From the NCBI RefSeq assembly GCF_000378765.1, contig NZ_KB905345.1, positions 124,001-188,000 of the forward strand: DNA of 64,000 bases, given 5' to 3'. Below the pieces are notes generated by a model, which was not told where the DNA came from, did not search any database, and saw only the letters and a list, made by a program, of their open reading frames with translations. The DNA comes from Psychroflexus tropicus DSM 15496. GTDB taxonomy: Bacteria > Bacteroidota > Bacteroidia > Flavobacteriales > Flavobacteriaceae. Shown piece by piece: positions 1 to 64,000 of this stretch. Both the position numbers and the translations under genes were made by a program. Each line of letters opens with the position of its first letter. The first letter of the stretch is position 1.

Positions 1-1979
1 CCTTCAGCAATAGAGTCAGATTCAGCTGCTTGGTATTCCAAACCAGTTAGTCCTAGTTTTTCAAAAATTCTTTCTAAATAAGCTTTCAATTCAAAGAAAT
101 TAGTTTTTTGTTGAGGCGAAACCCAGCTTTCTGATGATTTATGGCCAGAGATGAATAGCGATAAGTGTTTAAATTCTTTGTACGCTCCGTCAATAAGGTG
201 GTAAGTTTTTCCAAATTCAAAAAACTTGATATCTGTTGTTTTTCTATTGATGTTATAGCTCACGGACTCTAATCCAGAAAACAACATCGATTGCCTCATC
301 ACATTGAGATCGGTACTTAGCGCGTTCAAAATATCAACATTGTGCTCTTCTTTGAGATCTTCTGCCAACTCTACATAAGCCTTGGTCGTAAGAGAGTTAG
401 ACATAATCTCATAAAACCCTTGTGAAACCAGTTGGTTAGCTATTTTATTTTGTAGCTTATAATCATCGAAAATCGAAGAATTCGCTACAGACACATTGAA
501 TTTGCTATCAGACTCGATGCTGTTATAACCATAAACTCTTAAAATTTCCTCTATCACATCTACTTCTCTTTGGACGTCAACTCGATAAGCAGGAATTGTA
601 AGACCTAAGCCACTCTCAGAAACATTATTGACTTTGATATCCAGAGAAGTCAGGATAGTTTTAATTATTCCTGTATCTATTTCCTGTCCAATTAATTGAT
701 TGATTTTATCGAAGGTTAAAAACACCTGAAAATCTTCGATCTTTTTAGGATAGAAATCGTCGATATCACTAGAGACTACACCACCAGCAATTTCCTGAAT
801 TAATATTACAGCTCTCTTCAAAGCAAACTCAGTAATGTTTGGATCTATACCTCTTTCAAAACGGAATGAAGCATCGGTATTGAGTCCATGACGCTTTGCT
901 GTTTTTCTCACACTCACCGGGTTGAAGTAAGCACTTTCTAAAAATATATCAGTGGTACTTGTGGTCACTCCAGAGTCTAAACCACCAAAAACACCCGCAA
1001 TACACAGTGGCTTCTCAGCATCACAAATCATTAAATCATCTTCATGAAGTTCCCGTTCTACACCATCCAGGGTCGTGAATTTAGTCCCAGCCTTTAAGGT
1101 TTTTACCACAATTTTATTGTTTTTTACCTTATCTAAATCAAAAGCATGAAGTGGTTGTCCTAATTCGTGCAACACATAATTGGTAGCATCAACAACATTG
1201 TTTTTAGGATTGATTCCAATAGCTTTCAATTTATTTTTTAACCAGTCTGGAGATTCCTTAACCTCAAGTCCAGACAAGCTTACACCACAATATCTTGGAG
1301 CTAATTCTGAATTCTTTACATCGATGCCAACCTTTAAACTTCTATTATCCACATGAAAACTACTCACAGAAGGAGTGTCCAGTGGTATATTGATTTCATT
1401 TTGAATCAATCCCGCTCTCAAATCTCTGGCTACACCCCAGTGGCTCATCGCATCGGCACGATTTGGCGTTAAGCCTATTTCAAAAACCTGATCTTTTTCA
1501 ACAGTGAACACCTGATTTAAGGGAATACCAGGAATTAAGTTCTTATCTAAGACCATGATCCCATCATGACTTTTGCCTAAACCGATTTCGTCTTCAGCAC
1601 AGATCATACCTTCGCTTACTTCTCCTCTGATCTTACCTTTTTTAATTTTCCAGGCTTCACCTTTATCATCGTAAAGCGTTGTTCCAATGGTGGCTACAGG
1701 TACATTTTGTCCCTTATCGACGTTTGGAGCACCACAAACAATAGAAAGTGGTACTTCTTCTCCTATATTAACTTTAGTTATTTTAAGGCGATCTGCGTTA
1801 GGATGAGGCTCGCATGACTCAACGTGTCCTACAACTATGCCTTCTAGTCCTCCTTTAATCGATTCAAAATTGGTAATCCCTTCTACCTCCAAACCGAGAT
1901 CAGTGAGCAGAACTTCTGTCTCTGCAGCAGTCCACTTCGTATTCACAAATTGCTTTAACCAGTTGTAAGAAATCTTCAT
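1..1979 (-). CDS. pheT: Phenylalanyl-tRNA synthetase beta subunit (5' part, runs off window)
   Basis: Beta chain of the tetrameric enzyme that charges tRNA-Phe in the cytoplasm. The frame is open from ATG at 1979 to the window edge, about 659 codons of a family usually near 800 residues, so roughly the last 150 residues, including the C-terminal anticodon-binding domain, lie outside. The N-terminus begins MKISYNWLKQFV and continues into a tRNA-binding (EMAP-like) domain with PHPNADRL and CGAPNV, then the LTPNRAD motif, all typical of PheT. It is divergent from the M28 peptidase gene with a 99-nt gap. No sign of damage in the visible part. Confidence 0.96.
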   Translation of the reverse strand, partial: MKISYNWLKQFVNTKWTAAETEVLLTDLGLEVEGITNFESIKGGLEGIVVGHVESCEPHPNADRLKITKVNIGEEVPLSIVCGAPNVDKGQNVPVATIGTTLYDDKGEAWKIKKGKIRGEVSEGMICAEDEIGLGKSHDGIMVLDKNLIPGIPLNQVFTVEKDQVFEIGLTPNRADAMSHWGVARDLRAGLIQNEINIPLDTPSVSSFHVDNRSLKVGIDVKNSELAPRYCGVSLSGLEVKESPDWLKNKLKAIGINPKNNVVDATNYVLHELGQPLHAFDLDKVKNNKIVVKTLKAGTKFTTLDGVERELHEDDLMICDAEKPLCIAGVFGGLDSGVTTSTTDIFLESAYFNPVSVRKTAKRHGLNTDASFRFERGIDPNITEFALKRAVILIQEIAGGVVSSDIDDFYPKKIEDFQVFLTFDKINQLIGQEIDTGIIKTILTSLDIKVNNVSESGLGLTIPAYRVDVQREVDVIEEILRVYGYNSIESDSKFNVSVANSSIFDDYKLQNKIANQLVSQGFYEIMSNSLTTKAYVELAEDLKEEHNVDILNALSTDLNVMRQSMLFSGLESVSYNINRKTTDIKFFEFGKTYHLIDGAYKEFKHLSLFISGHKSSESWVSPQQKTNFFELKAYLERIFEKLGLTGLEYQAAESDSIAE

Positions 1980-2078
1980 AATTTATATCTATAGAGCCGG
2001 CAAAGATAAGAAACCCACTTAGCTCATAAAATTTTTATTCCTCTTAAATTAACGTAAATTAGCTCAAAAATAATTTAT

Positions 2079-3416
2079 ATGAAATCGATACTTACTATTT
2101 TATGTTTGAGTTTTTCAAGTCTATTTTATGCACAGGTAGACACCAGGATTTACGATATTATAGATGATGTATCATCTAATCAACTGGAGACTTATGTTCA
2201 GCAACTCGTTGATTTTGGAACTCGAAACACCTTTAGCGAAACCGAAAGTAACACGCGTGGTATTGGAGCAGCGAGACGCTGGATTAAATCTGAATTTGAA
2301 TCCATATCGTCCAACTGCAATAATTGCCTAGAAGTTTTTTTCCAGGGTGAGACAGTCACTCCAGAGGACGGAAGAAGAGTCCCAAAAACTGCTGAAATAC
2401 TCAATGTGGTAGCCGTACAGAAAGGTAAAAAATATCCTAATTCCTATATTATCATGAGTGGAGATATAGACTCCAGAGCTTCGGATACTCAGGACTTTAC
2501 CACTGATGCACCGGGCGCCAATGACAACGCCACAGGTATGGCGGGTACCATGGAAGCCGCAAGAATTCTGTCTCAATATGAATTTGATCACAGTATCGTT
2601 TATGTAGGTTTAAGTGGTGAGGAACAAGGTTTATTTGGTGGTCAATTTCTTGCTAAATATGCGAAAGAAAAGAATTGGAATGTCATTGGAATCATCAACA
2701 ATGATATGATAGGAAACATTGAAGGTGTGGATGGAGTGATCGACAATAGAACCTTTAGAATTTTCAGTGAAGCTTACAACCCCACTGAAACGGATAGGGA
2801 GCGACAGATGAAGCGTTATTACGGTGGTGAAGTAGATGGGAATTCAAGACAGTTGGCCAGATACGTTTATCAAACCACTCAAACCTACATGCCAGAGATG
2901 AATCCAATGATGATTTATCGCCTGGATAGGTTTGGACGAGGCGGTCATCATAAGCCCTTTAATGATTTGGGTTATGCAGGGATTAGAATCATGGAGGCTC
3001 ATGAAAATTACACTCAGCAACATCAGGATATAAGAACTGAAAATGGAATCGACTATGGGGATGTGATTGAGCACGTCAATTTTGATTACGTCAAAAAATT
3101 GACAGCGGTAAATGCGATTAATCTGGCTAGTTTAGCCTGGGCTCCACCCGCCCCTAGTGAAGTCTCAATAGGTGGTATGGTAGAACCTTCTGCAAAACTA
3201 AGCTGGAAGCAAGAACAACCGGATGATGTAGTAGGCTACAAAGTTTACTGGAGGTCTACAACCTCACCAACCTGGGATCATTTCAAATACGTAGAGGATG
3301 TTAACAAAGTCACTTTAGATGGAATCGTTATCGACAACTTCTACTTTGGAGTGGCAGCTGTAGGAAAAAACGGACACGAGAGTGTAGTGGTTTTCCCTAG
3401 CAAAGTTATGAGGTAA
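2079..3416 (+). CDS. Secreted M28-family zinc metallopeptidase with C-terminal fibronectin-like domain
   Basis: A 445-residue exported peptidase. Residues 1-18 form a signal peptide (cleavage after YAQ). The M28 core spans about 40-350: GDIDSR at 128-133, PGANDN at 145-150, SGEEQGL at 179-185, NND at 207-209 and a late GGHHKPF histidine motif. These match the di-zinc ligands and the general-base Glu of the family, except that the first ligand, normally His in an HxD motif, is Asp129 here. Residues about 360-440 look like a fibronectin type III module. Probably a periplasmic or secreted aminopeptidase; substrate unknown. It is followed directly by a strong hairpin terminator. Confidence 0.9.
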   Translation: MKSILTILCLSFSSLFYAQVDTRIYDIIDDVSSNQLETYVQQLVDFGTRNTFSETESNTRGIGAARRWIKSEFESISSNCNNCLEVFFQGETVTPEDGRRVPKTAEILNVVAVQKGKKYPNSYIIMSGDIDSRASDTQDFTTDAPGANDNATGMAGTMEAARILSQYEFDHSIVYVGLSGEEQGLFGGQFLAKYAKEKNWNVIGIINNDMIGNIEGVDGVIDNRTFRIFSEAYNPTETDRERQMKRYYGGEVDGNSRQLARYVYQTTQTYMPEMNPMMIYRLDRFGRGGHHKPFNDLGYAGIRIMEAHENYTQQHQDIRTENGIDYGDVIEHVNFDYVKKLTAVNAINLASLAWAPPAPSEVSIGGMVEPSAKLSWKQEQPDDVVGYKVYWRSTTSPTWDHFKYVEDVNKVTLDGIVIDNFYFGVAAVGKNGHESVVVFPSKVMR

Positions 3417-3435
3417 ACTGAAAACCTTAAATACT

Positions 3436-3473
3436 AAAAAAGGTCTTATCGAAAATGATAAGACCTTTTTTTT
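3436..3473. terminator. Bidirectional terminator, copy 1 of a duplicated 43-bp repeat
   Basis: A 15-bp stem (AAAAAAGGTCTTATC and its complement) with a 6-nt loop, ending in eight T, directly after the M28 gene and abutting the 3' end of the opposite-strand gene. The sequence 3431-3473 recurs without mismatch at 5915-5957. Confidence 0.9.
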
Positions 3474-3475
3474 GT

Positions 3476-4426
3476 TTAAAATCCAAAACCAATTCTAATG
3501 GCCGGATAGGTTTGTTCTGAGGATATATAAAGTTGTGGTGAAATTGTAATATAATTACCAGCTTCCCAATTCACGCCAAATCTAAATGTATCGTCATCAA
3601 ACATATCGCCGTTTTGAGAAATCAAGTAACCAAATTCTAGACCTACCCAATTGCTTTTGTCTTTATTAGTTGAAAAGTTACGTCGGTAACCCAGGCTTAA
3701 TAGGCTATTGATGTCTGCAGACGAGTTATCATTAAAATCGTAGAGTAAATTATAAGATAAATAATATTGATTTTTAAGTACGTCTTTTTTATTGAAACCA
3801 AATCCTATCTCACCTGTAAAATCAATCACTGGATCATTTTTAATTAGGTTAACACCTACACCAACCTTTAGAAATAGTAACTCACCAGTTGTGCCAATTC
3901 TATAATCCTCCTTTTTAATAAGACTATCTTTTTCAAACGCATATTTGAATAACTTCAATCTTCTACTGCGTCTGGCACTAGTATCATCAAGGGCTTGTAT
4001 TACCTTGGTAATTAAATTTTTTGAAATTAGATTTTCTTGATCATCAAATTCGATGGATATATAGTATTTATCTGAAAACACTTGACATATATTATCAAAT
4101 TGATAGGGCTTATATTCACCGTTTTCCCAAATTATTGTTTCAGCTTTTTCTTCAGTTTTAATCGTTAGCTTTTCATTCGGTTTATAAGTGATCTTGTAGG
4201 GTAAATTCTTAGGTAAATCTTGATTGACTTTCAAAATTTTCTGTAGTCTTTTCAATTCCTCACCAACATCTTTCTTCAAGTCAGAGTAATTATATATACT
4301 CATTTGTACCACTACTTGACTATCAATCTCAACAATTAGAGAATCAATAGATGGTTTTTGTGCGAAACAAAGATTAGTTAATAGAAGAAGGAACGTAATT
4401 ATGAATGTTTGCTTTAAATTTCTCAT
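3476..4426 (-). CDS. Exported protein of unknown function, probably an outer-membrane beta-barrel
   Basis: 316 residues, not recognised as a named family. Residues 1-22 are a signal peptide (hydrophobic core IITFLLLLTN, cleavage after CFAQ). The middle (25-165) is polar, and the C-terminal half has alternating hydrophobic/aromatic strands and ends in GFGF, as expected for an outer-membrane barrel that ends in Phe. It is the last gene of a unit with the anti-sigma-like and sigma genes upstream (49-nt gap). An envelope protein encoded with an ECF sigma factor is commonly its sensor or target; that link is inference. Confidence 0.7.
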   Translation of the reverse strand: MRNLKQTFIITFLLLLTNLCFAQKPSIDSLIVEIDSQVVVQMSIYNYSDLKKDVGEELKRLQKILKVNQDLPKNLPYKITYKPNEKLTIKTEEKAETIIWENGEYKPYQFDNICQVFSDKYYISIEFDDQENLISKNLITKVIQALDDTSARRSRRLKLFKYAFEKDSLIKKEDYRIGTTGELLFLKVGVGVNLIKNDPVIDFTGEIGFGFNKKDVLKNQYYLSYNLLYDFNDNSSADINSLLSLGYRRNFSTNKDKSNWVGLEFGYLISQNGDMFDDDTFRFGVNWEAGNYITISPQLYISSEQTYPAIRIGFGF

Positions 4427-4475
4427 TTTTATTTTATTAAGTTAATAATGTGGGTATATATTAAATAGTAGTTAA

Positions 4476-5234
4476 CTAATTAGAAAAGCTGCTACTTAGC
4501 GCTATGACCTCCTCTTTTGATTTTGAATTTTTACGTCCAAATTGTATTCTTAATTTTTTTGTATCCTGGTTTTTTTTTACTTCTTCTGTTTTTATAATGA
4601 TGTTTTTTTGAAAACTCAATTTTAAATTTTTTACATCATTTATATTAGCACTAAATTCGGTTAACTCAGAAGCGTTCTCAATCAATTTACCTTTGAGTAT
4701 TGTATTTGATAAAACTTCAGTTGCATTTGTACTCTTGCTGTCTTTTTCACTCTTAGAATCTGAACGTTGTGCAATCGCAATTGATGTATTCGATAGAGAG
4801 TCGGTGTCTTTTTCAACATAGACAATCTGTTTTAGGTACACCGTATCCTTAATAAACTTGGTAGTTACAAGTGATTTAGTTTCAGACTGATTTTTCTCTA
4901 TATAAACGGTATCAGTTCTTTGGCTAGCTAAATTCAGGCTAAGATCCTTAATTGACTGCAAGTTTTGATTGTCTAATTTCAATTGCTGATTAGCTTCTAA
5001 TAGTTTTTCAACTGAAGATTTGTACTTTAGGTTAGAATATGACAAAACGGATAGAAAAATTAAAAGTAAAATACTGACTGCTGACAGCAATCGATAAAAA
5101 TGTGGTACAACTTTCTTTTCGGTTTTAACTTTATTCCATACCCTTTCTTTGGCTAATTCTGCATCAGAATCGTAGAAATCATTAGATTCATTTAGGGCTT
5201 TCTTTATCAATGCATCTAGTTTATACTTTTCCAT
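4476..5234 (-). CDS. Single-pass membrane protein, putative anti-sigma factor
   Basis: 252 residues. A charged cytoplasmic segment of about 43 residues (the acidic stretch ESNDFYDSDAELAKERVW) is followed by one membrane helix at about 46-68 (LLSAVSILLLIFLSVLSY) and then a long polar, partly coiled-coil periplasmic part rich in Ser, Lys and Asn. This topology, and the 14-nt overlap with the upstream sigma gene, fit a membrane anti-sigma factor. I see no zinc-binding HxxxCxxC motif, so it would be a non-ZAS type. The role is inferred from position and topology. Confidence 0.62.
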   Translation of the reverse strand: MEKYKLDALIKKALNESNDFYDSDAELAKERVWNKVKTEKKVVPHFYRLLSAVSILLLIFLSVLSYSNLKYKSSVEKLLEANQQLKLDNQNLQSIKDLSLNLASQRTDTVYIEKNQSETKSLVTTKFIKDTVYLKQIVYVEKDTDSLSNTSIAIAQRSDSKSEKDSKSTNATEVLSNTILKGKLIENASELTEFSANINDVKNLKLSFQKNIIIKTEEVKKNQDTKKLRIQFGRKNSKSKEEVIALSSSFSN

Positions 5235-5766
5235 TGCTCTTTATTTTTTCTATTTTCTTTATAATGTGTTGTCGGGCCTTTCTAAGTTGTGATTTTGAAG
5301 TGTTTTCAGAAATATTTAGCAAACCTGATACCTCTTTATGCGAGTATCCTTCAATGGCAAATAAATTAAACACTAACCTATATCCAGTAGGCATTCTCTC
5401 AATGATGAAGTAAATCTGTTCAATGTCAATATCATTCAAATTAGAATCAAATTCCGAGTCTACAGTGAGTTCTGGTATATTATCATCGTATTTAATACGG
5501 TTTCTTTTCTTAACAAATCTTATCGATTCATTTACCACAATTGTTTTGATCCATTTGGTGAAGCTAGGTTCGCCACGGAATTCAAACTTTTCAATGTTTT
5601 TAAAGATCTTCGTAAAAGAATTGATGAGTACATCTTCTACATCATTGTGATTGTTTAGTATACGTCTTGATATATTGTACATATGTTTATAATACATCTC
5701 AAACAAGACATTTTCAGCAAATTGATTACCGGATTTACATCCATCAATGATTTTAATAATTTCCAA
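5221..5766 (-). CDS. ECF-type RNA polymerase sigma factor
   Basis: 181 residues with sigma-70 region 2 (about 20-90: LFEMYYKHMYNISRR, then DVEDVLINSFTKIF) and region 4 helix-turn-helix (about 128-175: MPTGYRLVFNLFAIEGYSHKEV, then SENTSKSQLRKARQ). It would direct RNA polymerase to a small regulon. The frame appears to start at TTG (5764-5766); no suitable in-frame ATG lies nearby. It overlaps the anti-sigma-like gene by 14 nt, implying translational coupling. First gene of a three-gene unit that sits between two identical terminator copies. Confidence 0.9.
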   Translation of the reverse strand: MEIIKIIDGCKSGNQFAENVLFEMYYKHMYNISRRILNNHNDVEDVLINSFTKIFKNIEKFEFRGEPSFTKWIKTIVVNESIRFVKKRNRIKYDDNIPELTVDSEFDSNLNDIDIEQIYFIIERMPTGYRLVFNLFAIEGYSHKEVSGLLNISENTSKSQLRKARQHIIKKIEKIKSNGKV

Positions 5767-5919
5767 ATGCTTTTTCTCTTACCCGTTTATTTTTAATAAC
5801 ACCATTTTCTTTCTTGAAGTTGCCTGAACTGAATTTAAATTTTATAAAAGGAGTATTAGGGTGCCAGATTAATATGGAAAGATGTTATTATTTCTACGTT
5901 AGAAAAATATCAACATACT

Positions 5920-5958
5920 AAAAAAGGTCTTATCGAAAATGATAAGACCTTTTTTTTT
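5920..5958. terminator. Bidirectional terminator, copy 2 of the duplicated repeat
   Basis: The same 15-bp stem and loop as at 3436-3473, followed by nine T on the plus strand. It lies immediately beyond the 3' end of tRNA-His, which reads towards it on the minus strand. Its presence upstream of the sigma gene, where no plus-strand gene needs terminating, suggests that it was duplicated when the sigma module arrived. Confidence 0.85.
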
Positions 5959-5959
5959 G

Positions 5960-6034
5960 GGTGGAAGATGGGGCTCGAACCCACGACCCCTGGTACCACA
6001 AACCAGTGCTCTAACCAACTGAGCTACATCCACC
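5960..6034 (-). tRNA. tRNA-His (GTG)
   Basis: A full cloverleaf on the minus strand: D-arm AGCTCAGTTGGTTAGAGC, anticodon stem CTGGT/ACCAG around loop TTGTGGT (anticodon GTG), and T-arm with TTCGAGC. The extra 5' G paired with discriminator C is the hallmark of histidine tRNA. CCA is not encoded. One T-T mismatch is seen in the acceptor stem. Confidence 0.95.
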
Positions 6035-6120
6035 AGTTGTCTCAAAAGACGATGCAAATTTAATATAAAATTGCGTTCTACAAAACCTTTTCCATAAAAT
6101 AGAATAAAATTCTACGCGAT

Positions 6121-6156
6121 AAAAAATCCCACTCAACGTGATATTGAGCGGGATTT
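6121..6156 (-). terminator. Terminator after the PrpE-Acs gene
   Basis: Hairpin arms AAAATCCC-CTCAA and TTGAG-GGGATTTT with one A/C mismatch. On the minus strand the right arm is followed by a T-run, as expected for termination of the acetate operon. Confidence 0.75.
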
Positions 6157-6189
6157 TGATAAGTCCTTCATTTATAGAGTTATCAGCTT

Positions 6190-9100
6190 CTACTTTTCGA
6201 GATAAGGCTCTACTTTCTCTTTGATTTCCTCAACGATGCTAGGGTCTAATAAAGTGGATACATCCCCGATTTGGTCTCCTTCGTTAGATGAAATCTTTCT
6301 CATAATTCTACGCATGATTTTACCACTTCGGGTTTTAGGAAGTCCAGAGACAAAATGAATGCGATCCAGTTTGGCAATAGGGCCTATTTTACTGGCAATT
6401 AACTGATTGATTTCCTTACTCAAGTTTTCTTTATTCCTGGATTCTCCATCTGTTTTTAAGATGACAAAACCCGCTAAGGCATTTCCTTTCACATTGTGTA
6501 GGAATCCAATAATAGCTGATTCTGCGACCGCTGGGTGCTCATTGATGGCGTCTTCTATAGGGGCAGTTCCTAAATTATGTCCAGATACAATGATAACGTC
6601 ATCTACTCTACCCGTAATTCTATAATAGCCGACTTCATCCCTCAAAGCACCGTCCCCCGTAAAATAAACGTTTTTGAAGGCGGAGAAGTACGTTTCCTTA
6701 TATCGCTTATGATTCCCATAAACGGTTCTTGCCATACTAGGCCAGGGATGTTTAATGCAGAGTCGACCTGAAACCGAATTCCCTTCGATTTCATTTCCAT
6801 TCTCATCCATCAGTGATGGTTGTATACCAGGTAATGGAAGCGTGGCATAAGTTGGTTTGGTTGGAGTCACAAAAGGTATTGGTGAGATCATAATACCTCC
6901 AGTTTCTGTTTGCCACCAGGTATCGACGATGGGGCAAGTTTTTTTTCCAATATTTTCGTTGTACCAGTTCCAGGCTTCTTCATTAATGGGCTCTCCTACA
7001 CTTCCCAGAACTTTCAGAGATGATAAATCGTATTTATTGACATGCTCAATATCCTGTTTAGCTAGAGCTCTTATTGCTGTAGGAGCCGTATAAAACTGAT
7101 TTACTTTATACTTATCTACAATTTCCCAGAATCTACCAAAGTCTGGATAAGAAGGCACCCCCTCAAACATTAGGGTTGTAGCCCCATTCAATAATGGACC
7201 ATAAACAATATAAGAATGTCCTGTAATCCACCCTATATCTGCTGTACACCAGTACACATCATTTTCCTGATATTGAAACACGTTTTTGAATGAAAAGGCT
7301 GAGTAAACCATGTATCCAGCAGTGGTATGTACCATTCCCTTTGGTGTTCCGGTTGAACCAGAGGTGTATAGAATAAACAACATGTCTTCTGCGTCCATGA
7401 CTTCAGCTTCGCAAGTATTGTCGACTTGCTTTAATTCGTCATGAAGCCAAACGTCTCGATCATCGACCATATCCACTTTACCAAATGTTCGCTTAGCCAC
7501 CAACACAGATTCAACTGAAGGTGTCGTTTCTAAAGCTTCATCTACAATACCTTTTAGATCAATACTTTTAGCTCCACGATAAGATCCATCTGAAGTAATC
7601 ACCATTTTACAATCAGAATCATTAATTCGGGAAGCGAGTGCAGAGGCTGAAAATCCAGCAAAAACAACGGAGTGCACCGCACCTATTCTAGCGCAGGCCA
7701 GAGTAGCGATAGCCAGTTCAGGAATCATAGGCAGATAAATACAAACACGGTCGCCTTTATGTACGCCATTCTTTTTGAGCACATTTGCCATTTTATTAAC
7801 CCGCTTAGACAGTTCCCCGTAGCTGATGTGCAAAGCCTCTTCTTCTGGATTATTAGGTTCCCATATTATCGCTGTTTTATCTGCTCTAGTCTTCAGGTGT
7901 CTGTCTATCGCATTTTCGGTAATGTTGAGTTTTGCCCCTTCGAACCAGGTCACTTTTGCTTCTTCAGGGTTCCAGTTTAAAACCGAATCCCATTTTCGTT
8001 TCCATTCGAAATTTCGTTCTGCAATAGTGTTCCAGAAATTCTCAGGATCGTTTTGAGATATGCGATACACATCCATGTACTTAGCTAACGAATCTATGTT
8101 GTAATAGCTTTTGGTAAGCGCCTTTAAAGATTGAGTCACCTGATCTTTATTCTTACTAAACGCTCCGATCTTTTTTTGATTGAAAGTTTCAATAATATCA
8201 CTAATCACCATGGGATCTTCAATGGTAGATGGTAATTTGTAAGGCTCTCCTGCCACTAATTTTCTTAAGGTTCGTCTTAATATTTTGCCACTTCGTGTTT
8301 TTGGTAAGCGTTTAACCATCACCACTGTTTTTAAGGAAGCAATAGGACCAATTTTATCTCTGACTAACTGGACAATTTCGGTCTCCATTTTGTAAGATTC
8401 ATAATCTTCTTCGCCTGTTTTGGGGACTACGATTGCTAGAGGTATTTCGCCTTTTAAATCATCTGTAAGTCCTACTACGGCACATTCTGCAACCGAAGAA
8501 TGCTGAGATACTACCTCCTCCAATGCCGCTGTAGAGAGACGATGTCCTGACACATTAATCACATCATCTATTCTTCCTGTTATAAATACATAGCCGTCTT
8601 CATCAACATACCCACCATCGCCAGAAAAATAATAACCAGGAAACTTACTGAGGTATCCGTTTTTATAGCGCTCATGATTTTGCCAAAGGGTTTGCATGAA
8701 ACCAGGAGGCAAAGGCAATTTAGAACAGATATAACCTTCCGCATTAGGACCTAACTGCTCTCCATCTTCCGAAAGAATCTGAATATCATATCCCGGTACA
8801 GGTTTTCCCGCAGAACCTGGTTTTACGGGTAAAGGGTCCAGTCCCATAAAATTAGCAACGATAGACCAACCGGATTCGGTTTGCCACCAATGATCGATCA
8901 CAGGAATCTTTAAATGCTCTTCTGCCCAGTTTAAGGTAGTTTCATCACAACGTTCGCCTGCTAAAAACTGATATTTCAAAGAGGATAGATCGTATTTTTT
9001 GATAAACGCTCCATCAGGATCTTCTTTTTTAATGGCTCTAAAGGCAGTAGGAGCTGTAAACATAACATTTACCTTATGATCTTCTATCACTCTCCAAAAC

Positions 9101-10050
9101 GCACCTGCATCGGGAGTTTTAACTGACTTTCCTTCATAAATTACAGTTGCATTCCTATGGATAAGAGCTCCGTACACTATATAGCTATGCCCAACAACCC
9201 AGCCTACATCTGAAGCCGCCCAAAAAACATCCCCTGGTTGAGTCCCATAAATATTTTCCATTGAGTATCTAAGGGCTACAGCATAACCACCTGTATCTCT
9301 AACCACTCCTTTTGGAGATCCAGTAGTTCCAGAAGTGTAAAGTATATAGGAAGGATCTTTAGATTTCAAGGCCACAGCTTCAGCAGGAGTAGCCTTATCA
9401 GTTAATTCTAAATAATCAACATCATAGGCTTTTGTTTCAAATTTAACTCCCAGTTTTCTGTTGAAGACCACTACTTTTTCAACCTTATGCTTGGCCTTTT
9501 CTATAGCTTCATCCACCATAGGCTTATATTCGATAAGACGATCCACTTCTATTCCTGAAGTTGCCGTAATGATGACTTTTGGCTTTGCATCATCGATCCT
9601 CATGGCTAGTTCGTCTGGTGCGAAGCCTCCAAAAACAACCGAATGTATGGCGCCTATTCTTGCACAGGCCAGCATACTAAATAACGAATGCGAAATCATA
9701 GGCATATAAATAATCACGCGATCACCTTTTTCAACGCCTAGCTCTTTAAGTCCTCCTGCCAGCTTAGAAACTTTTTCTAGAACCTCATTGTAAGTATATT
9801 TTACCTGCTTCTGTCGCACCGCAGAGTCATAAATTAAGGCCACTTCGTCTCCATAACCATTTTCAACATGCTGATCTAAACACAAGTAGCTTAAGTTTGT
9901 CTCTCCATCTGGAAACCAGTGGTAAATACCTTCTTCTGTTTGCTCCAGGGCTTTGGTTGGGGCTTTGAACCAGTTAGTCTTTTTTGATTCCTCCATCCAG
10001 AATTGTTCTGGATGATCAATGCTGTTTTGGTAAGTGTCTTTATAAGTCAT
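6190..10050 (-). CDS. Fused propionyl-CoA synthetase (PrpE)-acetyl-CoA synthetase (Acs) double enzyme
   Basis: One uninterrupted 1286-residue ORF holds two complete AMP-forming acyl-CoA synthetases in tandem. The N-half (about 1-630) reads as PrpE-like, the C-half (about 650-1286) as Acs-like. Each half has its own nucleotide loop (YTSGTTGSPKG 238-248; YTSGSTGTPKG 895-905), WWQTE motif (388-392; 1045-1049) and C-terminal PKTRSGK with catalytic lysine (K589; K1244). The acyl-pocket position that is Val in acetate enzymes (GSVGEP) is Val in the C-half, while the N-half has LAGER, consistent with propionate versus acetate preference (family knowledge, not tested). The enzymes are normally separate proteins of about 630-650 residues. 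The linker is about 20-30 residues. It is the last gene of an acetate sensing/uptake operon, 12 nt after the response regulator. Confidence 0.93.
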   Translation of the reverse strand: MTYKDTYQNSIDHPEQFWMEESKKTNWFKAPTKALEQTEEGIYHWFPDGETNLSYLCLDQHVENGYGDEVALIYDSAVRQKQVKYTYNEVLEKVSKLAGGLKELGVEKGDRVIIYMPMISHSLFSMLACARIGAIHSVVFGGFAPDELAMRIDDAKPKVIITATSGIEVDRLIEYKPMVDEAIEKAKHKVEKVVVFNRKLGVKFETKAYDVDYLELTDKATPAEAVALKSKDPSYILYTSGTTGSPKGVVRDTGGYAVALRYSMENIYGTQPGDVFWAASDVGWVVGHSYIVYGALIHRNATVIYEGKSVKTPDAGAFWRVIEDHKVNVMFTAPTAFRAIKKEDPDGAFIKKYDLSSLKYQFLAGERCDETTLNWAEEHLKIPVIDHWWQTESGWSIVANFMGLDPLPVKPGSAGKPVPGYDIQILSEDGEQLGPNAEGYICSKLPLPPGFMQTLWQNHERYKNGYLSKFPGYYFSGDGGYVDEDGYVFITGRIDDVINVSGHRLSTAALEEVVSQHSSVAECAVVGLTDDLKGEIPLAIVVPKTGEEDYESYKMETEIVQLVRDKIGPIASLKTVVMVKRLPKTRSGKILRRTLRKLVAGEPYKLPSTIEDPMVISDIIETFNQKKIGAFSKNKDQVTQSLKALTKSYYNIDSLAKYMDVYRISQNDPENFWNTIAERNFEWKRKWDSVLNWNPEEAKVTWFEGAKLNITENAIDRHLKTRADKTAIIWEPNNPEEEALHISYGELSKRVNKMANVLKKNGVHKGDRVCIYLPMIPELAIATLACARIGAVHSVVFAGFSASALASRINDSDCKMVITSDGSYRGAKSIDLKGIVDEALETTPSVESVLVAKRTFGKVDMVDDRDVWLHDELKQVDNTCEAEVMDAEDMLFILYTSGSTGTPKGMVHTTAGYMVYSAFSFKNVFQYQENDVYWCTADIGWITGHSYIVYGPLLNGATTLMFEGVPSYPDFGRFWEIVDKYKVNQFYTAPTAIRALAKQDIEHVNKYDLSSLKVLGSVGEPINEEAWNWYNENIGKKTCPIVDTWWQTETGGIMISPIPFVTPTKPTYATLPLPGIQPSLMDENGNEIEGNSVSGRLCIKHPWPSMARTVYGNHKRYKETYFSAFKNVYFTGDGALRDEVGYYRITGRVDDVIIVSGHNLGTAPIEDAINEHPAVAESAIIGFLHNVKGNALAGFVILKTDGESRNKENLSKEINQLIASKIGPIAKLDRIHFVSGLPKTRSGKIMRRIMRKISSNEGDQIGDVSTLLDPSIVEEIKEKVEPYLEK

Positions 10051-10062
10051 AACTAAAGATTT

Positions 10063-10437
10063 TTATTGTTTTTCGGTTAGTAATTCATTGATTCTATGTA
10101 GTAGTTTTTTCATGGAGAAAGGCTTTTTAATATAGTCCTTAGCTCCGAGTTCAAAGCCTTTTTGAACGTCACTTTCTTTATGTTTTGCACTGATGACAAT
10201 AGTTTGAGTTTTGTTTTTTAATCCTTCGTGTTGCTGTAAAAATTCCAAAACTTCGTACCCATCCACTTTGGGCATCATAATATCCAAAACCACCAGGTCG
10301 GGTTCTAGTTTTTCGATTAAGTTGATAGCTTCCTCACCGTCTCTGGCAATGAAAATATCATAATTGTTTTTTCTTAAACTATATTCCAATGCCATAATGA
10401 TATTAGGCTCATCGTCTACAAGTAAGATCTTTTTCAT
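10063..10437 (-). CDS. Receiver-only response regulator
   Basis: 124 residues comprising just a CheY-like receiver: acidic pair D8/D9, phospho-acceptor D52 (VVLDIMMP), S83 and the KP pair K105-P106. No DNA-binding output domain is present. Its ATG overlaps the stop of the upstream kinase by 4 nt, so it is the likely partner of that kinase. In proteobacterial CrbS/CrbR acetate systems the regulator carries a LuxR-type DNA-binding domain; its absence here means output must go through another protein or by direct contact. Confidence 0.93.
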   Translation of the reverse strand: MKKILLVDDEPNIIMALEYSLRKNNYDIFIARDGEEAINLIEKLEPDLVVLDIMMPKVDGYEVLEFLQQHEGLKNKTQTIVISAKHKESDVQKGFELGAKDYIKKPFSMKKLLHRINELLTEKQ

Positions 10438-13130
10438 AGTTTAGGTTTTGGTAAATTCACTATAATTTCTGCACCAATCTCAAGATCAGCATTGGCATAA
10501 ATTTGACCTCCGTGCATCTCAACAATTTGCTTACAGATAGCTAGGCCAAAGCCACTCCCCTGAGGCTTTTTATAGGTCTGATGTTTTGATTGATAGAATT
10601 TTTTGAAAATCAGTTGTAAATCTTCATCGGGGATGCCCTTGCCGTTATCTTTAACCTTCAGGTAAATTTCTTCTGAATTTGAATCCAGATGTATTTCAAT
10701 TTTTCCAGTTCCTTCCTTTACAAACTTTATAGAGTTAGATAGCAAATTGGTAATGACCTGAAGCATTTTGCTGTAATCAAATTCAGTTATAACACTACTA
10801 GAGGATTGAAACTCAACTTTGATTTGTTTTTGCTGAACAATACTACTGATTCCGTGGATAGCATCTTCAACGCAATCAGTCAAGTTATGAGGTTTTAGGT
10901 TTAACTCATCCCGGCCTGAAGCCATTTTTTCGAGATCTAGAATATCATTGATCAAAACATTTAAACGTTCTGTATCCTGAATAATATTACTGAGAAATTG
11001 ATTCTGAAGCTTCTCGGGCATCTCCTCATCTTCTGATAAAACTTCTGAACTCGCCTTAATTGATGTGATGGGTGTCTTCAACTCATGAGCCACAGTGTCT
11101 AAAAAATCATCTTTCAGCTGATCCTGGACCTTTAGTTCTTCATTAGCTGATTTTAATTCTGAAGTAAGCTTCATCAGCTTCTGGCTTTGTTCCTCTAAGG
11201 ACTTATTCAGAGATAGGGTTTCTTTATTCTCTTCTAATATTTTAAGCACTTCTACTAGAGAAACTGGCTTTTCTTTGGCGACACTGGAAATTAGTATTTT
11301 AGCCGAAGCACTTCCCACAGCACCTGTTAGTAAGCGCTCAGAAAAATTAATAAATCTGGCATCCGCTAATTGTTCTTCTGGATTTACCGCATATCGCTTT
11401 CTAAAAACTCTTAAAGCTTTATCGGCTTTACTCTGTCCTAAGAATCGAATCAATAAATTTTGAATATCCTCCACATAAGCCTCGCCCTTCCAGACATAAG
11501 CATTCTCTTTTAGGTCAACAACTTTTTGACTATTCACGAAAATCTCTCCGTAATTACGCTCTCTATAATTCCCTTTTTTAACTACAGAAAGCACTAAATA
11601 AGTGCCCGTATTCAGAATTAAGCTCCAATACAGGGCATGATTTACAGGGGTAAGTAAATCAATGCCAAACAAGGCGTAAGGCTTAAGCATTTCAACGCCC
11701 AAAAATCCTTCATCCACAAATTGATTATCACTCAGAATATTTTCAGTAATAAAGGGGAGTAAATAAGTATAGCCAACAATGAGCAAGCCTGAAACAATTC
11801 CAATTTTGGAACCCAAGGCAGAACCCCGATTCCAAAATAAACCGATGAAAAAACTGGGAGCTAATTGTGCTATTATCAAAAATGAAATCAATCCAATTGA
11901 AAACAAGGATAACTTAGGGTCAAAAACAGAATACAACCCATAAGCGAGAATGATAGAGCTAAACACTGAGATTCTTCGAATGGATTTGATCGTTTTAGTG
12001 TTATTAACCGATTTGCTTTTGGTGAGTTTTTCTAAAAATCCATAAGGAATAATCAGGTTATTACTCAGCATGGTTGATAAAGCGACGGTGGAGACCACCA
12101 CCATAGAAATCACTGCTGAAAGCCCTCCCAAAAACACGAGTGTAGCTAACCAATAATCTCCAAATGCTATAGGAATGAGAAGTGTAAAATAATCTGCATT
12201 CACCTGTTCTCCAAGAACTAAAAGTCCGCCCCAGGCTATAAAAATGACAAACACATTGAAGAGCAACAGGTAAAGTGGGAATAACCAGATCGAAGTTTTC
12301 AATTGCTTACGATTGCTAAATTCTACCACAGAGGTCTGAAACTGACGTGGTAAAAGAAAGATCGCTAAAAATGAAAGTATAATACTAAAGTACCAGTTGA
12401 CCCCACCTTCCAGACCATCTATGGAACTTAAGCTCTTAAGATCTATTTGATTCTCGGCTTGAGTATAAATATCAGAAGTTCCATCAAACACATAATAGGT
12501 GACATAAATACCTACAATAAGAAAAAAAATCAATTTTAAAACAGATTCAGCTGCTACAGAAAACATCACCCCCGTTCTGTTTCTTGAGGCATCTAAAGAT
12601 AAGGTTCCAAAAAATGCAGCAAAAGCCGCAAGAAGGATAGCGATATAAAACGTGGAATCTGTTAGCACTGAAGTGCCCTCAATTCCTATGGTAGAAGTAG
12701 ATACTACTTCAAATGTTTCTGAAACCGCTTTTAATTGTAAAGAAATGTATGGAATAATACTCGCAGCACAGACCAGTGTCACTAAAGCTCCTAAAGATTT
12801 ACTATTACCATATCTAAGCGAAATGAAATCTGCGATACTAGATACATTATACACTTTAGAAATTTGGATGATTTTCTTCAGTACAATAATCCATAAAGGT
12901 GCAGCAATCACCGGGCCTAGGTATATCGTAAGAAACTCTATTCCAGAGGTAGCGGCCATTCCCACGCTGCCATAGTAGGTCCAGGCCGAACAATATACAG
13001 CCAAGGAAAGGGCATAGACTGCCGGATGTGAAACCAATCTTGACCCTTTATTTTTTTCTGCCAAAAAGGCAATGAGAAATAAAAGTCCCAAATAGATAAA
13101 TATCAACGCTATGAGAGCAGTCTTACTCAT
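10434..13130 (-). CDS. Sodium/solute-symporter-type sensor histidine kinase (CrbS/CbrA-like)
   Basis: 898 residues. Residues about 1-515 are a multi-helix SSS-family transporter module (starting ALIALIFIYLGLLFLIAFLA). About 545-620 is a soluble linker that could be the STAC domain typical of these proteins. Then follow a short coiled coil (640-672) and a histidine kinase core: H682 in the VAHELKTP box, N-box NLLSNSIKF (796-804), G1 DNGKGIP (828-834) and G2 GSGFGLAI (858-865). Related proteins CrbS and CbrA control acetate or carbon use, and CrbS regulates acs. Here the gene is in one operon with an acetyl-CoA synthetase and an acetate symporter, so acetate sensing is a strong inference. Start codon overlaps the upstream stop by 1 nt. 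Confidence 0.93.
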   Translation of the reverse strand: MSKTALIALIFIYLGLLFLIAFLAEKNKGSRLVSHPAVYALSLAVYCSAWTYYGSVGMAATSGIEFLTIYLGPVIAAPLWIIVLKKIIQISKVYNVSSIADFISLRYGNSKSLGALVTLVCAASIIPYISLQLKAVSETFEVVSTSTIGIEGTSVLTDSTFYIAILLAAFAAFFGTLSLDASRNRTGVMFSVAAESVLKLIFFLIVGIYVTYYVFDGTSDIYTQAENQIDLKSLSSIDGLEGGVNWYFSIILSFLAIFLLPRQFQTSVVEFSNRKQLKTSIWLFPLYLLLFNVFVIFIAWGGLLVLGEQVNADYFTLLIPIAFGDYWLATLVFLGGLSAVISMVVVSTVALSTMLSNNLIIPYGFLEKLTKSKSVNNTKTIKSIRRISVFSSIILAYGLYSVFDPKLSLFSIGLISFLIIAQLAPSFFIGLFWNRGSALGSKIGIVSGLLIVGYTYLLPFITENILSDNQFVDEGFLGVEMLKPYALFGIDLLTPVNHALYWSLILNTGTYLVLSVVKKGNYRERNYGEIFVNSQKVVDLKENAYVWKGEAYVEDIQNLLIRFLGQSKADKALRVFRKRYAVNPEEQLADARFINFSERLLTGAVGSASAKILISSVAKEKPVSLVEVLKILEENKETLSLNKSLEEQSQKLMKLTSELKSANEELKVQDQLKDDFLDTVAHELKTPITSIKASSEVLSEDEEMPEKLQNQFLSNIIQDTERLNVLINDILDLEKMASGRDELNLKPHNLTDCVEDAIHGISSIVQQKQIKVEFQSSSSVITEFDYSKMLQVITNLLSNSIKFVKEGTGKIEIHLDSNSEEIYLKVKDNGKGIPDEDLQLIFKKFYQSKHQTYKKPQGSGFGLAICKQIVEMHGGQIYANADLEIGAEIIVNLPKPKL

Positions 13131-13324
13131 TACTCTGAATATTTTTTAAGGATGAGAAATGAAATCAAAATACTAGCCAACCAAATTGAAAAAATTGAAA
13201 AATAAAACAAGGGAAATCCAGCTACTGAATCCACCTGATTGAAAGCAAATACTAAGGGGAGGTTTAATAATAGAATTAAACCCAGGCTTAAAAAAATTAA
13301 TTTTTGCTGATGACGTTTTTTCAT
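13130..13324 (-). CDS. Small two-helix membrane protein of the acetate operon
   Basis: 64 residues with two predicted helices (about 8-30 and 38-60) joined by a short loop, and a basic N-terminus (MKKRHQQK). It is translationally coupled to the kinase gene (TAATG overlap). The family is not recognised. Its size and position between a symporter and an SSS-type kinase suggest an accessory subunit of the sensor, by analogy with the DUF4212 partner of the symporter. Confidence 0.7.
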   Translation of the reverse strand: MKKRHQQKLIFLSLGLILLLNLPLVFAFNQVDSVAGFPLFYFSIFSIWLASILISFLILKKYSE

Positions 13325-13396
13325 TCTATAAATTTAGCAAAATTCAAATGAGAGTGCGTTATCCAACTCCACTCTCATTTAGAATAGGTTTTAATT

Positions 13397-15184
13397 TTAA
13401 TGTCCTGAAGCTTCTCCAGCTCCACTAGGTATTCTCACATTTTCCACCATTTCCTGAACGTCCTGAGGAGGTGCAGGTGTAAACTTGCTGATGGCAATAG
13501 AAACCGTAAAATTGACGAGCATGGCAACAGACCCAAATCCTTCTGGGGAAATCCCGAACCACCAGTCTTCTGCTGTACCTCCACCGAAGAAGTCAAATTT
13601 GAATTTCATCATATAAAATATCATCAATGAGATCCCGACGACCATACCAGCTATGGCCCCTTCCTTATTCATTCGCTTGTAGAAAATACCTAGAATGATA
13701 GCAGGGAAAAAAGAAGCTGCCGCAAGACCAAAGGCTAATGCAACCACAGCGGCTACAAATCCGGGGGGATTAATTCCGAAGTAACCTGCGACGACCACAG
13801 CGGCTACAGATGATAAACGAGCAGCGATCAATTCTCCCTTATCAGTAATTTTTGGATACACCATTTTTTTGATCAGATCATGAGAAACCGAAGAAGAAAT
13901 CACCAACAACAGACCAGCTGCAGTAGATAAAGCCGCAGCGAGACAACCTGCTGCAACTAAGGCAATGACCCAGTTGGGTAAATTTGCGATTTCAGGATTG
14001 GCCAAGACCATGATGTCCTGATCAACGTACAATTCGTTTTTGTTATCAGATGGATTCATCACCACACGCTCTCCATTTTCTCCCCTTCCTTTTTCTTGAA
14101 AAGCAGGAATGCCAGTAAGTGCATTACCACCTTCTTTGGCTTTTCCTAAATATTTAATCTTACCATCTTGATCTTTATCTGTCCAAGCTAATAGCCCTAA
14201 ATCTTCCCAGGTTGTAAACCATTCTGGCATATCTACATAGTCTTTCTCATTGACTGTCTCTAGCATGTTCAATTTGCCAAACGAGGCAACTGCAGGAGCT
14301 GTGATGTAAAGAATTCCAATAAACAATAAGGCATACCCAGCCGATTTTCTGGCATCTTTTACTTTTTTTACTGTAAAAAATCTCACAATCACATGCGGTA
14401 AACCTGCAGTTCCTACCATTAAAGCTAAGGTGATGGCAAAGACATCTATAATATCTTTGGAGCCTTCCGTATAAGCGCTGAATCCAAGTTCCTGGCTCAA
14501 GCCATCCAATTTATCAAGCATGTAAGTATCGGGCTGGCTAGCTAAAGTGTCACCCATTCCAAACATAGGAATAGGGTTTCCAGTAACTTGAAATGAGATG
14601 AAAATGGCTGGAACAAGAAATGCAAAAATAAGTACACAATATTGTGCAACTTGCGTGTAGGTAATACCCTTCATACCGCCTAAAACTGCATAAAATAGAA
14701 CTATGATCATACCGATGATCACGCCGGTTTCAATTTCTACTTCTAAAAATCTTGAAAATACTACCCCAACACCTCTCATTTGCCCTGCTATATAGGTGAA
14801 GGAGACGAGTAGCGCACATATTACAGCCACTGAGCGTGCCACTTTCGAATAATAGCGGTCTCCTATAAAATCGGGAACCGTAAATTTTCCAAACTTCCTA
14901 AGGTAAGGTGCAAGCAGAAGTGCAAGTAGAACGAATCCTCCAGTCCACCCCATAAGAAATACAGAGCCATCGTAGCCCATAAATGAAATAATACCTGCCA
15001 TGGAAATAAAAGATGCAGCAGACATCCAGTCGGCAGCTGTAGCCATTCCATTTGCTAAAGGCGAGACTCCTCCGCCGGCAACATAAAATTCTTTAGTTGA
15101 GCCTGCTCGACTCCAAATCGCTATGCCGATGTAAATAGCAAATGAAATGCCAACGAAAATATAAGTAAGTGTTTGAGAATCCAT
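13397..15184 (-). CDS. Cation/acetate symporter, SSS family (ActP-like)
   Basis: 595 residues with about 13 membrane helices. The N-terminal FYVAGGGVSPLANGMATAADWMSAASF region and the RFFTVK stretch after a TAGLPHV motif are typical of ActP-type sodium:monocarboxylate symporters. A soluble insertion of about 90 residues rich in Asp, Lys and Gly (about 300-395) is larger than in enterobacterial ActP. It imports acetate or related short carboxylates across the inner membrane. It is separated by 6 nt from the DUF4212 gene upstream and lies in one operon with the kinase and the synthetase. Confidence 0.92.
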   Translation of the reverse strand: MDSQTLTYIFVGISFAIYIGIAIWSRAGSTKEFYVAGGGVSPLANGMATAADWMSAASFISMAGIISFMGYDGSVFLMGWTGGFVLLALLLAPYLRKFGKFTVPDFIGDRYYSKVARSVAVICALLVSFTYIAGQMRGVGVVFSRFLEVEIETGVIIGMIIVLFYAVLGGMKGITYTQVAQYCVLIFAFLVPAIFISFQVTGNPIPMFGMGDTLASQPDTYMLDKLDGLSQELGFSAYTEGSKDIIDVFAITLALMVGTAGLPHVIVRFFTVKKVKDARKSAGYALLFIGILYITAPAVASFGKLNMLETVNEKDYVDMPEWFTTWEDLGLLAWTDKDQDGKIKYLGKAKEGGNALTGIPAFQEKGRGENGERVVMNPSDNKNELYVDQDIMVLANPEIANLPNWVIALVAAGCLAAALSTAAGLLLVISSSVSHDLIKKMVYPKITDKGELIAARLSSVAAVVVAGYFGINPPGFVAAVVALAFGLAAASFFPAIILGIFYKRMNKEGAIAGMVVGISLMIFYMMKFKFDFFGGGTAEDWWFGISPEGFGSVAMLVNFTVSIAISKFTPAPPQDVQEMVENVRIPSGAGEASGH

Positions 15185-15190
15185 AGTTTT

Positions 15191-15463
15191 TTATTTATCG
15201 TATCCGTATTTTTTATCTAGTTTGTTCATTAACCCTACGTAAACAAAAATCAGAATGATGAATACGTAAATAGAACCTTGTTGCGCAAACCAAAAGCCGA
15301 GTTTAAACCCACCAATTTGAAATTGATCTAACCAATCTTTTAATAGAATTCCTCCTCCGTATGAAACGAGAAACCAAATGGGTAATAATATGGCTAGGTA
15401 GGTCAGGTTCTCTTTCCAGTAAGCCGTTGCGTGCTTTTGCTTTTTGTCATTTTGTTTTTTCAT
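15191..15463 (-). CDS. DUF4212 small subunit of the acetate symporter
   Basis: 90 residues: a basic N-terminus (MKKQNDKKQKHATAYWKENL), helix 1 (about 22-42), an amphipathic loop ending GFWFAQQGS, and helix 2 (about 62-80). This pattern is DUF4212, which is found next to SSS-family symporters and thought to be a symporter subunit. Spacing of 6 nt to the symporter and 2 nt to the porin-like gene supports co-translation. Confidence 0.88.
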   Translation of the reverse strand: MKKQNDKKQKHATAYWKENLTYLAILLPIWFLVSYGGGILLKDWLDQFQIGGFKLGFWFAQQGSIYVFIILIFVYVGLMNKLDKKYGYDK

Positions 15464-15465
15464 AA

Positions 15466-16689
15466 TTATAGGTATATCATAGCCTGAAGGCTGATTATAT
15501 TCTGATTTATAAGTCCAAAAGATTCTGATTTGTACTCCAGGGTTAACTTTGAATGATGACCACTGAAAAAGGCATTCAAACCAACACCAAAGATGCTTTG
15601 GTTGTCTGATGTGACATCATATTGCTGTAAAGCGTAAGAGAGATAGGGTTGTAGTTTGAAATCCTGATTATCACCAGGTAACACAAAACCGGCATGGCCG
15701 TAAAGAAAAGACCCAGTTCCATAGGGACCAAAGAGGTAGTTTTCACCATAATCATTCTGCTGATAAACAGCATAAGCGGTTAAAGCAGCATTTCTAGTTC
15801 CAATAGGAGAATCGTAAAATACATCAAAAGCATACAGAAAAACATCTTCTCCAACGGCTTGATTATTACGTTCTATTGCACTACCGTTAGGATGAGAAAA
15901 AAATCCTGTTCCAATGGTCAGTACTTTTTTCCCTCCCAGGTAGGATCCCACTTTGTAAGGAAGGTAATTGGATTCCTGATCCAAAAAATGATAAGAAAAA
16001 TACCCGGCGTAGTTATAAAGAGCCTCGGCTGAACCCAAATTATTGAGTCCAGTATAGGTGGCTTCATTAGGGTTGATAAGTCTGGAATCAAGTCCATCAC
16101 TAATTGCATTATTGATAGCCACCTGATATTGAAGCTTATCAATATTCCCTTTGGCAAATACACCAAGATGACGAGCAAACTGATCGCTTAAGCCCAAGGT
16201 AGACCAGGAGGATCTGTTATTATCCAAAGTCATCATGTTGAGCGTAGACTGGTTATTTAGCCTCGAAATACCGTTAAAGTAATGTAAGCCTGCTCCAACA
16301 GAATGACTTTCGTTTAAATTATACTGAGCCCAGGCATCGTGAAGAAAAACCTGCGATCCATCTCCAGTCCCTAAGGGATCCATATTTTGTGAACTCAAAT
16401 TGTTAAGCCCAATGTGGGAAACAATTAAAAAATCATCGGAAATCTGGCCAATAAATAAGAGCCTGGCTCTTCTAAGTAAAAAATTGGTAGAACTGACATC
16501 TTCAGGAACCTCATCCTGATAATTGAACTGAGCCTGAGCCCAGGATATTATTCTAAGGTACTTACCTGGCTGTTCTTTGTCGAATTCAATTTTGAATCCT
16601 CCTTTGTAATTAGGAGAGCCTTGGGCATTGGCGTTCAAAAAAGAACCTATCAAGCAAACTATCAAAAAAAGTCTAAATTTATTATTCAT
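15466..16689 (-). CDS. Outer-membrane porin-like protein of the acetate operon
   Basis: 407 residues with a signal peptide (1-23, cleavage after ANAQ), then alternating amphipathic strands with a phosphate-porin-like N-terminal segment (KIEFDKEQPGKYLRIISWAQ) and a C-terminus ending LQAMIYL. Likely a beta-barrel channel supplying the small carboxylate to the periplasm, since it is the first gene of the symporter-kinase-synthetase operon. Substrate is inferred from context. A nested dyad lies in its leader at 16696-16738. Confidence 0.85.
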   Translation of the reverse strand: MNNKFRLFLIVCLIGSFLNANAQGSPNYKGGFKIEFDKEQPGKYLRIISWAQAQFNYQDEVPEDVSSTNFLLRRARLLFIGQISDDFLIVSHIGLNNLSSQNMDPLGTGDGSQVFLHDAWAQYNLNESHSVGAGLHYFNGISRLNNQSTLNMMTLDNNRSSWSTLGLSDQFARHLGVFAKGNIDKLQYQVAINNAISDGLDSRLINPNEATYTGLNNLGSAEALYNYAGYFSYHFLDQESNYLPYKVGSYLGGKKVLTIGTGFFSHPNGSAIERNNQAVGEDVFLYAFDVFYDSPIGTRNAALTAYAVYQQNDYGENYLFGPYGTGSFLYGHAGFVLPGDNQDFKLQPYLSYALQQYDVTSDNQSIFGVGLNAFFSGHHSKLTLEYKSESFGLINQNIISLQAMIYL

Positions 16690-16695
16690 TCCTCA

Positions 16696-16738
16696 ACAAG
16701 TTTTAGTTTTTACTAAGCATATGTTGCTTATAACTTGT
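16696..16738 (-). promoter_or_regulatory. Nested inverted repeat in the leader of the acetate operon
   Basis: Inner dyad TAAGCA-5nt-TGCTTA at 16714-16730 lies inside an outer dyad ACAAGTT (16696-16702)/AACTTGT (16732-16738). It sits 7-49 nt upstream of the porin ATG and could be an operator or an mRNA stem-loop. No family assignment is possible. Confidence 0.45.
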
Positions 16739-16802
16739 CACGAACTTCAAATAATAAAATTGTTAAATAAAATTAAATATATATAATTGTTAACACATAT
16801 AG

Positions 16803-17216
16803 CTAATCTTTAAATCTCTCCCATTTGATCACCATATATTTATCCCCTAATTCCGTAACAATCATACCAGAACCCTTGGTGTTCTCAGGCGTAGAAAAAT
16901 AGGATCCAAGCTCAGACTGGCTTAGTATTTTATAAGTAGGATGTACTTCTGAATTTTGGACTTTATGAACATTATATTTTTTCACCCAGTTCATCACACT
17001 CACATGAGAAATACCTAATATTCGTTCAATTTCACGATAAGTTAATCCCTCTAAGTAAAGCTGAAGCGCTTTGGTGACATAATATTGATCAATTTTTTTT
17101 CCAAGTTTATTGACGGTAAAAAAATAATTACAGGACTTACATTTGTAGCGCTGACGCTGATTTACTATTCCACTTTTAACGATTTGAGATGATTGGCATT
17201 GAGGACAGAATTTCAT
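16803..17216 (-). CDS. IS1 InsA-like zinc-ribbon/HTH protein, probably a domesticated regulator
   Basis: 137 residues. The N-terminal zinc ribbon has CPQC (4-7) and CKSC (27-30). A helix-turn-helix follows at about 55-80 (LTYREIERILGISHVSVMNWVKKY), the architecture of IS1 InsA. The remaining ~55 residues are unrelated to a DDE catalytic domain. No InsB, terminal inverted repeats or target duplication are visible around it, so it is not an active IS. It lies 113 nt upstream of the porin gene in the same direction, with a tandem repeat over its own promoter region, which suggests a regulator of the acetate operon. That role is inference. Confidence 0.75.
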   Translation of the reverse strand: MKFCPQCQSSQIVKSGIVNQRQRYKCKSCNYFFTVNKLGKKIDQYYVTKALQLYLEGLTYREIERILGISHVSVMNWVKKYNVHKVQNSEVHPTYKILSQSELGSYFSTPENTKGSGMIVTELGDKYMVIKWERFKD

Positions 17217-17221
17217 ATATA

Positions 17222-17252
17222 TTAATTTAGCATAAATATACTAATTTAGCAC
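17222..17252 (-). promoter_or_regulatory. Tandem repeat upstream of the InsA-like gene
   Basis: The decamer TAATTTAGCA occurs twice, at 17223-17232 and 17242-17251, spaced 19 nt apart (about two helical turns), directly upstream of the InsA-like ATG (17216). Possibly an operator for autoregulation. Confidence 0.4.
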
Positions 17253-17295
17253 AATATATACGAGACTTGATTTCAAAACTAAAATTTGACATATA

Positions 17296-17322
17296 AAAAA
17301 ACCCTTTACTTAAAAGTAAAGG
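17296..17322 (-). terminator. Terminator after bshB1
   Basis: Stem CCTTTACTT/AAGTAAAGG with a very tight 2-nt loop, followed on the minus strand by a T-run (17296-17301). It closes the nhaC-bshB1 unit. Confidence 0.75.
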
Positions 17323-17345
17323 ATCTAAGAAATAGTTTCGATAAT

Positions 17346-18062
17346 TTAGATCAAGTCGAAAATTGAATCTACTGCTGGATAGCGCTCCACAGTGAAGCCT
17401 TCTGCATGCTCGGTACCGATAATTCGCCCCAGGTTTCTTGCCCGGTAAGTAATGCTGTCAAAGAAATTAGAACTTGAAATTGGCGTTTGTGGTTCTTTAC
17501 TTTGAGTATCATAAAACTGCGTCTTATAAGCTTTAACGCATTCGATCTTTTTATCCATGAACCCGGTAATGTCGACCACAACATCTGGCTCGATATCATA
17601 CCATTGGATGTAATGATAGACTAGTTTTGGTCGCCACTCTTTTTGCGCATTTCCTTCACAAATGGTTTCAATCTTTTTGAGTCCACTTAAAAAGCAGGCA
17701 TCACTTACCAAACGACTACCCTTTCCATGATCGATATGTCGATCATGTATAGCATTACAAAAAATGACATCAGGTCTGTATTTTCTTAAGACTTTAATGA
17801 TTTCCAGCTGATGCGCGGTATTATTGGAAAAGAATCCATCGCTGAATTCTAAATTTTTCCTCATACTTACACCCAGAATTTTAGCCGCTTCCTCTGCTTC
17901 TTTATCTCTGGTTTCAGCGGTGCCTCGTGTTCCCAATTCTCCTCTGGTAAGGTCTAATATGCCCACTTTTTTACCTCTGCTTATTTCTTTAGCTAGTGTT
18001 CCTGAACAACTCAATTCTACATCATCAGGATGTGCCCCAATCGCAAGTATATCTAACTTCAT
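17346..18062 (-). CDS. bshB1: Bacillithiol biosynthesis deacetylase BshB1
   Basis: 238 residues of the PIG-L/LmbE zinc deacetylase family, with the metal-binding AHPDD motif at 10-14 and HDRHIDHG further on. In bacillithiol synthesis it removes the acetyl group from GlcNAc-malate before cysteine is added. The hallmark LTRGELGTRG segment supports BshB1 rather than other LmbE proteins. It begins 4 nt after nhaC and shares a terminator with it. Length is typical of the family. Confidence 0.92.
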   Translation of the reverse strand: MKLDILAIGAHPDDVELSCSGTLAKEISRGKKVGILDLTRGELGTRGTAETRDKEAEEAAKILGVSMRKNLEFSDGFFSNNTAHQLEIIKVLRKYRPDVIFCNAIHDRHIDHGKGSRLVSDACFLSGLKKIETICEGNAQKEWRPKLVYHYIQWYDIEPDVVVDITGFMDKKIECVKAYKTQFYDTQSKEPQTPISSSNFFDSITYRARNLGRIIGTEHAEGFTVERYPAVDSIFDLI

Positions 18063-18066
18063 AAAT

Positions 18067-19539
18067 CTATTGTTTTGTCAGTTGTCTGATTTTAATATTA
18101 AAAGCAGCAAAAAGTAAAGTTACAAACGGACTTAAATAATTAAAAATGGCATAGAAGAAATAATCTACTACGGGAACTCCCAAAACGCCACTGTGATAAG
18201 CGCCACAGGTGTTCCAGGGGATCAAAACCGAGGTAACTGTACCGGAATCTTCAAGCGTGCGACTCAAATTTTCTGGGGCGAGCCCCTTTTTCTCATAGGC
18301 TTTTGCAAACATTTTTCCGGGAACTACAATAGCCAGATACTGATCTGAAGCTGTAAGATTTAAAGCTAAACAGCTGGACACGGTGCTAAAAAAGAGTCCA
18401 AAGGTAGAGGTGAATAAATTCAGTAAAGCTTCACTGATTCGTTCCAGAGCTCCGATGGCATCCATAATCCCACCAAAGACCATCGCACATATGATGAGCC
18501 ATATTGTTCCTAGCATTCCATACATCCCACCTGCAGAAAAAAGATCCTTTAAAGATTCGTTTTCAGTAGGAATCGTGATATCCACGGTAATCGCATCAAT
18601 AATTCCACGATAGGCCGTTTCAAATGTAAGCACTTCTCCTCCTCCAATCATCTTCACTAAGTCTGGCTGGAAAATAAGTGCTGCAGCAGCTGCTAAAAGG
18701 GTCCCTATCAGTAAGGCAATAAGCGGTGGTGTTTTTTTGATGATAAGCAAGATCACCAGTACAGGGACTACAAATAACCATCCCGAGACGTTAAAAGATC
18801 CTTCAATACTGCCTAAAATCTCATCAGGATTGGTTTGACCTGAAGTATCCAGGTTAAGACCAATGATGATAAACACGAGTAGAGTAATAAGAATAGTAGG
18901 AACAGTTGTAATCGTCATGTATCTGATGTGGGTAAACAAATCTGTTCCGGCCATAGCTGGAGCCAGATTAGTCGTATCACTCATAGGTGAAAGCTTGTCA
19001 CCGAAATAACCGCCTGATAGCACCGCTCCTGCGGTCATTGCCACAGATACGCCTAAAGCATCCGCTATACCTATGAGAGCTATACCTACTGTAGCTGAAG
19101 TGGTCCAGCTACTCCCTGTCGCTACAGAAATAACAGAACAAATAATGACACAAGCCGCCAAAAATATAGTAGGATTTAAAATTTGAAGTCCATAATAAAT
19201 CATCGTCGGAATAATACCACTCAACAACCACGTCCCTGCCAAAGCACCAACCATCAGTAAAATCAAAATAGGTTCTGTTGTCGATTTTATGTTTTTAGCC
19301 ACATCGTCGATCATAGTCTCAAACTTAGCTCCTTTAACACTTCCCACTACTGCTGCCACTGCAGCTCCCATTAAAAGTATAAATTGATTGGACCCTGCTA
19401 AGGCATCATCACCATAAACAAATACGTTGTAAGCCAGCATCCCTATAAGCGCTAGCACAGGGATAAGGGCCTGCCAAATACTAAGTCGAATTTTTGTTTG
19501 GGATGTGTCTTCTTCAGTTATATTCGAGGAATCACTCAT
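18067..19539 (-). CDS. nhaC: NhaC-family Na+/H+ antiporter
   Basis: 490 residues, about 11-12 membrane helices after a polar N-terminus of about 22 residues. Segments such as VATGSSWTTSATVGIALIG and SGGYFGDKLSPMSDTTN are characteristic of NhaC/ArcD-superfamily antiporters. It would expel sodium in exchange for protons at the inner membrane, fitting a marine lifestyle. First gene of a two-gene unit with bshB1. Confidence 0.9.
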   Translation of the reverse strand: MSDSSNITEEDTSQTKIRLSIWQALIPVLALIGMLAYNVFVYGDDALAGSNQFILLMGAAVAAVVGSVKGAKFETMIDDVAKNIKSTTEPILILLMVGALAGTWLLSGIIPTMIYYGLQILNPTIFLAACVIICSVISVATGSSWTTSATVGIALIGIADALGVSVAMTAGAVLSGGYFGDKLSPMSDTTNLAPAMAGTDLFTHIRYMTITTVPTILITLLVFIIIGLNLDTSGQTNPDEILGSIEGSFNVSGWLFVVPVLVILLIIKKTPPLIALLIGTLLAAAAALIFQPDLVKMIGGGEVLTFETAYRGIIDAITVDITIPTENESLKDLFSAGGMYGMLGTIWLIICAMVFGGIMDAIGALERISEALLNLFTSTFGLFFSTVSSCLALNLTASDQYLAIVVPGKMFAKAYEKKGLAPENLSRTLEDSGTVTSVLIPWNTCGAYHSGVLGVPVVDYFFYAIFNYLSPFVTLLFAAFNIKIRQLTKQ

Positions 19540-19749
19540 GTCAAAGGTTTAAAATCGATGTAATGTTACAATATTGTTACTAAATTCACAAAGCAATCCA
19601 CCAATTTTAAAAAGTAGAATAGGCTAAAAATAACATCATGAAAGCTTAACTCCTGAGCTAATTCGAGAGGCTGAATCCAAAAATATTTGGGTCTTAAGCT
19701 TCTAAATAGGATCTCATTAAGAATTTAACAAGGAATTGAAGGGATTCAA

Positions 19750-19779
19750 TTGCCTTTTGCGAGAGAAGGTGTAAATTTG
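19750..19779 (+). promoter_or_regulatory. Bacteroidota-type promoter of lpdA
   Basis: TTG (19750-19752), 19-nt spacer, then TAAATTTG (19772-19779), matching the -33 TTG/-7 TAnnTTTG consensus. The lpdA ATG is 31 nt downstream of the -7 element. Confidence 0.75.
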
Positions 19780-19810
19780 TAAAACTTATTTTAGAATCAA
19801 ATTTCATTTT

Positions 19811-21217
19811 ATGAATACATATGATGTAGCCGTCATCGGCTCTGGACCTGGAGGATATGTTGCAGCCATACGTTGCGCTCAACTAGGTATGAAAACTGTT
19901 ATTATAGAAAAATATGCCACCAAAGGGGGAACCTGCCTCAATGTAGGTTGTATACCTTCCAAAGCTCTTTTAGATTCATCACACCATTATGAAGATGCGA
20001 TCAAGCATTTTGAAGAGCATGGCATCGATATCTCTGGAGACGTGAAAGTCAATTTAGAAAACATGATGAAGCGTAAGTCTGGTGTGGTCGATCAAACCAC
20101 CAAAGGCATCGACTTCTTGATGGATAAAAACAATATTGAATCTTACCAAGGTGTTGGGTCTTTTAAGGATGACACTCACATCATCATTACCGATAATGAC
20201 GGAAAAGAAACTGAAATTGAAGCCAAACATACCATCATAGCCACTGGAAGTAAACCTTCGAGCTTGCCTTTCATAAACATTGATAAGGAGCGTATCATCA
20301 CTTCTACGGAAGCCCTTTCATTAAAAGAGATTCCTAAGCATCTTATTATGATTGGTGGTGGAGTTATTGGACTGGAACTTGGACAAGTCTATAAAAGATT
20401 AGGGGCAGAAGTGACCGTGATCGAGTATATGGATCGCATCATTCCTGGCATGGATAAAGACCAGAGTAAGGAATTGATGAAAGCCATGAAAAAGCAAAAA
20501 GCTAAATTCATGCTTTCACATAAGGTGAAGTCAGTAGAAAGAAAAGGTGACGAGGTTATTGTCAAAGCTGATGATAAAAACGGTAAAGAGGTTGAGTTTA
20601 AAGGCGATTATTGCCTGGTATCTGTGGGAAGAAGACCCTATACCGATGGTCTAAATGCTGATAAAGCTGGAGTCGAAGTGAAAGACAACGGAAAAATAAA
20701 AGTCAATGAGAAGCTTCAAACCTCTGCTTCAAATATATATGCTATTGGAGATGTGATTGAAGGGATTATGCTGGCCCATAAAGCTGAAGAGGAAGGTACT
20801 TTTGTCGCTGAAGTGATCGCGGGACAAAAACCACATATTGACTACAACTTGATCCCTAACGTCGTCTACACCTGGCCAGAAGTGGCGTCCGTAGGCAAAA
20901 ATGAAGATCAGCTGAAAGAAGCTAATGTCGAATACAATACCGGTAAATTTCCAATGCGTGCCCTAGGTCGTTCCAGAGCCAGTGGAGATGTAGATGGATT
21001 TGTAAAAATATTCTCAGACAAGGAAACCGACGAAGTTTTAGGTGTACATATGGTTGGGGCTAGAGTAGCTGACTTGATCGCCGAAGCGGTCACCGCGATG
21101 GAATTTCGAGCTAGTGCCGAAGATATTGCAAGAATGAGTCACGCTCACCCTACTTATGCAGAAGCAGTCAAAGAAGCAGCCCTAGCTGCAACAGGTGACC
21201 GTGCCTTACATGTTTAA
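19811..21217 (+). CDS. lpdA: Dihydrolipoyl dehydrogenase (E3)
   Basis: 468 residues. FAD-binding GSGPGGYVAA (11-20), redox-active disulfide GGTCLNVGCIPSK (about 38-50), NAD-binding GGGVIGLELG (about 183-192), second FAD motif AIGDVI (about 316), and the C-terminal HAHPTYAE catalytic histidine are all present. It reoxidises lipoyl groups of the pyruvate, 2-oxoglutarate and branched-chain dehydrogenase complexes. Monocistronic, with a clear promoter and terminator. Full length, no anomalies. Confidence 0.97.
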   Translation: MNTYDVAVIGSGPGGYVAAIRCAQLGMKTVIIEKYATKGGTCLNVGCIPSKALLDSSHHYEDAIKHFEEHGIDISGDVKVNLENMMKRKSGVVDQTTKGIDFLMDKNNIESYQGVGSFKDDTHIIITDNDGKETEIEAKHTIIATGSKPSSLPFINIDKERIITSTEALSLKEIPKHLIMIGGGVIGLELGQVYKRLGAEVTVIEYMDRIIPGMDKDQSKELMKAMKKQKAKFMLSHKVKSVERKGDEVIVKADDKNGKEVEFKGDYCLVSVGRRPYTDGLNADKAGVEVKDNGKIKVNEKLQTSASNIYAIGDVIEGIMLAHKAEEEGTFVAEVIAGQKPHIDYNLIPNVVYTWPEVASVGKNEDQLKEANVEYNTGKFPMRALGRSRASGDVDGFVKIFSDKETDEVLGVHMVGARVADLIAEAVTAMEFRASAEDIARMSHAHPTYAEAVKEAALAATGDRALHV

Positions 21218-21238
21218 AATAAGAACGAAGTTTATATC

Positions 21239-21270
21239 AAAGCCGATGCAAATTGTATCGGCTTTTTTTT
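21239..21270 (+). terminator. Terminator after lpdA
   Basis: Stem AAAGCCGAT/ATCGGCTTT with a 9-nt loop and a run of T. Confidence 0.9.
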
Positions 21271-21292
21271 ATTCTGATTTTGAGCAGGCTAG

Positions 21293-21360
21293 CTTTCAAG
21301 CTTTAAGTTAGCTAGTTTTAAGCTGAAAGTAATTTTATGCTCCGCCCTTGCATAGAGCAT
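21293..21360. repeat. Two adjacent inverted repeats in the lpdA-DUF429 gap
   Basis: An imperfect dyad with ends CTTTC/GAAAG and inner AGCTT/AAGCT (21293-21329) is followed by ATGCTC-12nt-GAGCAT (21337-21360). Neither has a T-run, so they are not obvious terminators. They may be regulatory sites for the downstream gene. Confidence 0.4.
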
Positions 21361-21415
21361 GCTTGAATGATGTCTAAATAAAATCGTATGTTTCGTTCAT
21401 CTAAAGTATTCAAAC

Positions 21416-22114
21416 ATGAAGGTAGCTGGTATGGATTCCTGTCCCCTGGGGTGGATTGCTATAATTCACGATTCTAAGACATTTAAGTATGAGGCTGTAA
21501 AATCAATTGAAGAGCTGGTGAAAATTCATTCAGACTTAGAGAGGATTTTTATTGATATTCCCATCGGCCTTTCGTCTGATCATTTTACAAGAACCATCGA
21601 GTCCAAACTGAGAAAAGAGCTGGGAAACAGGTCCTCAACGATATTTAGTCCAGCTTGCAGAAAAGCGGTGTATGCCTCCAATTATGATGAGGCCAGAGAA
21701 ATCAATAAACAAATCATAGGTAAAAGTGTATCCATCCAGAGTTATAATATTTCAAAAAAGATCAAAGAAGTCGATCTGTTTTTGGAATCAAAACAAGAAC
21801 ATCTGGACGTTTTTGAAAGTCATCCTGAAATCTGTTTTAAATACCTCAATAACGAAAACGTGATCCAATCCAAAAAATCAACTCCTGAAGGATTTCAGGA
21901 GCGTTTTGAAATCCTGACCAATTCCTATCCAGAGCTTGAGCAGTTCCTTGAGTCCATTCAAAACACATTTACGAAATCTAAAGTCAAACCCGATGATATT
22001 CTGGATGCCATGGTACTTTGCGTAGCTAGTTTGAATTCAGAAGATAATCCTAGATTCTTTCAGGATGATAATACTATTGATCAAAAAGGAATCTTTGTGA
22101 GGATTGGATATTAG
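21416..22114 (+). CDS. DUF429 protein, predicted RNase H-fold nuclease
   Basis: 232 residues. The N-terminal GMDSCPLGWIA (5-15) followed by IDIPIGL (about 48) and a late DDILDAMVLC acidic motif fit DUF429, a predicted RNase H-like nuclease family with Asp metal ligands. Function is unknown; proteins of this family are often near housekeeping genes without conserved context. It appears to be a single-gene unit with no clear terminator downstream. The gap to marC (161 nt) holds nothing I can identify. Confidence 0.8.
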   Translation: MKVAGMDSCPLGWIAIIHDSKTFKYEAVKSIEELVKIHSDLERIFIDIPIGLSSDHFTRTIESKLRKELGNRSSTIFSPACRKAVYASNYDEAREINKQIIGKSVSIQSYNISKKIKEVDLFLESKQEHLDVFESHPEICFKYLNNENVIQSKKSTPEGFQERFEILTNSYPELEQFLESIQNTFTKSKVKPDDILDAMVLCVASLNSEDNPRFFQDDNTIDQKGIFVRIGY

Positions 22115-22275
22115 AAGTGAGATATCAGAATTAGGAGATTAGAAGAAGAAGTTGATTGTGGTTAATGGGTGAATTTTCCAATTAAAAATTATATTAAAGC
22201 TACATATGATTATAGATCAATTATAATTCTTCTTTCCAAAAGACTCACAGACTCAAAAACTTTCCTACTAAAGTT

Positions 22276-22914
22276 CTAGCTTCCAGCGATAATATCCTGA
22301 AAAATAGGCTTAAATCCGCTCAGGAAGAACTCTATGGCGATGACCATGATGATTAATCCCATGAGTCTCATCAACACATTGTTTCCGGTTTGACCAAGAA
22401 GTTTTATAATTTTTCCTGCACTCAATAGAATGGCGAGTGTAATTCCCATCACCAGGCCTATAGCTCCTATAAGTATGGCTTGCATTTCAACAGATCCGGC
22501 ATCTTCCATTAATACAATAGCATTAGTAATGGCTCCAGGGCCACAAATCATAGGAATGGCCAAGGGCGTTATAGAAATGTCATTAACATAGGTTTTGATC
22601 TCAGATTCCTGGACTTTTACTTTCCCCAGCCTGGCTTGCAGCATATCCATGCCCATGAGAAAAAAGATAATACCTCCTACCACTCTAAAGCTGTCGACCG
22701 AAATGCCAAAAAACTTAAATAAAATCTGACCGGAAAAGGCAAAAAGCAAAATCGTAACAAATGAAGCCAAAATAGCTTTTTTAGCTGTCGATTTTCTACT
22801 TTCCTTATCCAGTTCTGAAGTCATGGTCATAAAAATTGGCATAACTCCTAATGGATTAATAATGGTAAAAAAAGTTGTAAACGATAAAACCCCAAACGCG
22901 ATTAACTCTGTCAT
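22276..22914 (-). CDS. MarC/UPF0056-family integral membrane protein
   Basis: 212 residues with six membrane helices. The FFTIINPLGVMPIFM segment near the N-terminus and ITPLAIPMICGPGAIT in the middle are the conserved NP and PLAxPxxxGPG motifs of MarC/NAAT proteins. Despite the name, a role in multidrug resistance is not established; some archaeal relatives transport small amino acids. Stand-alone gene, convergent with the DUF429 gene. Confidence 0.88.
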   Translation of the reverse strand: MTELIAFGVLSFTTFFTIINPLGVMPIFMTMTSELDKESRKSTAKKAILASFVTILLFAFSGQILFKFFGISVDSFRVVGGIIFFLMGMDMLQARLGKVKVQESEIKTYVNDISITPLAIPMICGPGAITNAIVLMEDAGSVEMQAILIGAIGLVMGITLAILLSAGKIIKLLGQTGNNVLMRLMGLIIMVIAIEFFLSGFKPIFQDIIAGS

Positions 22915-23100
22915 TATTAGTTATTTGAAAGCATTTTATAAGTTTGCAAAAGTATTTTTAATTTTCTGACTGACAATACCCACAAGCAAAATAATAGACA
23001 ATTTTAATTAAAATTTACAAGTCATTTTTTTAATGAAAATAGCAACCTATTTTTAATAATTTATTCCTGAAAAAAGAAGAGCGAAAACGATTGAGTTTTC

Positions 23101-23108
23101 TATTTTTG
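23101..23108 (+). promoter_or_regulatory. -7 element ahead of the GAPDH gene
   Basis: TATTTTTG matches TAnnTTTG; the GTG start is 27 nt downstream. No good -33 TTG at the expected distance. Confidence 0.5.
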
Positions 23109-23134
23109 CCGAAAATTTTAAAAAATTCAAATCC

Positions 23135-24586
23135 GTGAAGAATCCATCTCAAAATTATGAAAAGGAACTTTCGTTTCAGGCAGACAGACGTCGTGCATCT
23201 GTTAAATTCATTAGCATAGTCAATGATCTATGGTATGAAAAATCCATCGAGTTAGTTCTATTCAGAAACTCATTGATCAATAAAAACGTAGGTGAAATTC
23301 TGAAACTTCATGAATACGCTGGAAAATTTGTAGACAAACCCATCTCCATTTTTGATTCAACTGAAATTGCTGAGGGTATCAAAAACTTGAATCTTCCCCC
23401 TTCAAAATTAGACATTGGAAAATTGACTTTTGAGTACTTGCAAAATAGCAATGGCGATCAAAATGTGATGAGTTTTCTTTCCAACAAACTCAAAGCCTCA
23501 GAACAATTCAATTCAATAGTTCCAAAAGATGTCGTTCTCTACGGATTTGGAAGAATAGGAAGACTCGTGGCAAGAGAACTCATGGCCAAAACGGGTAAAG
23601 GAAACCAATTGAGGCTTAGAGCTATTGTGACCCGTGGCAAAATCACTCCTGAAATTCTTGAAAAAAGAGCTTCTTTATTGAGAAATGATTCAATTCACGC
23701 AGATTTCAATGGAACTGTTCAAGTGGATCTTGAGAACTCTTCTCTTATCATCAACGATACTACAGTGAAAATGATCTCTGCTAATCAGCCTGAGGATATT
23801 GATTACACCGCTTATGGCATTAATAAAGCATTAATTATAGATAATACGGGAGCCTTTAGGGATCAGGAGGCCCTGCAGAGACACTTATCTTCTAAAGGAG
23901 CTGATAAAGTCTTATTAACTGCTCCAGGAAAGGGAGTTCCAAACATTGTTCACGGGGTTAACCATAAGAATTTTGACCCTAAAAAAGAATCGATTTTTTC
24001 TGCGGCTTCCTGTACCACCAATGCTATTACTCCAGTGCTTAAAGCTGTGGAAGATCACTACGGAATTGAACACGGCCACCTGGAAACCATTCATGCCTAC
24101 ACCAATGATCAAAATCTGGTGGACAACATGCACAACAAATACAGAAGAGGCCGTGCAGCGGCTTTGAATATGGTTATCACAGAAACAGGTGCTGGTAAGG
24201 CGGTTGCCAAAGCTCTTCCAAAACTAGAAGGTAAATTGACTTCGAATGCGATTCGAGTTCCTGTACCCAATGGGTCTTTGGCTATTTTAAATTTGAATTT
24301 AAAGACTAAGACCTCCAAAGAAGAACTTAATGCCAAAATAAAAGATGCAGCCCTCAACGGAGAGTTGGTCGAACAAATCAAATACTCTATAGACAATGAA
24401 CTTGTGTCTTCTGATATTGTAGGAGTATCTGCTCCAGCTATTTTTGACAGCCATGCCACGATATCAGATGATAATACAAATTCTGTAGTCCTTTATATTT
24501 GGTATGATAACGAATTTGGGTATAGCCATCAGGTGATTCGTCTCGCGAAATATATTTCTGAAGTAAGGCGTTTTACTTATTATTAA
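23135..24586 (+). CDS. Glyceraldehyde-3-phosphate dehydrogenase, long form with N-terminal extension
   Basis: 483 residues, against about 335 for classical GAPDH. Residues 1-125 are a mostly helical N-terminal extension. The Rossmann motif GFGRIGR is at 137-143 and the catalytic cysteine C293 lies in SAASCTTNAITP; the HAYTNDQN motif and the C-terminal WYDNEFGYSHQV follow. It interconverts glyceraldehyde-3-phosphate and 1,3-bisphosphoglycerate. The start codon is GTG (23135). Extended GAPDHs of this size are known in Bacteroidota; what the extension does is not evident from sequence. Confidence 0.92.
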   Translation: MKNPSQNYEKELSFQADRRRASVKFISIVNDLWYEKSIELVLFRNSLINKNVGEILKLHEYAGKFVDKPISIFDSTEIAEGIKNLNLPPSKLDIGKLTFEYLQNSNGDQNVMSFLSNKLKASEQFNSIVPKDVVLYGFGRIGRLVARELMAKTGKGNQLRLRAIVTRGKITPEILEKRASLLRNDSIHADFNGTVQVDLENSSLIINDTTVKMISANQPEDIDYTAYGINKALIIDNTGAFRDQEALQRHLSSKGADKVLLTAPGKGVPNIVHGVNHKNFDPKKESIFSAASCTTNAITPVLKAVEDHYGIEHGHLETIHAYTNDQNLVDNMHNKYRRGRAAALNMVITETGAGKAVAKALPKLEGKLTSNAIRVPVPNGSLAILNLNLKTKTSKEELNAKIKDAALNGELVEQIKYSIDNELVSSDIVGVSAPAIFDSHATISDDNTNSVVLYIWYDNEFGYSHQVIRLAKYISEVRRFTYY

Positions 24587-24684
24587 AATTAAAAAACAGC
24601 TCTGGTAAATGCTTTTAAAGATGTAACGCCTTACCGATTAGACTACATTAAAAGCTATCCTATTCGACCTTTATGGTCACCTAT

Positions 24685-24717
24685 AAAATCCTCAAATTCT
24701 TGAGGATTTTATTTTTT
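24685..24717 (+). terminator. Terminator after the GAPDH gene
   Basis: An 11-bp stem (AAAATCCTCAA/TTGAGGATTTT), 4-nt loop and T-run. Confidence 0.9.
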
Positions 24718-24772
24718 GAAAAACATCTGTATTAATTGCATTTTAAATACTTTTGTGGTAAATATTGTTTTT

Positions 24773-25378
24773 ATGAAATCATTGCACTTTCTCTTATTTG
24801 CCTTACTTTTTTCGAGTTTATCTTTTGCACAAGACAACTCAGATGAGATTCAGGAACAGGAACCTTCAGCAGCTCAGAAATTAAAAACAGTTGTTGATAA
24901 GGCTAATAACTTTGAAGAATACAAGGTTATCGAAAAAGTGAAAATCAACTCTGCTATTAGAGGAGTTTTTGAAGAGTATGAAGCTCTAACTGCAGAGATT
25001 TCAGAATTAAAAGACAGTATCCAATCTCAGGATCAACAGATTCAATCCTTGAAAAAGGAAGTCTCTGGTTTAAATACAGAACTCACCAATCTTCAAAATG
25101 AAAAAGACGAAATTCTTTTTCTTGGCATGGCGTTTTCAAAATCTGGATACAACACACTGGTTTGGTCGATCATAGGGGTGCTCATTGTCTTACTCTTATT
25201 TTTTATCTTCAAATTCAATAGAAGTAACTTATTGACTAAAGAAGCAAAGCAAAATCTTAAAAATCTGGATGCTGATTACGAAAATTACAAACGTGTTGCC
25301 TTGGAGAAACAGCAAAAATTAGGAAGACAGCTACAAGACGAAAAGAATAAAAATCAAAAACTGAATAAAGGCAAATAA
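24773..25378 (+). CDS. Membrane-anchored coiled-coil protein of unknown function
   Basis: About 201 residues from the preferred ATG at 24773; the frame is open from 24716, but only the later start gives a proper signal peptide (MKSLHFLLFALLFSSLSFAQ) and clears the preceding terminator. A coiled coil covers about 70-110 (ELKDSIQSQDQQIQSLKKEV), then a membrane helix (about 125-147: LVWSIIGVLIVLLLFFIF) and a basic cytoplasmic tail of about 50 residues. Genes like this beside trmD in Flavobacteriia are sometimes annotated as tRNA methyltransferase, which nothing in this sequence supports. It abuts the MFS gene (stop then ATG). Confidence 0.75.
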   Translation: MKSLHFLLFALLFSSLSFAQDNSDEIQEQEPSAAQKLKTVVDKANNFEEYKVIEKVKINSAIRGVFEEYEALTAEISELKDSIQSQDQQIQSLKKEVSGLNTELTNLQNEKDEILFLGMAFSKSGYNTLVWSIIGVLIVLLLFFIFKFNRSNLLTKEAKQNLKNLDADYENYKRVALEKQQKLGRQLQDEKNKNQKLNKGK

Positions 25379-26680
25379 ATGTCTGAACTCAGCGAGGAAT
25401 TTTATGAGTTTTTGACTGAGGATTCAGAAACACGATCTTGTGAAGCTATTCCTGATTCTCAGTGCAGTAGTATTCCTAAAAATTTTACCCTTAACGTCCT
25501 CAACGGCAGCCTAACCAAATTAGCTGAAAAATTAATCAGCCCTGGACTCACCCTACCCTGGATCTTGAGTTATCTTGGAGCTCCTCTTTTTTTAATCGGT
25601 ATGCTTGTCCCTATCAAAGACGTAGGTTCTCTTTTACCACAACTGCTCATCAGTGGAAAACTTAGGGCGAAACCAGAGCGAAAACCTTATTGGGTAGGTG
25701 CCGGCTTAACTCAAGGCTTTTGTCTACTACTTTCTGCTGTATTACTTTTTACGCTAGATGACAGTTTGATCATCAGTTATGGTATTGTTGCTTTGCTTCT
25801 CTTATTTAGCATAGCTTCAGGGGTGGGCTCTGTGAGCTTTAAGGATGTCTCAGGAAAAACAGTACCCAAAGGTAAGCGAGGTCAGATGTTGAGTTACAGA
25901 TCTACGATTGGAGGTGCTTTAGCTTTAGTTGCCGGAGGTATATTAGTATTTATACTCAAAGATCAGGAAAGCAAATGGCTTTACTCTAGCCTATTCGCCC
26001 TAGCTGGATTGTTATGGATTACAGCTTCGTTACTATTCAAAGCTATAAAAGAACAACCAGGCGCTACCGAGGGAGGCAGAACGCCTATAGAAGAGCTTAA
26101 GACTGGGAAAAGCCTACTAAAAACTGATACGTCTTACCGAAATTTCATTATCACCCGAGCTTTACTCATGACCATTCCTCTCTTATCCCCTTTCTTTATC
26201 ATTTTAGCTAAAAAGGTAAGTGAAGAAAACTGGAATTTTCTCGGAGTAATCATTTTAATTGGGAGCCTTGCTCAGGTACTCAGTAGTCCACTATGGGGCA
26301 GGTTAGCCGATCGTTCTAGTCTTCTGCTTATGCGAATTTCAGCTGGATTATCAATAGTGAGTATTTTGTACGCTTTGGTATTTATTTATGTTGATCATGA
26401 CTTACTGAATTTCTATGCGTTTATTCCAGTCATCTTGCTTAACGGCATCGCTTACACTGGTGCAAGACTAAGCAGAAAGACGTATTTAGTTGACTATGCA
26501 CCAGAAGACGAGCGTCCTACTTATGTTTCAGTAGCCAATACGTTAATTGGCTTATTTACTATTTTTGCAGCATCCTTTGGAATCGTTGCAGAGTATTTTG
26601 GACTTACTTATCAATTTTGGTTTTTTCTATTATTATTGGTGGGGTGTATTTTACTAAGTTTCAAATTAAAAGAGGTCTAG
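25379..26680 (+). CDS. Major facilitator superfamily transporter
   Basis: 433 residues, about 12 membrane helices after a polar N-terminal tail of roughly 45 residues containing several cysteines. The cytoplasmic loop between helices 2 and 3 and the central loop (EQPGATEGGRTPIEELKTGK) follow MFS topology, and LWGRLADRSS is an MFS loop motif. Substrate unknown. It lies immediately after the coiled-coil gene and 3 nt before trmD, so all three are probably one transcript. Confidence 0.82.
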   Translation: MSELSEEFYEFLTEDSETRSCEAIPDSQCSSIPKNFTLNVLNGSLTKLAEKLISPGLTLPWILSYLGAPLFLIGMLVPIKDVGSLLPQLLISGKLRAKPERKPYWVGAGLTQGFCLLLSAVLLFTLDDSLIISYGIVALLLLFSIASGVGSVSFKDVSGKTVPKGKRGQMLSYRSTIGGALALVAGGILVFILKDQESKWLYSSLFALAGLLWITASLLFKAIKEQPGATEGGRTPIEELKTGKSLLKTDTSYRNFIITRALLMTIPLLSPFFIILAKKVSEENWNFLGVIILIGSLAQVLSSPLWGRLADRSSLLLMRISAGLSIVSILYALVFIYVDHDLLNFYAFIPVILLNGIAYTGARLSRKTYLVDYAPEDERPTYVSVANTLIGLFTIFAASFGIVAEYFGLTYQFWFFLLLLVGCILLSFKLKEV

Positions 26681-26683
26681 AAT

Positions 26684-27367
26684 ATGAGAATAGATATAAT
26701 CACCGTAGTTCCAGACTTACTTAAAAGTCCTTTTGAGGCCTCCATTTTAAAGCGAGCCATAGAAAAGGGTTTAGTTGAAATTCATTTTCATAATCTGAGA
26801 GATTATACCAATTCAAATTATAAGCAAGTCGATGATTATCAATACGGTGGAGGAGCTGGAATGGTCATGATGGTAGAACCAATCGATAAATGCATTACCA
26901 AATTGAAGTCTGAAAGAGATTATGATGAAGTGATCTACCTCACTCCTGATGGGGAAGTATTAAATCAGGTGATGGCCAATACGTTATCTTTAAAAGGTAA
27001 CTTAATTCTTCTCTGCGGGCATTACAAAGGGGTCGATCAAAGAGTAAGGGATCTCTTTGTTACTAAAGAAATTTCTATTGGAGATTACGTTTTATCTGGA
27101 GGTGAGCTCGCTGCTGCAGTACTTTGCGACTCTATAATAAGGCTTATTCCAGGCGTTTTGGGTAATGAGACTTCTGCGCTTACAGATGCTTTCCAGGATA
27201 ATCTTCTATCCCCACCCATTTACACCAGACCTGCTAATTATAAGGGTTTGGAGGTTCCAAAAATACTATTAAGCGGGCATCAGAGGAAAATTGATGAGTG
27301 GAGAGATGAGAAAGCCTTAGAAAGAACTCAAAACAGACGTCCAGATTTATTGGAAGAAAACGACTAG
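26684..27367 (+). CDS. trmD: tRNA (guanine37-N1)-methyltransferase
   Basis: 227 residues of the SPOUT knot family, with the diagnostic [10 protein letters not shown] (about 49-58), [12 protein letters not shown] (about 111-122) and [12 protein letters not shown] knot motif (about 132-143). It methylates G37 of tRNAs with G at position 36, using S-adenosylmethionine, preventing frameshifts. Followed by rplS, the usual bacterial pairing. Confidence 0.97.
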
Positions 27368-27371
27368 AAAC

Positions 27372-27401
27372 TTGTACATATTTATTTTTTGATTAATTTT
27401 G
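27372..27401 (+). promoter_or_regulatory. Promoter of rplS
   Basis: TTG (27372-27374), 19-nt spacer, TAATTTTG (27394-27401). The match to the -33/-7 consensus implies that rplS is transcribed apart from trmD. Confidence 0.7.
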
Positions 27402-27470
27402 CATTCGCTAAATCAACCTCTGACGAAATCCGTGAATGTTGGTTCAGGTAAAAGCAAAAACTAAAATAAA

Positions 27471-27821
27471 ATGGATTTAGTAAAATTTGTTCAGGACGAA
27501 TTCGTAGAAAAGAAAGACTTTCCAGAGTTTTCTTCAGGTGATACTATCACTGTGTATTACGAAATTAAAGAAGGTCAGAAAACTCGTACTCAGTTCTTCA
27601 AAGGAGTGGTGATACAAGTTAAAGGTTCTGGTGTTTCAAAAACATTCACCATTCGTAAAATGAGTGGAACTGTAGGAGTAGAAAAAATATTCCCTATCAA
27701 CATGCCAGCCATTCAGAAAATTGAAATTAATAAAAGAGGTAGCGTTAGACGTGCCAGAATTTATTACTTCAGAGAATTGACTGGTAAAAAAGCAAGAATT
27801 AAAGAAAAAAGAGTTAATTAA
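27471..27821 (+). CDS. rplS: 50S ribosomal protein L19
   Basis: 116 residues. The FSSGDTITVYYEIKEG segment, the GVSKTFTIRKMS motif and the basic C-terminus (RRARIYYFRELTGKKARIKEK) are those of L19, which sits at the 30S-50S interface. Length typical. It has its own promoter and terminator. Confidence 0.97.
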   Translation: MDLVKFVQDEFVEKKDFPEFSSGDTITVYYEIKEGQKTRTQFFKGVVIQVKGSGVSKTFTIRKMSGTVGVEKIFPINMPAIQKIEINKRGSVRRARIYYFRELTGKKARIKEKRVN

Positions 27822-27845
27822 GTTAATCTCTTTAAAACAAAGAAG

Positions 27846-27882
27846 CCTTCTTTCATATTTGATAGAAGGTTTTCTTGTTTTT
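27846..27882 (+). terminator. Terminator after rplS
   Basis: Core stem CCTTCT/AGAAGG with a 12-nt loop, extended by weaker pairs, followed by T-rich sequence. Confidence 0.7.
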
Positions 27883-27928
27883 AACAGGGTTATAACCTAA
27901 ACTTTAAGGTTATTATTAGTCTAATCTT

Positions 27929-27936
27929 TATCTTTG
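27929..27936 (+). promoter_or_regulatory. -7 element ahead of icd
   Basis: TATCTTTG matches TAnnTTTG; the ATG is 45 nt downstream. The -33 region is weak. Confidence 0.5.
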
Positions 27937-27977
27937 AGAGTTAATTTTTTCGAACACAATTAAAAAATATAAATTAA

Positions 27978-30209
<2,232 letters not shown>

Positions 30210-30239
30210 AAAATCGATATTAAATCATTCGATTGAAAT

Positions 30240-30272
30240 AGCCCTTAGGATTATATCTTGAGGGCTTTTTTA
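30240..30272 (+). terminator. Terminator after icd
   Basis: Stem AGCCCT/AGGGCT with extra inner pairs, followed by T6. Confidence 0.85.
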
Positions 30273-30302
30273 TTTTATGCACATTTGCTAAAAATGGGAT
30301 AT

Positions 30303-30330
30303 AAAAAAAGCCTTCTTGAAAAGAAGGCTT
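30303..30330 (-). terminator. Terminator after rpmE2
   Basis: Perfect 10-bp stem AAGCCTTCTT/AAGAAGGCTT with a 3-nt loop; T-run on the minus strand. Confidence 0.85.
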
Positions 30331-30358
30331 AATATTAAAAACTATAATATAACGATTT

Positions 30359-30610
30359 TTATTTCTTGAATTTCTTGTATTTGTTCTTGAACTTATCGAT
30401 ACGTCCTGCACTATCTACAAGCTTAGTCTTACCAGTATAAAAAGGATGAGATGTTCTTGAGATCTCAAGTTTAATTAAAGGATATTCACTACCATCAAGT
30501 TCGATAGTTTCTTTGGTTTGAGCCGTAGATTTAGTTAAAAATACATCATCGTTAGACATATCTTTAAATGCTACTAATCTATAATTTTCTGGATGTATTC
30601 CCTTTTTCAT
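30359..30610 (-). CDS. rpmE2: 50S ribosomal protein L31 type B
   Basis: 83 residues beginning [17 protein letters not shown], with [13 protein letters not shown] and [14 protein letters not shown]. It has no cysteines, so it is the zinc-independent type B form of L31. Monocistronic with a strong terminator. In other bacteria the zinc-free paralogue is used under zinc limitation; no zinc-containing copy is seen in this window. Confidence 0.96.
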
Positions 30611-30707
30611 CGTAACGTCTTTACTTAATTTATTTCAGGTTGCAAATTTAACTAAAAGATTATATTACACAAACAATTAATTAGAATTTATACAAGATTT
30701 TTAGGGT

Positions 30708-31706
30708 CTAAACTAGGCTTTCATTCAGGAAATTTTCAAGGGCTTCGGGTTGATCTAAAATCTTAGTCTGTATAGGAAGGTAATATAGCTGCTTTTTATC
30801 CAGTTTTGCTTTAAGTCGCATATAATCTTTTTGAGTAGTAAGAATAACTTCTTTTTGCTGAAGTAAATTCAAATCCTTTTCAGAAAATTCATGGTGATCC
30901 CCATATTCAAGATGATCGAAATGTTTATTCAATGACTTCAAATGGCTTACGAGTGGCTTTGGATTAGCAATTCCAGTGACTAAGGTAAAGTCATCAAAGT
31001 TTTCAAGTAGCTCCTTGTGATCTTGACTCAATACATAATCAGAATAATCTATTGTAGAAAACAAAAGTTGTTGATAAGGCTTAGGGTTGAGTTGGTTTTT
31101 AATCTTCAACTGTTCATCTGATGTCAAAGATTTGGGACATTTGGTCACGATGATTAAGTCTGCCCGTTTAGCACCAGTCTGAAACTCCCTTAGATTGCCT
31201 GTTGGCAAAACAAAATCTCTGGTATATAAATCCTCAAACGTGGTAAGAAGAATAGATGCCTTCGGCCTTACTTTTCTATGCTGAAAGGCATCATCTAGCA
31301 AAATCACTTCTAAATCAGGATATAGCTCTTGTAAGGACTCGATACCTCTTTGCCGATTTTCATCTACAGCGACAATTAATTCAGGGAAATTCAATTTAAA
31401 CTGAAGCGGCTCATCCCCTACTTCTGAGCTCGTATGGGAGCTTGATACTTCCAGAAATCCAGAGGTTTTTCGCTTATATCCTCTACTTAAAGTCGCTATT
31501 TTATAATTAGGATGTAAAGTTCTAATCAGTAATTCTATCATCGGTGATTTTCCGGTGCCTCCAGTATTCAGGTTACCAACACAAAGAACAGGGACAGAGT
31601 AGGCTTTCGATTTTAAAACCTCTATATTGTACAAATAATTACGCAAAGACATCACGCAGCCATAGAGAACTGAAAACGGAAAGAGTAAATAACGTAGATA
31701 TTTCAT
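30708..31706 (-). CDS. lpxK: Tetraacyldisaccharide 4'-kinase
   Basis: 332 residues from ATG 31706. The open frame extends 75 codons further upstream, but that would overlap the divergent Nif3-like gene and lacks LpxK character. A short N-terminal hydrophobic helix (RYLLFPFSVLYGCVMSL) is followed by the P-loop GNLNTGGTGKSP (about 42-53), SRGYKRKTSGF, DDAFQHRKV and LTTQKDYMRL, the LpxK signature order. It phosphorylates lipid A precursor at the inner membrane. Divergent from the Nif3-like gene with a 49-nt gap. Confidence 0.94.
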   Translation of the reverse strand: MKYLRYLLFPFSVLYGCVMSLRNYLYNIEVLKSKAYSVPVLCVGNLNTGGTGKSPMIELLIRTLHPNYKIATLSRGYKRKTSGFLEVSSSHTSSEVGDEPLQFKLNFPELIVAVDENRQRGIESLQELYPDLEVILLDDAFQHRKVRPKASILLTTFEDLYTRDFVLPTGNLREFQTGAKRADLIIVTKCPKSLTSDEQLKIKNQLNPKPYQQLLFSTIDYSDYVLSQDHKELLENFDDFTLVTGIANPKPLVSHLKSLNKHFDHLEYGDHHEFSEKDLNLLQQKEVILTTQKDYMRLKAKLDKKQLYYLPIQTKILDQPEALENFLNESLV

Positions 31707-31755
31707 GACTGCGAAATTATAATTTTTAAATTTAGACTTTAAAACATTTTTTTTG

Positions 31756-32850
31756 ATGATAGTAAACGATTTTATTGAAGCTATTGAAGAGTTATCTCCA
31801 ACACAATATGCTGAAGACTTCGACAATACAGGCTTATTAGTTGGGGAAAAAACAATGAAGGTAAATGGCGTATTGATTACCCTGGACACCCTGGAAAGTG
31901 TAGTGGATGAAGCCATAGCAGAAAATTGCAACCTTATTATTAGTTTTCATCCCATTATATTTTCAGGCTTAAAAAAACTCAATAATAAGACCTACGTCGA
32001 GCGTGTTGTGTATAAGGCCATTAAACATGATATTGCGATTTATGCAATGCATACAGCTTTAGACAATGTGTCTCATGGAGTCAATGCCATGATGTGTAAA
32101 AAACTAGGCCTCAAGAATACTTCGGTACTCATACCAAAGCAAAAAACCATCAAAAAATTAACGACTTATGTTCCTGTAAATGATGCAGAAAAGGTCAGAA
32201 ATGCTCTCTTTGAAGCTGGTGGAGGAAGTATAGGCAATTACGATTTTTGTAGTTTTAACTTGGAAGGGATTGGCACCTTCAATGGAAATGAGAACTCCAA
32301 CCCTACTCTTGGTAAGCCTGGTGAAACTCAGTTTGAAAAGGAAATTCAGATCAATATGACTTTTTCCTCTCATTTAGAATCAAGTATTTTGAATGCTCTT
32401 TTTGATAGCCATCCTTATGAAGAAGTAGCCTATGAGGTAGAAACCCTGGAAAACCTGGATCAAAACAGAGGGATTGGCATGGTGGGTGAATTGGAAACAC
32501 CGTTGGGTATCACAGAAGTCTTATCGTTTGTAAAATCAGTTTTTAAAACAAAATGCATAAGACATTCAGAGTTGAATGATCAACCTATAAAACGAATAGC
32601 AGTATTAGGAGGAAGCGGCGCTTTTGCCATCGATAAAGCAAAAGCAGCTAAAGCTGATCTGTACATTACAGCAGATTTGAAATACCATGACTTTTATAAA
32701 GCTGAAAATCAAATCATTCTAGCCGATATAGGCCATTATGAGAGTGAACAGTATACAAAAGATTTAATCCATGCTTTTCTTACAAAAAAATTCCCTAATT
32801 TTGCACTCGTTTTATCTAATATTAATACCAACCCCATTCAATACTATTGA
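31756..32850 (+). CDS. Nif3-like dinuclear metal-centre protein
   Basis: 364 residues from ATG 31756 (a TTG one codon earlier is less likely). DNTGLLVG near the N-terminus, ISFHPIIFSG, YAMHTALDN and the C-terminal GGSGAF and DIGHYESEQY motifs carry the conserved His/Glu/Asp metal ligands of the NIF3/YqfO family. The middle about 110 residues are the extra PII/CutA-like insertion typical of longer members. Biological role unsettled (GTP cyclohydrolase-like annotations exist). 2 nt separate it from the next gene. Confidence 0.9.
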   Translation: MIVNDFIEAIEELSPTQYAEDFDNTGLLVGEKTMKVNGVLITLDTLESVVDEAIAENCNLIISFHPIIFSGLKKLNNKTYVERVVYKAIKHDIAIYAMHTALDNVSHGVNAMMCKKLGLKNTSVLIPKQKTIKKLTTYVPVNDAEKVRNALFEAGGGSIGNYDFCSFNLEGIGTFNGNENSNPTLGKPGETQFEKEIQINMTFSSHLESSILNALFDSHPYEEVAYEVETLENLDQNRGIGMVGELETPLGITEVLSFVKSVFKTKCIRHSELNDQPIKRIAVLGGSGAFAIDKAKAAKADLYITADLKYHDFYKAENQIILADIGHYESEQYTKDLIHAFLTKKFPNFALVLSNINTNPIQYY

Positions 32851-32852
32851 TT

Positions 32853-33635
32853 ATGGCAAAGAAAAAAGAGGTTACTGTAGAGCAAAAATTAAGAGCTTTA
32901 TACGATTTACAACTAATAGACTCACGTATTGACGAAATAAGAAATATGCGAGGTGAGCTACCTCTTGAAGTGGAAGATTTGGAAGATGAAGTGGCCGGTC
33001 TTACCAAAAGAATTGAAAAGTTGGAGTCTGATCTAACCGTCACTGAAGAAAAGATAAAAGACAAAAAGCAGTTCATAGTAGAAGCAGAAGCTATGATCAA
33101 AAAATACAAAGGACAGCAAGACAATGTTAGAAATAACAGAGAGTTTGATGCGTTAACCAAAGAGATTGAGTTTCAGGAATTAGAAATTGAATTAGCTCAA
33201 AAGCATATCCGTGAATATGGAGCTCAAATCGAGCACAAAACAGCTGTAATTGAAGAAACCAAGGAAAAGTTAGCTGAACGTCAAAATCACTTGGACCACA
33301 AAAAATCTGAGTTGGACAATATTTTAAAAGAGACCGAAAAAGAAGAAACAGCTTTAGCGGAAAAATCTGAAAAGTTCAAGAAAGATATTGAAGAGCGTCT
33401 GGTAAAAGCTTATAACAGAATTCGTAAGAACGTTAAGAATGGAATGGCTGTAGTGACAATTGAACGTGGAGCCTCTGGAGGATCTTTCTTCACTATCCCA
33501 CCACAAGTTCAGGTTGAAATCGCTGCCAGACGTAAAGTGATCATCGACGAACACAGTGGACGAATTCTTGTCGACCAGGAACTCGCTAAAGAAGAAGAAG
33601 AAAAAATGGAAAAGATGTTTACTAAACTAGCGTAA
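32853..33635 (+). CDS. Long coiled-coil protein of the C4-zinc-ribbon (CT398-like) family, zinc site lost
   Basis: 260 residues from ATG 32853. Residues about 30-190 are an almost continuous antiparallel coiled coil. The C-terminal domain keeps the family shape (SGGSFFTIPPQVQVEI, then SGRILV), but the four cysteines that normally form a zinc ribbon around it are absent; the protein contains no Cys at all. Relatives have been linked to envelope or RNA-related functions without consensus. Probably co-transcribed with the Nif3-like gene and ended by a strong terminator. Confidence 0.85.
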   Translation: MAKKKEVTVEQKLRALYDLQLIDSRIDEIRNMRGELPLEVEDLEDEVAGLTKRIEKLESDLTVTEEKIKDKKQFIVEAEAMIKKYKGQQDNVRNNREFDALTKEIEFQELEIELAQKHIREYGAQIEHKTAVIEETKEKLAERQNHLDHKKSELDNILKETEKEETALAEKSEKFKKDIEERLVKAYNRIRKNVKNGMAVVTIERGASGGSFFTIPPQVQVEIAARRKVIIDEHSGRILVDQELAKEEEEKMEKMFTKLA

Positions 33636-33653
33636 GCACTAGACCAAATAATT

Positions 33654-33686
33654 AAAAAAGCTCAAGTAAAAACTTGAGCTTTTTTA
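33654..33686 (+). terminator. Terminator after the coiled-coil gene
   Basis: A 14-bp stem (AAAAAAGCTCAAGT/ACTTGAGCTTTTTT) with a 4-5-nt loop. Confidence 0.9.
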
Positions 33687-33735
33687 ATGTCTAAATTTTA
33701 ACTAGCTCTTAATGGATGTCATTTGCATAATCCCC

Positions 33736-33743
33736 TACTTTTG
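33736..33743 (+). promoter_or_regulatory. -7 element ahead of msrA
   Basis: TACTTTTG fits TAnnTTTG; the msrA ATG lies 12 nt further on. Confidence 0.5.
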
Positions 33744-33754
33744 AAATAAAAAAC

Positions 33755-34405
33755 ATGAAATCATTATTGCATTTAACCTTACTTTCAATCCTCTTTGTGA
33801 GTTGCGGGAAAGCACAAAACTCAAAGTCGCCTAGTGAAATTGCCTCAGAAAATTTTGATGATGAAAAATACGAAAGAGCCTATTTTGCTAGCGGATGTTT
33901 TTGGTGTGTAGAAACCATTTATGAAAGCGTAAAAGGCGTAGAAGAAGTGTTCTCTGGTTACTCAGGTGGTCATACTAAGAATCCAACCTATGAATCCAGC
34001 AACACGGGAAGAACGGGGCATGCTGAAGCTGTGGAGGTGATTTACGACCCAGAAGTGGTAAGCTTTAGCACTTTAGTCGACGTTTATTTTGGCTCACAGG
34101 ATGTCACTCAACAAAACGGACAGGGACCAGACATAGGTTCTCAATACCGCTCTATTATCTTCTACCAAAATGCGGATGAAAAGGAAATTATTGAGCAAAA
34201 AGTAGAAGCCCTCTCAAAAGACTACGATAGACCAATAGCTGCAGAAGTCAAGGAATTTGATAAATTCTGGATGGCAGAAGAATACCATCAGGATTATAAA
34301 GTTAATAATCCTAACAACCCTTACATCAGAAATGTTTCTGTCCCTAGGTATACTCGGTTTAAAGTGAGATTTCCAGAACTCCTTAAGCCAAAATCAGAAC
34401 GCTAA
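33755..34405 (+). CDS. msrA: Lipoprotein-type peptide-methionine (S)-S-oxide reductase
   Basis: 216 residues. The N-terminus is a lipoprotein signal with lipobox LFVSC (acyl-Cys17), so this MsrA acts outside the cytoplasm. The catalytic GCFWC motif has Cys48, followed by GYSGGHTKNPTYE, GHAEAVEV and the C-terminal EEYHQDY. It repairs oxidised methionine. A 3' fragment of a second, diverged msrA lies at 38849-38980, with the T9SS gene block in between. Confidence 0.95.
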   Translation: MKSLLHLTLLSILFVSCGKAQNSKSPSEIASENFDDEKYERAYFASGCFWCVETIYESVKGVEEVFSGYSGGHTKNPTYESSNTGRTGHAEAVEVIYDPEVVSFSTLVDVYFGSQDVTQQNGQGPDIGSQYRSIIFYQNADEKEIIEQKVEALSKDYDRPIAAEVKEFDKFWMAEEYHQDYKVNNPNNPYIRNVSVPRYTRFKVRFPELLKPKSER

Positions 34406-34409
34406 GCAT

Positions 34410-34448
34410 CAAAAAAAGCCATCCCTATTAATTCAGGAACGGCTTTTT
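34410..34448 (+). terminator. Terminator after msrA
   Basis: Arms AAAAAGCC/GGCTTTTT with an extra inner CCT/AGG pair. A similar hairpin lies at 39170-39206 after the msrA remnant. Confidence 0.75.
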
Positions 34449-34489
34449 AATTTATGTAATGTTCTAATTTATATATTACAACATTAGGA

Positions 34490-35216
34490 TTAGTTTTTAA
34501 TCAGCTTTTTTACAGTTTTCATTCCGCTAGCAGATGATATTTCAACAATATAAACTCCAGAAGATAAAAAGGAAATATCGAAGGTAGATAACTCAGTTTC
34601 TTACTGAAATTCTGCTATATCCTTACCAATAAGGGTATAAATTTTAATTTTCTCGATATTTACGTTGCTTTCAATTGAAAATTTATTCTGTGCTGGGTTA
34701 GGGTAAAGTTTTAGAGAACGAAATTCATTTTCATCTTGAATGGATAAAGTTTCTGAATAATACACTGCCCGATCCTCGTTGGTGTTGGTGATCGTTAGTT
34801 TTTTAAGCGTAGGAGATTCTTCAGTGATTTCGAAGATAAAACTTGAGTAACATTGCCAAAATCTAACCAAAAGTATTCATCTATGTACTGTGTATAAAAA
34901 TCAATATTTTCTTGAAGAGTGCATTCAGGGAATGTAGGAGAAGCATCATCAGTTGAAAATGAATTAGAATTATTCTCAAATATAATTTCGCCAGTGTAAC
35001 CAAAGCATACAGATGGTAATGGAAATGAATTAATAAAATCAACTTCAAACTCTAAAGTAACTTGATTGATTTCTTCATTATCTGGTGTAAAAACTCAATG
35101 TCATTAATTACTATTTTTTCTAAATACCAAGTATTGTCGACGAGATCTTGAGATTGTGCTTTGAGTTGAATTGAACTTAATAAGAAGCAAAATAATATAA
35201 GATTTAAGGTTTTCAT
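34490..35216 (-). pseudogene. Broken paralogue of the T9SS-sorted protein
   Basis: Homologous along its whole length to the intact neighbour at 35222-35932: signal peptide MKTLNLILFCFLLSS..., DNTWYLEKIVI, then ITNTN and a C-terminal sorting domain ending LIKN. It is disabled by at least three lesions: a frameshift near 35080-35098, a second near 34850-34870, and an in-frame TAA at about 34601 in the sorting domain (AEFQ*ETE). All fragments are in the right order, so this is recent decay of a tandem duplicate. Confidence 0.85.
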
Positions 35217-35221
35217 AAGGA

Positions 35222-35932
35222 TTAGTTTTTAATCAGTTTTGTCACTGTCTTTTTACCCTCTAATGATGTGACTTCAACAAAATAGATTCCACTCAATAAA
35301 AAAGAAATATCATAGGTGGATGATTTTGGTTCTGAATGAAATTTCGCTACAACCTTACCTGTAAGGGTATAGATTTTAACTTGCTCAATACTCAAGTCAC
35401 TCTCTATCGAAAATTTGTTTTGAGCGGGATTAGGATAGAGTTGTACTGAAGCAAATTCGTTTTCATCTTGAATAGATAAGGTTTGTGAAAAATACACTGC
35501 CTGGTCTCCATTAGTATTGGTGATCGTTAGTTTTTTAAGTGTGAAAGATTCTTGTGTGATTTCGTAAGTGAAAGGTTGAAAAAATCCTTCTACAAAACCA
35601 AAAAAATTATTATAGTAAATTGTATCAAAAGCATCATACTCTTCAACAAAACATCCTTCAAAAGTTAATCCTTGCCCAGAAAGAGTAAAATTCATATTAT
35701 CGCTATATTGAATATCCGCAAATAAAGAATTACAATATTCTGTGAATAAAAAATCAGAATTAAATTCTGCATATGCTATTGGCGTTGAGCCAAGACTAGG
35801 AACAAATATATCATCGCCAACAATGACTACCTTCTCCAAGTACCAGGTATTGTCCAGGAGATCCTGGGTTTGGGCTTTAGTTTGAAATGAATATACTATC
35901 AGGGTAAAAAGTAAGAATTTAAAAGTTTTCAT
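35222..35932 (-). CDS. Secreted protein with type IX C-terminal sorting domain, function unknown
   Basis: 236 residues. A signal peptide (1-20) is followed by a lipocalin/META-like stretch (DNTWYLEKVVIVGDDIF) and a middle region rich in Asn, Phe and Tyr. A type A T9SS sorting domain covers about 160-236 (LYPNPAQNKFSIES, KVKIYTLTGK-like repeat, SGIYFVEV, ending TKLIKN). It would be exported to the cell surface or medium. It lies 5 nt from the S8 gene upstream, and its tandem copy downstream is a pseudogene. Molecular function not recognised. Confidence 0.82.
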   Translation of the reverse strand: MKTFKFLLFTLIVYSFQTKAQTQDLLDNTWYLEKVVIVGDDIFVPSLGSTPIAYAEFNSDFLFTEYCNSLFADIQYSDNMNFTLSGQGLTFEGCFVEEYDAFDTIYYNNFFGFVEGFFQPFTYEITQESFTLKKLTITNTNGDQAVYFSQTLSIQDENEFASVQLYPNPAQNKFSIESDLSIEQVKIYTLTGKVVAKFHSEPKSSTYDISFLLSGIYFVEVTSLEGKKTVTKLIKN

Positions 35933-35937
35933 AGGGA

Positions 35938-37488
35938 TTAGTTTTTAATTAGATTTTTAGATTCAATCACATTTCCATTAGATACTAAAGTAATGGCATA
36001 AGTACCAGCTTGAAAATTGGAAAGGTCAATAGTTAGTTCAGAGGCGTTCGAGTTCAATATATAGTTATTGGATTGGGCATTACTCAAGTCTGTTAGAATT
36101 AAATATGATGAAGAATCGCTAGCTACATGGTAATTGACTTGGACATTTTGAGTGGCAGGGTTTGGAGATAAACTTTTGATTTCAATTGGAATGCCTTGTA
36201 CAACAATATCAGTATAATCTTTAAAACCATCTTTCTCTGCAATAACTTCAAGTTTGTAGATTTTAGTGATATCTGGGGTCACTTCAAAGTTTTGTCCTGA
36301 GTAAATCAAATTCCCGTCAGAATCATACCAATTGTAAATGGCGGCTTCAAAAATTTGTTCTGCTGTTAGGGTTATAGATGTATTGTCTATATTTGATGGA
36401 CTTTGCTGGGCAATAGCAGAAAAGGATTCTCTGTTTTTCTTTTGGATATAAAAGGTTTCACCGCCAATAACCTCTCCTGTAGACGAATTTTTTTGAATAA
36501 GGTGGTATTTAAAATGTCTTTTATCTGTAAGTTCTTTCACTAAAAAATTAAATGTTAAGCTGAGTGTTGCGTATGATTGAGCTTGTAATTCAACATCGCT
36601 AAGTATAGCATTATTGGCAGTTACTAATTGTTTTTGGTTCACTGCATAATTTGTAAGACCATTGTTTTGGTTTCCTCCGGCTGCCCAAGCACTATAAAAA
36701 ACACTATCCATGTCAATGCTTAAGTCTGCTTCATCATAGATGGTTTTTCCACTCTCGTTAGTTTCTGCGAAAAATTCAAAGTCATAGTTTTCTTGAGAAC
36801 TTAATGGATTGGTTACACCAACGGCTACCGTTATTTTTTCACTTAGTGATCCATCGAGTGTATTATCTGGGTCAATCTCGACAATACTTACATTTTTCCA
36901 GGCTAAATTATTGTTATTCCTTACCATGATATTAGGATTAGACGTCTCTGGAGATGACAAAGGGTCGTCTATCGAATTAACTTTAGCGATCAAACAAAAA
37001 TGCCAGGGATTTTCATTAATACCAGAATAATCATCTGGATTAGGGACATTCCAGGGTATCTTAACAACGGTTTCTTCTCCTGGTTCTAATGACGGAATGT
37101 TAACCTCGCCAATATAACCTCCCATGGTCACACCTCTAACAACTAGAGAACCATCCCAATGTTCTGGCCAATTCAAGGCTGTGTTGGCTTTAGCCCAGTT
37201 GAGACTTACTGTGTCAGCTCCACTAGAGGTTTGGCAACCTAAATTTCTAACTCTTACGTAAACATAATTAAGCCCATTTCCATTTTGGTAAGTTGGGTTT
37301 TGGTGAATCGGATATAATTTACCATCATCTTGGTTTCTAATCCATATATCTGAGCTTTCCCACATTCTTGGAGTTTCTGTATTGGGTTCAATCCCTAAAT
37401 CCTTTTGGGAATCTCCAATCATTAAATCAAGTTCTGGTTCATCTTCAGAAATCATGCATTGCGCTTTTTTTAACCGCTCTAAACACAT
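35938..37488 (-). CDS. C-terminal part of a frameshifted S8 protease: adhesion-type modules and T9SS sorting domain
   Basis: Continuation, in another frame, of the subtilisin-like protease encoded upstream. Contains WESSDIWIRNQDDG, beta-sandwich modules of about 120-350 residues, a Gly/Tyr-containing PKD-like segment (TAEQIFEAAIYNWYDSDGNL) and a C-terminal sorting domain (SLSPNPATQNVQVNYHV, ending ESKNLIKN). The annotated ATG is only the first available in this frame; read through the A7 tract at 37465-37471 with one A fewer, the peptide joins seamlessly as ...FRAVKKAQCMISEDEP.... Without that correction it has no signal peptide and no protease. Confidence 0.8.
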   Translation of the reverse strand: MCLERLKKAQCMISEDEPELDLMIGDSQKDLGIEPNTETPRMWESSDIWIRNQDDGKLYPIHQNPTYQNGNGLNYVYVRVRNLGCQTSSGADTVSLNWAKANTALNWPEHWDGSLVVRGVTMGGYIGEVNIPSLEPGEETVVKIPWNVPNPDDYSGINENPWHFCLIAKVNSIDDPLSSPETSNPNIMVRNNNNLAWKNVSIVEIDPDNTLDGSLSEKITVAVGVTNPLSSQENYDFEFFAETNESGKTIYDEADLSIDMDSVFYSAWAAGGNQNNGLTNYAVNQKQLVTANNAILSDVELQAQSYATLSLTFNFLVKELTDKRHFKYHLIQKNSSTGEVIGGETFYIQKKNRESFSAIAQQSPSNIDNTSITLTAEQIFEAAIYNWYDSDGNLIYSGQNFEVTPDITKIYKLEVIAEKDGFKDYTDIVVQGIPIEIKSLSPNPATQNVQVNYHVASDSSSYLILTDLSNAQSNNYILNSNASELTIDLSNFQAGTYAITLVSNGNVIESKNLIKN

Positions 37489-38785
37489 TAAGTCGTCCAG
37501 AGCCTAACAAACCTACATAAGGTTGATTTTGTGGTATCCAATAAATATCATCGGTGGTACTTAACAGAATATCTTTCACTTCATCTGGTGTAAGTGAAGT
37601 ATTAACACTTAAGATCAGTGCTACAGCTGCAGAAACTTGTGGTGAAGCATACGAAGTACCAGTACCATAGCGATAAAATCCATTATCATGATCTATATTT
37701 CCAGGTACATCGTATCCAGGAGCCACAAGGTCAACTTTAGCGTTATGCTGATGAGTTACTCCTGGATTTCTAAGATCTGGTTCATGCAGATCATTCCATA
37801 AGGCTCCAAATTGACCTTGAGAATCCTCTAACATAAATACTCTTTCATAAGTAGAACTTACGGAAGATACAGAAACGGTATGCTGGTAAGCAGCAGGGTA
37901 TACAAGAGTCGAAGGATTACCATCACAAGTATTTTGTAAGTTTCCATTACTTGCCGCAGATACTACTATAACTCCGAAATCTTCCCAGACTTGTCGATAA
38001 ACCTCTCTATCGACTCGTCTCTCATTAGGACAACTTGAGACCCATGCTGTATTAATTACTCTTACACCTGGTATTTGTGCAATTTCATGTACTCTGGGTG
38101 TTCTACCATTTGAAGTTACTAATTTAGTATTAAATCCTATTGAAGCTACACCAATCCCATTATCGGATGCGGCAGATGCATATCCTGCAACCCGGGTACC
38201 GTGTGAAGGATTTGTAGTGGATGTACCTACATTCAAAAAAATGTTGTCAGCTAAATCTTCATGACTGATATTGACTGTATTATCTACGATCCCAATCATC
38301 ACGTTGGGATCATCCCCTTTGGTAACTTGCCAGGCAAATGGTGCCCTTACTAAATCTAAAGCACTAGATTGTATGCCGTCTGGATATAAGCTGCTAGTTT
38401 CAAAATCATTAGGGTGTTCCAGTAACAGAGGTTCTGGAATAAATTCAATAAAATCTACAGCACTTAAATGGGATAAATTTTCTAAGTCTGCTTGTTTATC
38501 TATTTGAATAATATAAGTTCTTTCTAATAGGTCTGTCATTATCCCTGAGAAAGCTTTTTCATATTTATAAACCTTTTTGGAAGCTAAATAATTTTCAAAG
38601 TCTGTGTCTTGAAAAATTAATGACAGAGAGCCGTCAGCATTTAAAGATTTACTTTGAGAGGATAATGCTCCTAAAGTTTTTTCTACAATGTAATATTCTT
38701 TATACTCCTGCGAGTATGAATAGTAAGTGAAGAATAAAATTAAATAGATAAAAAATTTCTTCGAAATTGTGGATAGTTGTTTCAT
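37445..38785 (-). CDS. Subtilisin-like serine protease (S8), N-terminal and catalytic part, frameshifted
   Basis: 446 residues before a premature stop. Signal peptide 1-25; prodomain-like region to about 145; catalytic triad D168 (GIVDNT), H195 (SHGTRVAG) and S378 (GTSYASPQ), with oxyanion N280. The frame ends in KKSAMHDF soon after an A7 run; deleting one A joins it to the downstream frame (35938-37488), giving a protein of about 960 residues with a T9SS sorting domain. So it is a secreted protease whose coding frame is broken in this sequence, by mutation, slippage or a sequencing indel. Confidence 0.85.
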   Translation of the reverse strand: MKQLSTISKKFFIYLILFFTYYSYSQEYKEYYIVEKTLGALSSQSKSLNADGSLSLIFQDTDFENYLASKKVYKYEKAFSGIMTDLLERTYIIQIDKQADLENLSHLSAVDFIEFIPEPLLLEHPNDFETSSLYPDGIQSSALDLVRAPFAWQVTKGDDPNVMIGIVDNTVNISHEDLADNIFLNVGTSTTNPSHGTRVAGYASAASDNGIGVASIGFNTKLVTSNGRTPRVHEIAQIPGVRVINTAWVSSCPNERRVDREVYRQVWEDFGVIVVSAASNGNLQNTCDGNPSTLVYPAAYQHTVSVSSVSSTYERVFMLEDSQGQFGALWNDLHEPDLRNPGVTHQHNAKVDLVAPGYDVPGNIDHDNGFYRYGTGTSYASPQVSAAVALILSVNTSLTPDEVKDILLSTTDDIYWIPQNQPYVGLLGSGRLNVFRAVKKSAMHDF

Positions 38786-38848
38786 AATTAACTAGTTTTG
38801 AGTAAAGTTAGGCGAAAATCTTATTAGTCTTAAAACTTTAACATCTAT

Positions 38849-38980
38849 AAATTCTGGATGGCGGAAGAATACCATCAGGATTACAAAAAGAAAAACCCCA
38901 ACAATCCTTACATACAGAATGTATCTGTTCCAAGATTTACACGATTTAAAGTGAGGTTTCCAGACCTCTTAAAACCCTAA
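38849..38980 (+). pseudogene. 3' remnant of a second msrA
   Basis: Encodes KFWMAEEYHQDY..., NPNNPYIQNVSVPRFTRF and ...KVRFPDLLKP before TAA, clearly the C-terminus of an MsrA (compare 34255-34405), but with synonymous and amino-acid differences, so it is a diverged second gene and not a fresh copy. Everything upstream of this point is missing; the T9SS gene block abuts it. Confidence 0.88.
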
Positions 38981-39011
38981 TTATTCATTAGAACTAGTTC
39001 TAATGAATAAT
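38980..39011. repeat. 32-bp perfect palindrome
   Basis: Two 16-nt arms with no spacer, centred between 38995 and 38996 at ACT|AGT, starting at the stop codon of the msrA remnant. It has no T-run and could form a cruciform. It marks the edge of the inserted block. Confidence 0.85.
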
Positions 39012-39169
39012 CGAATAAGAAAATTCTACCATCTCGATGTTTCTGCAAAACACCAAAATGGTGATTTTCTAACTCGGTGTTAACCCTGTCTAAATACAAG
39101 TAGTTCTGCTCTTTCTTAGCTTCCTGTTGCATAAGTCAGGTTAAACCTAAATCTTAACGCTAAAAAATC

Positions 39170-39206
39170 AAAAAGCCATCCCGGAAACTCATCTGGACGG
39201 CTTTTT
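39170..39206. terminator. Terminator between msrA remnant and hydrolase gene
   Basis: Arms AAAAAGCC/GGCTTTTT with T-run on both strands. Similar in sequence to the one after the intact msrA. Confidence 0.75.
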
Positions 39207-39240
39207 GATAATATAATTTTATTTAAAGCTATAATTTAGT

Positions 39241-40080
39241 TCACTTCTCAGCTAAAAATTTAAGCAGAATAGAATTGAATTCTTGATGATGCGTCGCAAA
39301 CAAACCGTGTGGAGCGTCTCTTATCACTTCAAACTTGGAATTGGATATTAACTTTTGCGCTCTCTTCGCTGAAACATCTATCGGCACAATTTGATCGCCA
39401 TCACCATGGACAATCAATGTTGGGATATCAAAGGTTTTACAGTCGTCTCTAAAATCGGTTCTACCAAAACTATCCACGCAGTCTAATGTTGCTTTTCGTG
39501 AGCCTTGCATGGCGAGATTCCAGGTCAATTCGAGGAAAGATTCTGAAATTCTATCGCCTCCAAATTCCTCGTAATTATAAAAGTTCTTACCGAAATCTTT
39601 AAAGAATTGTGGTCTATCCTTAGCAATACCTTCTTTCATACCTTCAAACACCGAGGCATCTACAGCATCGTTATCTTCTGTTTGAAGCATAAAAGGAGTG
39701 ACTGCAGAAACTAAGACGGCTTTGTCAACTGTTTTAGTTCCATAATTTCCTATAAATCGAGCCACTTCTCCTCCACCCATAGAGAATCCAACAAGGATGA
39801 CATTCTCAAGTTTAAGAGTTTCTATAAGATCTTTTAAATCTTTGGCCAGTGTATCATAATCGTAACCACTCCATGGTTTAGAGCTTTCTCCAAAGCCTCT
39901 TCGATCGTAAGAAATCACTCTATAACCAGCACTTACTAAAGGTTCTATTTGGTATTCCCACATCGACCGATTTAATGGCCAGCCATGAATCAATATAATA
40001 GGCTGTCCAGTTCCATAGTCGTTATAGGCTAATTTTATGGCTTTTGATTTCTCTAAAGATGATGTATTCAATTCACTCAT
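39241..40080 (-). CDS. Alpha/beta hydrolase, cofactor-free haloperoxidase/arylesterase type
   Basis: 279 residues. HGWPLNRSMWE (oxyanion region) near 34, nucleophile elbow GFSMGGGE (Ser about 98), Asp in VHGDGDQIVP (about 226) and His in DAPHGLF (about 255) form the triad. The YDRRGFGESSKPW motif is typical of the non-haem chloroperoxidase family, which act mainly as esterases or perhydrolases. No signal peptide. Monocistronic. True substrate unknown. Confidence 0.9.
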   Translation of the reverse strand: MSELNTSSLEKSKAIKLAYNDYGTGQPIILIHGWPLNRSMWEYQIEPLVSAGYRVISYDRRGFGESSKPWSGYDYDTLAKDLKDLIETLKLENVILVGFSMGGGEVARFIGNYGTKTVDKAVLVSAVTPFMLQTEDNDAVDASVFEGMKEGIAKDRPQFFKDFGKNFYNYEEFGGDRISESFLELTWNLAMQGSRKATLDCVDSFGRTDFRDDCKTFDIPTLIVHGDGDQIVPIDVSAKRAQKLISNSKFEVIRDAPHGLFATHHQEFNSILLKFLAEK

Positions 40081-40160
40081 AATAATTTTTCTTTTAAATT
40101 ATAAAAAATCAGAAACATCAATTTTGAATTTTTAAAATTTTAACCAAAACCATGAGCATA

Positions 40161-40189
40161 AAAAAACCCTGCTTGAATAAGCAGGGTTT
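40161..40189 (-). terminator. Terminator after rpsA
   Basis: 11-bp stem AAACCCTGCTT/AAGCAGGGTTT, 4-nt loop, T-run on the minus strand. Confidence 0.9.
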
Positions 40190-40212
40190 AAATATAATCA
40201 AGTGATAAACAC

Positions 40213-42042
40213 TTATTTATTCTCCATCTTGTCTTTAAGCGCTTGCAATTCTGCATTAGCATCTCCAAAAGTGGTCTTCTTAGATTCTTCCTGAGACTTT
40301 TTAGCAGCCTTTTTCACAATCTGAGCTTCTTCTTCTTTAAAGACAGAGGTATGAGAAGCAACTACACGCTTGAATTCTTTGTTGAATTCAATAATGATAA
40401 ATTCTGCTGCCTCACCTTTAGCTAATTTAGTTCCATCTTCTTTTTCAAGATGACGTTGTGGAACAAATGCTGTGACATCCTCGTTGAATTCTACAGTAGC
40501 ACCTTTATCTACGATTTCGGTGATAGAAGCGTTATGCTTAGTTCCTACAGCAAATTCATCTGAATATTTATCCCATGGATTCGTTTCAGTTTGCTTGTGT
40601 CCAAGGCTTAATTTACGGCCTTCTACATCAAGTTCTAAAACGACAACATCCAAGTTGTCACCAACTTTACAGAATTCTGATGGGTGCTTGATTTTCTTAG
40701 TCCAAGATAAATCTGAAATGTAAATCAATCCGTCAATACCCTCTTCTAGTTCAACAAACACTCCAAAGTTTGTAAAGTTTCTTACTTCACCAACATGCTT
40801 AGAGCCTACTGGGTATTTAGTTGTAATATCTGTCCATGGATCTGGAGTCATTTGTTTGATACCAAGTGACATTTTTCTGTCCTCTCTATCAAGAGTAAGG
40901 ATTTTGGCTTCTACTTTATCACCAACATTTACGAAATCCTGAGCCGATCTTAAGTGCGTGCTCCAAGACATTTCGGAAACGTGAATTAATCCTTCAACTC
41001 CTTCTTCAACTTCAATGAAAGCCCCATAGTCTGCAATTACTGAAACTGTTCCAGTAACGACATCTCCTACTTTTAGACCTTCATCTAAAGCATCCCAAGG
41101 ATGTTTATGTAATTGTTTTAAACCAAGTTGAATTCTTGTCTTGTCTTCATCAAAGTCAAGAATAACAACGTTTAATTTTTGATCTAGTTCTACAACCTCG
41201 TTTGGATGGTTGATTCTTGACCAAGAAAGGTCTGTAATGTGAACCAATCCATCTACACCACCAAGGTCAACAAAGACTCCGTAAGACGTGATGTTTTTCA
41301 CTACACCTTCTAAGACTTGTCCTTTTTCTAACTGACCGATGATTTCTTTCTTCTGCTCTTCGATATCCGCTTCGATAAGCGCTTTGTGAGAAACAACAAC
41401 GTTTTTGAATTCGTGGTTGATTTTCACTACTTTAAATTCCATGTTTTTGCCTACGTAAGCATCATAGTCACGAATAGGCTTCACATCGATTTGAGAACCT
41501 GGTAAGAAAGCTTCGATGCCAAAAACATCAACGATCATCCCCCCTTTAGTTCTGCATTTTACTAAACCATTTACGATAGTACCGTCTTCCTGAGCTTTGT
41601 TGACACGCTCCCAGGCACGGATCACTCTCGCTTTTCTATGAGAAAGGATGAGTTGACCTTCTGCATCTTCTTTTACGTCGATGAGAACGTCTACCTTATC
41701 TCCTACTTTAAGATCTGGATTGTAACGAAATTCGTTTAATGAGATGACACCTTCACTTTTCGCATTGATGTCGATAATCGCATCTTGATCTGTAAGGTGA
41801 ACTACAGTTCCGTCTACTACTTCATTATGAAGTGTATCGACGAAGTTTTCCTCAACCAATTTTTCGAATTGCTCTAACTGCTCATCATCAACTTCATCAA
41901 TACCTTCTTCGTACTTGTGCCAGTTGAAATCTTTTAAAAATTGTTTAGGATTTTCTTGTTGCTCTGAAGGAGCGACTTTAGGAGTTGAATCTTCAGAGTT
42001 TGCAACAGCTTGTTGCTCTTTAGTTGTTTTATCTTCAGCCAT
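40213..42042 (-). CDS. rpsA: 30S ribosomal protein S1
   Basis: 609 residues with an acidic N-terminal segment of about 60 residues and a series of S1/OB-fold RNA-binding repeats from about 50 to 560, recognisable by recurring YGVFVDLGGVDGLVH-, YGAFIEVEEGVEGLIH- and FGVFVELEEGIDGLIY-type strands. It recruits mRNA to the small subunit, which matters in Bacteroidota where Shine-Dalgarno sites are weak. The tail is Lys/Glu-rich and ends KMENK. Single gene with a strong terminator. Confidence 0.96.
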   Translation of the reverse strand: MAEDKTTKEQQAVANSEDSTPKVAPSEQQENPKQFLKDFNWHKYEEGIDEVDDEQLEQFEKLVEENFVDTLHNEVVDGTVVHLTDQDAIIDINAKSEGVISLNEFRYNPDLKVGDKVDVLIDVKEDAEGQLILSHRKARVIRAWERVNKAQEDGTIVNGLVKCRTKGGMIVDVFGIEAFLPGSQIDVKPIRDYDAYVGKNMEFKVVKINHEFKNVVVSHKALIEADIEEQKKEIIGQLEKGQVLEGVVKNITSYGVFVDLGGVDGLVHITDLSWSRINHPNEVVELDQKLNVVILDFDEDKTRIQLGLKQLHKHPWDALDEGLKVGDVVTGTVSVIADYGAFIEVEEGVEGLIHVSEMSWSTHLRSAQDFVNVGDKVEAKILTLDREDRKMSLGIKQMTPDPWTDITTKYPVGSKHVGEVRNFTNFGVFVELEEGIDGLIYISDLSWTKKIKHPSEFCKVGDNLDVVVLELDVEGRKLSLGHKQTETNPWDKYSDEFAVGTKHNASITEIVDKGATVEFNEDVTAFVPQRHLEKEDGTKLAKGEAAEFIIIEFNKEFKRVVASHTSVFKEEEAQIVKKAAKKSQEESKKTTFGDANAELQALKDKMENK

Positions 42043-42316
42043 ATGCTGATTAAAAATTTGTATTCTGCTTGTCCAAGAAACTTAGCAAAACTCGCAGAAG
42101 AGATTAAATTATTTAAAATCAACCTTTTAAACGTTTCTTGAATTGCATTCAAAAGGATTGCAAAAATACAGTTATTTTTTGATAATCAAAACCTTAGTTC
42201 ATAAATTAATTTAAGGCCTGGAAGACTTAAAAGGGTAAAATAATGACTCTTTATTAATGTTGTCTTGATTTAATGAAGAAACGTGTTGTTTTAGCCTGAA
42301 TTCTTTGTTTAAAGCG

Positions 42317-42840
42317 TTACAACTCCATTTCTTGCAATTGCCTTTGAATAAAATTCTCAACTAATTCCACATCACTTAATCCAATAGAACTACTACCTTT
42401 ATTTGAGTTTTCAGCTTTTATTATCTTATCTTCTTTGTAAGGATAGGGAAATCGACCTGCCCAAACTGCATAGTCTGAAAAATTTTTAAGCAACCTTTTT
42501 TCCTCAGAATTAATTGAGATATCATAATGCTCAATGATGTAAAAGTAATCATGACCACTGGAATTACCCTTTCAGATTTTTATAAAATCAGCGAAAGTTT
42601 TGATTTCTCCATTTTTAATTTTTTCACGTTCAATAAATAAAGCACGAGCCTTTAATATTAATTCAATAGATACAACGTAAAGTAAACTAGCTGCGCGAAA
42701 AAACCTAATTCTTCAATTCTGTCATGGTCCGATTTCCAATGACCCATAGAATCCACTACTAGTTTGATATTTTTGTCTGCCGCCATTTTCAAACTTCTGG
42801 AATGTTCAATGTATGTATAATGATGTATTGAAGATCTTAT
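42317..42840 (-). pseudogene. Decayed ORF of unknown function
   Basis: Minus-strand coding remains end at TAA 42317-42319. The C-terminal part (IELILKARALFIERE, then HDYFYIIEHYDISINSEEK, AVWAGRFPYPYKED) is interrupted by TGA at 42574-42576. A frameshift near 42665-42685 separates it from an upstream piece (VVDSMGHWKSDHDRIEELGFFA). The helical look is faintly HEPN-like, but I cannot assign a family. It abuts the IS1182 fossil. The rest of the 42043-42316 gap holds only the rpsA upstream region. Confidence 0.55.
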
Positions 42841-42986
42841 TTCCAAGTGAGGTTTTTTATGCTTTATAACTGTTTTGTGTATGGTTAGATGCGTGTTTTT
42901 AGCATCTAATTTAGTAAACAAAAACGAACGCGAGAAATTCCGAAGGAATTTTCCAAGTTGGCAACGACCAAAGTAATTAATTATAC

Positions 42987-43015
42987 AAGTTGTGTCTGTT
43001 GCACAACTTTTTTTT
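42987..43015 (+). terminator. Hairpin with T-run upstream of the IS fossil
   Basis: Stem AAGTTGTG/CACAACTT, 7-nt loop, then T-rich tract. No plus-strand gene precedes it. Confidence 0.55.
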
Positions 43016-43031
43016 CCTTGTAAATATATAT

Positions 43032-43056
43032 AACCTGCCCGTCCGGCAGGCGGGTT
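43032..43056. repeat. GC-rich palindromic repeat just upstream of the transposase fossil
   Basis: CCTGCC (43034-43039) and GGCAGG (43045-43050) form a hairpin with outer AACC/GGTT. It is related to the 26-bp element found twice inside the transposase. Confidence 0.75.
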
Positions 43057-43545
43057 GATTGGCATTGAAAAGTTTGGAATTGATTATCTTTAGTAATGCA
43101 AGAAAAAAAGGAGTATCAAGAGAAACTGTTCTCTAAATTCTTACTCAGTGAACGTGTCCCGCAGCACAATTTTTATCGCAGATTAAAGTCGGTTTTAGAC
43201 TTAGATTATCTGTATACATTAACTAAGCCTTATTATGGTTCAAGCGGTCAGAAAAGCATTGATCCAGTAGTATTCTTTAAGCTCTGTTTGGTGGGGTATT
43301 TACAGAACATTATCAGTGATCGCAGACTGATTGAGCATTGTAGTATGTGCTTGGACATTTTGTTTTTTTATCGATTACGATATTGATGATGAATTGCCCT
43401 GGCACTCTACTATCAGCAGAACCCGTCAGCTTTTACCTGAAGAGATATTTGAAGAAGTCTTCACTAAAGTTTTGAAGGTGTGAATTGATAAAGGTATGGT
43501 GAGTGGTCATACCCAGGCTATAGACTCTGCACCAGTCAAAGCCAA

Positions 43546-43571
43546 CCTGCCTGCGTGCCTTGGCAGGCAGG
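43546..43571. repeat. 26-bp palindromic insertion, copy A
   Basis: Begins CCTGCCTGCG and ends GGCAGGCAGG. It splits the transposase codons between APVKAN and ASMDSLEL; removing exactly these 26 bp restores the reading frame. Identical to copy B at 43899-43924. Confidence 0.88.
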
Positions 43572-43829
43572 TGCTTCTATGGACAGCCTGGAACTCAAAG
43601 TACCTGAGCAGGATCTGGAGGGTCATCTTGCAGAAGTTCGTCACATTAGACACCGAGACAAAGAAGTTTATAGAAAAGCAAAAGAGAACAAAGCCAGCAA
43701 GGAACAACAAAGCATCAGCGCTAATAAGCAAGAGCTTGCAGCGCTAAAGTCAAGAAACAAAAAATGGTCTAAAGATCAAGACTACCGTCCAGGAGCAAAA
43801 AACAAAGGGGCTCGCTATACCAGTAATGA

Positions 43830-43877
43830 TGCCTTCCTCTCGTAACGCTTTTATTAAAAGCGAACTCGTCGGAGGCA
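43830..43877. repeat. Long imperfect palindrome inserted in the transposase
   Basis: Ends TGCCTTCC/GGAGGCA; central perfect stem CGCTTTT-att-AAAAGCG (43846-43862). It interrupts the sequence after YTSN and brings in stop codons. Confidence 0.7.
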
Positions 43878-43898
43878 AGACAGTCCAACAGATCCAGA

Positions 43899-43924
43899 CC
43901 TGCCTGCGTGCCTTGGCAGGCAGG
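43899..43924. repeat. 26-bp palindromic insertion, copy B
   Basis: Identical to copy A. It lies between DPD and ARISV; removing the 26 bp restores GATCCAGA-CGCTCGC in frame. Confidence 0.88.
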
Positions 43925-43940
43925 CGCTCGCATTAGTGTT

Positions 43941-43975
43941 CCTGTCACCGCCGAGTGATAACGAGAGGATGACAC
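43941..43975. repeat. Palindromic insertion in the transposase
   Basis: Arms CTGTCA/TGACA around an inner GAGTGATAACGAG segment. It separates RISV from the KARKLNYLSQ continuation. Confidence 0.6.
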
Positions 43976-44236
43976 AACAAAGCCAGAAAGCTGAATTACC
44001 TAAGTCAGCTCAGTGTGGATACTGGTCATCATGTCATTACCGATATCAGAGCCTATCATGCAGATAAGAAAGACAATCAGTATCTACAAGATATTGTAGG
44101 TCGATTACAACCTCGCTTGCACAAAACAGGAATGCTATGGAGAAATTGCATAGCCGATGCTGGATACAGTAGCGGAGAGAATTATGCTTACCTAGAGCAA
44201 AAAGGCTTGCAGAGTTTTATTCCAGCTCACAGCCTG

Positions 44237-44253
44237 TCCCGACTTATCTGGGA
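44237..44253. repeat. Short semi-palindromic insertion in the transposase
   Basis: TCCC/GGGA around a 9-nt core, inserted between PAH and the GGPKDFDYN stretch. Confidence 0.5.
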
Positions 44254-44566
44254 GGACTTACAGAGGCGGTCCTAAGGACTTTGATTATAATAAAGAACAA
44301 GATCATTACATCTGTCCCCAGGGAGAGATCATTCCCTTCAAGATAGTGTTTAAAGATTACAGAACAGCAACCTTAAAAAAGGAATACCGAAGCTCCAGTA
44401 AACAGTGTAAAGGCTGATCTTTGCAAGCTGAATGTTTAGGCAGAACAGCTAAAGAAAAAAGTTCTCCGTGACCTACTACAAAGAAGAATACGATCGAAAC
44501 ATAGAGCGGGTAGAAAGCAAACAAGGCAGATACATGAAAGCCAAACGTCAAAGTACAGTGGAACCT

Positions 44567-44582
44567 CCCGATAGCTATCGGG
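44567..44582. repeat. 16-bp perfect palindrome inserted in the transposase
   Basis: CCCGATAGCTATCGGG, inserted in the STVEP-GTLTQFMGLRK stretch of the transposase. Confidence 0.8.
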
Positions 44583-44650
44583 ATCGGCACTCTTACTCAA
44601 TTTATGGGTTTAAGAAAGATCAATACTATCGGGCTACAGCAAGCTAACAA

Positions 44651-44684
44651 CCCGCCCGAACGTACCGCTCGGTACGGGCAGGGG
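44651..44684. repeat. GC-rich palindromic insertion in the transposase
   Basis: Inner GTACC-4nt-GGTAC (44662-44675) with GC-rich flanks, inserted between LQQAN and KVMHLSAMACNL. Confidence 0.75.
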
Positions 44685-44868
44685 TGATGCACCTCTCAGC
44701 CATGGCTTGTAACCTCAAAAAATACCTTAAATTCACTCAAAACCGGGCAAAAAGTGGAGCAAAAGCTCTACGGTCTTTGTTTTATGAAATAGTTACTTAC
44801 CTAAACCTGATTAGCTTCAATTTAAGCCCTCTAAATCTGAGGTAAATCCAACTTAATCTAAAATACAA

Positions 44869-44886
44869 AAGCCCTGAAAAGGGCTT
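44869..44886 (+). terminator. Hairpin after the transposase fossil
   Basis: AAGCCCT/AGGGCTT with a 4-nt loop; only a short A-rich tail follows, so termination strength is uncertain. The rest of the gap to 45006 holds a dyad around ACCGGT (near 44930) with no assigned role. Confidence 0.5.
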
Positions 44887-45006
44887 AAAACAACTCATTT
44901 TTTAGAGTTTTAATGGCTTGTGCAACGGTTACCGGTGTTGGCAACTGGCTTTAAACATATCAGATATCATGAGTAGTTATTTGATAAAACATATAAAATT
45001 ATTATA

Positions 45007-46566
45007 TCAAAAAATTTCTTTTGTTCGGGATAAATTTGCCACCCTTATTGCAGCAATTCCTGTTAGTAACCAAAATATATCTATTGACCCAACAATATAA
45101 TGTGCATTATACAAGGCAATAAAAAACCAATCGCCTGTAACTATACCATTAATAATAGGTATAGTTAAAGAAGCAATTCCACCTAAAATTAAATATCGAA
45201 TGTTTAATTGTCTTAAGTTGTTCCAGAATAAACCAATCAAAGTTAGAATAAGCCATCCCACAAAAAACACTGAGTTTTCATAAAATGCTCTATTCTCAAT
45301 TGAAAAAGGAATTGCTTTATTAGCAATAAAGAGCAATGCTGTAGCTGGAAATAAACCTAAACATATAGCCAGATAAAACTTGGTCACCTTATGATGGAAT
45401 CTTTTTTGTTTATCTGTGTAATTACTTTTATCTCTTGCTGTTTTCCAAATCATTACACCACTGATGATTGAAAAAGAGGTAATCATTGCTAAAATGAAAT
45501 AAATAATTTTTAACAAAACACCACCAAAAGTTGCAAAGTGTAATTTGGTCATTAGGTTGTAGACCGTTTGTGTATAGGTTTTGTCATTTGGCAAGATTTC
45601 TGCTATACGTTCACCTGAAACCAAGCTATAAACCAAATTTCCATCATTAACAATACCTTTTCCATCGTCGATATTAAAACTAACCGTGGCATCTTCATAA
45701 CCATAATGAATGGTCACAGCATTTAGAATTGTATGTTCTGGAAATTCATCTTGGATATCATTATAAATATCAGTAATAGATATCATATTTGCCAATTTAG
45801 CATCCTCATTGGGTTGCATGGTACGTTGTGGCTGAATATTCTCATAAATAGGATCTGTACTTCCCTGAAACATTAACACAACTGATGGTGCTAGAAGTAA
45901 AGTCAACAGTCCAAATAAACATCCTGTTACGGCATAAATAACTTGAAATGGCAAGCCAATAATACTCAACATTGTATGTGCATCTGTCCAAATATTCTTA
46001 ATTTTTTTCTTTAAGGAAAAGGAATAAAACTTCCGAATCATATTTTTCCAATGTACCAAAACACCAGTAACAATAGCGAATAGAAAGAAAAGCGACACTA
46101 AACCTGATATCCAAATACCAAACTGAGGAATTTGGTCAAAATAATGCAGATGATATAAGGTTTCTCCAACTGATGTTTTAGGATTTTCGTTGTCTGTAAT
46201 TTCCCAAGTCTCAGGATTTATAAGTGCACGTATACGTCTGTAGGCTTTATCATCTTTTGGGTTTAAGTCAGCATAAAATTGTATGTAAGGTTGGCTTTTA
46301 CTATTATAGACAATACTTGTTTGACCACTTTCTTTAAAATCTGGATAATGTGCTCTTACTTTATCTAGTATTGTTTCTGTAGAAACTTCTTCAACTTTTA
46401 CTGAGCGTGATTGATGGTTTTCCCAAATGAATAATTCATCTCTAAATAATGCAAAAGCACCAGCATAAAAGATTATAAACAGTGCAAAACTAATGACGAT
46501 ACCAGCAACTGTATGCGTATGGAATATAATGTTGTGCAACCTCGGATTTAAAGCTTTTAATTTCAT
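45007..46566 (-). CDS. PepSY-domain inner-membrane protein, XusC-like ferric-siderophore reductase candidate
   Basis: 519 residues from ATG 46566; a longer open frame exists, but this start overlaps the preceding gene by 4 nt (ATGA) and begins just before the conserved LHNIIFHTHTVAGIVISFALF helix. PepSY-associated transmembrane helices with HTHTVAG, YHLHYFDQIP, DAHTMLSIIGLP and LHFATFGG histidine motifs fit haem-binding reductases of this family. In Bacteroides XusC is the PepSY partner of a DUF4374/TonB-receptor siderophore system, the same set of families as here. Last gene of the locus, next to the IS fossil. Confidence 0.88.
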   Translation of the reverse strand: MKLKALNPRLHNIIFHTHTVAGIVISFALFIIFYAGAFALFRDELFIWENHQSRSVKVEEVSTETILDKVRAHYPDFKESGQTSIVYNSKSQPYIQFYADLNPKDDKAYRRIRALINPETWEITDNENPKTSVGETLYHLHYFDQIPQFGIWISGLVSLFFLFAIVTGVLVHWKNMIRKFYSFSLKKKIKNIWTDAHTMLSIIGLPFQVIYAVTGCLFGLLTLLLAPSVVLMFQGSTDPIYENIQPQRTMQPNEDAKLANMISITDIYNDIQDEFPEHTILNAVTIHYGYEDATVSFNIDDGKGIVNDGNLVYSLVSGERIAEILPNDKTYTQTVYNLMTKLHFATFGGVLLKIIYFILAMITSFSIISGVMIWKTARDKSNYTDKQKRFHHKVTKFYLAICLGLFPATALLFIANKAIPFSIENRAFYENSVFFVGWLILTLIGLFWNNLRQLNIRYLILGGIASLTIPIINGIVTGDWFFIALYNAHYIVGSIDIFWLLTGIAAIRVANLSRTKEIF

Positions 46567-46844
46567 AAACCTAAATAAATTATGATTCCACAAACTAAAA
46601 TTAGCGCCAAATAAATGCCCCAAATCTTCCAACCATTCTTGCTCACAAACGCAAAAATCATTAGCGCTACCCACATAAAGAAAGCGCTAAATGCGCTCGT
46701 TAATGCAATAGCACCTTTATAGTTGAGATGAATTCCTATTGCATTATGAAATAGCATTGTGAGCAAGTAACCACCTAATATTCCGGCTGAGATTTTTAAC
46801 ACACGTTGCCCTGGACTTGATAAGTACTTTTTATTAGCTGGCAT
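46563..46844 (-). CDS. Small DUF3649-like membrane protein, copy 2
   Basis: 93 residues starting MPANKKYLSSPGQRVLKISAGILGGYLLTM, with three predicted helices. The first eight residues are identical to those of 47475-47840, and the following segment is similarly arranged, indicating paralogues. DUF3649-type proteins occur beside siderophore receptors and PepSY proteins; the assignment rests on context and topology. Overlaps the PepSY gene by 4 nt and the upstream gene by 11 nt. Confidence 0.72.
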   Translation of the reverse strand: MPANKKYLSSPGQRVLKISAGILGGYLLTMLFHNAIGIHLNYKGAIALTSAFSAFFMWVALMIFAFVSKNGWKIWGIYLALILVCGIIIYLGL

Positions 46845-47157
46845 AACCTATCATATCTATTAATAAAAAAATTAGTCCAATACTTAGAAATGTAAAGATT
46901 AGTCTAGTATTATATGGTAAAGCTAAAATAACTAGGCTCAAGATTAACGTTATAGTAAACAACCAAACCAAACTGCCTGTTGCAATTCCATATTCTAAAA
47001 TAAACATTATTAGCGCTAATCCATACAGACTAACACTTATGATATTTTTAATGGTCTTATTCAAGTTAAGATGCGAAACAAAAGGCACATCCTTTGGGAA
47101 GTATTTTGAAGTACTGTATCCAAAAATCACAGCTAATAAGGAACATAAAATGACCAC
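46834..47157 (-). CDS. Small DUF3325-like membrane protein, copy 2
   Basis: 107 residues from a GTG start (47155-47157), about four helices, with a YGLALIMFILEYGIATGSLVWLFT core that parallels FLLPKVGIASGIIGVVVLWT in 47842-48192. So this gene and the next one downstream look like a second copy of that pair. DUF3325-like assignment is tentative. Confidence 0.65.
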   Translation of the reverse strand: MVILCSLLAVIFGYSTSKYFPKDVPFVSHLNLNKTIKNIISVSLYGLALIMFILEYGIATGSLVWLFTITLILSLVILALPYNTRLIFTFLSIGLIFLLIDMIGYAS

Positions 47158-47229
47158 TTAATGTTGTTTTATGAAAATAACAATTACTAATGTTTGAATA
47201 ATAATCAATACTATTGAAAATATCCGGTG

Positions 47230-47478
47230 CTAATATTTTATAATTATTGCCTTTAATAACAGGGTTCCTGTTAATATACTGACAAAGTTGAGCATTTTGG
47301 ATTTGTACGATTCTATATCTTTTATACCAAACTGAAAATAATCTTTAAAATAATCTTCTGATTTAAAATACTCATTAACAAAATAAATTAATCCCATTAA
47401 ACAAAATGTACCTGTTACAAATAGTATAGGAATTAAAAAATACTCATTGATTTTATGTAAGCGTTCCTTTGTGGTCAT
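47230..47478 (-). CDS. Small two-helix membrane protein
   Basis: 82 residues. Two helices (about 14-33 and 64-80) flank an acidic, Tyr/Phe-rich loop (EYFKSEDYFKDYFQFGIKD). Family not recognised. Its ATG overlaps the preceding gene's stop (ATGA), so it belongs to the operon. A 72-nt gap follows, the largest in this run of small genes. Confidence 0.62.
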   Translation of the reverse strand: MTTKERLHKINEYFLIPILFVTGTFCLMGLIYFVNEYFKSEDYFKDYFQFGIKDIESYKSKMLNFVSILTGTLLLKAIIIKY

Positions 47479-47840
47479 ATCACTACTTTTTTAGAAAATA
47501 GTTTTCGCTTTATAAATAAAACCAAAGCACGAATAAGCAAAACTATTAATGTACCGTAAAGACTTATGATAACAACCAAAGATGGAACAACAACACCAAA
47601 TGAAAGCCCGAGCACCATCATTAATAAAATAAAGGCAAGCATACCATAGGTCCAACGTAATAGCAATGGCTTGAGTTCAATAAATTTTGGTTTTTCTTTT
47701 CGTTTTTTCTCTGTACGTTTTAAATAAACAATAAAGCCTTTAAGTGCCATGGAAGCCACAAAACTGCCCAAAATAGCATCAATTACCTTACTGGCTTTTG
47801 CCCAGCCCGATTTTATCAGGTACTTTTTGTTAGCCGGCAT
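47475..47840 (-). CDS. Small DUF3649-like membrane protein, copy 1
   Basis: 121 residues: MPANKKYLIKSGWAKASKVIDAILGSFVAS, a basic cytoplasmic loop (KRTEKKRKEKPKF), then two helices. Shares its N-terminus with 46563-46844. Separated by one base from the upstream gene. Inferred inner-membrane accessory to siderophore uptake. Confidence 0.7.
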   Translation of the reverse strand: MPANKKYLIKSGWAKASKVIDAILGSFVASMALKGFIVYLKRTEKKRKEKPKFIELKPLLLRWTYGMLAFILLMMVLGLSFGVVVPSLVVIISLYGTLIVLLIRALVLFIKRKLFSKKVVI

Positions 47841-47841
47841 A

Positions 47842-48192
47842 TTAGGTGAAGTTTAAAACCAACTCAATAAGTAAAATGCCCGATGAAAGCGACAGCACAT
47901 GGCTTGCTTTCACCCAATTAAACGGCAACAATAACAAAATAGAACTCGCCAAAAGCGTCCATAGCACTACTACACCGATGATACCTGAGGCTATACCTAC
48001 TTTAGGTAAAAGGAAAATTACACTTAACAGAAAAAAAACAACAGAAAGCACCTGCGATGTTTTCTTTCGCTTGGATAAGTAAAGGATAATTCCACTTATT
48101 TGTAGTTCTACCTTCCTTGCAATCGAGTAAAGGCATAGCACAGAAAGAGCTGATGTGATAATAGATAGCGAATACATGGTCACGTTTATCAC
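47842..48192 (-). CDS. Small DUF3325-like membrane protein, copy 1
   Basis: 116 residues from a GTG at 48190-48192; an ATG five codons in is an alternative start. About four hydrophobic helices. Precedes the DUF3649-like gene by one base, an order repeated downstream. 51 nt after the XusB-like gene. Composition is AT-rich, unlike the XusB gene. Confidence 0.65.
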   Translation of the reverse strand: MINVTMYSLSIITSALSVLCLYSIARKVELQISGIILYLSKRKKTSQVLSVVFFLLSVIFLLPKVGIASGIIGVVVLWTLLASSILLLLPFNWVKASHVLSLSSGILLIELVLNFT

Positions 48193-48243
48193 AAGTAGGC
48201 AGTCCCAAGGAACCGCCTACTTGATAATTTTTCTTTTTAAATC

Positions 48244-49539
48244 TTAATTATTCTCTGCAAGGTTATAAACCCCTGTCAGATTTCCTCCGGTGACGGTAAA
48301 AGCTTTACTTGCCGAACCTGTATTAGCATTATAGCGGTAATAGGCTTGTTCGCCAGCAGTAGGTACAGCCAGATAAAACTCCCCATTGTGACGGAAACTA
48401 CCGCCTCTACTACCGCCTGTACCGCCTGCCGAAAATGCTCCCACATTAGGAATGCCGGTGATAGGAGTTACGGATTTAGCCGCCAGGTCAAGTACACACC
48501 ATTGGGCAGATTCTGCTGTAAAGAGAATTTCAAAGACTTGGTTAAGCTGGTCCGGAGATAAGTTTTGAACGCCTCCTGCGGCTGTGACAATATCTATTAC
48601 CTCCTGAGGTGTTTCAGCATTTACTTTAGCGATGGCTCTGTTCCCACCGATGCTGAAAAAATTGTCAAATATTGGTAAAGCAAAGTTGGCTGGGTTTAAA
48701 ACCTGAGCCGGGAAGAACTGATAAGAAGCATCAAAGGTATTGCTGCCTGCAGGGATTTTATTAAGGGAAGCAGGCAAGCCTGAACCATTCAGGTTTCCGG
48801 CATCTGCGATGTAAAGGTTACCAGCACCATCGATTACATTTTGTCCAAAGGAAGAAATACCAGAAATGGAGCTAAATCCATTGCCATCACGCTGGGTGCT
48901 ACCCACGTAGGTATTGCTTGATAAGTTGGCTTGATGGACTACAAATGAGGTAAATTCCGAGCCATCCTCACCTCTGATAAATCCGAAAACATCGTTACCC
49001 CTGAAAAAGAATTTTTGATAGCGCTGAGGGATATCACCCGGTACTGGTGCAGCGGTCATGTCGATCGTTCCCGTTATTTGCATCGTGGTAGGATTGAACA
49101 CCGTGATTTGGTCTGGATTTGCTCGGTCGTGGAAGACTCCTACATCAGCATCTCGAGCATCAATTCGGAAAGAACTGGCCGCAGCGGTGGGAATTACACC
49201 TGTTTCGATCAGTTCACCATTGCCATTGACCTCATACTTCGAGAAGCCAGCTGCACCGTCAGAACGTCTCATGAATAGCGCAGAATTAACCAAAGATGTC
49301 GGGAAAAACTGCTGAAAATCTGTTCCGTTTTCAGCCACGTTAATGGTGCCTCCATCCGCGGGAAGTTCCTCAATATATTTAGCAATAGCCGAACCGGTTG
49401 AGGTGCTGACAACGGCCACAAAGCCGGTGGACTTCCGATTATCGTTCGGGGTAGGATTTACAGGGTCATCATTTTCGCAAGCTGAAAAGGTGAAAAACAG
49501 CGTGGCTACAATAGCCATTGAAGTGATTTTACGAATCAT
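48244..49539 (-). CDS. DUF4374 surface lipoprotein, XusB-like
   Basis: 431 residues. Lipoprotein signal with lipobox FSAC (acyl-Cys20), a short linker (ENDDPVNPTPNDN), then a beta-propeller-like body with repeated strand motifs (GFVAVVSTS, DQITVFNPTTMQITG, NLYIADAGNLN, EFYLAVPTAGEQAYYRYN). These fit DUF4374. In Bacteroides thetaiotaomicron the DUF4374 lipoprotein XusB binds xenosiderophore for its TonB receptor. Located 11 nt after the receptor gene. Noticeably richer in GC than the small genes downstream. Confidence 0.86.
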   Translation of the reverse strand: MIRKITSMAIVATLFFTFSACENDDPVNPTPNDNRKSTGFVAVVSTSTGSAIAKYIEELPADGGTINVAENGTDFQQFFPTSLVNSALFMRRSDGAAGFSKYEVNGNGELIETGVIPTAAASSFRIDARDADVGVFHDRANPDQITVFNPTTMQITGTIDMTAAPVPGDIPQRYQKFFFRGNDVFGFIRGEDGSEFTSFVVHQANLSSNTYVGSTQRDGNGFSSISGISSFGQNVIDGAGNLYIADAGNLNGSGLPASLNKIPAGSNTFDASYQFFPAQVLNPANFALPIFDNFFSIGGNRAIAKVNAETPQEVIDIVTAAGGVQNLSPDQLNQVFEILFTAESAQWCVLDLAAKSVTPITGIPNVGAFSAGGTGGSRGGSFRHNGEFYLAVPTAGEQAYYRYNANTGSASKAFTVTGGNLTGVYNLAENN

Positions 49540-49550
49540 TGTGTTGAAAT

Positions 49551-51932
49551 TTAAAGTGAATAATTGATTTTTAGATTATAGTTAATACCAGGTCTCGGAA
49601 CTCGGAAGTTGTCGAAGACCTCGGTATTGAATACATTTTGAAGATTGAAAGAAAAAGACCATTTTTCATCACTTAGGCGATACACCGCCCCCGTATTATG
49701 AACATTTTGTGACGGAATGATGAAGGTAGGATTGGCAGTATTGAAGTCATTTACTTCGTTGATACTGAAACGGTCGGTAAAGAAGTAATTCCAAAATAAT
49801 TCCAAAGTATTGCCTTTGACAAAGACATCCTCAAAAGCATATCTCGCACCCACATTCAAAAACAAACGGGGGATATTGGGCACTTGATTGCCCGTCTCTT
49901 CGATGATATTGCTTTGGTAAGTAAAATTCCCGCTCAGGCTCAAAGTTTTCAGGGGGCTAAACCTCGTGGCAAACTCTACGCCTCGCCCTCTTACAAAGGC
50001 TTCATTGATAAAAATAATATTCTCGAAACCAAAAGGCTCCGGGCGAATCAGGTCTTCCTGGTTGCGGATAAAGGCGTCAATACCAATAAAAAGAGAGCGG
50101 TTATTGCTCATCTTCGGCTCAAATTGCAGTCCTATGTTCAGGTTTTTACTTTTTTCAGGGCGCAATTCGAAATTTGGGCGAATTGCTGCAAAGTCCCCGA
50201 AGATTTCTCGTTCGGTCGGTATCCTGACCGCCCGTTCAAAGCTCGTTCTTACAAAAAAGGAGGGAAAGATCTGATATTTCAATGCCATGCCGTAACCGTT
50301 TTCACTGGCACGTACCGAACGCACCGGGATTTGCGTGGAATTCACCGCCAAAATGTCAATGGCTTCGGAGTTGTAAAAGTAATTTTTGTAAAATAGAACC
50401 GGTACGAGTCGGTTGTCCAAAAAGCTGCCCTTTAATTCCGCTCCTGCTATATTCCTGGTCAATGATGAAGGAATGGTATTGGGGTCAATCGGTTCACCGT
50501 TTATTGAGAGTCGTGGCCCGATGGGATCCTCACCTTTGATTTGGGCGTAGCCAAAATACTCGGATACCGTAAAATCAATACTGGGCAAGATTTTGTAAGT
50601 AGCCATCAGGCGGTGTGCAGTGCCAATGTCGTTTCCTACACGGCTGGTGGGTCGAGCGAAGAGTTCCGAACCCACGTTGTTGACAATTTGCAAGCGGTTG
50701 CCGCGCCAGTCGTAGAAAATTCTGGTGCTGTCATTCACTTCGTTTCGAGTGGTAGAAAACACCCCGAAATAGCGAAGACTTAGTTTGTCATTGAAAAGCT
50801 GTTTTCTATAATCAAGGCGCTGAGCAAAAGTGCGTGCTCCAGTAGTGGCTTCTCCTACAGAAGTATTTGAAATGAAGGCACCATTTTGTATTTGATCATC
50901 TCGCTGGGAATAGAGCGCAGTGATTTCCAGTTGGTCAGCCCATTTCAGTTGCTTTAGTCTCAGGGTAGCTTCTGCATACCCTGAAATGTGCCGGTCATGA
51001 AAGCGTCTGGCTTCGATGATCTCCTCCGGACCTGGTACTATGCTGCCATTGGGAAGGGTTTGCTCGGTGATGTTGCGGATGTTCCGCATCTTGTAGTCAT
51101 TGTCAGAGTAGTTGAAGTAAGCGAGGGTAGCCAATGAAATTTTTTCTCCTAATCTTTTATTGCCACTGAAAGTAAAGCGGTGGGTGTTGAAGGAACCAAT
51201 TGTGTAGGAAGTGGAAAGATAATCCATGTCTTTTTTGAGCGGGACTAAATCAATGCCCCCGCCTAACGCATCCGTACCGACTGCTACTGGCATCACACCT
51301 TTATAGACATCAATGCGTTCCAGTGCATCTATGGGGATGGTATTGAGCGAAATGCCCCCACCAAATACTTCGATAGGAATGCCATCAAAGTAGAGTCGCA
51401 CCGCCTGCCCGGTGAGTCCGTTGAGGTTGATATTAAAATTGCTGCCCAGCCCCCCATTCTGACGAACTACCACTCCGGTAGTCGTTTTGAGCAATTCTTC
51501 TGCACCCATTGCCTGAGCCAGCAGGGGTCGGGTAGCTAACGAACTGATGGTGATAGGCTGTTCGGAAAGTTCTTTTGCTGTGCTTTTACTGGTTATGATG
51601 ACCTCATCTAAGCCTTGAGCATCTTCCTCCAAGACTATTTCTAAGTTTAAACCTTGTGTAGGTGATAAAGCAATAGCACGTTTTTGTGGCTTGTATCCAA
51701 TGCCAGAGATAACCAAAATATAATTGCCAGGCAGCAAGTTTTTAATCTCAAAGAACCCTATCTCATCCGTAGCAGCTCCTGTCTGAGTTCCTTCTAAAAG
51801 TACCGTAATACCAAGTATACCGTTATTTTTCGCGTCTTTTACAAAACCTGATACCGAGGCGTAATTTTGTGCTTGCACATTGGCCATTTGTAAAAAAAAT
51901 ACCAGTAAGGCTAATACAGATATTTTTGACAT
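49551..51932 (-). CDS. TonB-dependent outer-membrane receptor, XusA-like
   Basis: 793 residues. Signal peptide 1-21; carboxypeptidase-like N-terminal extension (about 25-110, SVSGFVKDAKNNGILGITVLLEG); plug domain (about 118-230, with GVVVRQNGGLGSNFNINLNG and RIDVYKG); then a 22-strand barrel ending NYNLKINYSL. First gene of the Xus-like locus, likely an importer of ferric siderophore. Promoter and Fur-box-like dyad lie just upstream. The sequence is GC-rich compared with flanking genes, suggesting a different origin. Confidence 0.92.
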   Translation of the reverse strand: MSKISVLALLVFFLQMANVQAQNYASVSGFVKDAKNNGILGITVLLEGTQTGAATDEIGFFEIKNLLPGNYILVISGIGYKPQKRAIALSPTQGLNLEIVLEEDAQGLDEVIITSKSTAKELSEQPITISSLATRPLLAQAMGAEELLKTTTGVVVRQNGGLGSNFNINLNGLTGQAVRLYFDGIPIEVFGGGISLNTIPIDALERIDVYKGVMPVAVGTDALGGGIDLVPLKKDMDYLSTSYTIGSFNTHRFTFSGNKRLGEKISLATLAYFNYSDNDYKMRNIRNITEQTLPNGSIVPGPEEIIEARRFHDRHISGYAEATLRLKQLKWADQLEITALYSQRDDQIQNGAFISNTSVGEATTGARTFAQRLDYRKQLFNDKLSLRYFGVFSTTRNEVNDSTRIFYDWRGNRLQIVNNVGSELFARPTSRVGNDIGTAHRLMATYKILPSIDFTVSEYFGYAQIKGEDPIGPRLSINGEPIDPNTIPSSLTRNIAGAELKGSFLDNRLVPVLFYKNYFYNSEAIDILAVNSTQIPVRSVRASENGYGMALKYQIFPSFFVRTSFERAVRIPTEREIFGDFAAIRPNFELRPEKSKNLNIGLQFEPKMSNNRSLFIGIDAFIRNQEDLIRPEPFGFENIIFINEAFVRGRGVEFATRFSPLKTLSLSGNFTYQSNIIEETGNQVPNIPRLFLNVGARYAFEDVFVKGNTLELFWNYFFTDRFSINEVNDFNTANPTFIIPSQNVHNTGAVYRLSDEKWSFSFNLQNVFNTEVFDNFRVPRPGINYNLKINYSL

Positions 51933-51952
51933 TAGGTTATTTTATTTTTGCG

Positions 51953-51990
51953 CAAAGATATGGATGTGTTTTTATTTAGACTAATTCTAA
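51953..51990 (-). promoter_or_regulatory. Promoter of the Xus-like operon with a Fur-box-like dyad
   Basis: Minus-strand -7 element TATCTTTG (51953-51960) lies 21 nt before the ATG. A dyad TTAGA-CTAAT-TCTAA (51976-51990) covers the expected -33 position. An AT-rich dyad over the promoter of an iron locus suggests Fur-type repression; the exact regulator is inferred. Confidence 0.6.
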
Positions 51991-52011
51991 GTCATATATT
52001 TTCAAAAAACT

Positions 52012-52032
52012 CCCTCAATGTTTTCTTGAGGG
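52012..52032. terminator. Hairpin between cassette gene and xusA promoter
   Basis: CCCTCAA/TTGAGGG with a 7-nt loop. It lies about 155 nt beyond the cassette gene and could end its transcription; T-run is weak. Confidence 0.5.
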
Positions 52033-52050
52033 TTTATTGTTCTCAATGAG

Positions 52051-52183
52051 GCACAACGGTTTGCATATGGCTTGTGGCGGTTTTGAAGCACTTTCCTGTC
52101 CATCGAAACCAAAGCTGGCTACGAAGCGAAAGCCTTGCTGGCAGCCGTTCACCCGCCATAAGCTATATGCGTTGTTGTAGCGC
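52051..52183 (-). other. attC-like integron recombination site
   Basis: 133 bp with long imperfectly complementary ends: GCACAAC...TTGCATATGGCTTGTGGCGG on the left and CCGCCATAAGCTATATGC...GTTGTAGC on the right, and a shorter stem within. Ending boxes GCACAAC/GTTGTAGC and the long two-armed hairpin are attC-like, and similar sites in Bacteroidota separate gene cassettes. The core box GTTRRRY is not exact, and no integrase gene is in the window. Confidence 0.6.
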
Positions 52184-52187
52184 GTTT

Positions 52188-52619
52188 TTATTTCATTTCT
52201 AATTCTTTAATTGCGGTCAGGTCCACCTTGAAGGTGCGATTTACTTTGTCGAGGGTTTCAGTTTTCAGTCGTTCGATAAAATCCAAAATTTCGTGTCGAG
52301 ATAACGGTCGTGCTTTACCATTTTCTTGCCAGCTCGAATGGAAATGGAAACCATCATGTTCTTTTTCCAGATCAAATAGGTTTTCATCACTGTCCATACA
52401 GTCATAATGAAAAGAAGTCGTCATACCGTCATTTCTCCATTTAATTAACTGGTCTAAGAACTCAACCAAATTCCAACCTACGACACTTAATATCTTTTGT
52501 CGATCGATTTCCAGTACAAAGTCACATTCCATGTTTGTCAGGACGTCAAGGTATTCCTTCTCAAGGTTTTGATTCTCTTGATAAGATCGTCTAATGTTAT
52601 TTACCTGGAAAGTCGTCAT
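52188..52619 (-). CDS. Orphan hypothetical protein in an integron-like cassette
   Basis: 143 residues from ATG 52619 (a TTG two codons earlier is also open). Acidic, with helical N-terminus (RRSYQENQNLEKEYLDVL), a central FVLEIDRQKILSVVGWNLVEFLDQLIKW and a DSDENLFDLEKEHDGFHFHSSW stretch. Family not recognised. It ends 4 nt before the attC-like site, and its leader begins with GTTGTAGCGC, which also occurs (inverted) at the cassette's other end, so gene plus site look like one mobile cassette. Confidence 0.7.
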   Translation of the reverse strand: MTTFQVNNIRRSYQENQNLEKEYLDVLTNMECDFVLEIDRQKILSVVGWNLVEFLDQLIKWRNDGMTTSFHYDCMDSDENLFDLEKEHDGFHFHSSWQENGKARPLSRHEILDFIERLKTETLDKVNRTFKVDLTAIKELEMK

Positions 52620-52661
52620 TTTCAAATGCGCTACAACAAGTTATATCCATATAAAATTACA

Positions 52662-52691
52662 CGTTTATCTGAAACAGATACGGGATAAACG
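52662..52691. repeat. Inverted repeat upstream of the cassette
   Basis: CGTTTATC (52662-52669) and GATAAACG (52684-52691) with a 14-nt spacer. May be the remnant of a neighbouring attC or an unrelated hairpin. The remaining sequence to 52871 holds no gene I can support. Confidence 0.4.
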
Positions 52692-52871
52692 CATGTTTTT
52701 ATTATTTTATCCTTAATGCTATAATCTATCACAAAGTAAAGGTCATTGAGAAAATGCCTAATATAAATGAATCCTCAAGTCAGCTGAAATGTGTTTCAAT
52801 GACTATTGTATTAAACAAAAGGGACAATTTATATCTTGTCTTGTTTTACTTTTAAAAAAAGTAATGAGATA

Positions 52872-53801
52872 TTAGGCTTCTAATTCTCGTTCTTCAATCC
52901 TGACCGCCTGGGATTTGGGTTTGATACCACCTCCGATGTTCTTGGCGATATAATACGTGACCTGGGCCCCGAAAAGAAATATAACCACCGAATAGTAAAT
53001 CCAAACCAGTAAAATCACTAAAGACCCTGCGGCGCCGTAAGTAGAACTTAAATCATTAGTCCCCATATAAATGCCGATCAGGAATTTACCTAAAATGAAG
53101 AGCAAGGCAGTAATAATGGCTCCGGCCCAGGTGTCTTTCCACTTCACACGGGCATCGGGTAAGATTTTATACATGAGAGCGAAAATAACGATCATGATGA
53201 GTTGTGAGATAGTGATTTCCACAATGGAAATTAACTTGAGGTTGATTTCCGGAAAAATTCCATCTAATTTTCCAAACGAAAAGGAAACGATAGCATCTAA
53301 TACTAAAGAAATGATCAAAATAAAACCGATCACAAGCACTATAGAAAAGCTCAACAACCTATCTATCGCTAACTTTAACCATCCCCGATTGGGCTTTGGC
53401 TTAATGTGCCAGATGTGATTAATGCCTTTTTGCAAGCTTACAAACACCGTGGTCGCACTAAAAATCAATACGCCAATAGCAATGGTCGCCGATAGAGTGT
53501 TATCTGAATTGATGGCAAAGTTCTCTAAAATGCTTTCAAGCGTCTTGCGCGTTTCTTCACCTGAAAGGTTGGTAATTTGGGTAAACAACTCCTCCCGTAT
53601 TTCTGACTTATTGTAAAGGCTTGCTCCCAGGTTTAAGATGATAATCAAAAAAGCAGGAAGACTAAAAATGGTGTAAAATGCAGTACCCGCCGCAAAATTC
53701 ATCGACTCATTGGAGGTAAAGTCTTTGATGGTATCTACAAGAACCTTTACGTACTTCTTCCTTAAAATAGAATTGATCTTTTCTTTTATCATCACTTTCA
53801 T
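52872..53801 (-). CDS. YihY/BrkB-family inner-membrane protein
   Basis: 309 residues with about six membrane helices. MNFAAGTAFYTIFSLPAFLI near the N-terminus, WHIKPKPNRGW and YGAAGSLVILLVWIYYSVVIFLFGAQVTY are the conserved YihY/BrkB motifs. The older RNase BN annotation for this family is considered wrong. Function unsettled, possibly a transporter. The C-terminal tail is charged (KPKSQAVRIEERELEA). Single gene. Confidence 0.92.
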   Translation of the reverse strand: MKVMIKEKINSILRKKYVKVLVDTIKDFTSNESMNFAAGTAFYTIFSLPAFLIIILNLGASLYNKSEIREELFTQITNLSGEETRKTLESILENFAINSDNTLSATIAIGVLIFSATTVFVSLQKGINHIWHIKPKPNRGWLKLAIDRLLSFSIVLVIGFILIISLVLDAIVSFSFGKLDGIFPEINLKLISIVEITISQLIMIVIFALMYKILPDARVKWKDTWAGAIITALLFILGKFLIGIYMGTNDLSSTYGAAGSLVILLVWIYYSVVIFLFGAQVTYYIAKNIGGGIKPKSQAVRIEERELEA

Positions 53802-53882
53802 GTATGAACAAAAGTAAAGGTCAATGGGTCTAATGAACTAAGCTTTAGTAAAATTTAATACTAAATTGAAGTGAACACTCAG

Positions 53883-55058
53883 TTAGGCTTCTTTTCTATA
53901 AACTTTGGTATCTTCAAAAATATATTCTAAAATATGTTGATCTTCAGCTGAAAGCTCAAGCCCTCTTCGTTGCATCACCAATTGTGCAACTTCAAATACT
54001 TTATTGAGTTTATAGGTAATGGTCCCCTGGCTCCCACCCCACACAAAGCTGGGTATAAAATTTCGTGGAAATCCTGCTCCAAAAATATTAGCACTTACAC
54101 CTACAACGGTTCCTGTGTTGAACATCATGTTGATACTACACTTGGAGTGATCTCCCATGATTAAGCCACAAAACTGCAGGCCTGTGTTTTTAAATCTGGA
54201 AGTTTCAAAATCCCATAGTTTAACCTCAGCGTAGTTATTTTTCAGATTCGACGTATTGGTATCTGCTCCCAAATTACACCATTCTCCCAAGACTGAGTTA
54301 CCTAAAAAACCATCGTGACCCTTATTGGAGTAGCCTAATATCATGGAATTACTCACCTCTCCTCCTACTTTGGAATGCGGCCCGATAGTAGTGCCCGTAT
54401 AGATTTTAGCACCCATTTTTACTGTGGAATGGTCGCATAGGGCAAATGGTCCTCTTATAGCAGAATTTTCCATTACTTCTGCATCTTTTCCTATATAAAT
54501 CGGCCCTTCATTGGCATTCAGCGTACCGTTGTACAGTTTTGCTCCCTCTTCTACAAAAATTTGATTCTTATTGAAACAAGTTACAGTATCTGGAATAGGT
54601 TGCGAAGTTCTATTGGCCGTTATCAGTTCGAAATCCTCTTCGATGGCTTTATGATTTTTAGAAAATAAGTCTGTGATATGAGTTATTGAATCTACGGAGT
54701 TTGTAACTTGTGTGCTTTTCAATTTGCTAAGATCTAACTCCTCATCCCTTCGAAGCTTATAGGCTAAAATTACATCCCCATGCTTTAAAACTTCATCATG
54801 TTCAAGATTTTGAATTTCATTTAGAAAGGCTTCAGAAGCTAAGTATCTGGCATTGACGTAGGTATTTTCTTGGTGAAGCGTTTCTGGATATTTTTTAGAT
54901 AAATAAGCTTCTGTTTTAACAGATAGTTTGGCTTGACTGATGTTTTCCCATTTTTCCTTTAGGGTTAAAATTCCAAATCTCAGTTCTGCAATTGGTCTGG
55001 TGTAAGTTAAGGGTAGAAATTGAGAACGAAGATGGTCGTCAAAAAGAATGATATTCAT
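53883..55058 (-). CDS. GlmU-family putative sugar-phosphate nucleotidyltransferase (alternative bacterial type)
   Basis: 391 residues. The N-terminal part begins MNIILFDDHLRSQFLPLTYTRP, typical of the divergent GlmU-like family of Bacteroidota, where the nucleotidyltransferase domain is shortened. The C-terminal part is a left-handed beta-helix (hexapeptide repeats such as GPIYIGKDAEVMENSAIRG and GAKIYTGTTIGPHSKVGG). Expected to act in UDP-GlcNAc or related nucleotide-sugar supply. No classical GXGTRM loop is seen, so activity cannot be assumed. Divergent from panB. Confidence 0.86.
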   Translation of the reverse strand: MNIILFDDHLRSQFLPLTYTRPIAELRFGILTLKEKWENISQAKLSVKTEAYLSKKYPETLHQENTYVNARYLASEAFLNEIQNLEHDEVLKHGDVILAYKLRRDEELDLSKLKSTQVTNSVDSITHITDLFSKNHKAIEEDFELITANRTSQPIPDTVTCFNKNQIFVEEGAKLYNGTLNANEGPIYIGKDAEVMENSAIRGPFALCDHSTVKMGAKIYTGTTIGPHSKVGGEVSNSMILGYSNKGHDGFLGNSVLGEWCNLGADTNTSNLKNNYAEVKLWDFETSRFKNTGLQFCGLIMGDHSKCSINMMFNTGTVVGVSANIFGAGFPRNFIPSFVWGGSQGTITYKLNKVFEVAQLVMQRRGLELSAEDQHILEYIFEDTKVYRKEA

Positions 55059-55093
55059 AAGGTTGTGAATTTGAATAGTACAACGCTAAAATC

Positions 55094-55125
55094 TTTGAGC
55101 GTGAGTTTAAAATTAAGTAATTTAG
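55094..55125 (+). promoter_or_regulatory. Promoter of panB
   Basis: TTTG (55094-55097), 20-nt spacer, TAATTTAG (55118-55125), close to the -33/-7 consensus; ATG is 22 nt downstream. Confidence 0.6.
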
Positions 55126-55147
55126 CCATTCAAATAAAATTAAAATT

Positions 55148-55966
55148 ATGTCAGTAGCCAAGAAAGAATACAAAAGAATCACGGTTAAGTCCTTGATTGA
55201 GATGAAGGCCAATGAGGAAAAAATCTCCATGCTGACCTCGTATGACTTCACCATGGCTCAAATCGTTGATAAAGCTGGCATTGACGTGATTTTAGTTGGA
55301 GACTCCGCTTCTAACGTCATGGCTGGTCATGAGACCACTCTGCCAATTACCTTAGACCAGATGATTTATCATGCCTGTGGGGTCATTCGGGCAGTAAGGA
55401 GAGCACTCGTGGTTGTAGATTTACCTTTTGGAAGTTACCAGAGTGATCCTAAAGAAGCCTTGAGGTCTTCTATAAGAATTATGAAAGAAAGTGGCGCCCA
55501 TGCCGTTAAAATGGAAGGAGGAAGCGAAATAAAAGAATCTATCAAACGGATATTGAAAGCAGGAATCCCTGTGATGGGACATTTGGGCCTTACTCCACAG
55601 TCTATCTATAAATTCGGAACTTATACCGTAAGGGCCAAGGAAGAATACGAAGCCCAAAAGCTGAAAGAAGACGCCTTGATGCTGGAAAAAATAGGCTGTT
55701 TTTCAATAGTCTTAGAAAAAGTACCAGCTAAACTGGCTGAGGAGGTTGCTAAAAGCGTCAACATCCCAGTAATTGGAATTGGAGCTGGTAGTGGTGTAGA
55801 TGGACAGGTACTCGTCGCACACGATATGTTAGGGATGAATAAAGAGTTTAGCCCTAAATTCTTAAGACGTTATGCTGATTTAGAGTCGATCATGACAGAA
55901 GCTGTTCAAAATTATAACGAAGATGTAAAAGCTAAACAGTTCCCGAATGAAAAAGAGCAGTATTAA
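55148..55966 (+). CDS. panB: 3-methyl-2-oxobutanoate hydroxymethyltransferase
   Basis: 272 residues. [19 protein letters not shown] near the N-terminus, [21 protein letters not shown] and [13 protein letters not shown], and [20 protein letters not shown] are the PanB motifs, including Mg ligands and the active-site region. It makes ketopantoate from oxoisovalerate and methylenetetrahydrofolate, the first step of pantothenate/CoA synthesis. Single-gene unit, convergent with the TamL gene 29 nt away. Confidence 0.96.
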
Positions 55967-55995
55967 ATTCAGCATTGGAAAGGGTTAACGCTAAT

Positions 55996-58278
55996 TTAAA
56001 ACGGATAACCAATAGCAAAGTTAAGAACCGGATTGGCAGAATCAAAATTCCACGAGGTAGAAGGTTCTTTTATTGGAGTTGCTAAATCTAAACGAATCAC
56101 AAATCCCTGAATATCTACTCGCAAACCAAATCCAAATCCAGCCCCTAATTCATTTATAAAATTAGAACTGAATTGCCCACCTGGTGTGGCATCGTTTTCA
56201 TTCACTAACCAGACATTCCCGGCGTCTGCAAAAAAAGCGCCCAAAAGATATTCTGAAATAGGGAACCTATATTCCAAATTGGCTTCCAGTTTAATATCTC
56301 CAGATTGATCAAAAAAGGAATTGCTTCCATCTTCCGGAGAAAAGGTTCCTGGTCCCAGAGACCTAATTCTAAAAGCCCTAACGCTATAGGGACCTCCAGA
56401 AAAATATTGCTTGACGAATGGGAGAGACTCTGTTGAGCCCATAGGTTGTCCTGCACCAGCGAAAACCCTTGCGACCAGTTTTTGCCTTTTCTGATCTAAT
56501 TTGAGATGATACCTCAAATCTATGTCTGCCTTAAAATAGTGCGCGTACTCCAGGCCTAAAAATTCATTGTTGCCTTCCTGATTTTCAGAACCTAAAAGAT
56601 TAAGTCCGTTCCCGGCCATATCGTAATTGAAACCGAAATAAAGACCTTGACTCGTCGATTGGTCTTTGATTTCATTATAAGTGAAATTATAAGTCAATCC
56701 CGCTATAAATTGCTGCTCAAAACTTCGTCTTAAAAAGGGGTTATTATCAAGAATATTTTCAAATTCTTCTGAAGTATTCCCGAGGCTAACAAACTCTAAA
56801 TTAATAGGTCTCAGCTCATGAGTCACGTAGCTATTCCCTTCCCAGATGTATCCAAAAGATGAAGAGACAGAACTCAAGGTGTAAAGTTGTGTTCTATTAA
56901 GATGATCAAAACCTAAGCTGACTTTCGTTTTGGGGATAGCATATTCAAAACTTTCATTGAGGTCTATAGGGAAAATAAGTCTGGGAAATAAAAGAGAAGC
57001 ATTTAATCCAGCCTGAATACTGCTCAACCCCTGGTCTCCTGTCCTTCCAAAAAATTGTTGTTCATAGCCTCCATTTAATGAAATCCTCAATAATTCTCCA
57101 CCTTTAAATAAGTTTCTATTGGAATATACTACCCCAATATTAGGTCCGGTAAAATTATTAGACTTTGTAACTGCCTGAAATTCCAATCTCAGAGAACGTT
57201 TATTTAAGGGTGATAAATAGATATTGGAGATAAGATGTCTTCTCCCCTGCTCGTCTGCTACAGTATCTTTTTCTTCATAGTCGATATTCACAAATTTATA
57301 AGTACTGATGGAAGATAATCTCCTACTGGTATAACTCGATAATTTTGGACTGTAGGTGTCCCCGGGTTTTATAAGCACATAGGGCTTGAGGTATTTCGGC
57401 TTAAAGAATACTGAATCCTGTATGAAGTTATATCCTTCGTAGTTTAATGTATCTTTTGCTTTTTCCTCATCAGTAAAGCTCCTATTGGGGTGAATATTAA
57501 CCTCATCGATTACATAAGGAACCAGTGATTTTTTTGGCACTTCTGATTTAAATCTTAAAAAGAGATCAAATTTTCTTTTTTCATAGGCATTGGTATCGGC
57601 CTCGAAAATTAAAAAATCAGAATTGAAATTATAGTAACCTCTTGCTTTTAAGTACTGGTCTATGCGTTCCCGTTCTGATTTGAGATCATAAAAATTAAAG
57701 AGACTGTTATCTTCAATTTTAGTTTCTTTTAAAGAAGCCTGTATATCATTATAAATGCTTAAGCTGTCTTCCAAGGTTTTGTTGAGTTGATATGACTTTA
57801 GGGTGTAGGGCTCAGTCAATTCAATTGTATAATCAACTGAAGTAGATACATCCGATGAATCTCTTTGGATAGAAGACCTGACAATACTCCCAAAATAACC
57901 GCTGTTTTCCAGCCGGTTATTTAAGATCTTTTCTGCCCCTGCAACGTCGATACTTTCGAAATAATACGGGTCTTCACCAAATTGCTTATTCAAAAATTTG
58001 TTGATAAAACCAGGCTTTTCCCTATTAGCTTTAAAATGAAAATAAAGACCAGGTCGCATACCCAGGAATTTAGTATTGGTTTTTCGAGCTATAGCTAAAT
58101 TGAGTCTAGCTTCCAGCTCATCATAGTCTTTATCTTCCTTATTATTTAGCTCAATTTCAGAACCTGTGTAGAGGGTTTTATCTTCTGGGATGAATTTTTC
58201 CACACTACATGAAGTGATCAAAACAGATACTACAGAGATAAAAGTAATCGATATGTATACCTGTTTAATTTTTATCAT
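55996..58278 (-). CDS. TamL: BamA/TamA-like outer-membrane lipoprotein
   Basis: 760 residues. Lipoprotein signal with lipobox LITSC; two POTRA-like segments (about 60-270); C-terminal 16-strand Omp85 barrel with YFSGGPYSVRAFRIRSLGPG (lid-lock VRGF-like motif) and a C-terminus ending AIGYPF. In Bacteroidota such lipoproteins (TamL) replace TamA and pair with TamB. The gene overlaps the TamB gene by 14 nt, supporting a joint complex in outer-membrane assembly or lipid transport. Confidence 0.92.
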   Translation of the reverse strand: MIKIKQVYISITFISVVSVLITSCSVEKFIPEDKTLYTGSEIELNNKEDKDYDELEARLNLAIARKTNTKFLGMRPGLYFHFKANREKPGFINKFLNKQFGEDPYYFESIDVAGAEKILNNRLENSGYFGSIVRSSIQRDSSDVSTSVDYTIELTEPYTLKSYQLNKTLEDSLSIYNDIQASLKETKIEDNSLFNFYDLKSERERIDQYLKARGYYNFNSDFLIFEADTNAYEKRKFDLFLRFKSEVPKKSLVPYVIDEVNIHPNRSFTDEEKAKDTLNYEGYNFIQDSVFFKPKYLKPYVLIKPGDTYSPKLSSYTSRRLSSISTYKFVNIDYEEKDTVADEQGRRHLISNIYLSPLNKRSLRLEFQAVTKSNNFTGPNIGVVYSNRNLFKGGELLRISLNGGYEQQFFGRTGDQGLSSIQAGLNASLLFPRLIFPIDLNESFEYAIPKTKVSLGFDHLNRTQLYTLSSVSSSFGYIWEGNSYVTHELRPINLEFVSLGNTSEEFENILDNNPFLRRSFEQQFIAGLTYNFTYNEIKDQSTSQGLYFGFNYDMAGNGLNLLGSENQEGNNEFLGLEYAHYFKADIDLRYHLKLDQKRQKLVARVFAGAGQPMGSTESLPFVKQYFSGGPYSVRAFRIRSLGPGTFSPEDGSNSFFDQSGDIKLEANLEYRFPISEYLLGAFFADAGNVWLVNENDATPGGQFSSNFINELGAGFGFGLRVDIQGFVIRLDLATPIKEPSTSWNFDSANPVLNFAIGYPF

Positions 58279-61200
58279 CTTCAGTCTCAGTTTTTTCGTT
58301 TTTAACCTCTATTTCTTCTTCTTTAAGTGACTCTCGGTAAGCCTTGTTCCAAAGGACTTTAAATTTATTGAATTCTCTGGTAAAAATGAGAGCAATACCG
58401 CTAACGAAGACCTGTCCATCGATCACGTTTTCGTATTCACTTTTGCGAAATCCTCTCAATTTCCAGCGTCCATCTTCTGTAAGCAAGTATTCTACGTTAA
58501 CGTTCCCAACTACAGATTGACTTTCTCCCGGTCGTTGACCTCCTTCAACATTCACAGAACTACCTGCCTCGACAACCAGTCTGTCATCCAGTAGTTTTTT
58601 TTGAGCAGTGACATCCACATTAGTTCTATCCTGTACGGTGCTTCCTTGATAATCTGTATAACTATTCACATCAAAGTTTAAAGATATACCTGTATTGCCA
58701 GTCAATTTATCAGAAAATGCATTGAGCTGGTCTGAAAGTGCCTGATTGAGATTATCTCTTGCCATTGTTGCAGGACCTCCTCTACTTCCATCACTCCCGG
58801 CATCAGGGTAAAATCTATTTAAAACAAGTAACGAAAATACCTGCTTGTTGAGCTGATCTTCCTGCTGATTAATTTGAGATAGTCGCCCGTAGACAGACCC
58901 ATTTATTGCTCCTCTCTGGCTTTCTGGCATGTCTAATTGGAAACTGAGTTGAGGTGATGTAAGTTCTCCACCAACATCCAGGTAGACTTCAAATGGAAGT
59001 TGTTGTCTGTATCTGTTTTGTACAGCGACACTTTCTCCGGCAGTTTGAGAAGCCATTAGTGCGCTGGCAGAGGTTTCGATATTGTAGATAGCTCTTAAAT
59101 CTAGCTTGGCATTATAAGGGTCTCCGCTCCAGGTCACTGAACTTGAAGAGGCAATATTAAACTTTCGCTTTACGATATTATAAAGATTGAGTTCTACACT
59201 TCCTTTAGACACTTTATATTTACCTACCAGATCCATCTTACCGGTTCTGGAAATATCAAATTTAAAATCCCCACCTCCCTGAACTAAGACGTTATCTCCA
59301 GATCTTTTATTAAAAACAACTTTTACTTTAGCTTTATTATCAATCTTAATGCTACTATCAAGATCTACACCTGTAAGGACCACTTCAAAATCTTTTTTGT
59401 CACGCTGAGTTAAAATATCGTCTGGATTTTCTTTATTCACAAAGACCACAACACCATCTCGTTCATCTATGCTTGCTGTTGATTCTGGTATGATATAGTT
59501 AAGATCAGTAGCTTCTTTGATAGACAGGTCCAAATTAACTTTTGGAAAGTCAAGTTCTCCAGTGATATCCGCATCCGCATCAAAAATCAATTTTCCAAAA
59601 TAAAGATCATTATCTTCAATGTTGGAATCTAAAAGCAGAAAATCCTTAGCGTTTAAAGTCAGGTTAAACTCAGGATTGGTTAGGTTCTCAATATCAACAG
59701 AACCATCGGTTGTAAATGTATTGCCCTTAACGTCTCTTATGGTAAAAGAGTCGAAATTTATTGTATTATTATTCAATTTAATCGTTTCATCTTGAAGCTG
59801 AAGCAATGTATTAAGGGGTTTGAGATTCAATTCAACAGCATTGAATCCCAAAAGACCTTCGTAATCCAGTTGTCCTGGCGATCCTTTTATTTCTAATTTT
59901 CCTTCAAGCTTGCCTTTAGATTCTTGGATAAAGTCTGTTGCAAACTTCTCAAGAGTATTCATCTCCAGCTTTTTTAAATCAAAATTCAAATTGATATTGG
60001 TTTCTACTTCATTGGTATGGTAAAGACCTTCAGCTATTAGTTCAATACCTGCATCATTTAGGCTAAGATCCAACTGATAATCATCTTCAGAATTGGCTTC
60101 TGCCTTTAAAGCTAAATTCCCTAAAGGAACTTCTGTCAATTTCAAATCTTCAATATTTAAGTTGGATATCAAACCATTTGTAACTAAAGGCTCTAAAACT
60201 ACAACTCTACCGCTCAGTTTCCCTGCCGCTATTTTTTCCTCTGGATTTAAATAATTTGTAATAGTGGATAACTTGAAATTCTCAAATACAACACCAATAT
60301 GATTTTTCTCAAACTCTAAATCATCCCTCAGTTGAATACTCTGGTTATTTCTGGTCAATCTAAAATCATCTACCCTTATACTATCCTTTTGATAAATAAT
60401 CTCATTTTCAGACGAGATGTTCCAGCTTGTCCCATTGAGTATGAGTTCCTCTGGTGAAATGTTTATCCGGTATTGGTTATTCTCTTCAAACTCTACAGAC
60501 ACCGAGGAATTAAAAAAATCCTTATCCCCCTTAAAGGCATCCAATTGAAGGTTCAAGGACTGATCTTTAAAAACACCTTCCACTTTAGTTGTTGCAACTT
60601 CCAGAGGACCTGCTGAGATCTTATCGAAGCCAAAATTGAAATTTGCGCTTTTTCCATTAGAATTAATTTTTAATTGGAGCCCATTTAGCTCATTATCTTT
60701 ATAATTCAAATATGGTAGATTTAAGTTTGAGGTTAGTTCATCCTGTGCTTCATGAAAATGAATTGAAACCTGCAAAGAGTCCATTTGTTGAATCCCATCT
60801 ACAAATACATCTGAAATAATTGGCACATCCACAAAAGCTAATTCTAAATCTAAATCGATCGGAGTCTTAGTTGTTTTGACTGAAGTTGAGTCTTTAGTAT
60901 ATAATTTGAAGTGATTCTGAAGTGCCTCAGTAATTCCAGCAATATCGCTATTAGCTTTTAATTCTCCATTTAAAAATGAACTCGTTACAGAGGCCTTAGT
61001 TCTTGTGCTATCCACTTGAGCAGAAACATCAACATCTCCCAAATAGTAAGGTCTGTCATCATAAACGACTTGCCCTTCTTTCAACTGAGTTTTTAAATCA
61101 AATCGATTGGTATTTCCTTGAAATGATATATTCGCCAAAACTTTAGCTCTTATGTCTTTTCTGGTTAAACCTAACTGCTGAGCAGCAATACCCTCAAGAT

Positions 61201-63295
61201 TAAGAGTCATATCAACGCTAGGAGAAACAGAATCTAATTTAATTTCGGAGTCTAGACTAAATTGAAGGTTTTTGTCTTTATAATCAGAGGCCAGTTGGCC
61301 CTTCCCATTTTTAAGATCACCTTTAATCTCTAGACCAGAAAACGTGTAAGCCTTCCAACTTACACTATCGATTTTCGAAGTTAATTCTGCATTCAATTCA
61401 TTAATTGAATTGCCTTCTCCCTGAGAAGATAACTGCATATTCAAACTACCAAGCTGATCATTTTTGAGCAGTTGATCTAATTTTAGAGCCTCTATATCAA
61501 AATCAACATTGTAGCTGATATTATTGTCATTTCTAAAAAACCCTTTTAACTGCACCTGCCCAAATGAGCTCTTAAGCTGGGTATCAACTCGATAATTATC
61601 GCTATCTTTTCTAAGAGATCCAGTTAAAGCCAAATCTGAAGGTAATGCAATTCCAAGATCTTTTTCTGATACAAAACGGGATAGATCTTTCTGCGTTGAA
61701 TTTGCCTCGAAAGCTGTTATGTCTAAGCCTAGCCTTTCTGGCTCATCTAGACTAATTAATTCACCTTCAAAATTGAGATGGGTGGATTCTCCCCAATCCA
61801 AATCAAATTCAGGAACTTTCAATTGCTGTAGATTTCCCTGTGCGATAAAATTAGCGTCAAATTGATGCACAGATAATTGTTGAAAAAGTTGATTTTTTTT
61901 CAGGTCTTCAGAAAATACAAAAGCATCATTTAAGTCGGCTCTAAGCCTGCTCACATTTAAATTGAAACTAGATGCCCCAGGAGTATTGAGAAGTGCCTGA
62001 AGTTGTTGGTAGTTTACCTGCAAATCTGCATAAAGCAAACTGTTATTAAGCTCGAACCGTAAACCTTCTAATAGTAATTGTTCTGAAGTTAAGCTGGAAT
62101 TGACTTTAAGTTCTTTCAAATTCAATCCGCTTTTTTCTTGAAATCGGAAGTCGTTGAGATTAAAATTCAGCGATTCGTCTTTTGAAAAATGGATATCAGT
62201 CAGATTAAGATAAACAGAGCTCAGCGCTAGGGCTTCTGCAGAGAATTTACCTTTAACAGGCTTTTGATCGTTTTGAAACAGTTCGAGATCATGATTCTCA
62301 AAATCAATCTCATTAATATTTACAGTCCATTTAGGCCAATTTAAAGCAGCTGTTGACGTATCTGTACTTTTCTCATCCTCTTGTCTTTGGTTAGTAGAAT
62401 TTAATTCAACCTTTACATTACTATCATTCCAGACAAATTTATCTAAAGTGATTTGTTGAGCATTCAAATTGGCGTCCAACTCGTTGAGATCAAACTTGTT
62501 GATAAAAACATCTGCTGTGGTTTTATCAGGAATAGATTCGTAATTTACCGTCACATCGGTTAGGCTCAAATCCTCAATTAGAATCCAAGGTAGTAAAGAT
62601 TCTTCAGAATTTTCTTCAGGTGCAGTGGTTGCTGATTGCGTATAATTTAAAGTAGTATTTTTCAGATGAATTTGATCTAGATCAAATTTTGAATTTTGAA
62701 GATCAATTGCATTACTTTCAATTTCAAGCTGACCGAGATCAAGATCAGAATTAATCCCTATAACTCGGTCATCAAAGCTTAGCTTAAAGTCTGAAAATGA
62801 AATACTCCCAATTGAAAATGAAGTTGTGGAACTATCATTTTTCTGTTGAGGCTGTTCTTCAGAGGCAAAAGCATCGACGATGTATTGAAAGTTGTAACCC
62901 TGAATACTATCTTCTCTACTGATGTTAGCTTTTAGTCCTCTCCAGTTTACAAAGTCTATTTTGATTTCATCACCAAGCAGAAGTGGCCTAAAAGGTACAT
63001 TAGCTTCGAGGTATTTAGAATACACTAAAGTGTCTTGGCTTTTATCCTCAAGATATAAGTCTTCCAAAGTCACATTGCCTGAAAAAGTGATGTATAGCTT
63101 TCCGATATCAAATTCAGTATCAATTTTATCGCTTACGTAGTTGGTTACTTTTTCAACAATCAGATCCTGTCCCCATGGACTTCTGATGAAAAGTACAAGT
63201 AGAATAAAGATGATAAAAAGCGCTAATGCTATTCTAAGAAATATCTTAAGAATTCTTCTGAATATCGATCGCTTTTTGGGTTGGGTTTCGGTCAC
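58265..63295 (-). CDS. tamB: TamB-like inner-membrane-anchored translocation/assembly protein
   Basis: 1676 residues from a GTG start (63293-63295). One N-terminal membrane helix (IFRRILKIFLRIALALFIIFILLVLFIRSP), then a very long beta-rich repetitive region and a C-terminal DUF490/TamB domain (about 1330-1640: NLNYIIPESTASIDERDGVVVF, AKLDLRAIYNIETSASALMA, RDNLNQALSDQLNAFSDKL). TamB spans the periplasm to its outer-membrane partner TamL and is implicated in phospholipid transport. Length is larger than E. coli TamB (1259). Confidence 0.92.
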   Translation of the reverse strand: MTETQPKKRSIFRRILKIFLRIALALFIIFILLVLFIRSPWGQDLIVEKVTNYVSDKIDTEFDIGKLYITFSGNVTLEDLYLEDKSQDTLVYSKYLEANVPFRPLLLGDEIKIDFVNWRGLKANISREDSIQGYNFQYIVDAFASEEQPQQKNDSSTTSFSIGSISFSDFKLSFDDRVIGINSDLDLGQLEIESNAIDLQNSKFDLDQIHLKNTTLNYTQSATTAPEENSEESLLPWILIEDLSLTDVTVNYESIPDKTTADVFINKFDLNELDANLNAQQITLDKFVWNDSNVKVELNSTNQRQEDEKSTDTSTAALNWPKWTVNINEIDFENHDLELFQNDQKPVKGKFSAEALALSSVYLNLTDIHFSKDESLNFNLNDFRFQEKSGLNLKELKVNSSLTSEQLLLEGLRFELNNSLLYADLQVNYQQLQALLNTPGASSFNLNVSRLRADLNDAFVFSEDLKKNQLFQQLSVHQFDANFIAQGNLQQLKVPEFDLDWGESTHLNFEGELISLDEPERLGLDITAFEANSTQKDLSRFVSEKDLGIALPSDLALTGSLRKDSDNYRVDTQLKSSFGQVQLKGFFRNDNNISYNVDFDIEALKLDQLLKNDQLGSLNMQLSSQGEGNSINELNAELTSKIDSVSWKAYTFSGLEIKGDLKNGKGQLASDYKDKNLQFSLDSEIKLDSVSPSVDMTLNLEGIAAQQLGLTRKDIRAKVLANISFQGNTNRFDLKTQLKEGQVVYDDRPYYLGDVDVSAQVDSTRTKASVTSSFLNGELKANSDIAGITEALQNHFKLYTKDSTSVKTTKTPIDLDLELAFVDVPIISDVFVDGIQQMDSLQVSIHFHEAQDELTSNLNLPYLNYKDNELNGLQLKINSNGKSANFNFGFDKISAGPLEVATTKVEGVFKDQSLNLQLDAFKGDKDFFNSSVSVEFEENNQYRINISPEELILNGTSWNISSENEIIYQKDSIRVDDFRLTRNNQSIQLRDDLEFEKNHIGVVFENFKLSTITNYLNPEEKIAAGKLSGRVVVLEPLVTNGLISNLNIEDLKLTEVPLGNLALKAEANSEDDYQLDLSLNDAGIELIAEGLYHTNEVETNINLNFDLKKLEMNTLEKFATDFIQESKGKLEGKLEIKGSPGQLDYEGLLGFNAVELNLKPLNTLLQLQDETIKLNNNTINFDSFTIRDVKGNTFTTDGSVDIENLTNPEFNLTLNAKDFLLLDSNIEDNDLYFGKLIFDADADITGELDFPKVNLDLSIKEATDLNYIIPESTASIDERDGVVVFVNKENPDDILTQRDKKDFEVVLTGVDLDSSIKIDNKAKVKVVFNKRSGDNVLVQGGGDFKFDISRTGKMDLVGKYKVSKGSVELNLYNIVKRKFNIASSSSVTWSGDPYNAKLDLRAIYNIETSASALMASQTAGESVAVQNRYRQQLPFEVYLDVGGELTSPQLSFQLDMPESQRGAINGSVYGRLSQINQQEDQLNKQVFSLLVLNRFYPDAGSDGSRGGPATMARDNLNQALSDQLNAFSDKLTGNTGISLNFDVNSYTDYQGSTVQDRTNVDVTAQKKLLDDRLVVEAGSSVNVEGGQRPGESQSVVGNVNVEYLLTEDGRWKLRGFRKSEYENVIDGQVFVSGIALIFTREFNKFKVLWNKAYRESLKEEEIEVKNEKTETEDDKN

Positions 63296-63493
63296 ACTTT
63301 CAAATAAAGGTCAAATTTAGAATAACAGATTAGTTGTAAAAGCTTTAAGACGTTTAAATTAAGTTAAATAAGTCATTTCAAAATTATAATGAATACGCAG
63401 CAACATGAAATTTAAAATAAGAGTCGACGAAAACGATTAAGCTATATGGGTTTGGTTTTGTATTTTAGCGACTCATCTTATAGCACATATTTA

Positions 63494-64000
63494 ATGGACA
63501 TAAAATTCAATAAAAACGAAGATCATAACAAATTATTAGTTTCAGACTTGCGAAGCAGATTTGCAAAAGTAAAGCTTGGCGGAGGCGAAAAGAAAATTGA
63601 AAAGCACCATAGCAAGGGAAAAATGACCGCCAGAGAGCGCATCGACTTTCTCTTAGATAATGCGTCTGATGCTATTGAAATAGGAGCTTTTGCTGGTGAA
63701 GGCATGTACGAAGAACACGGAGGCTGCCCCGGCGGCGGTGTTGTGGTGAAGATCGGTAAAGTATCTGGAAAGAAAGTGATCGTGGTGGCTAATGATGCCA
63801 CCGTAAAAGCTGGTGCCTGGTTTCCGATTACTGGCAAAAAGAACTTGAGAGCTCAGGAAATTTCTATCGAAAACAGATTACCTATCATCTACCTCGTGGA
63901 TAGTGCAGGAGTTTACCTTCCTATGCAGGATGAGATATTTCCAGACAAAGAACATTTTGGCAGAATTTTTAGAAATAATGCCGTGATGAGTAGCATGGGA
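63494..64000 (+). CDS. Acyl-CoA carboxylase beta subunit (5' part, runs off window)
   Basis: 169 codons from ATG 63494 to the window edge, of a family usually near 510-540. KHHSKGKMTARERIDFLLD, then the GGCPGGGVVVKIGKVSGKKVIVVANDATVKAG and LPIIYLVDSAGVYLPMQ segments are carboxyltransferase-beta signatures, closest in flavour to methylcrotonyl-CoA carboxylase. It would carry carboxyl from biotin to an acyl-CoA. If the acceptor were propionyl-CoA it would connect to the PrpE half of the fusion enzyme; this cannot be decided here. Confidence 0.9.
   Translation, partial: MDIKFNKNEDHNKLLVSDLRSRFAKVKLGGGEKKIEKHHSKGKMTARERIDFLLDNASDAIEIGAFAGEGMYEEHGGCPGGGVVVKIGKVSGKKVIVVANDATVKAGAWFPITGKKNLRAQEISIENRLPIIYLVDSAGVYLPMQDEIFPDKEHFGRIFRNNAVMSSMG

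Follow-up and report, generated by a model that had tools for sequence, protein, structure and literature searches.

A PrpE-Acs fusion gene, with predicted propionate and acetate activation, ends a putative short-chain-acid uptake and sensing cluster in Psychroflexus tropicus

A single gene of Psychroflexus tropicus DSM 15496 joins a PrpE-type and an AcsA-type acyl-CoA synthetase in one reading frame. The fusion is genuine and its component enzymes are of known kinds, with activities that are predicted from sequence. It lies in a 64,000-nucleotide stretch of contig NZ_KB905345.1 (positions 124,001 to 188,000 of the forward strand, hereafter the window), to which all coordinates below refer. 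We consider it likely that the gene encodes one bifunctional protein, in which the N-terminal half would activate propionate and the C-terminal half acetate, that it was born by the loss of a stop codon, and that it forms the end of a cluster predicted to function in the uptake and sensing of short-chain acids.

Two synthetases in one reading frame

The gene and its parts are as follows.

6190..10050, minus strand: PrpE-Acs fusion gene, 1286 amino acids (open reading frame, domain matches, conservation in relatives)
8185..10050, minus strand: PrpE-like half, residues 1-622, with ACAS_N, AMP-binding and C-terminal domains and Ala364 (profile and structure-chain matches)
8086..8232, minus strand: linker, about residues 607-655, PrpE tail and new sequence followed by the Acs start (genus conservation, low pN/pS)
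6193..8124, minus strand: AcsA half, residues 643-1286 (above the AcsA equivalog cut-off)

The first-pass annotation had described an uninterrupted open reading frame that holds two synthetases with intact core motifs, and both points were borne out. Frame, coordinates and strand proved correct: a reading-frame check found 1286 codons from ATG to stop, with a single stop, at the end only. The Pfam domains ACAS_N, AMP-binding and AMP-binding_C each matched two stretches of the protein, and the motifs were likewise found twice, at protein positions 239 (TSGTTG), 363 (LAGER), 388 (WWQTE) and 586 (RSGK) in the N half and 896 (TSGSTG), 1016 (GSVGEP), 1045 (WWQTE) and 1241 (RSGK) in the C half, the lysines of the two RSGK motifs being K589 and K1244. 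A whole-genome search returned no second Acs or PrpE match of note, the rest of the genome yielding one weak local match (E 6.8e-4) in a frame of 604 amino acids. We rejected a recent duplication of a single synthetase as the source of the two halves, since they score best with different families and each matches the relatives of the other at about 40% only. A phage origin was also discarded: comparison of the PrpE half with viral contigs gave 40 pattern matches, none of them a relative.

Predicted substrates of the two halves

The two PrpE models were the best-scoring models for the N half, but its scores lay below their curated cut-offs (NF007815, 751 bits against 955; TIGR02316, 695 bits against 827) and just above that of a broad acetate--CoA ligase model (675 against 657 bits). 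Because of the scores below the PrpE cut-offs, we infer the propionate specificity of this half rather than assign it, and given that the broad cut-off is also exceeded, the same holds for a division of labour between propionate and acetate. Seven PrpE-like relatives behaved in the same way: PrpE models scored best, all seven missed both PrpE cut-offs, and five passed the broad one. Among PDB chains, the N half was closest to 5gxd. The proposed contrast between the two acyl pockets (LAGER versus GSVGEP) stood in that it falls at the site of Salmonella enterica Acs Val386, where the N half has Ala364 and the C half Val (residues counted by hand on the alignment with S. enterica Acs); the label of propionyl-CoA synthetase was less secure, as the N half is below both PrpE cut-offs. 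Alanine in place of Val386 favours propionate. Taken together, the N half is predicted to be propionate-activating, with a preference for that acid.

The same scores would also suit a wider-pocketed paralogue of Acs as the N half, both halves then acting on acetate-like acids with an overlapping range. We regard this as improbable, given that PrpE models fit best both here and in the seven relatives, that Ala occupies the Val386 site, and that PrpE is sparse, occurring in 19 of the 239 family genomes and always with the kinase described below, although at least 376 of 397 genomes match one half or the other.

The C half scored 963 bits against the AcsA equivalog TIGR02188 (cut-off, 725) and retains the catalytic lysine motif, the P-loop and the Val386 and Trp414 pocket (hand-counted numbering), and is thus predicted to be acetate-activating. 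It lacks two arginines of S. enterica Acs, Arg526 being replaced by Asn and Arg584 by Ala. The importance of these arginines is disputed: PMC10455477 cites only a 2-fold loss of catalysis for S. enterica Acs, with which the paper's own results contrast; it also gives Arg584 as wild type, the 2p20 chain as printed having Ala at that position. Among 60 rows of separate Bacteroidota Acs, Asn was found at 526 in 35 of 35 readable rows and Arg584 in none of 34, and the 28 fused C halves gave 26 of 26 and 2 of 24, respectively. Since the same arginines are missing from separate Bacteroidota enzymes with readable motifs, their loss is no sign that the C half decayed once fused, and we rejected that explanation.

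Distribution and selection

A search for other such fusions, as the first-pass annotation had proposed, found the whole fusion in 16 of 27 genus genomes, with four more in which it is cut by contig ends, and in at least eight genomes outside the genus, for a total of at least 28. The view of this gene as a natural in-frame PrpE-type/AcsA-type fusion therefore held, as it is kept across the genus and in a second clade. All 24 whole fusions that were read carry LAGER, G[ST]VGEP, two WWQTE motifs and two P-loops. A scan of named genomes, which does not amount to a census, retained 80 loci from at least 595 stretches, none with a PrpE-Acs fusion by the motif rule. The form had also been presented as not known to be a described enzyme class, and we found no earlier description of a tandem PrpE-Acs protein in the literature searched, a search that covered few subscription journals.

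Both halves and the linker are under purifying selection within the genus. Across 11 pairs, all within the genus, pN/pS was 0.028-0.12 for the N half, 0.025-0.089 for the C half and 0.028-0.169 for the linker, the last from about 30 synonymous sites. A sequencing or assembly artefact that deleted a stop codon is barely credible and was set aside. Nothing in its favour was found, and the fusion is conserved in independent assemblies, including two single-contig genomes with the whole fusion (G019 and G025), and its linker has a low pN/pS.

Origin by stop loss

The fusion probably goes back to stop loss in an ancient adjacent prpE-acs pair, on one or two occasions. Two observations point this way. 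Of 37 Bacteroidota loci with a separate PrpE that were examined (all outside family f32, the source of most PrpE matches in the phylum), 35 also carry acs, and at least four pairs sit in one frame, parted by one (G049, G112), two (G064) or three (G077) TAA codons. As to the number of origins, clade B stood apart from clade A in the C-half tree (support 100/99, with locus L037 over-long) and weakly so in the N-half tree (support 86, L037 missing). A single fusion clade was not rejected in AU tests, with p 0.192 when L037 was correctly cut and p 0.087 and 0.175 when it was wrongly cut, and in the joined columns, where it was also wrongly cut, the one-clade tree had a slight edge in fit (p 0.565). 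The trees cover loci below L112 only, excluding repeats (L058, L059, L060, L063, L072, L082); the C trees also exclude L091 and separate-gene rows of up to 550 residues.

Two genus members have lost the PrpE half and kept Acs, in one case through one gap, roughly 9.2 kb long, that also removed the sensor and symporter genes. The trees place the separate prpE/acs pairs of G026 and G023 outside clade A, so that no re-separated pair is seen inside that clade.

These data bear on whether the fusion brings any benefit. Two enzymes that were already co-made may have been joined by stop loss and still function independently of each other, offering no advantage over the gene pair; their identities would be those proposed above, and only the benefit is denied. 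The relatives whose halves lie in frame with one to three intervening stops, the loss of the PrpE half with retention of Acs in two genus members, and linkers that differ between the two clades in both length and sequence would all fit such a neutral event, to which we give slightly less than an even chance. Against it, the linker is conserved across the genus at the low pN/pS given above, 20 of 27 genus members retain the fusion even though a single stop codon would be enough to split it, and clade A holds no re-separated pair.

The linker and possible internal starts

A single unprocessed polypeptide is our preferred reading of the product. Alternatively, the working enzymes may be separate, either because free Acs is made from an internal start beside the full chain or because the linker is cleaved. 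Of the 20 clade-A fusions, 19 have an ATG codon at residue 614 and 13 have one at residue 659, most fusions of both clades have GTG or TTG codons in the linker stretch, and a free Acs that carries a linker remnant occurs in G004 and G020. However, none of the eight clade-B fusions has an ATG in this stretch, the G048 fusion has no start-type codon anywhere in it, and Met614 belongs to the conserved end of PrpE, where it may be retained for its role in the protein; overall, we consider separate enzymes unlikely. We are similarly doubtful of a further role for the conserved linker, through which the halves might share a regulatory state that balances propionate and acetate activation against propionyl-CoA toxicity, for instance by joint shut-off through lysine acylation or by competing for CoA and ATP within a single molecule.

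An upstream sensor, symporter and porin cluster

Four genes on the same strand precede the fusion gene.

10063..10437, minus strand: receiver-only response regulator, 124 amino acids, ending 12 bases before the start of the fusion gene
10434..13130, minus strand: histidine kinase, 898 amino acids, with an N-terminal symporter-like (SLC5) domain and a 4-base overlap with the regulator gene
13397..15184, minus strand: sodium/solute symporter of the VC_2705 family (TIGR03648), 595 amino acids (profile match)
15466..16689, minus strand: putative outer-membrane porin, 407 amino acids (sole model match, ExtI porin, 84 bits against a cut-off of 150)

HisKA and HATPase were the only domains found in the kinase, extending to residue 896 of 898. 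Its N-terminal part had no Pfam or NCBIfam match up to E 10, and matched the family of the neighbouring symporter by profile (probability 94, E 1e-7). The same cluster lies upstream of both fused and tandem prpE/acs forms in the regions compared, with the symporter adjoining the kinase in 13 of 20 regions and a porin homologue next after it in 10 of the 13 that hold a symporter. Across the family, all 19 PrpE genomes have the symporter-like kinase and 216 of the 220 PrpE-less ones do not, an association whose Fisher values ignore shared ancestry. Two genomes (G003 and G016) retain the fusion and have no kinase match.

Proposed function and significance

In the bifunctional protein that we favour, each half would follow the usual two steps, forming an acyl-adenylate from ATP and then transferring the acyl group to CoA, the N half with propionate and perhaps other small acids, the C half with acetate. 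Loss of the stop between adjacent prpE and acs would have produced the single chain, and we propose that this fixes the ratio of the two activities at 1:1. The gene order (porin, sodium/solute symporter, symporter-like histidine kinase, receiver, synthetases) suggests that acids would enter through porin and symporter, and that the kinase may sense the acids or their flux and raise synthetase expression. Acetyl-CoA would then pass to central metabolism and propionyl-CoA to a methylmalonyl-CoA route; the genome encodes methylmalonyl-CoA mutase and carboxyltransferase-type proteins, and no match to the MmgE/PrpD family was found in it. We weighed against this explanation the N-half scores, the lost arginines, the internal starts, the kinase-less G003 and G016, and a receiver without an output domain.

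The relatives form a natural series of gene fusion, from adjacent genes, through genes in frame with one stop, to fused genes and fusions from which one half has since been lost, and several of these stages occur inside one genus. Studied relatives of the kinase family were tied to acetate; the close tie of PrpE to the symporter-like kinase therefore makes propionate a testable signal for this family. If active, the protein could serve as it stands as a single-chain producer of acetyl-CoA and propionyl-CoA.

Comparison with known systems

The N half resembles PrpE (TIGR02316, NF007815; PDB 5gxd) in a collinear full-length match over residues 1-621, in its core motifs, and in having Ala at the Val386 site with Trp414 kept; it differs in scoring under the curated cut-offs and in being joined to Acs rather than separate. 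Residues 654-1278 match AcsA (TIGR02188; S. enterica Acs, PDB 1pg3/2p20) over its full length and above the cut-off, with the differences that PrpE and a linker precede the C half and that Asn and Ala replace Arg526 and Arg584. The Bacteroidota prpE-acs pair shares the gene order and, in the tandem regions compared, the upstream cluster, but consists of two proteins with one or more stop codons between them, where P. tropicus has a single protein.

CrbS/CrbR (MxtR/ErdR) is the acetate-switch two-component system over acs and actP (PMC5715377, PMC5436829), and the string "propion" does not occur in the main text of either paper. In a passage of PMC5436829, CrbS has a C-terminal receiver domain, which the kinase described here lacks. 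The two systems are alike in having an SLC5-domain kinase close to acs and to a symporter gene. The CrbR response regulator has a DNA-binding output, whereas its counterpart here is a receiver-only protein of 124 amino acids with no such output. Finally, the fusion matched the sequence of PDB 6eqo, which we take to be propionyl-CoA synthase, itself a natural fusion with an Acs-type part. In propionyl-CoA synthase, however, Acs is joined to hydratase and reductase parts, whereas the PrpE-Acs fusion consists of two synthetases.

The fusion gene and identity of its halves

The fusion of a propionyl-CoA synthetase-like (PrpE-like) half to an acetyl-CoA synthetase (AcsA) half is real and conserved: as the first-pass annotation had proposed, two synthetases are joined in a single open frame, here of 1286 codons, and the arrangement is kept in relatives.

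Features of the fusion locus
15466-16689, minus strand: porin-like gene, upstream of the fusion
13397-15184, minus strand: VC_2705-family symporter, upstream of the fusion
10434-13130, minus strand: histidine kinase whose N-terminal domain is symporter-like, upstream of the fusion
10063-10437, minus strand: receiver-only protein, upstream of the fusion
6190-10050, minus strand: PrpE-Acs fusion, single frame, 1286 codons
6193-8124, minus strand: AcsA half of the fusion, with the arginine observation described below

The halves had been read as propionyl-type and acetyl-type, which held for the C half and partly for the N half. Scanned alone, residues 643-1286 exceeded the AcsA cut-off (963 vs 725 bits), whereas for residues 1-622 the best matches were PrpE models, at 751 bits (NF007815) and 695 bits (TIGR02316), both below the curated cut-offs (955 and 827, respectively). 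Seven PrpE-like proteins of other genomes, including Halomonas and Vibrio, likewise missed both cut-offs, which shows that these are tight; "PrpE-like" is the safe name for the N half.

Pocket positions were counted by hand on PDB alignments of both halves. Relative to S. enterica Acs, the C half keeps Val386 and Thr311, where the N half has Ala364 and Val, respectively. A Val to Ala change at the pocket position favours propionate. Trp414 is Trp in both halves, and one study describes this Trp as setting acyl range (PMC10455477). Separately, arginines 526 and 584 of S. enterica Acs, which contact CoA/adenylate, are missing from Bacteroidota Acs: among 60 separate and 28 fused rows inspected, position 526 was Asn in all readable sequences (35/35 separate, 26/26 fused), and position 584 was Arg in 0/34 readable separate and 2/24 readable fused sequences.

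Conservation, origin and partial loss

Across 27 genomes of the genus, we found 16 whole fusions, four cut by contig ends (G002, G005, G006, G014), two adjoining separate prpE and acs pairs (G026, and G023, whose prpE is cut by a contig end), and five genomes with Acs alone (G004, G020, G009, G010, G013). The search for other Acs-type pairs suggested at first pass extended the fusion to eight genomes outside the genus, belonging to three other genera (g4: G029, G286, G437; g67: G317; g223: G252, G418) and families f13 (G048) and f2 (G052). It occurred in at least 9 of 397 genomes in one family sample and, among PrpE-bearing genomes, in 5/19 in a second (239 genomes), 5/89 in an order sample (395 genomes) and 3/99 in a phylum sample (395 genomes). 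All 24 whole fusions retain both P-loops, both WWQTE motifs and the LAGER / G[ST]VGEP pair. Ratios computed from synonymous and non-synonymous change counts in 11 within-genus pairs, many with saturated synonymous sites, gave pN/pS of 0.028-0.12 for the N half, 0.025-0.089 for the C half and 0.028-0.169 for the linker, which holds only ~30 synonymous sites. A different PrpE fusion was seen in an Acidimicrobiaceae MAG (L112:2060-5044), where a 995-aa frame carries PrpE fused to an ornithine cyclodeaminase/mu-crystallin-like domain.

By a motif rule, an Acs frame lay in the same locus for 35 of 37 separate Bacteroidota PrpE loci and for 0/11 from elsewhere, these 48, the separate PrpE loci entered in the tree, being best-scoring loci and no random draw. 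In four genomes, prpE and acs share a reading frame with one (G049, G112), two (G064) or three (G077) TAA stops between them (loci L024, L032, L033, L034). Losing these stops yields exactly the fused order, and would account for it. The linkers of the two fused clades are of unequal length, and the C-half (support 100/99) and N-half (support 86) trees separate the clades; AU tests did not reject their single origin. We leave the fused form at probably one or two origins.

In G004 and G020, which have Acs alone, the gene retains the linker as its N-terminus and nests within one fused clade (clade A) in the C-half tree; grouping the 20 clade-A fusions without these two genes, a grouping defined after seeing the tree, was rejected (p 2e-5; repeat 6e-6). 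For G004, the one of these two genomes in which the missing extent was worked out, the DNA follows the window collinearly as far as 17346, and does so again from 8132; a single stretch of ~9.2 kb is therefore gone, comprising an IS1 fragment, porin, symporter, kinase, receiver and PrpE half. Acs was retained there, and the PrpE part went together with the uptake and sensing genes. The IS1-type transposase fragment (16803-17216, inside the gap) scores 81 bits, below the model cut-off.

No account of the fusion was found in the literature searched, which covered few subscription journals, in line with the initial view that it is not known as a described enzyme class. Both enzymes and the prpE-acs gene pair are already known; on this search, their arrangement is new. 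The fusion offers a good evolutionary record, with no signs of new chemistry so far.

Linkage to uptake and sensing genes

Symporter, kinase and receiver adjoin the synthetase genes in 13 of 20 regions compared, fused and tandem alike, with the porin in 10 of those 13; the G052 region has the receiver alone, and those of G003 (fused) and five Acs-only genomes have no cluster genes. The response regulator adjoining the kinase is a receiver domain alone. Among 239 family genomes, 19 carry the PrpE half and 23 the kinase, all 19 falling within the kinase set (Fisher 1.5e-24, uncorrected for ancestry). Three of the four kinase-only genomes (G088, G166, G192; the fourth is G224) have Acs ~0.9 kb or less from the kinase, with no space for PrpE. 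Within the genus, the kinase occurs in 19/22 PrpE genomes (absent from G003, G016, G023) and 0/5 others (Fisher 7e-4).

At 3476-5766, downstream of the fusion and on the same strand, lie an ECF sigma factor and two more genes, one of which, at a guess, might have an anti-sigma role. A further open frame of 1676 aa lies at 58265-63295 (minus strand).

In our working model, porin and symporter would let the acids in, the kinase would sense them, and the fusion would activate both. The genome holds adjacent methylmalonyl-CoA mutase subunit genes and proteins of the general carboxyltransferase type, and it gave no match to the MmgE/PrpD family; from this gene content, propionyl-CoA would most likely pass through methylmalonyl-CoA. 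In Pseudomonas and Vibrio, related kinases are reported to control acs and actP (PMC5715377, PMC5436829).
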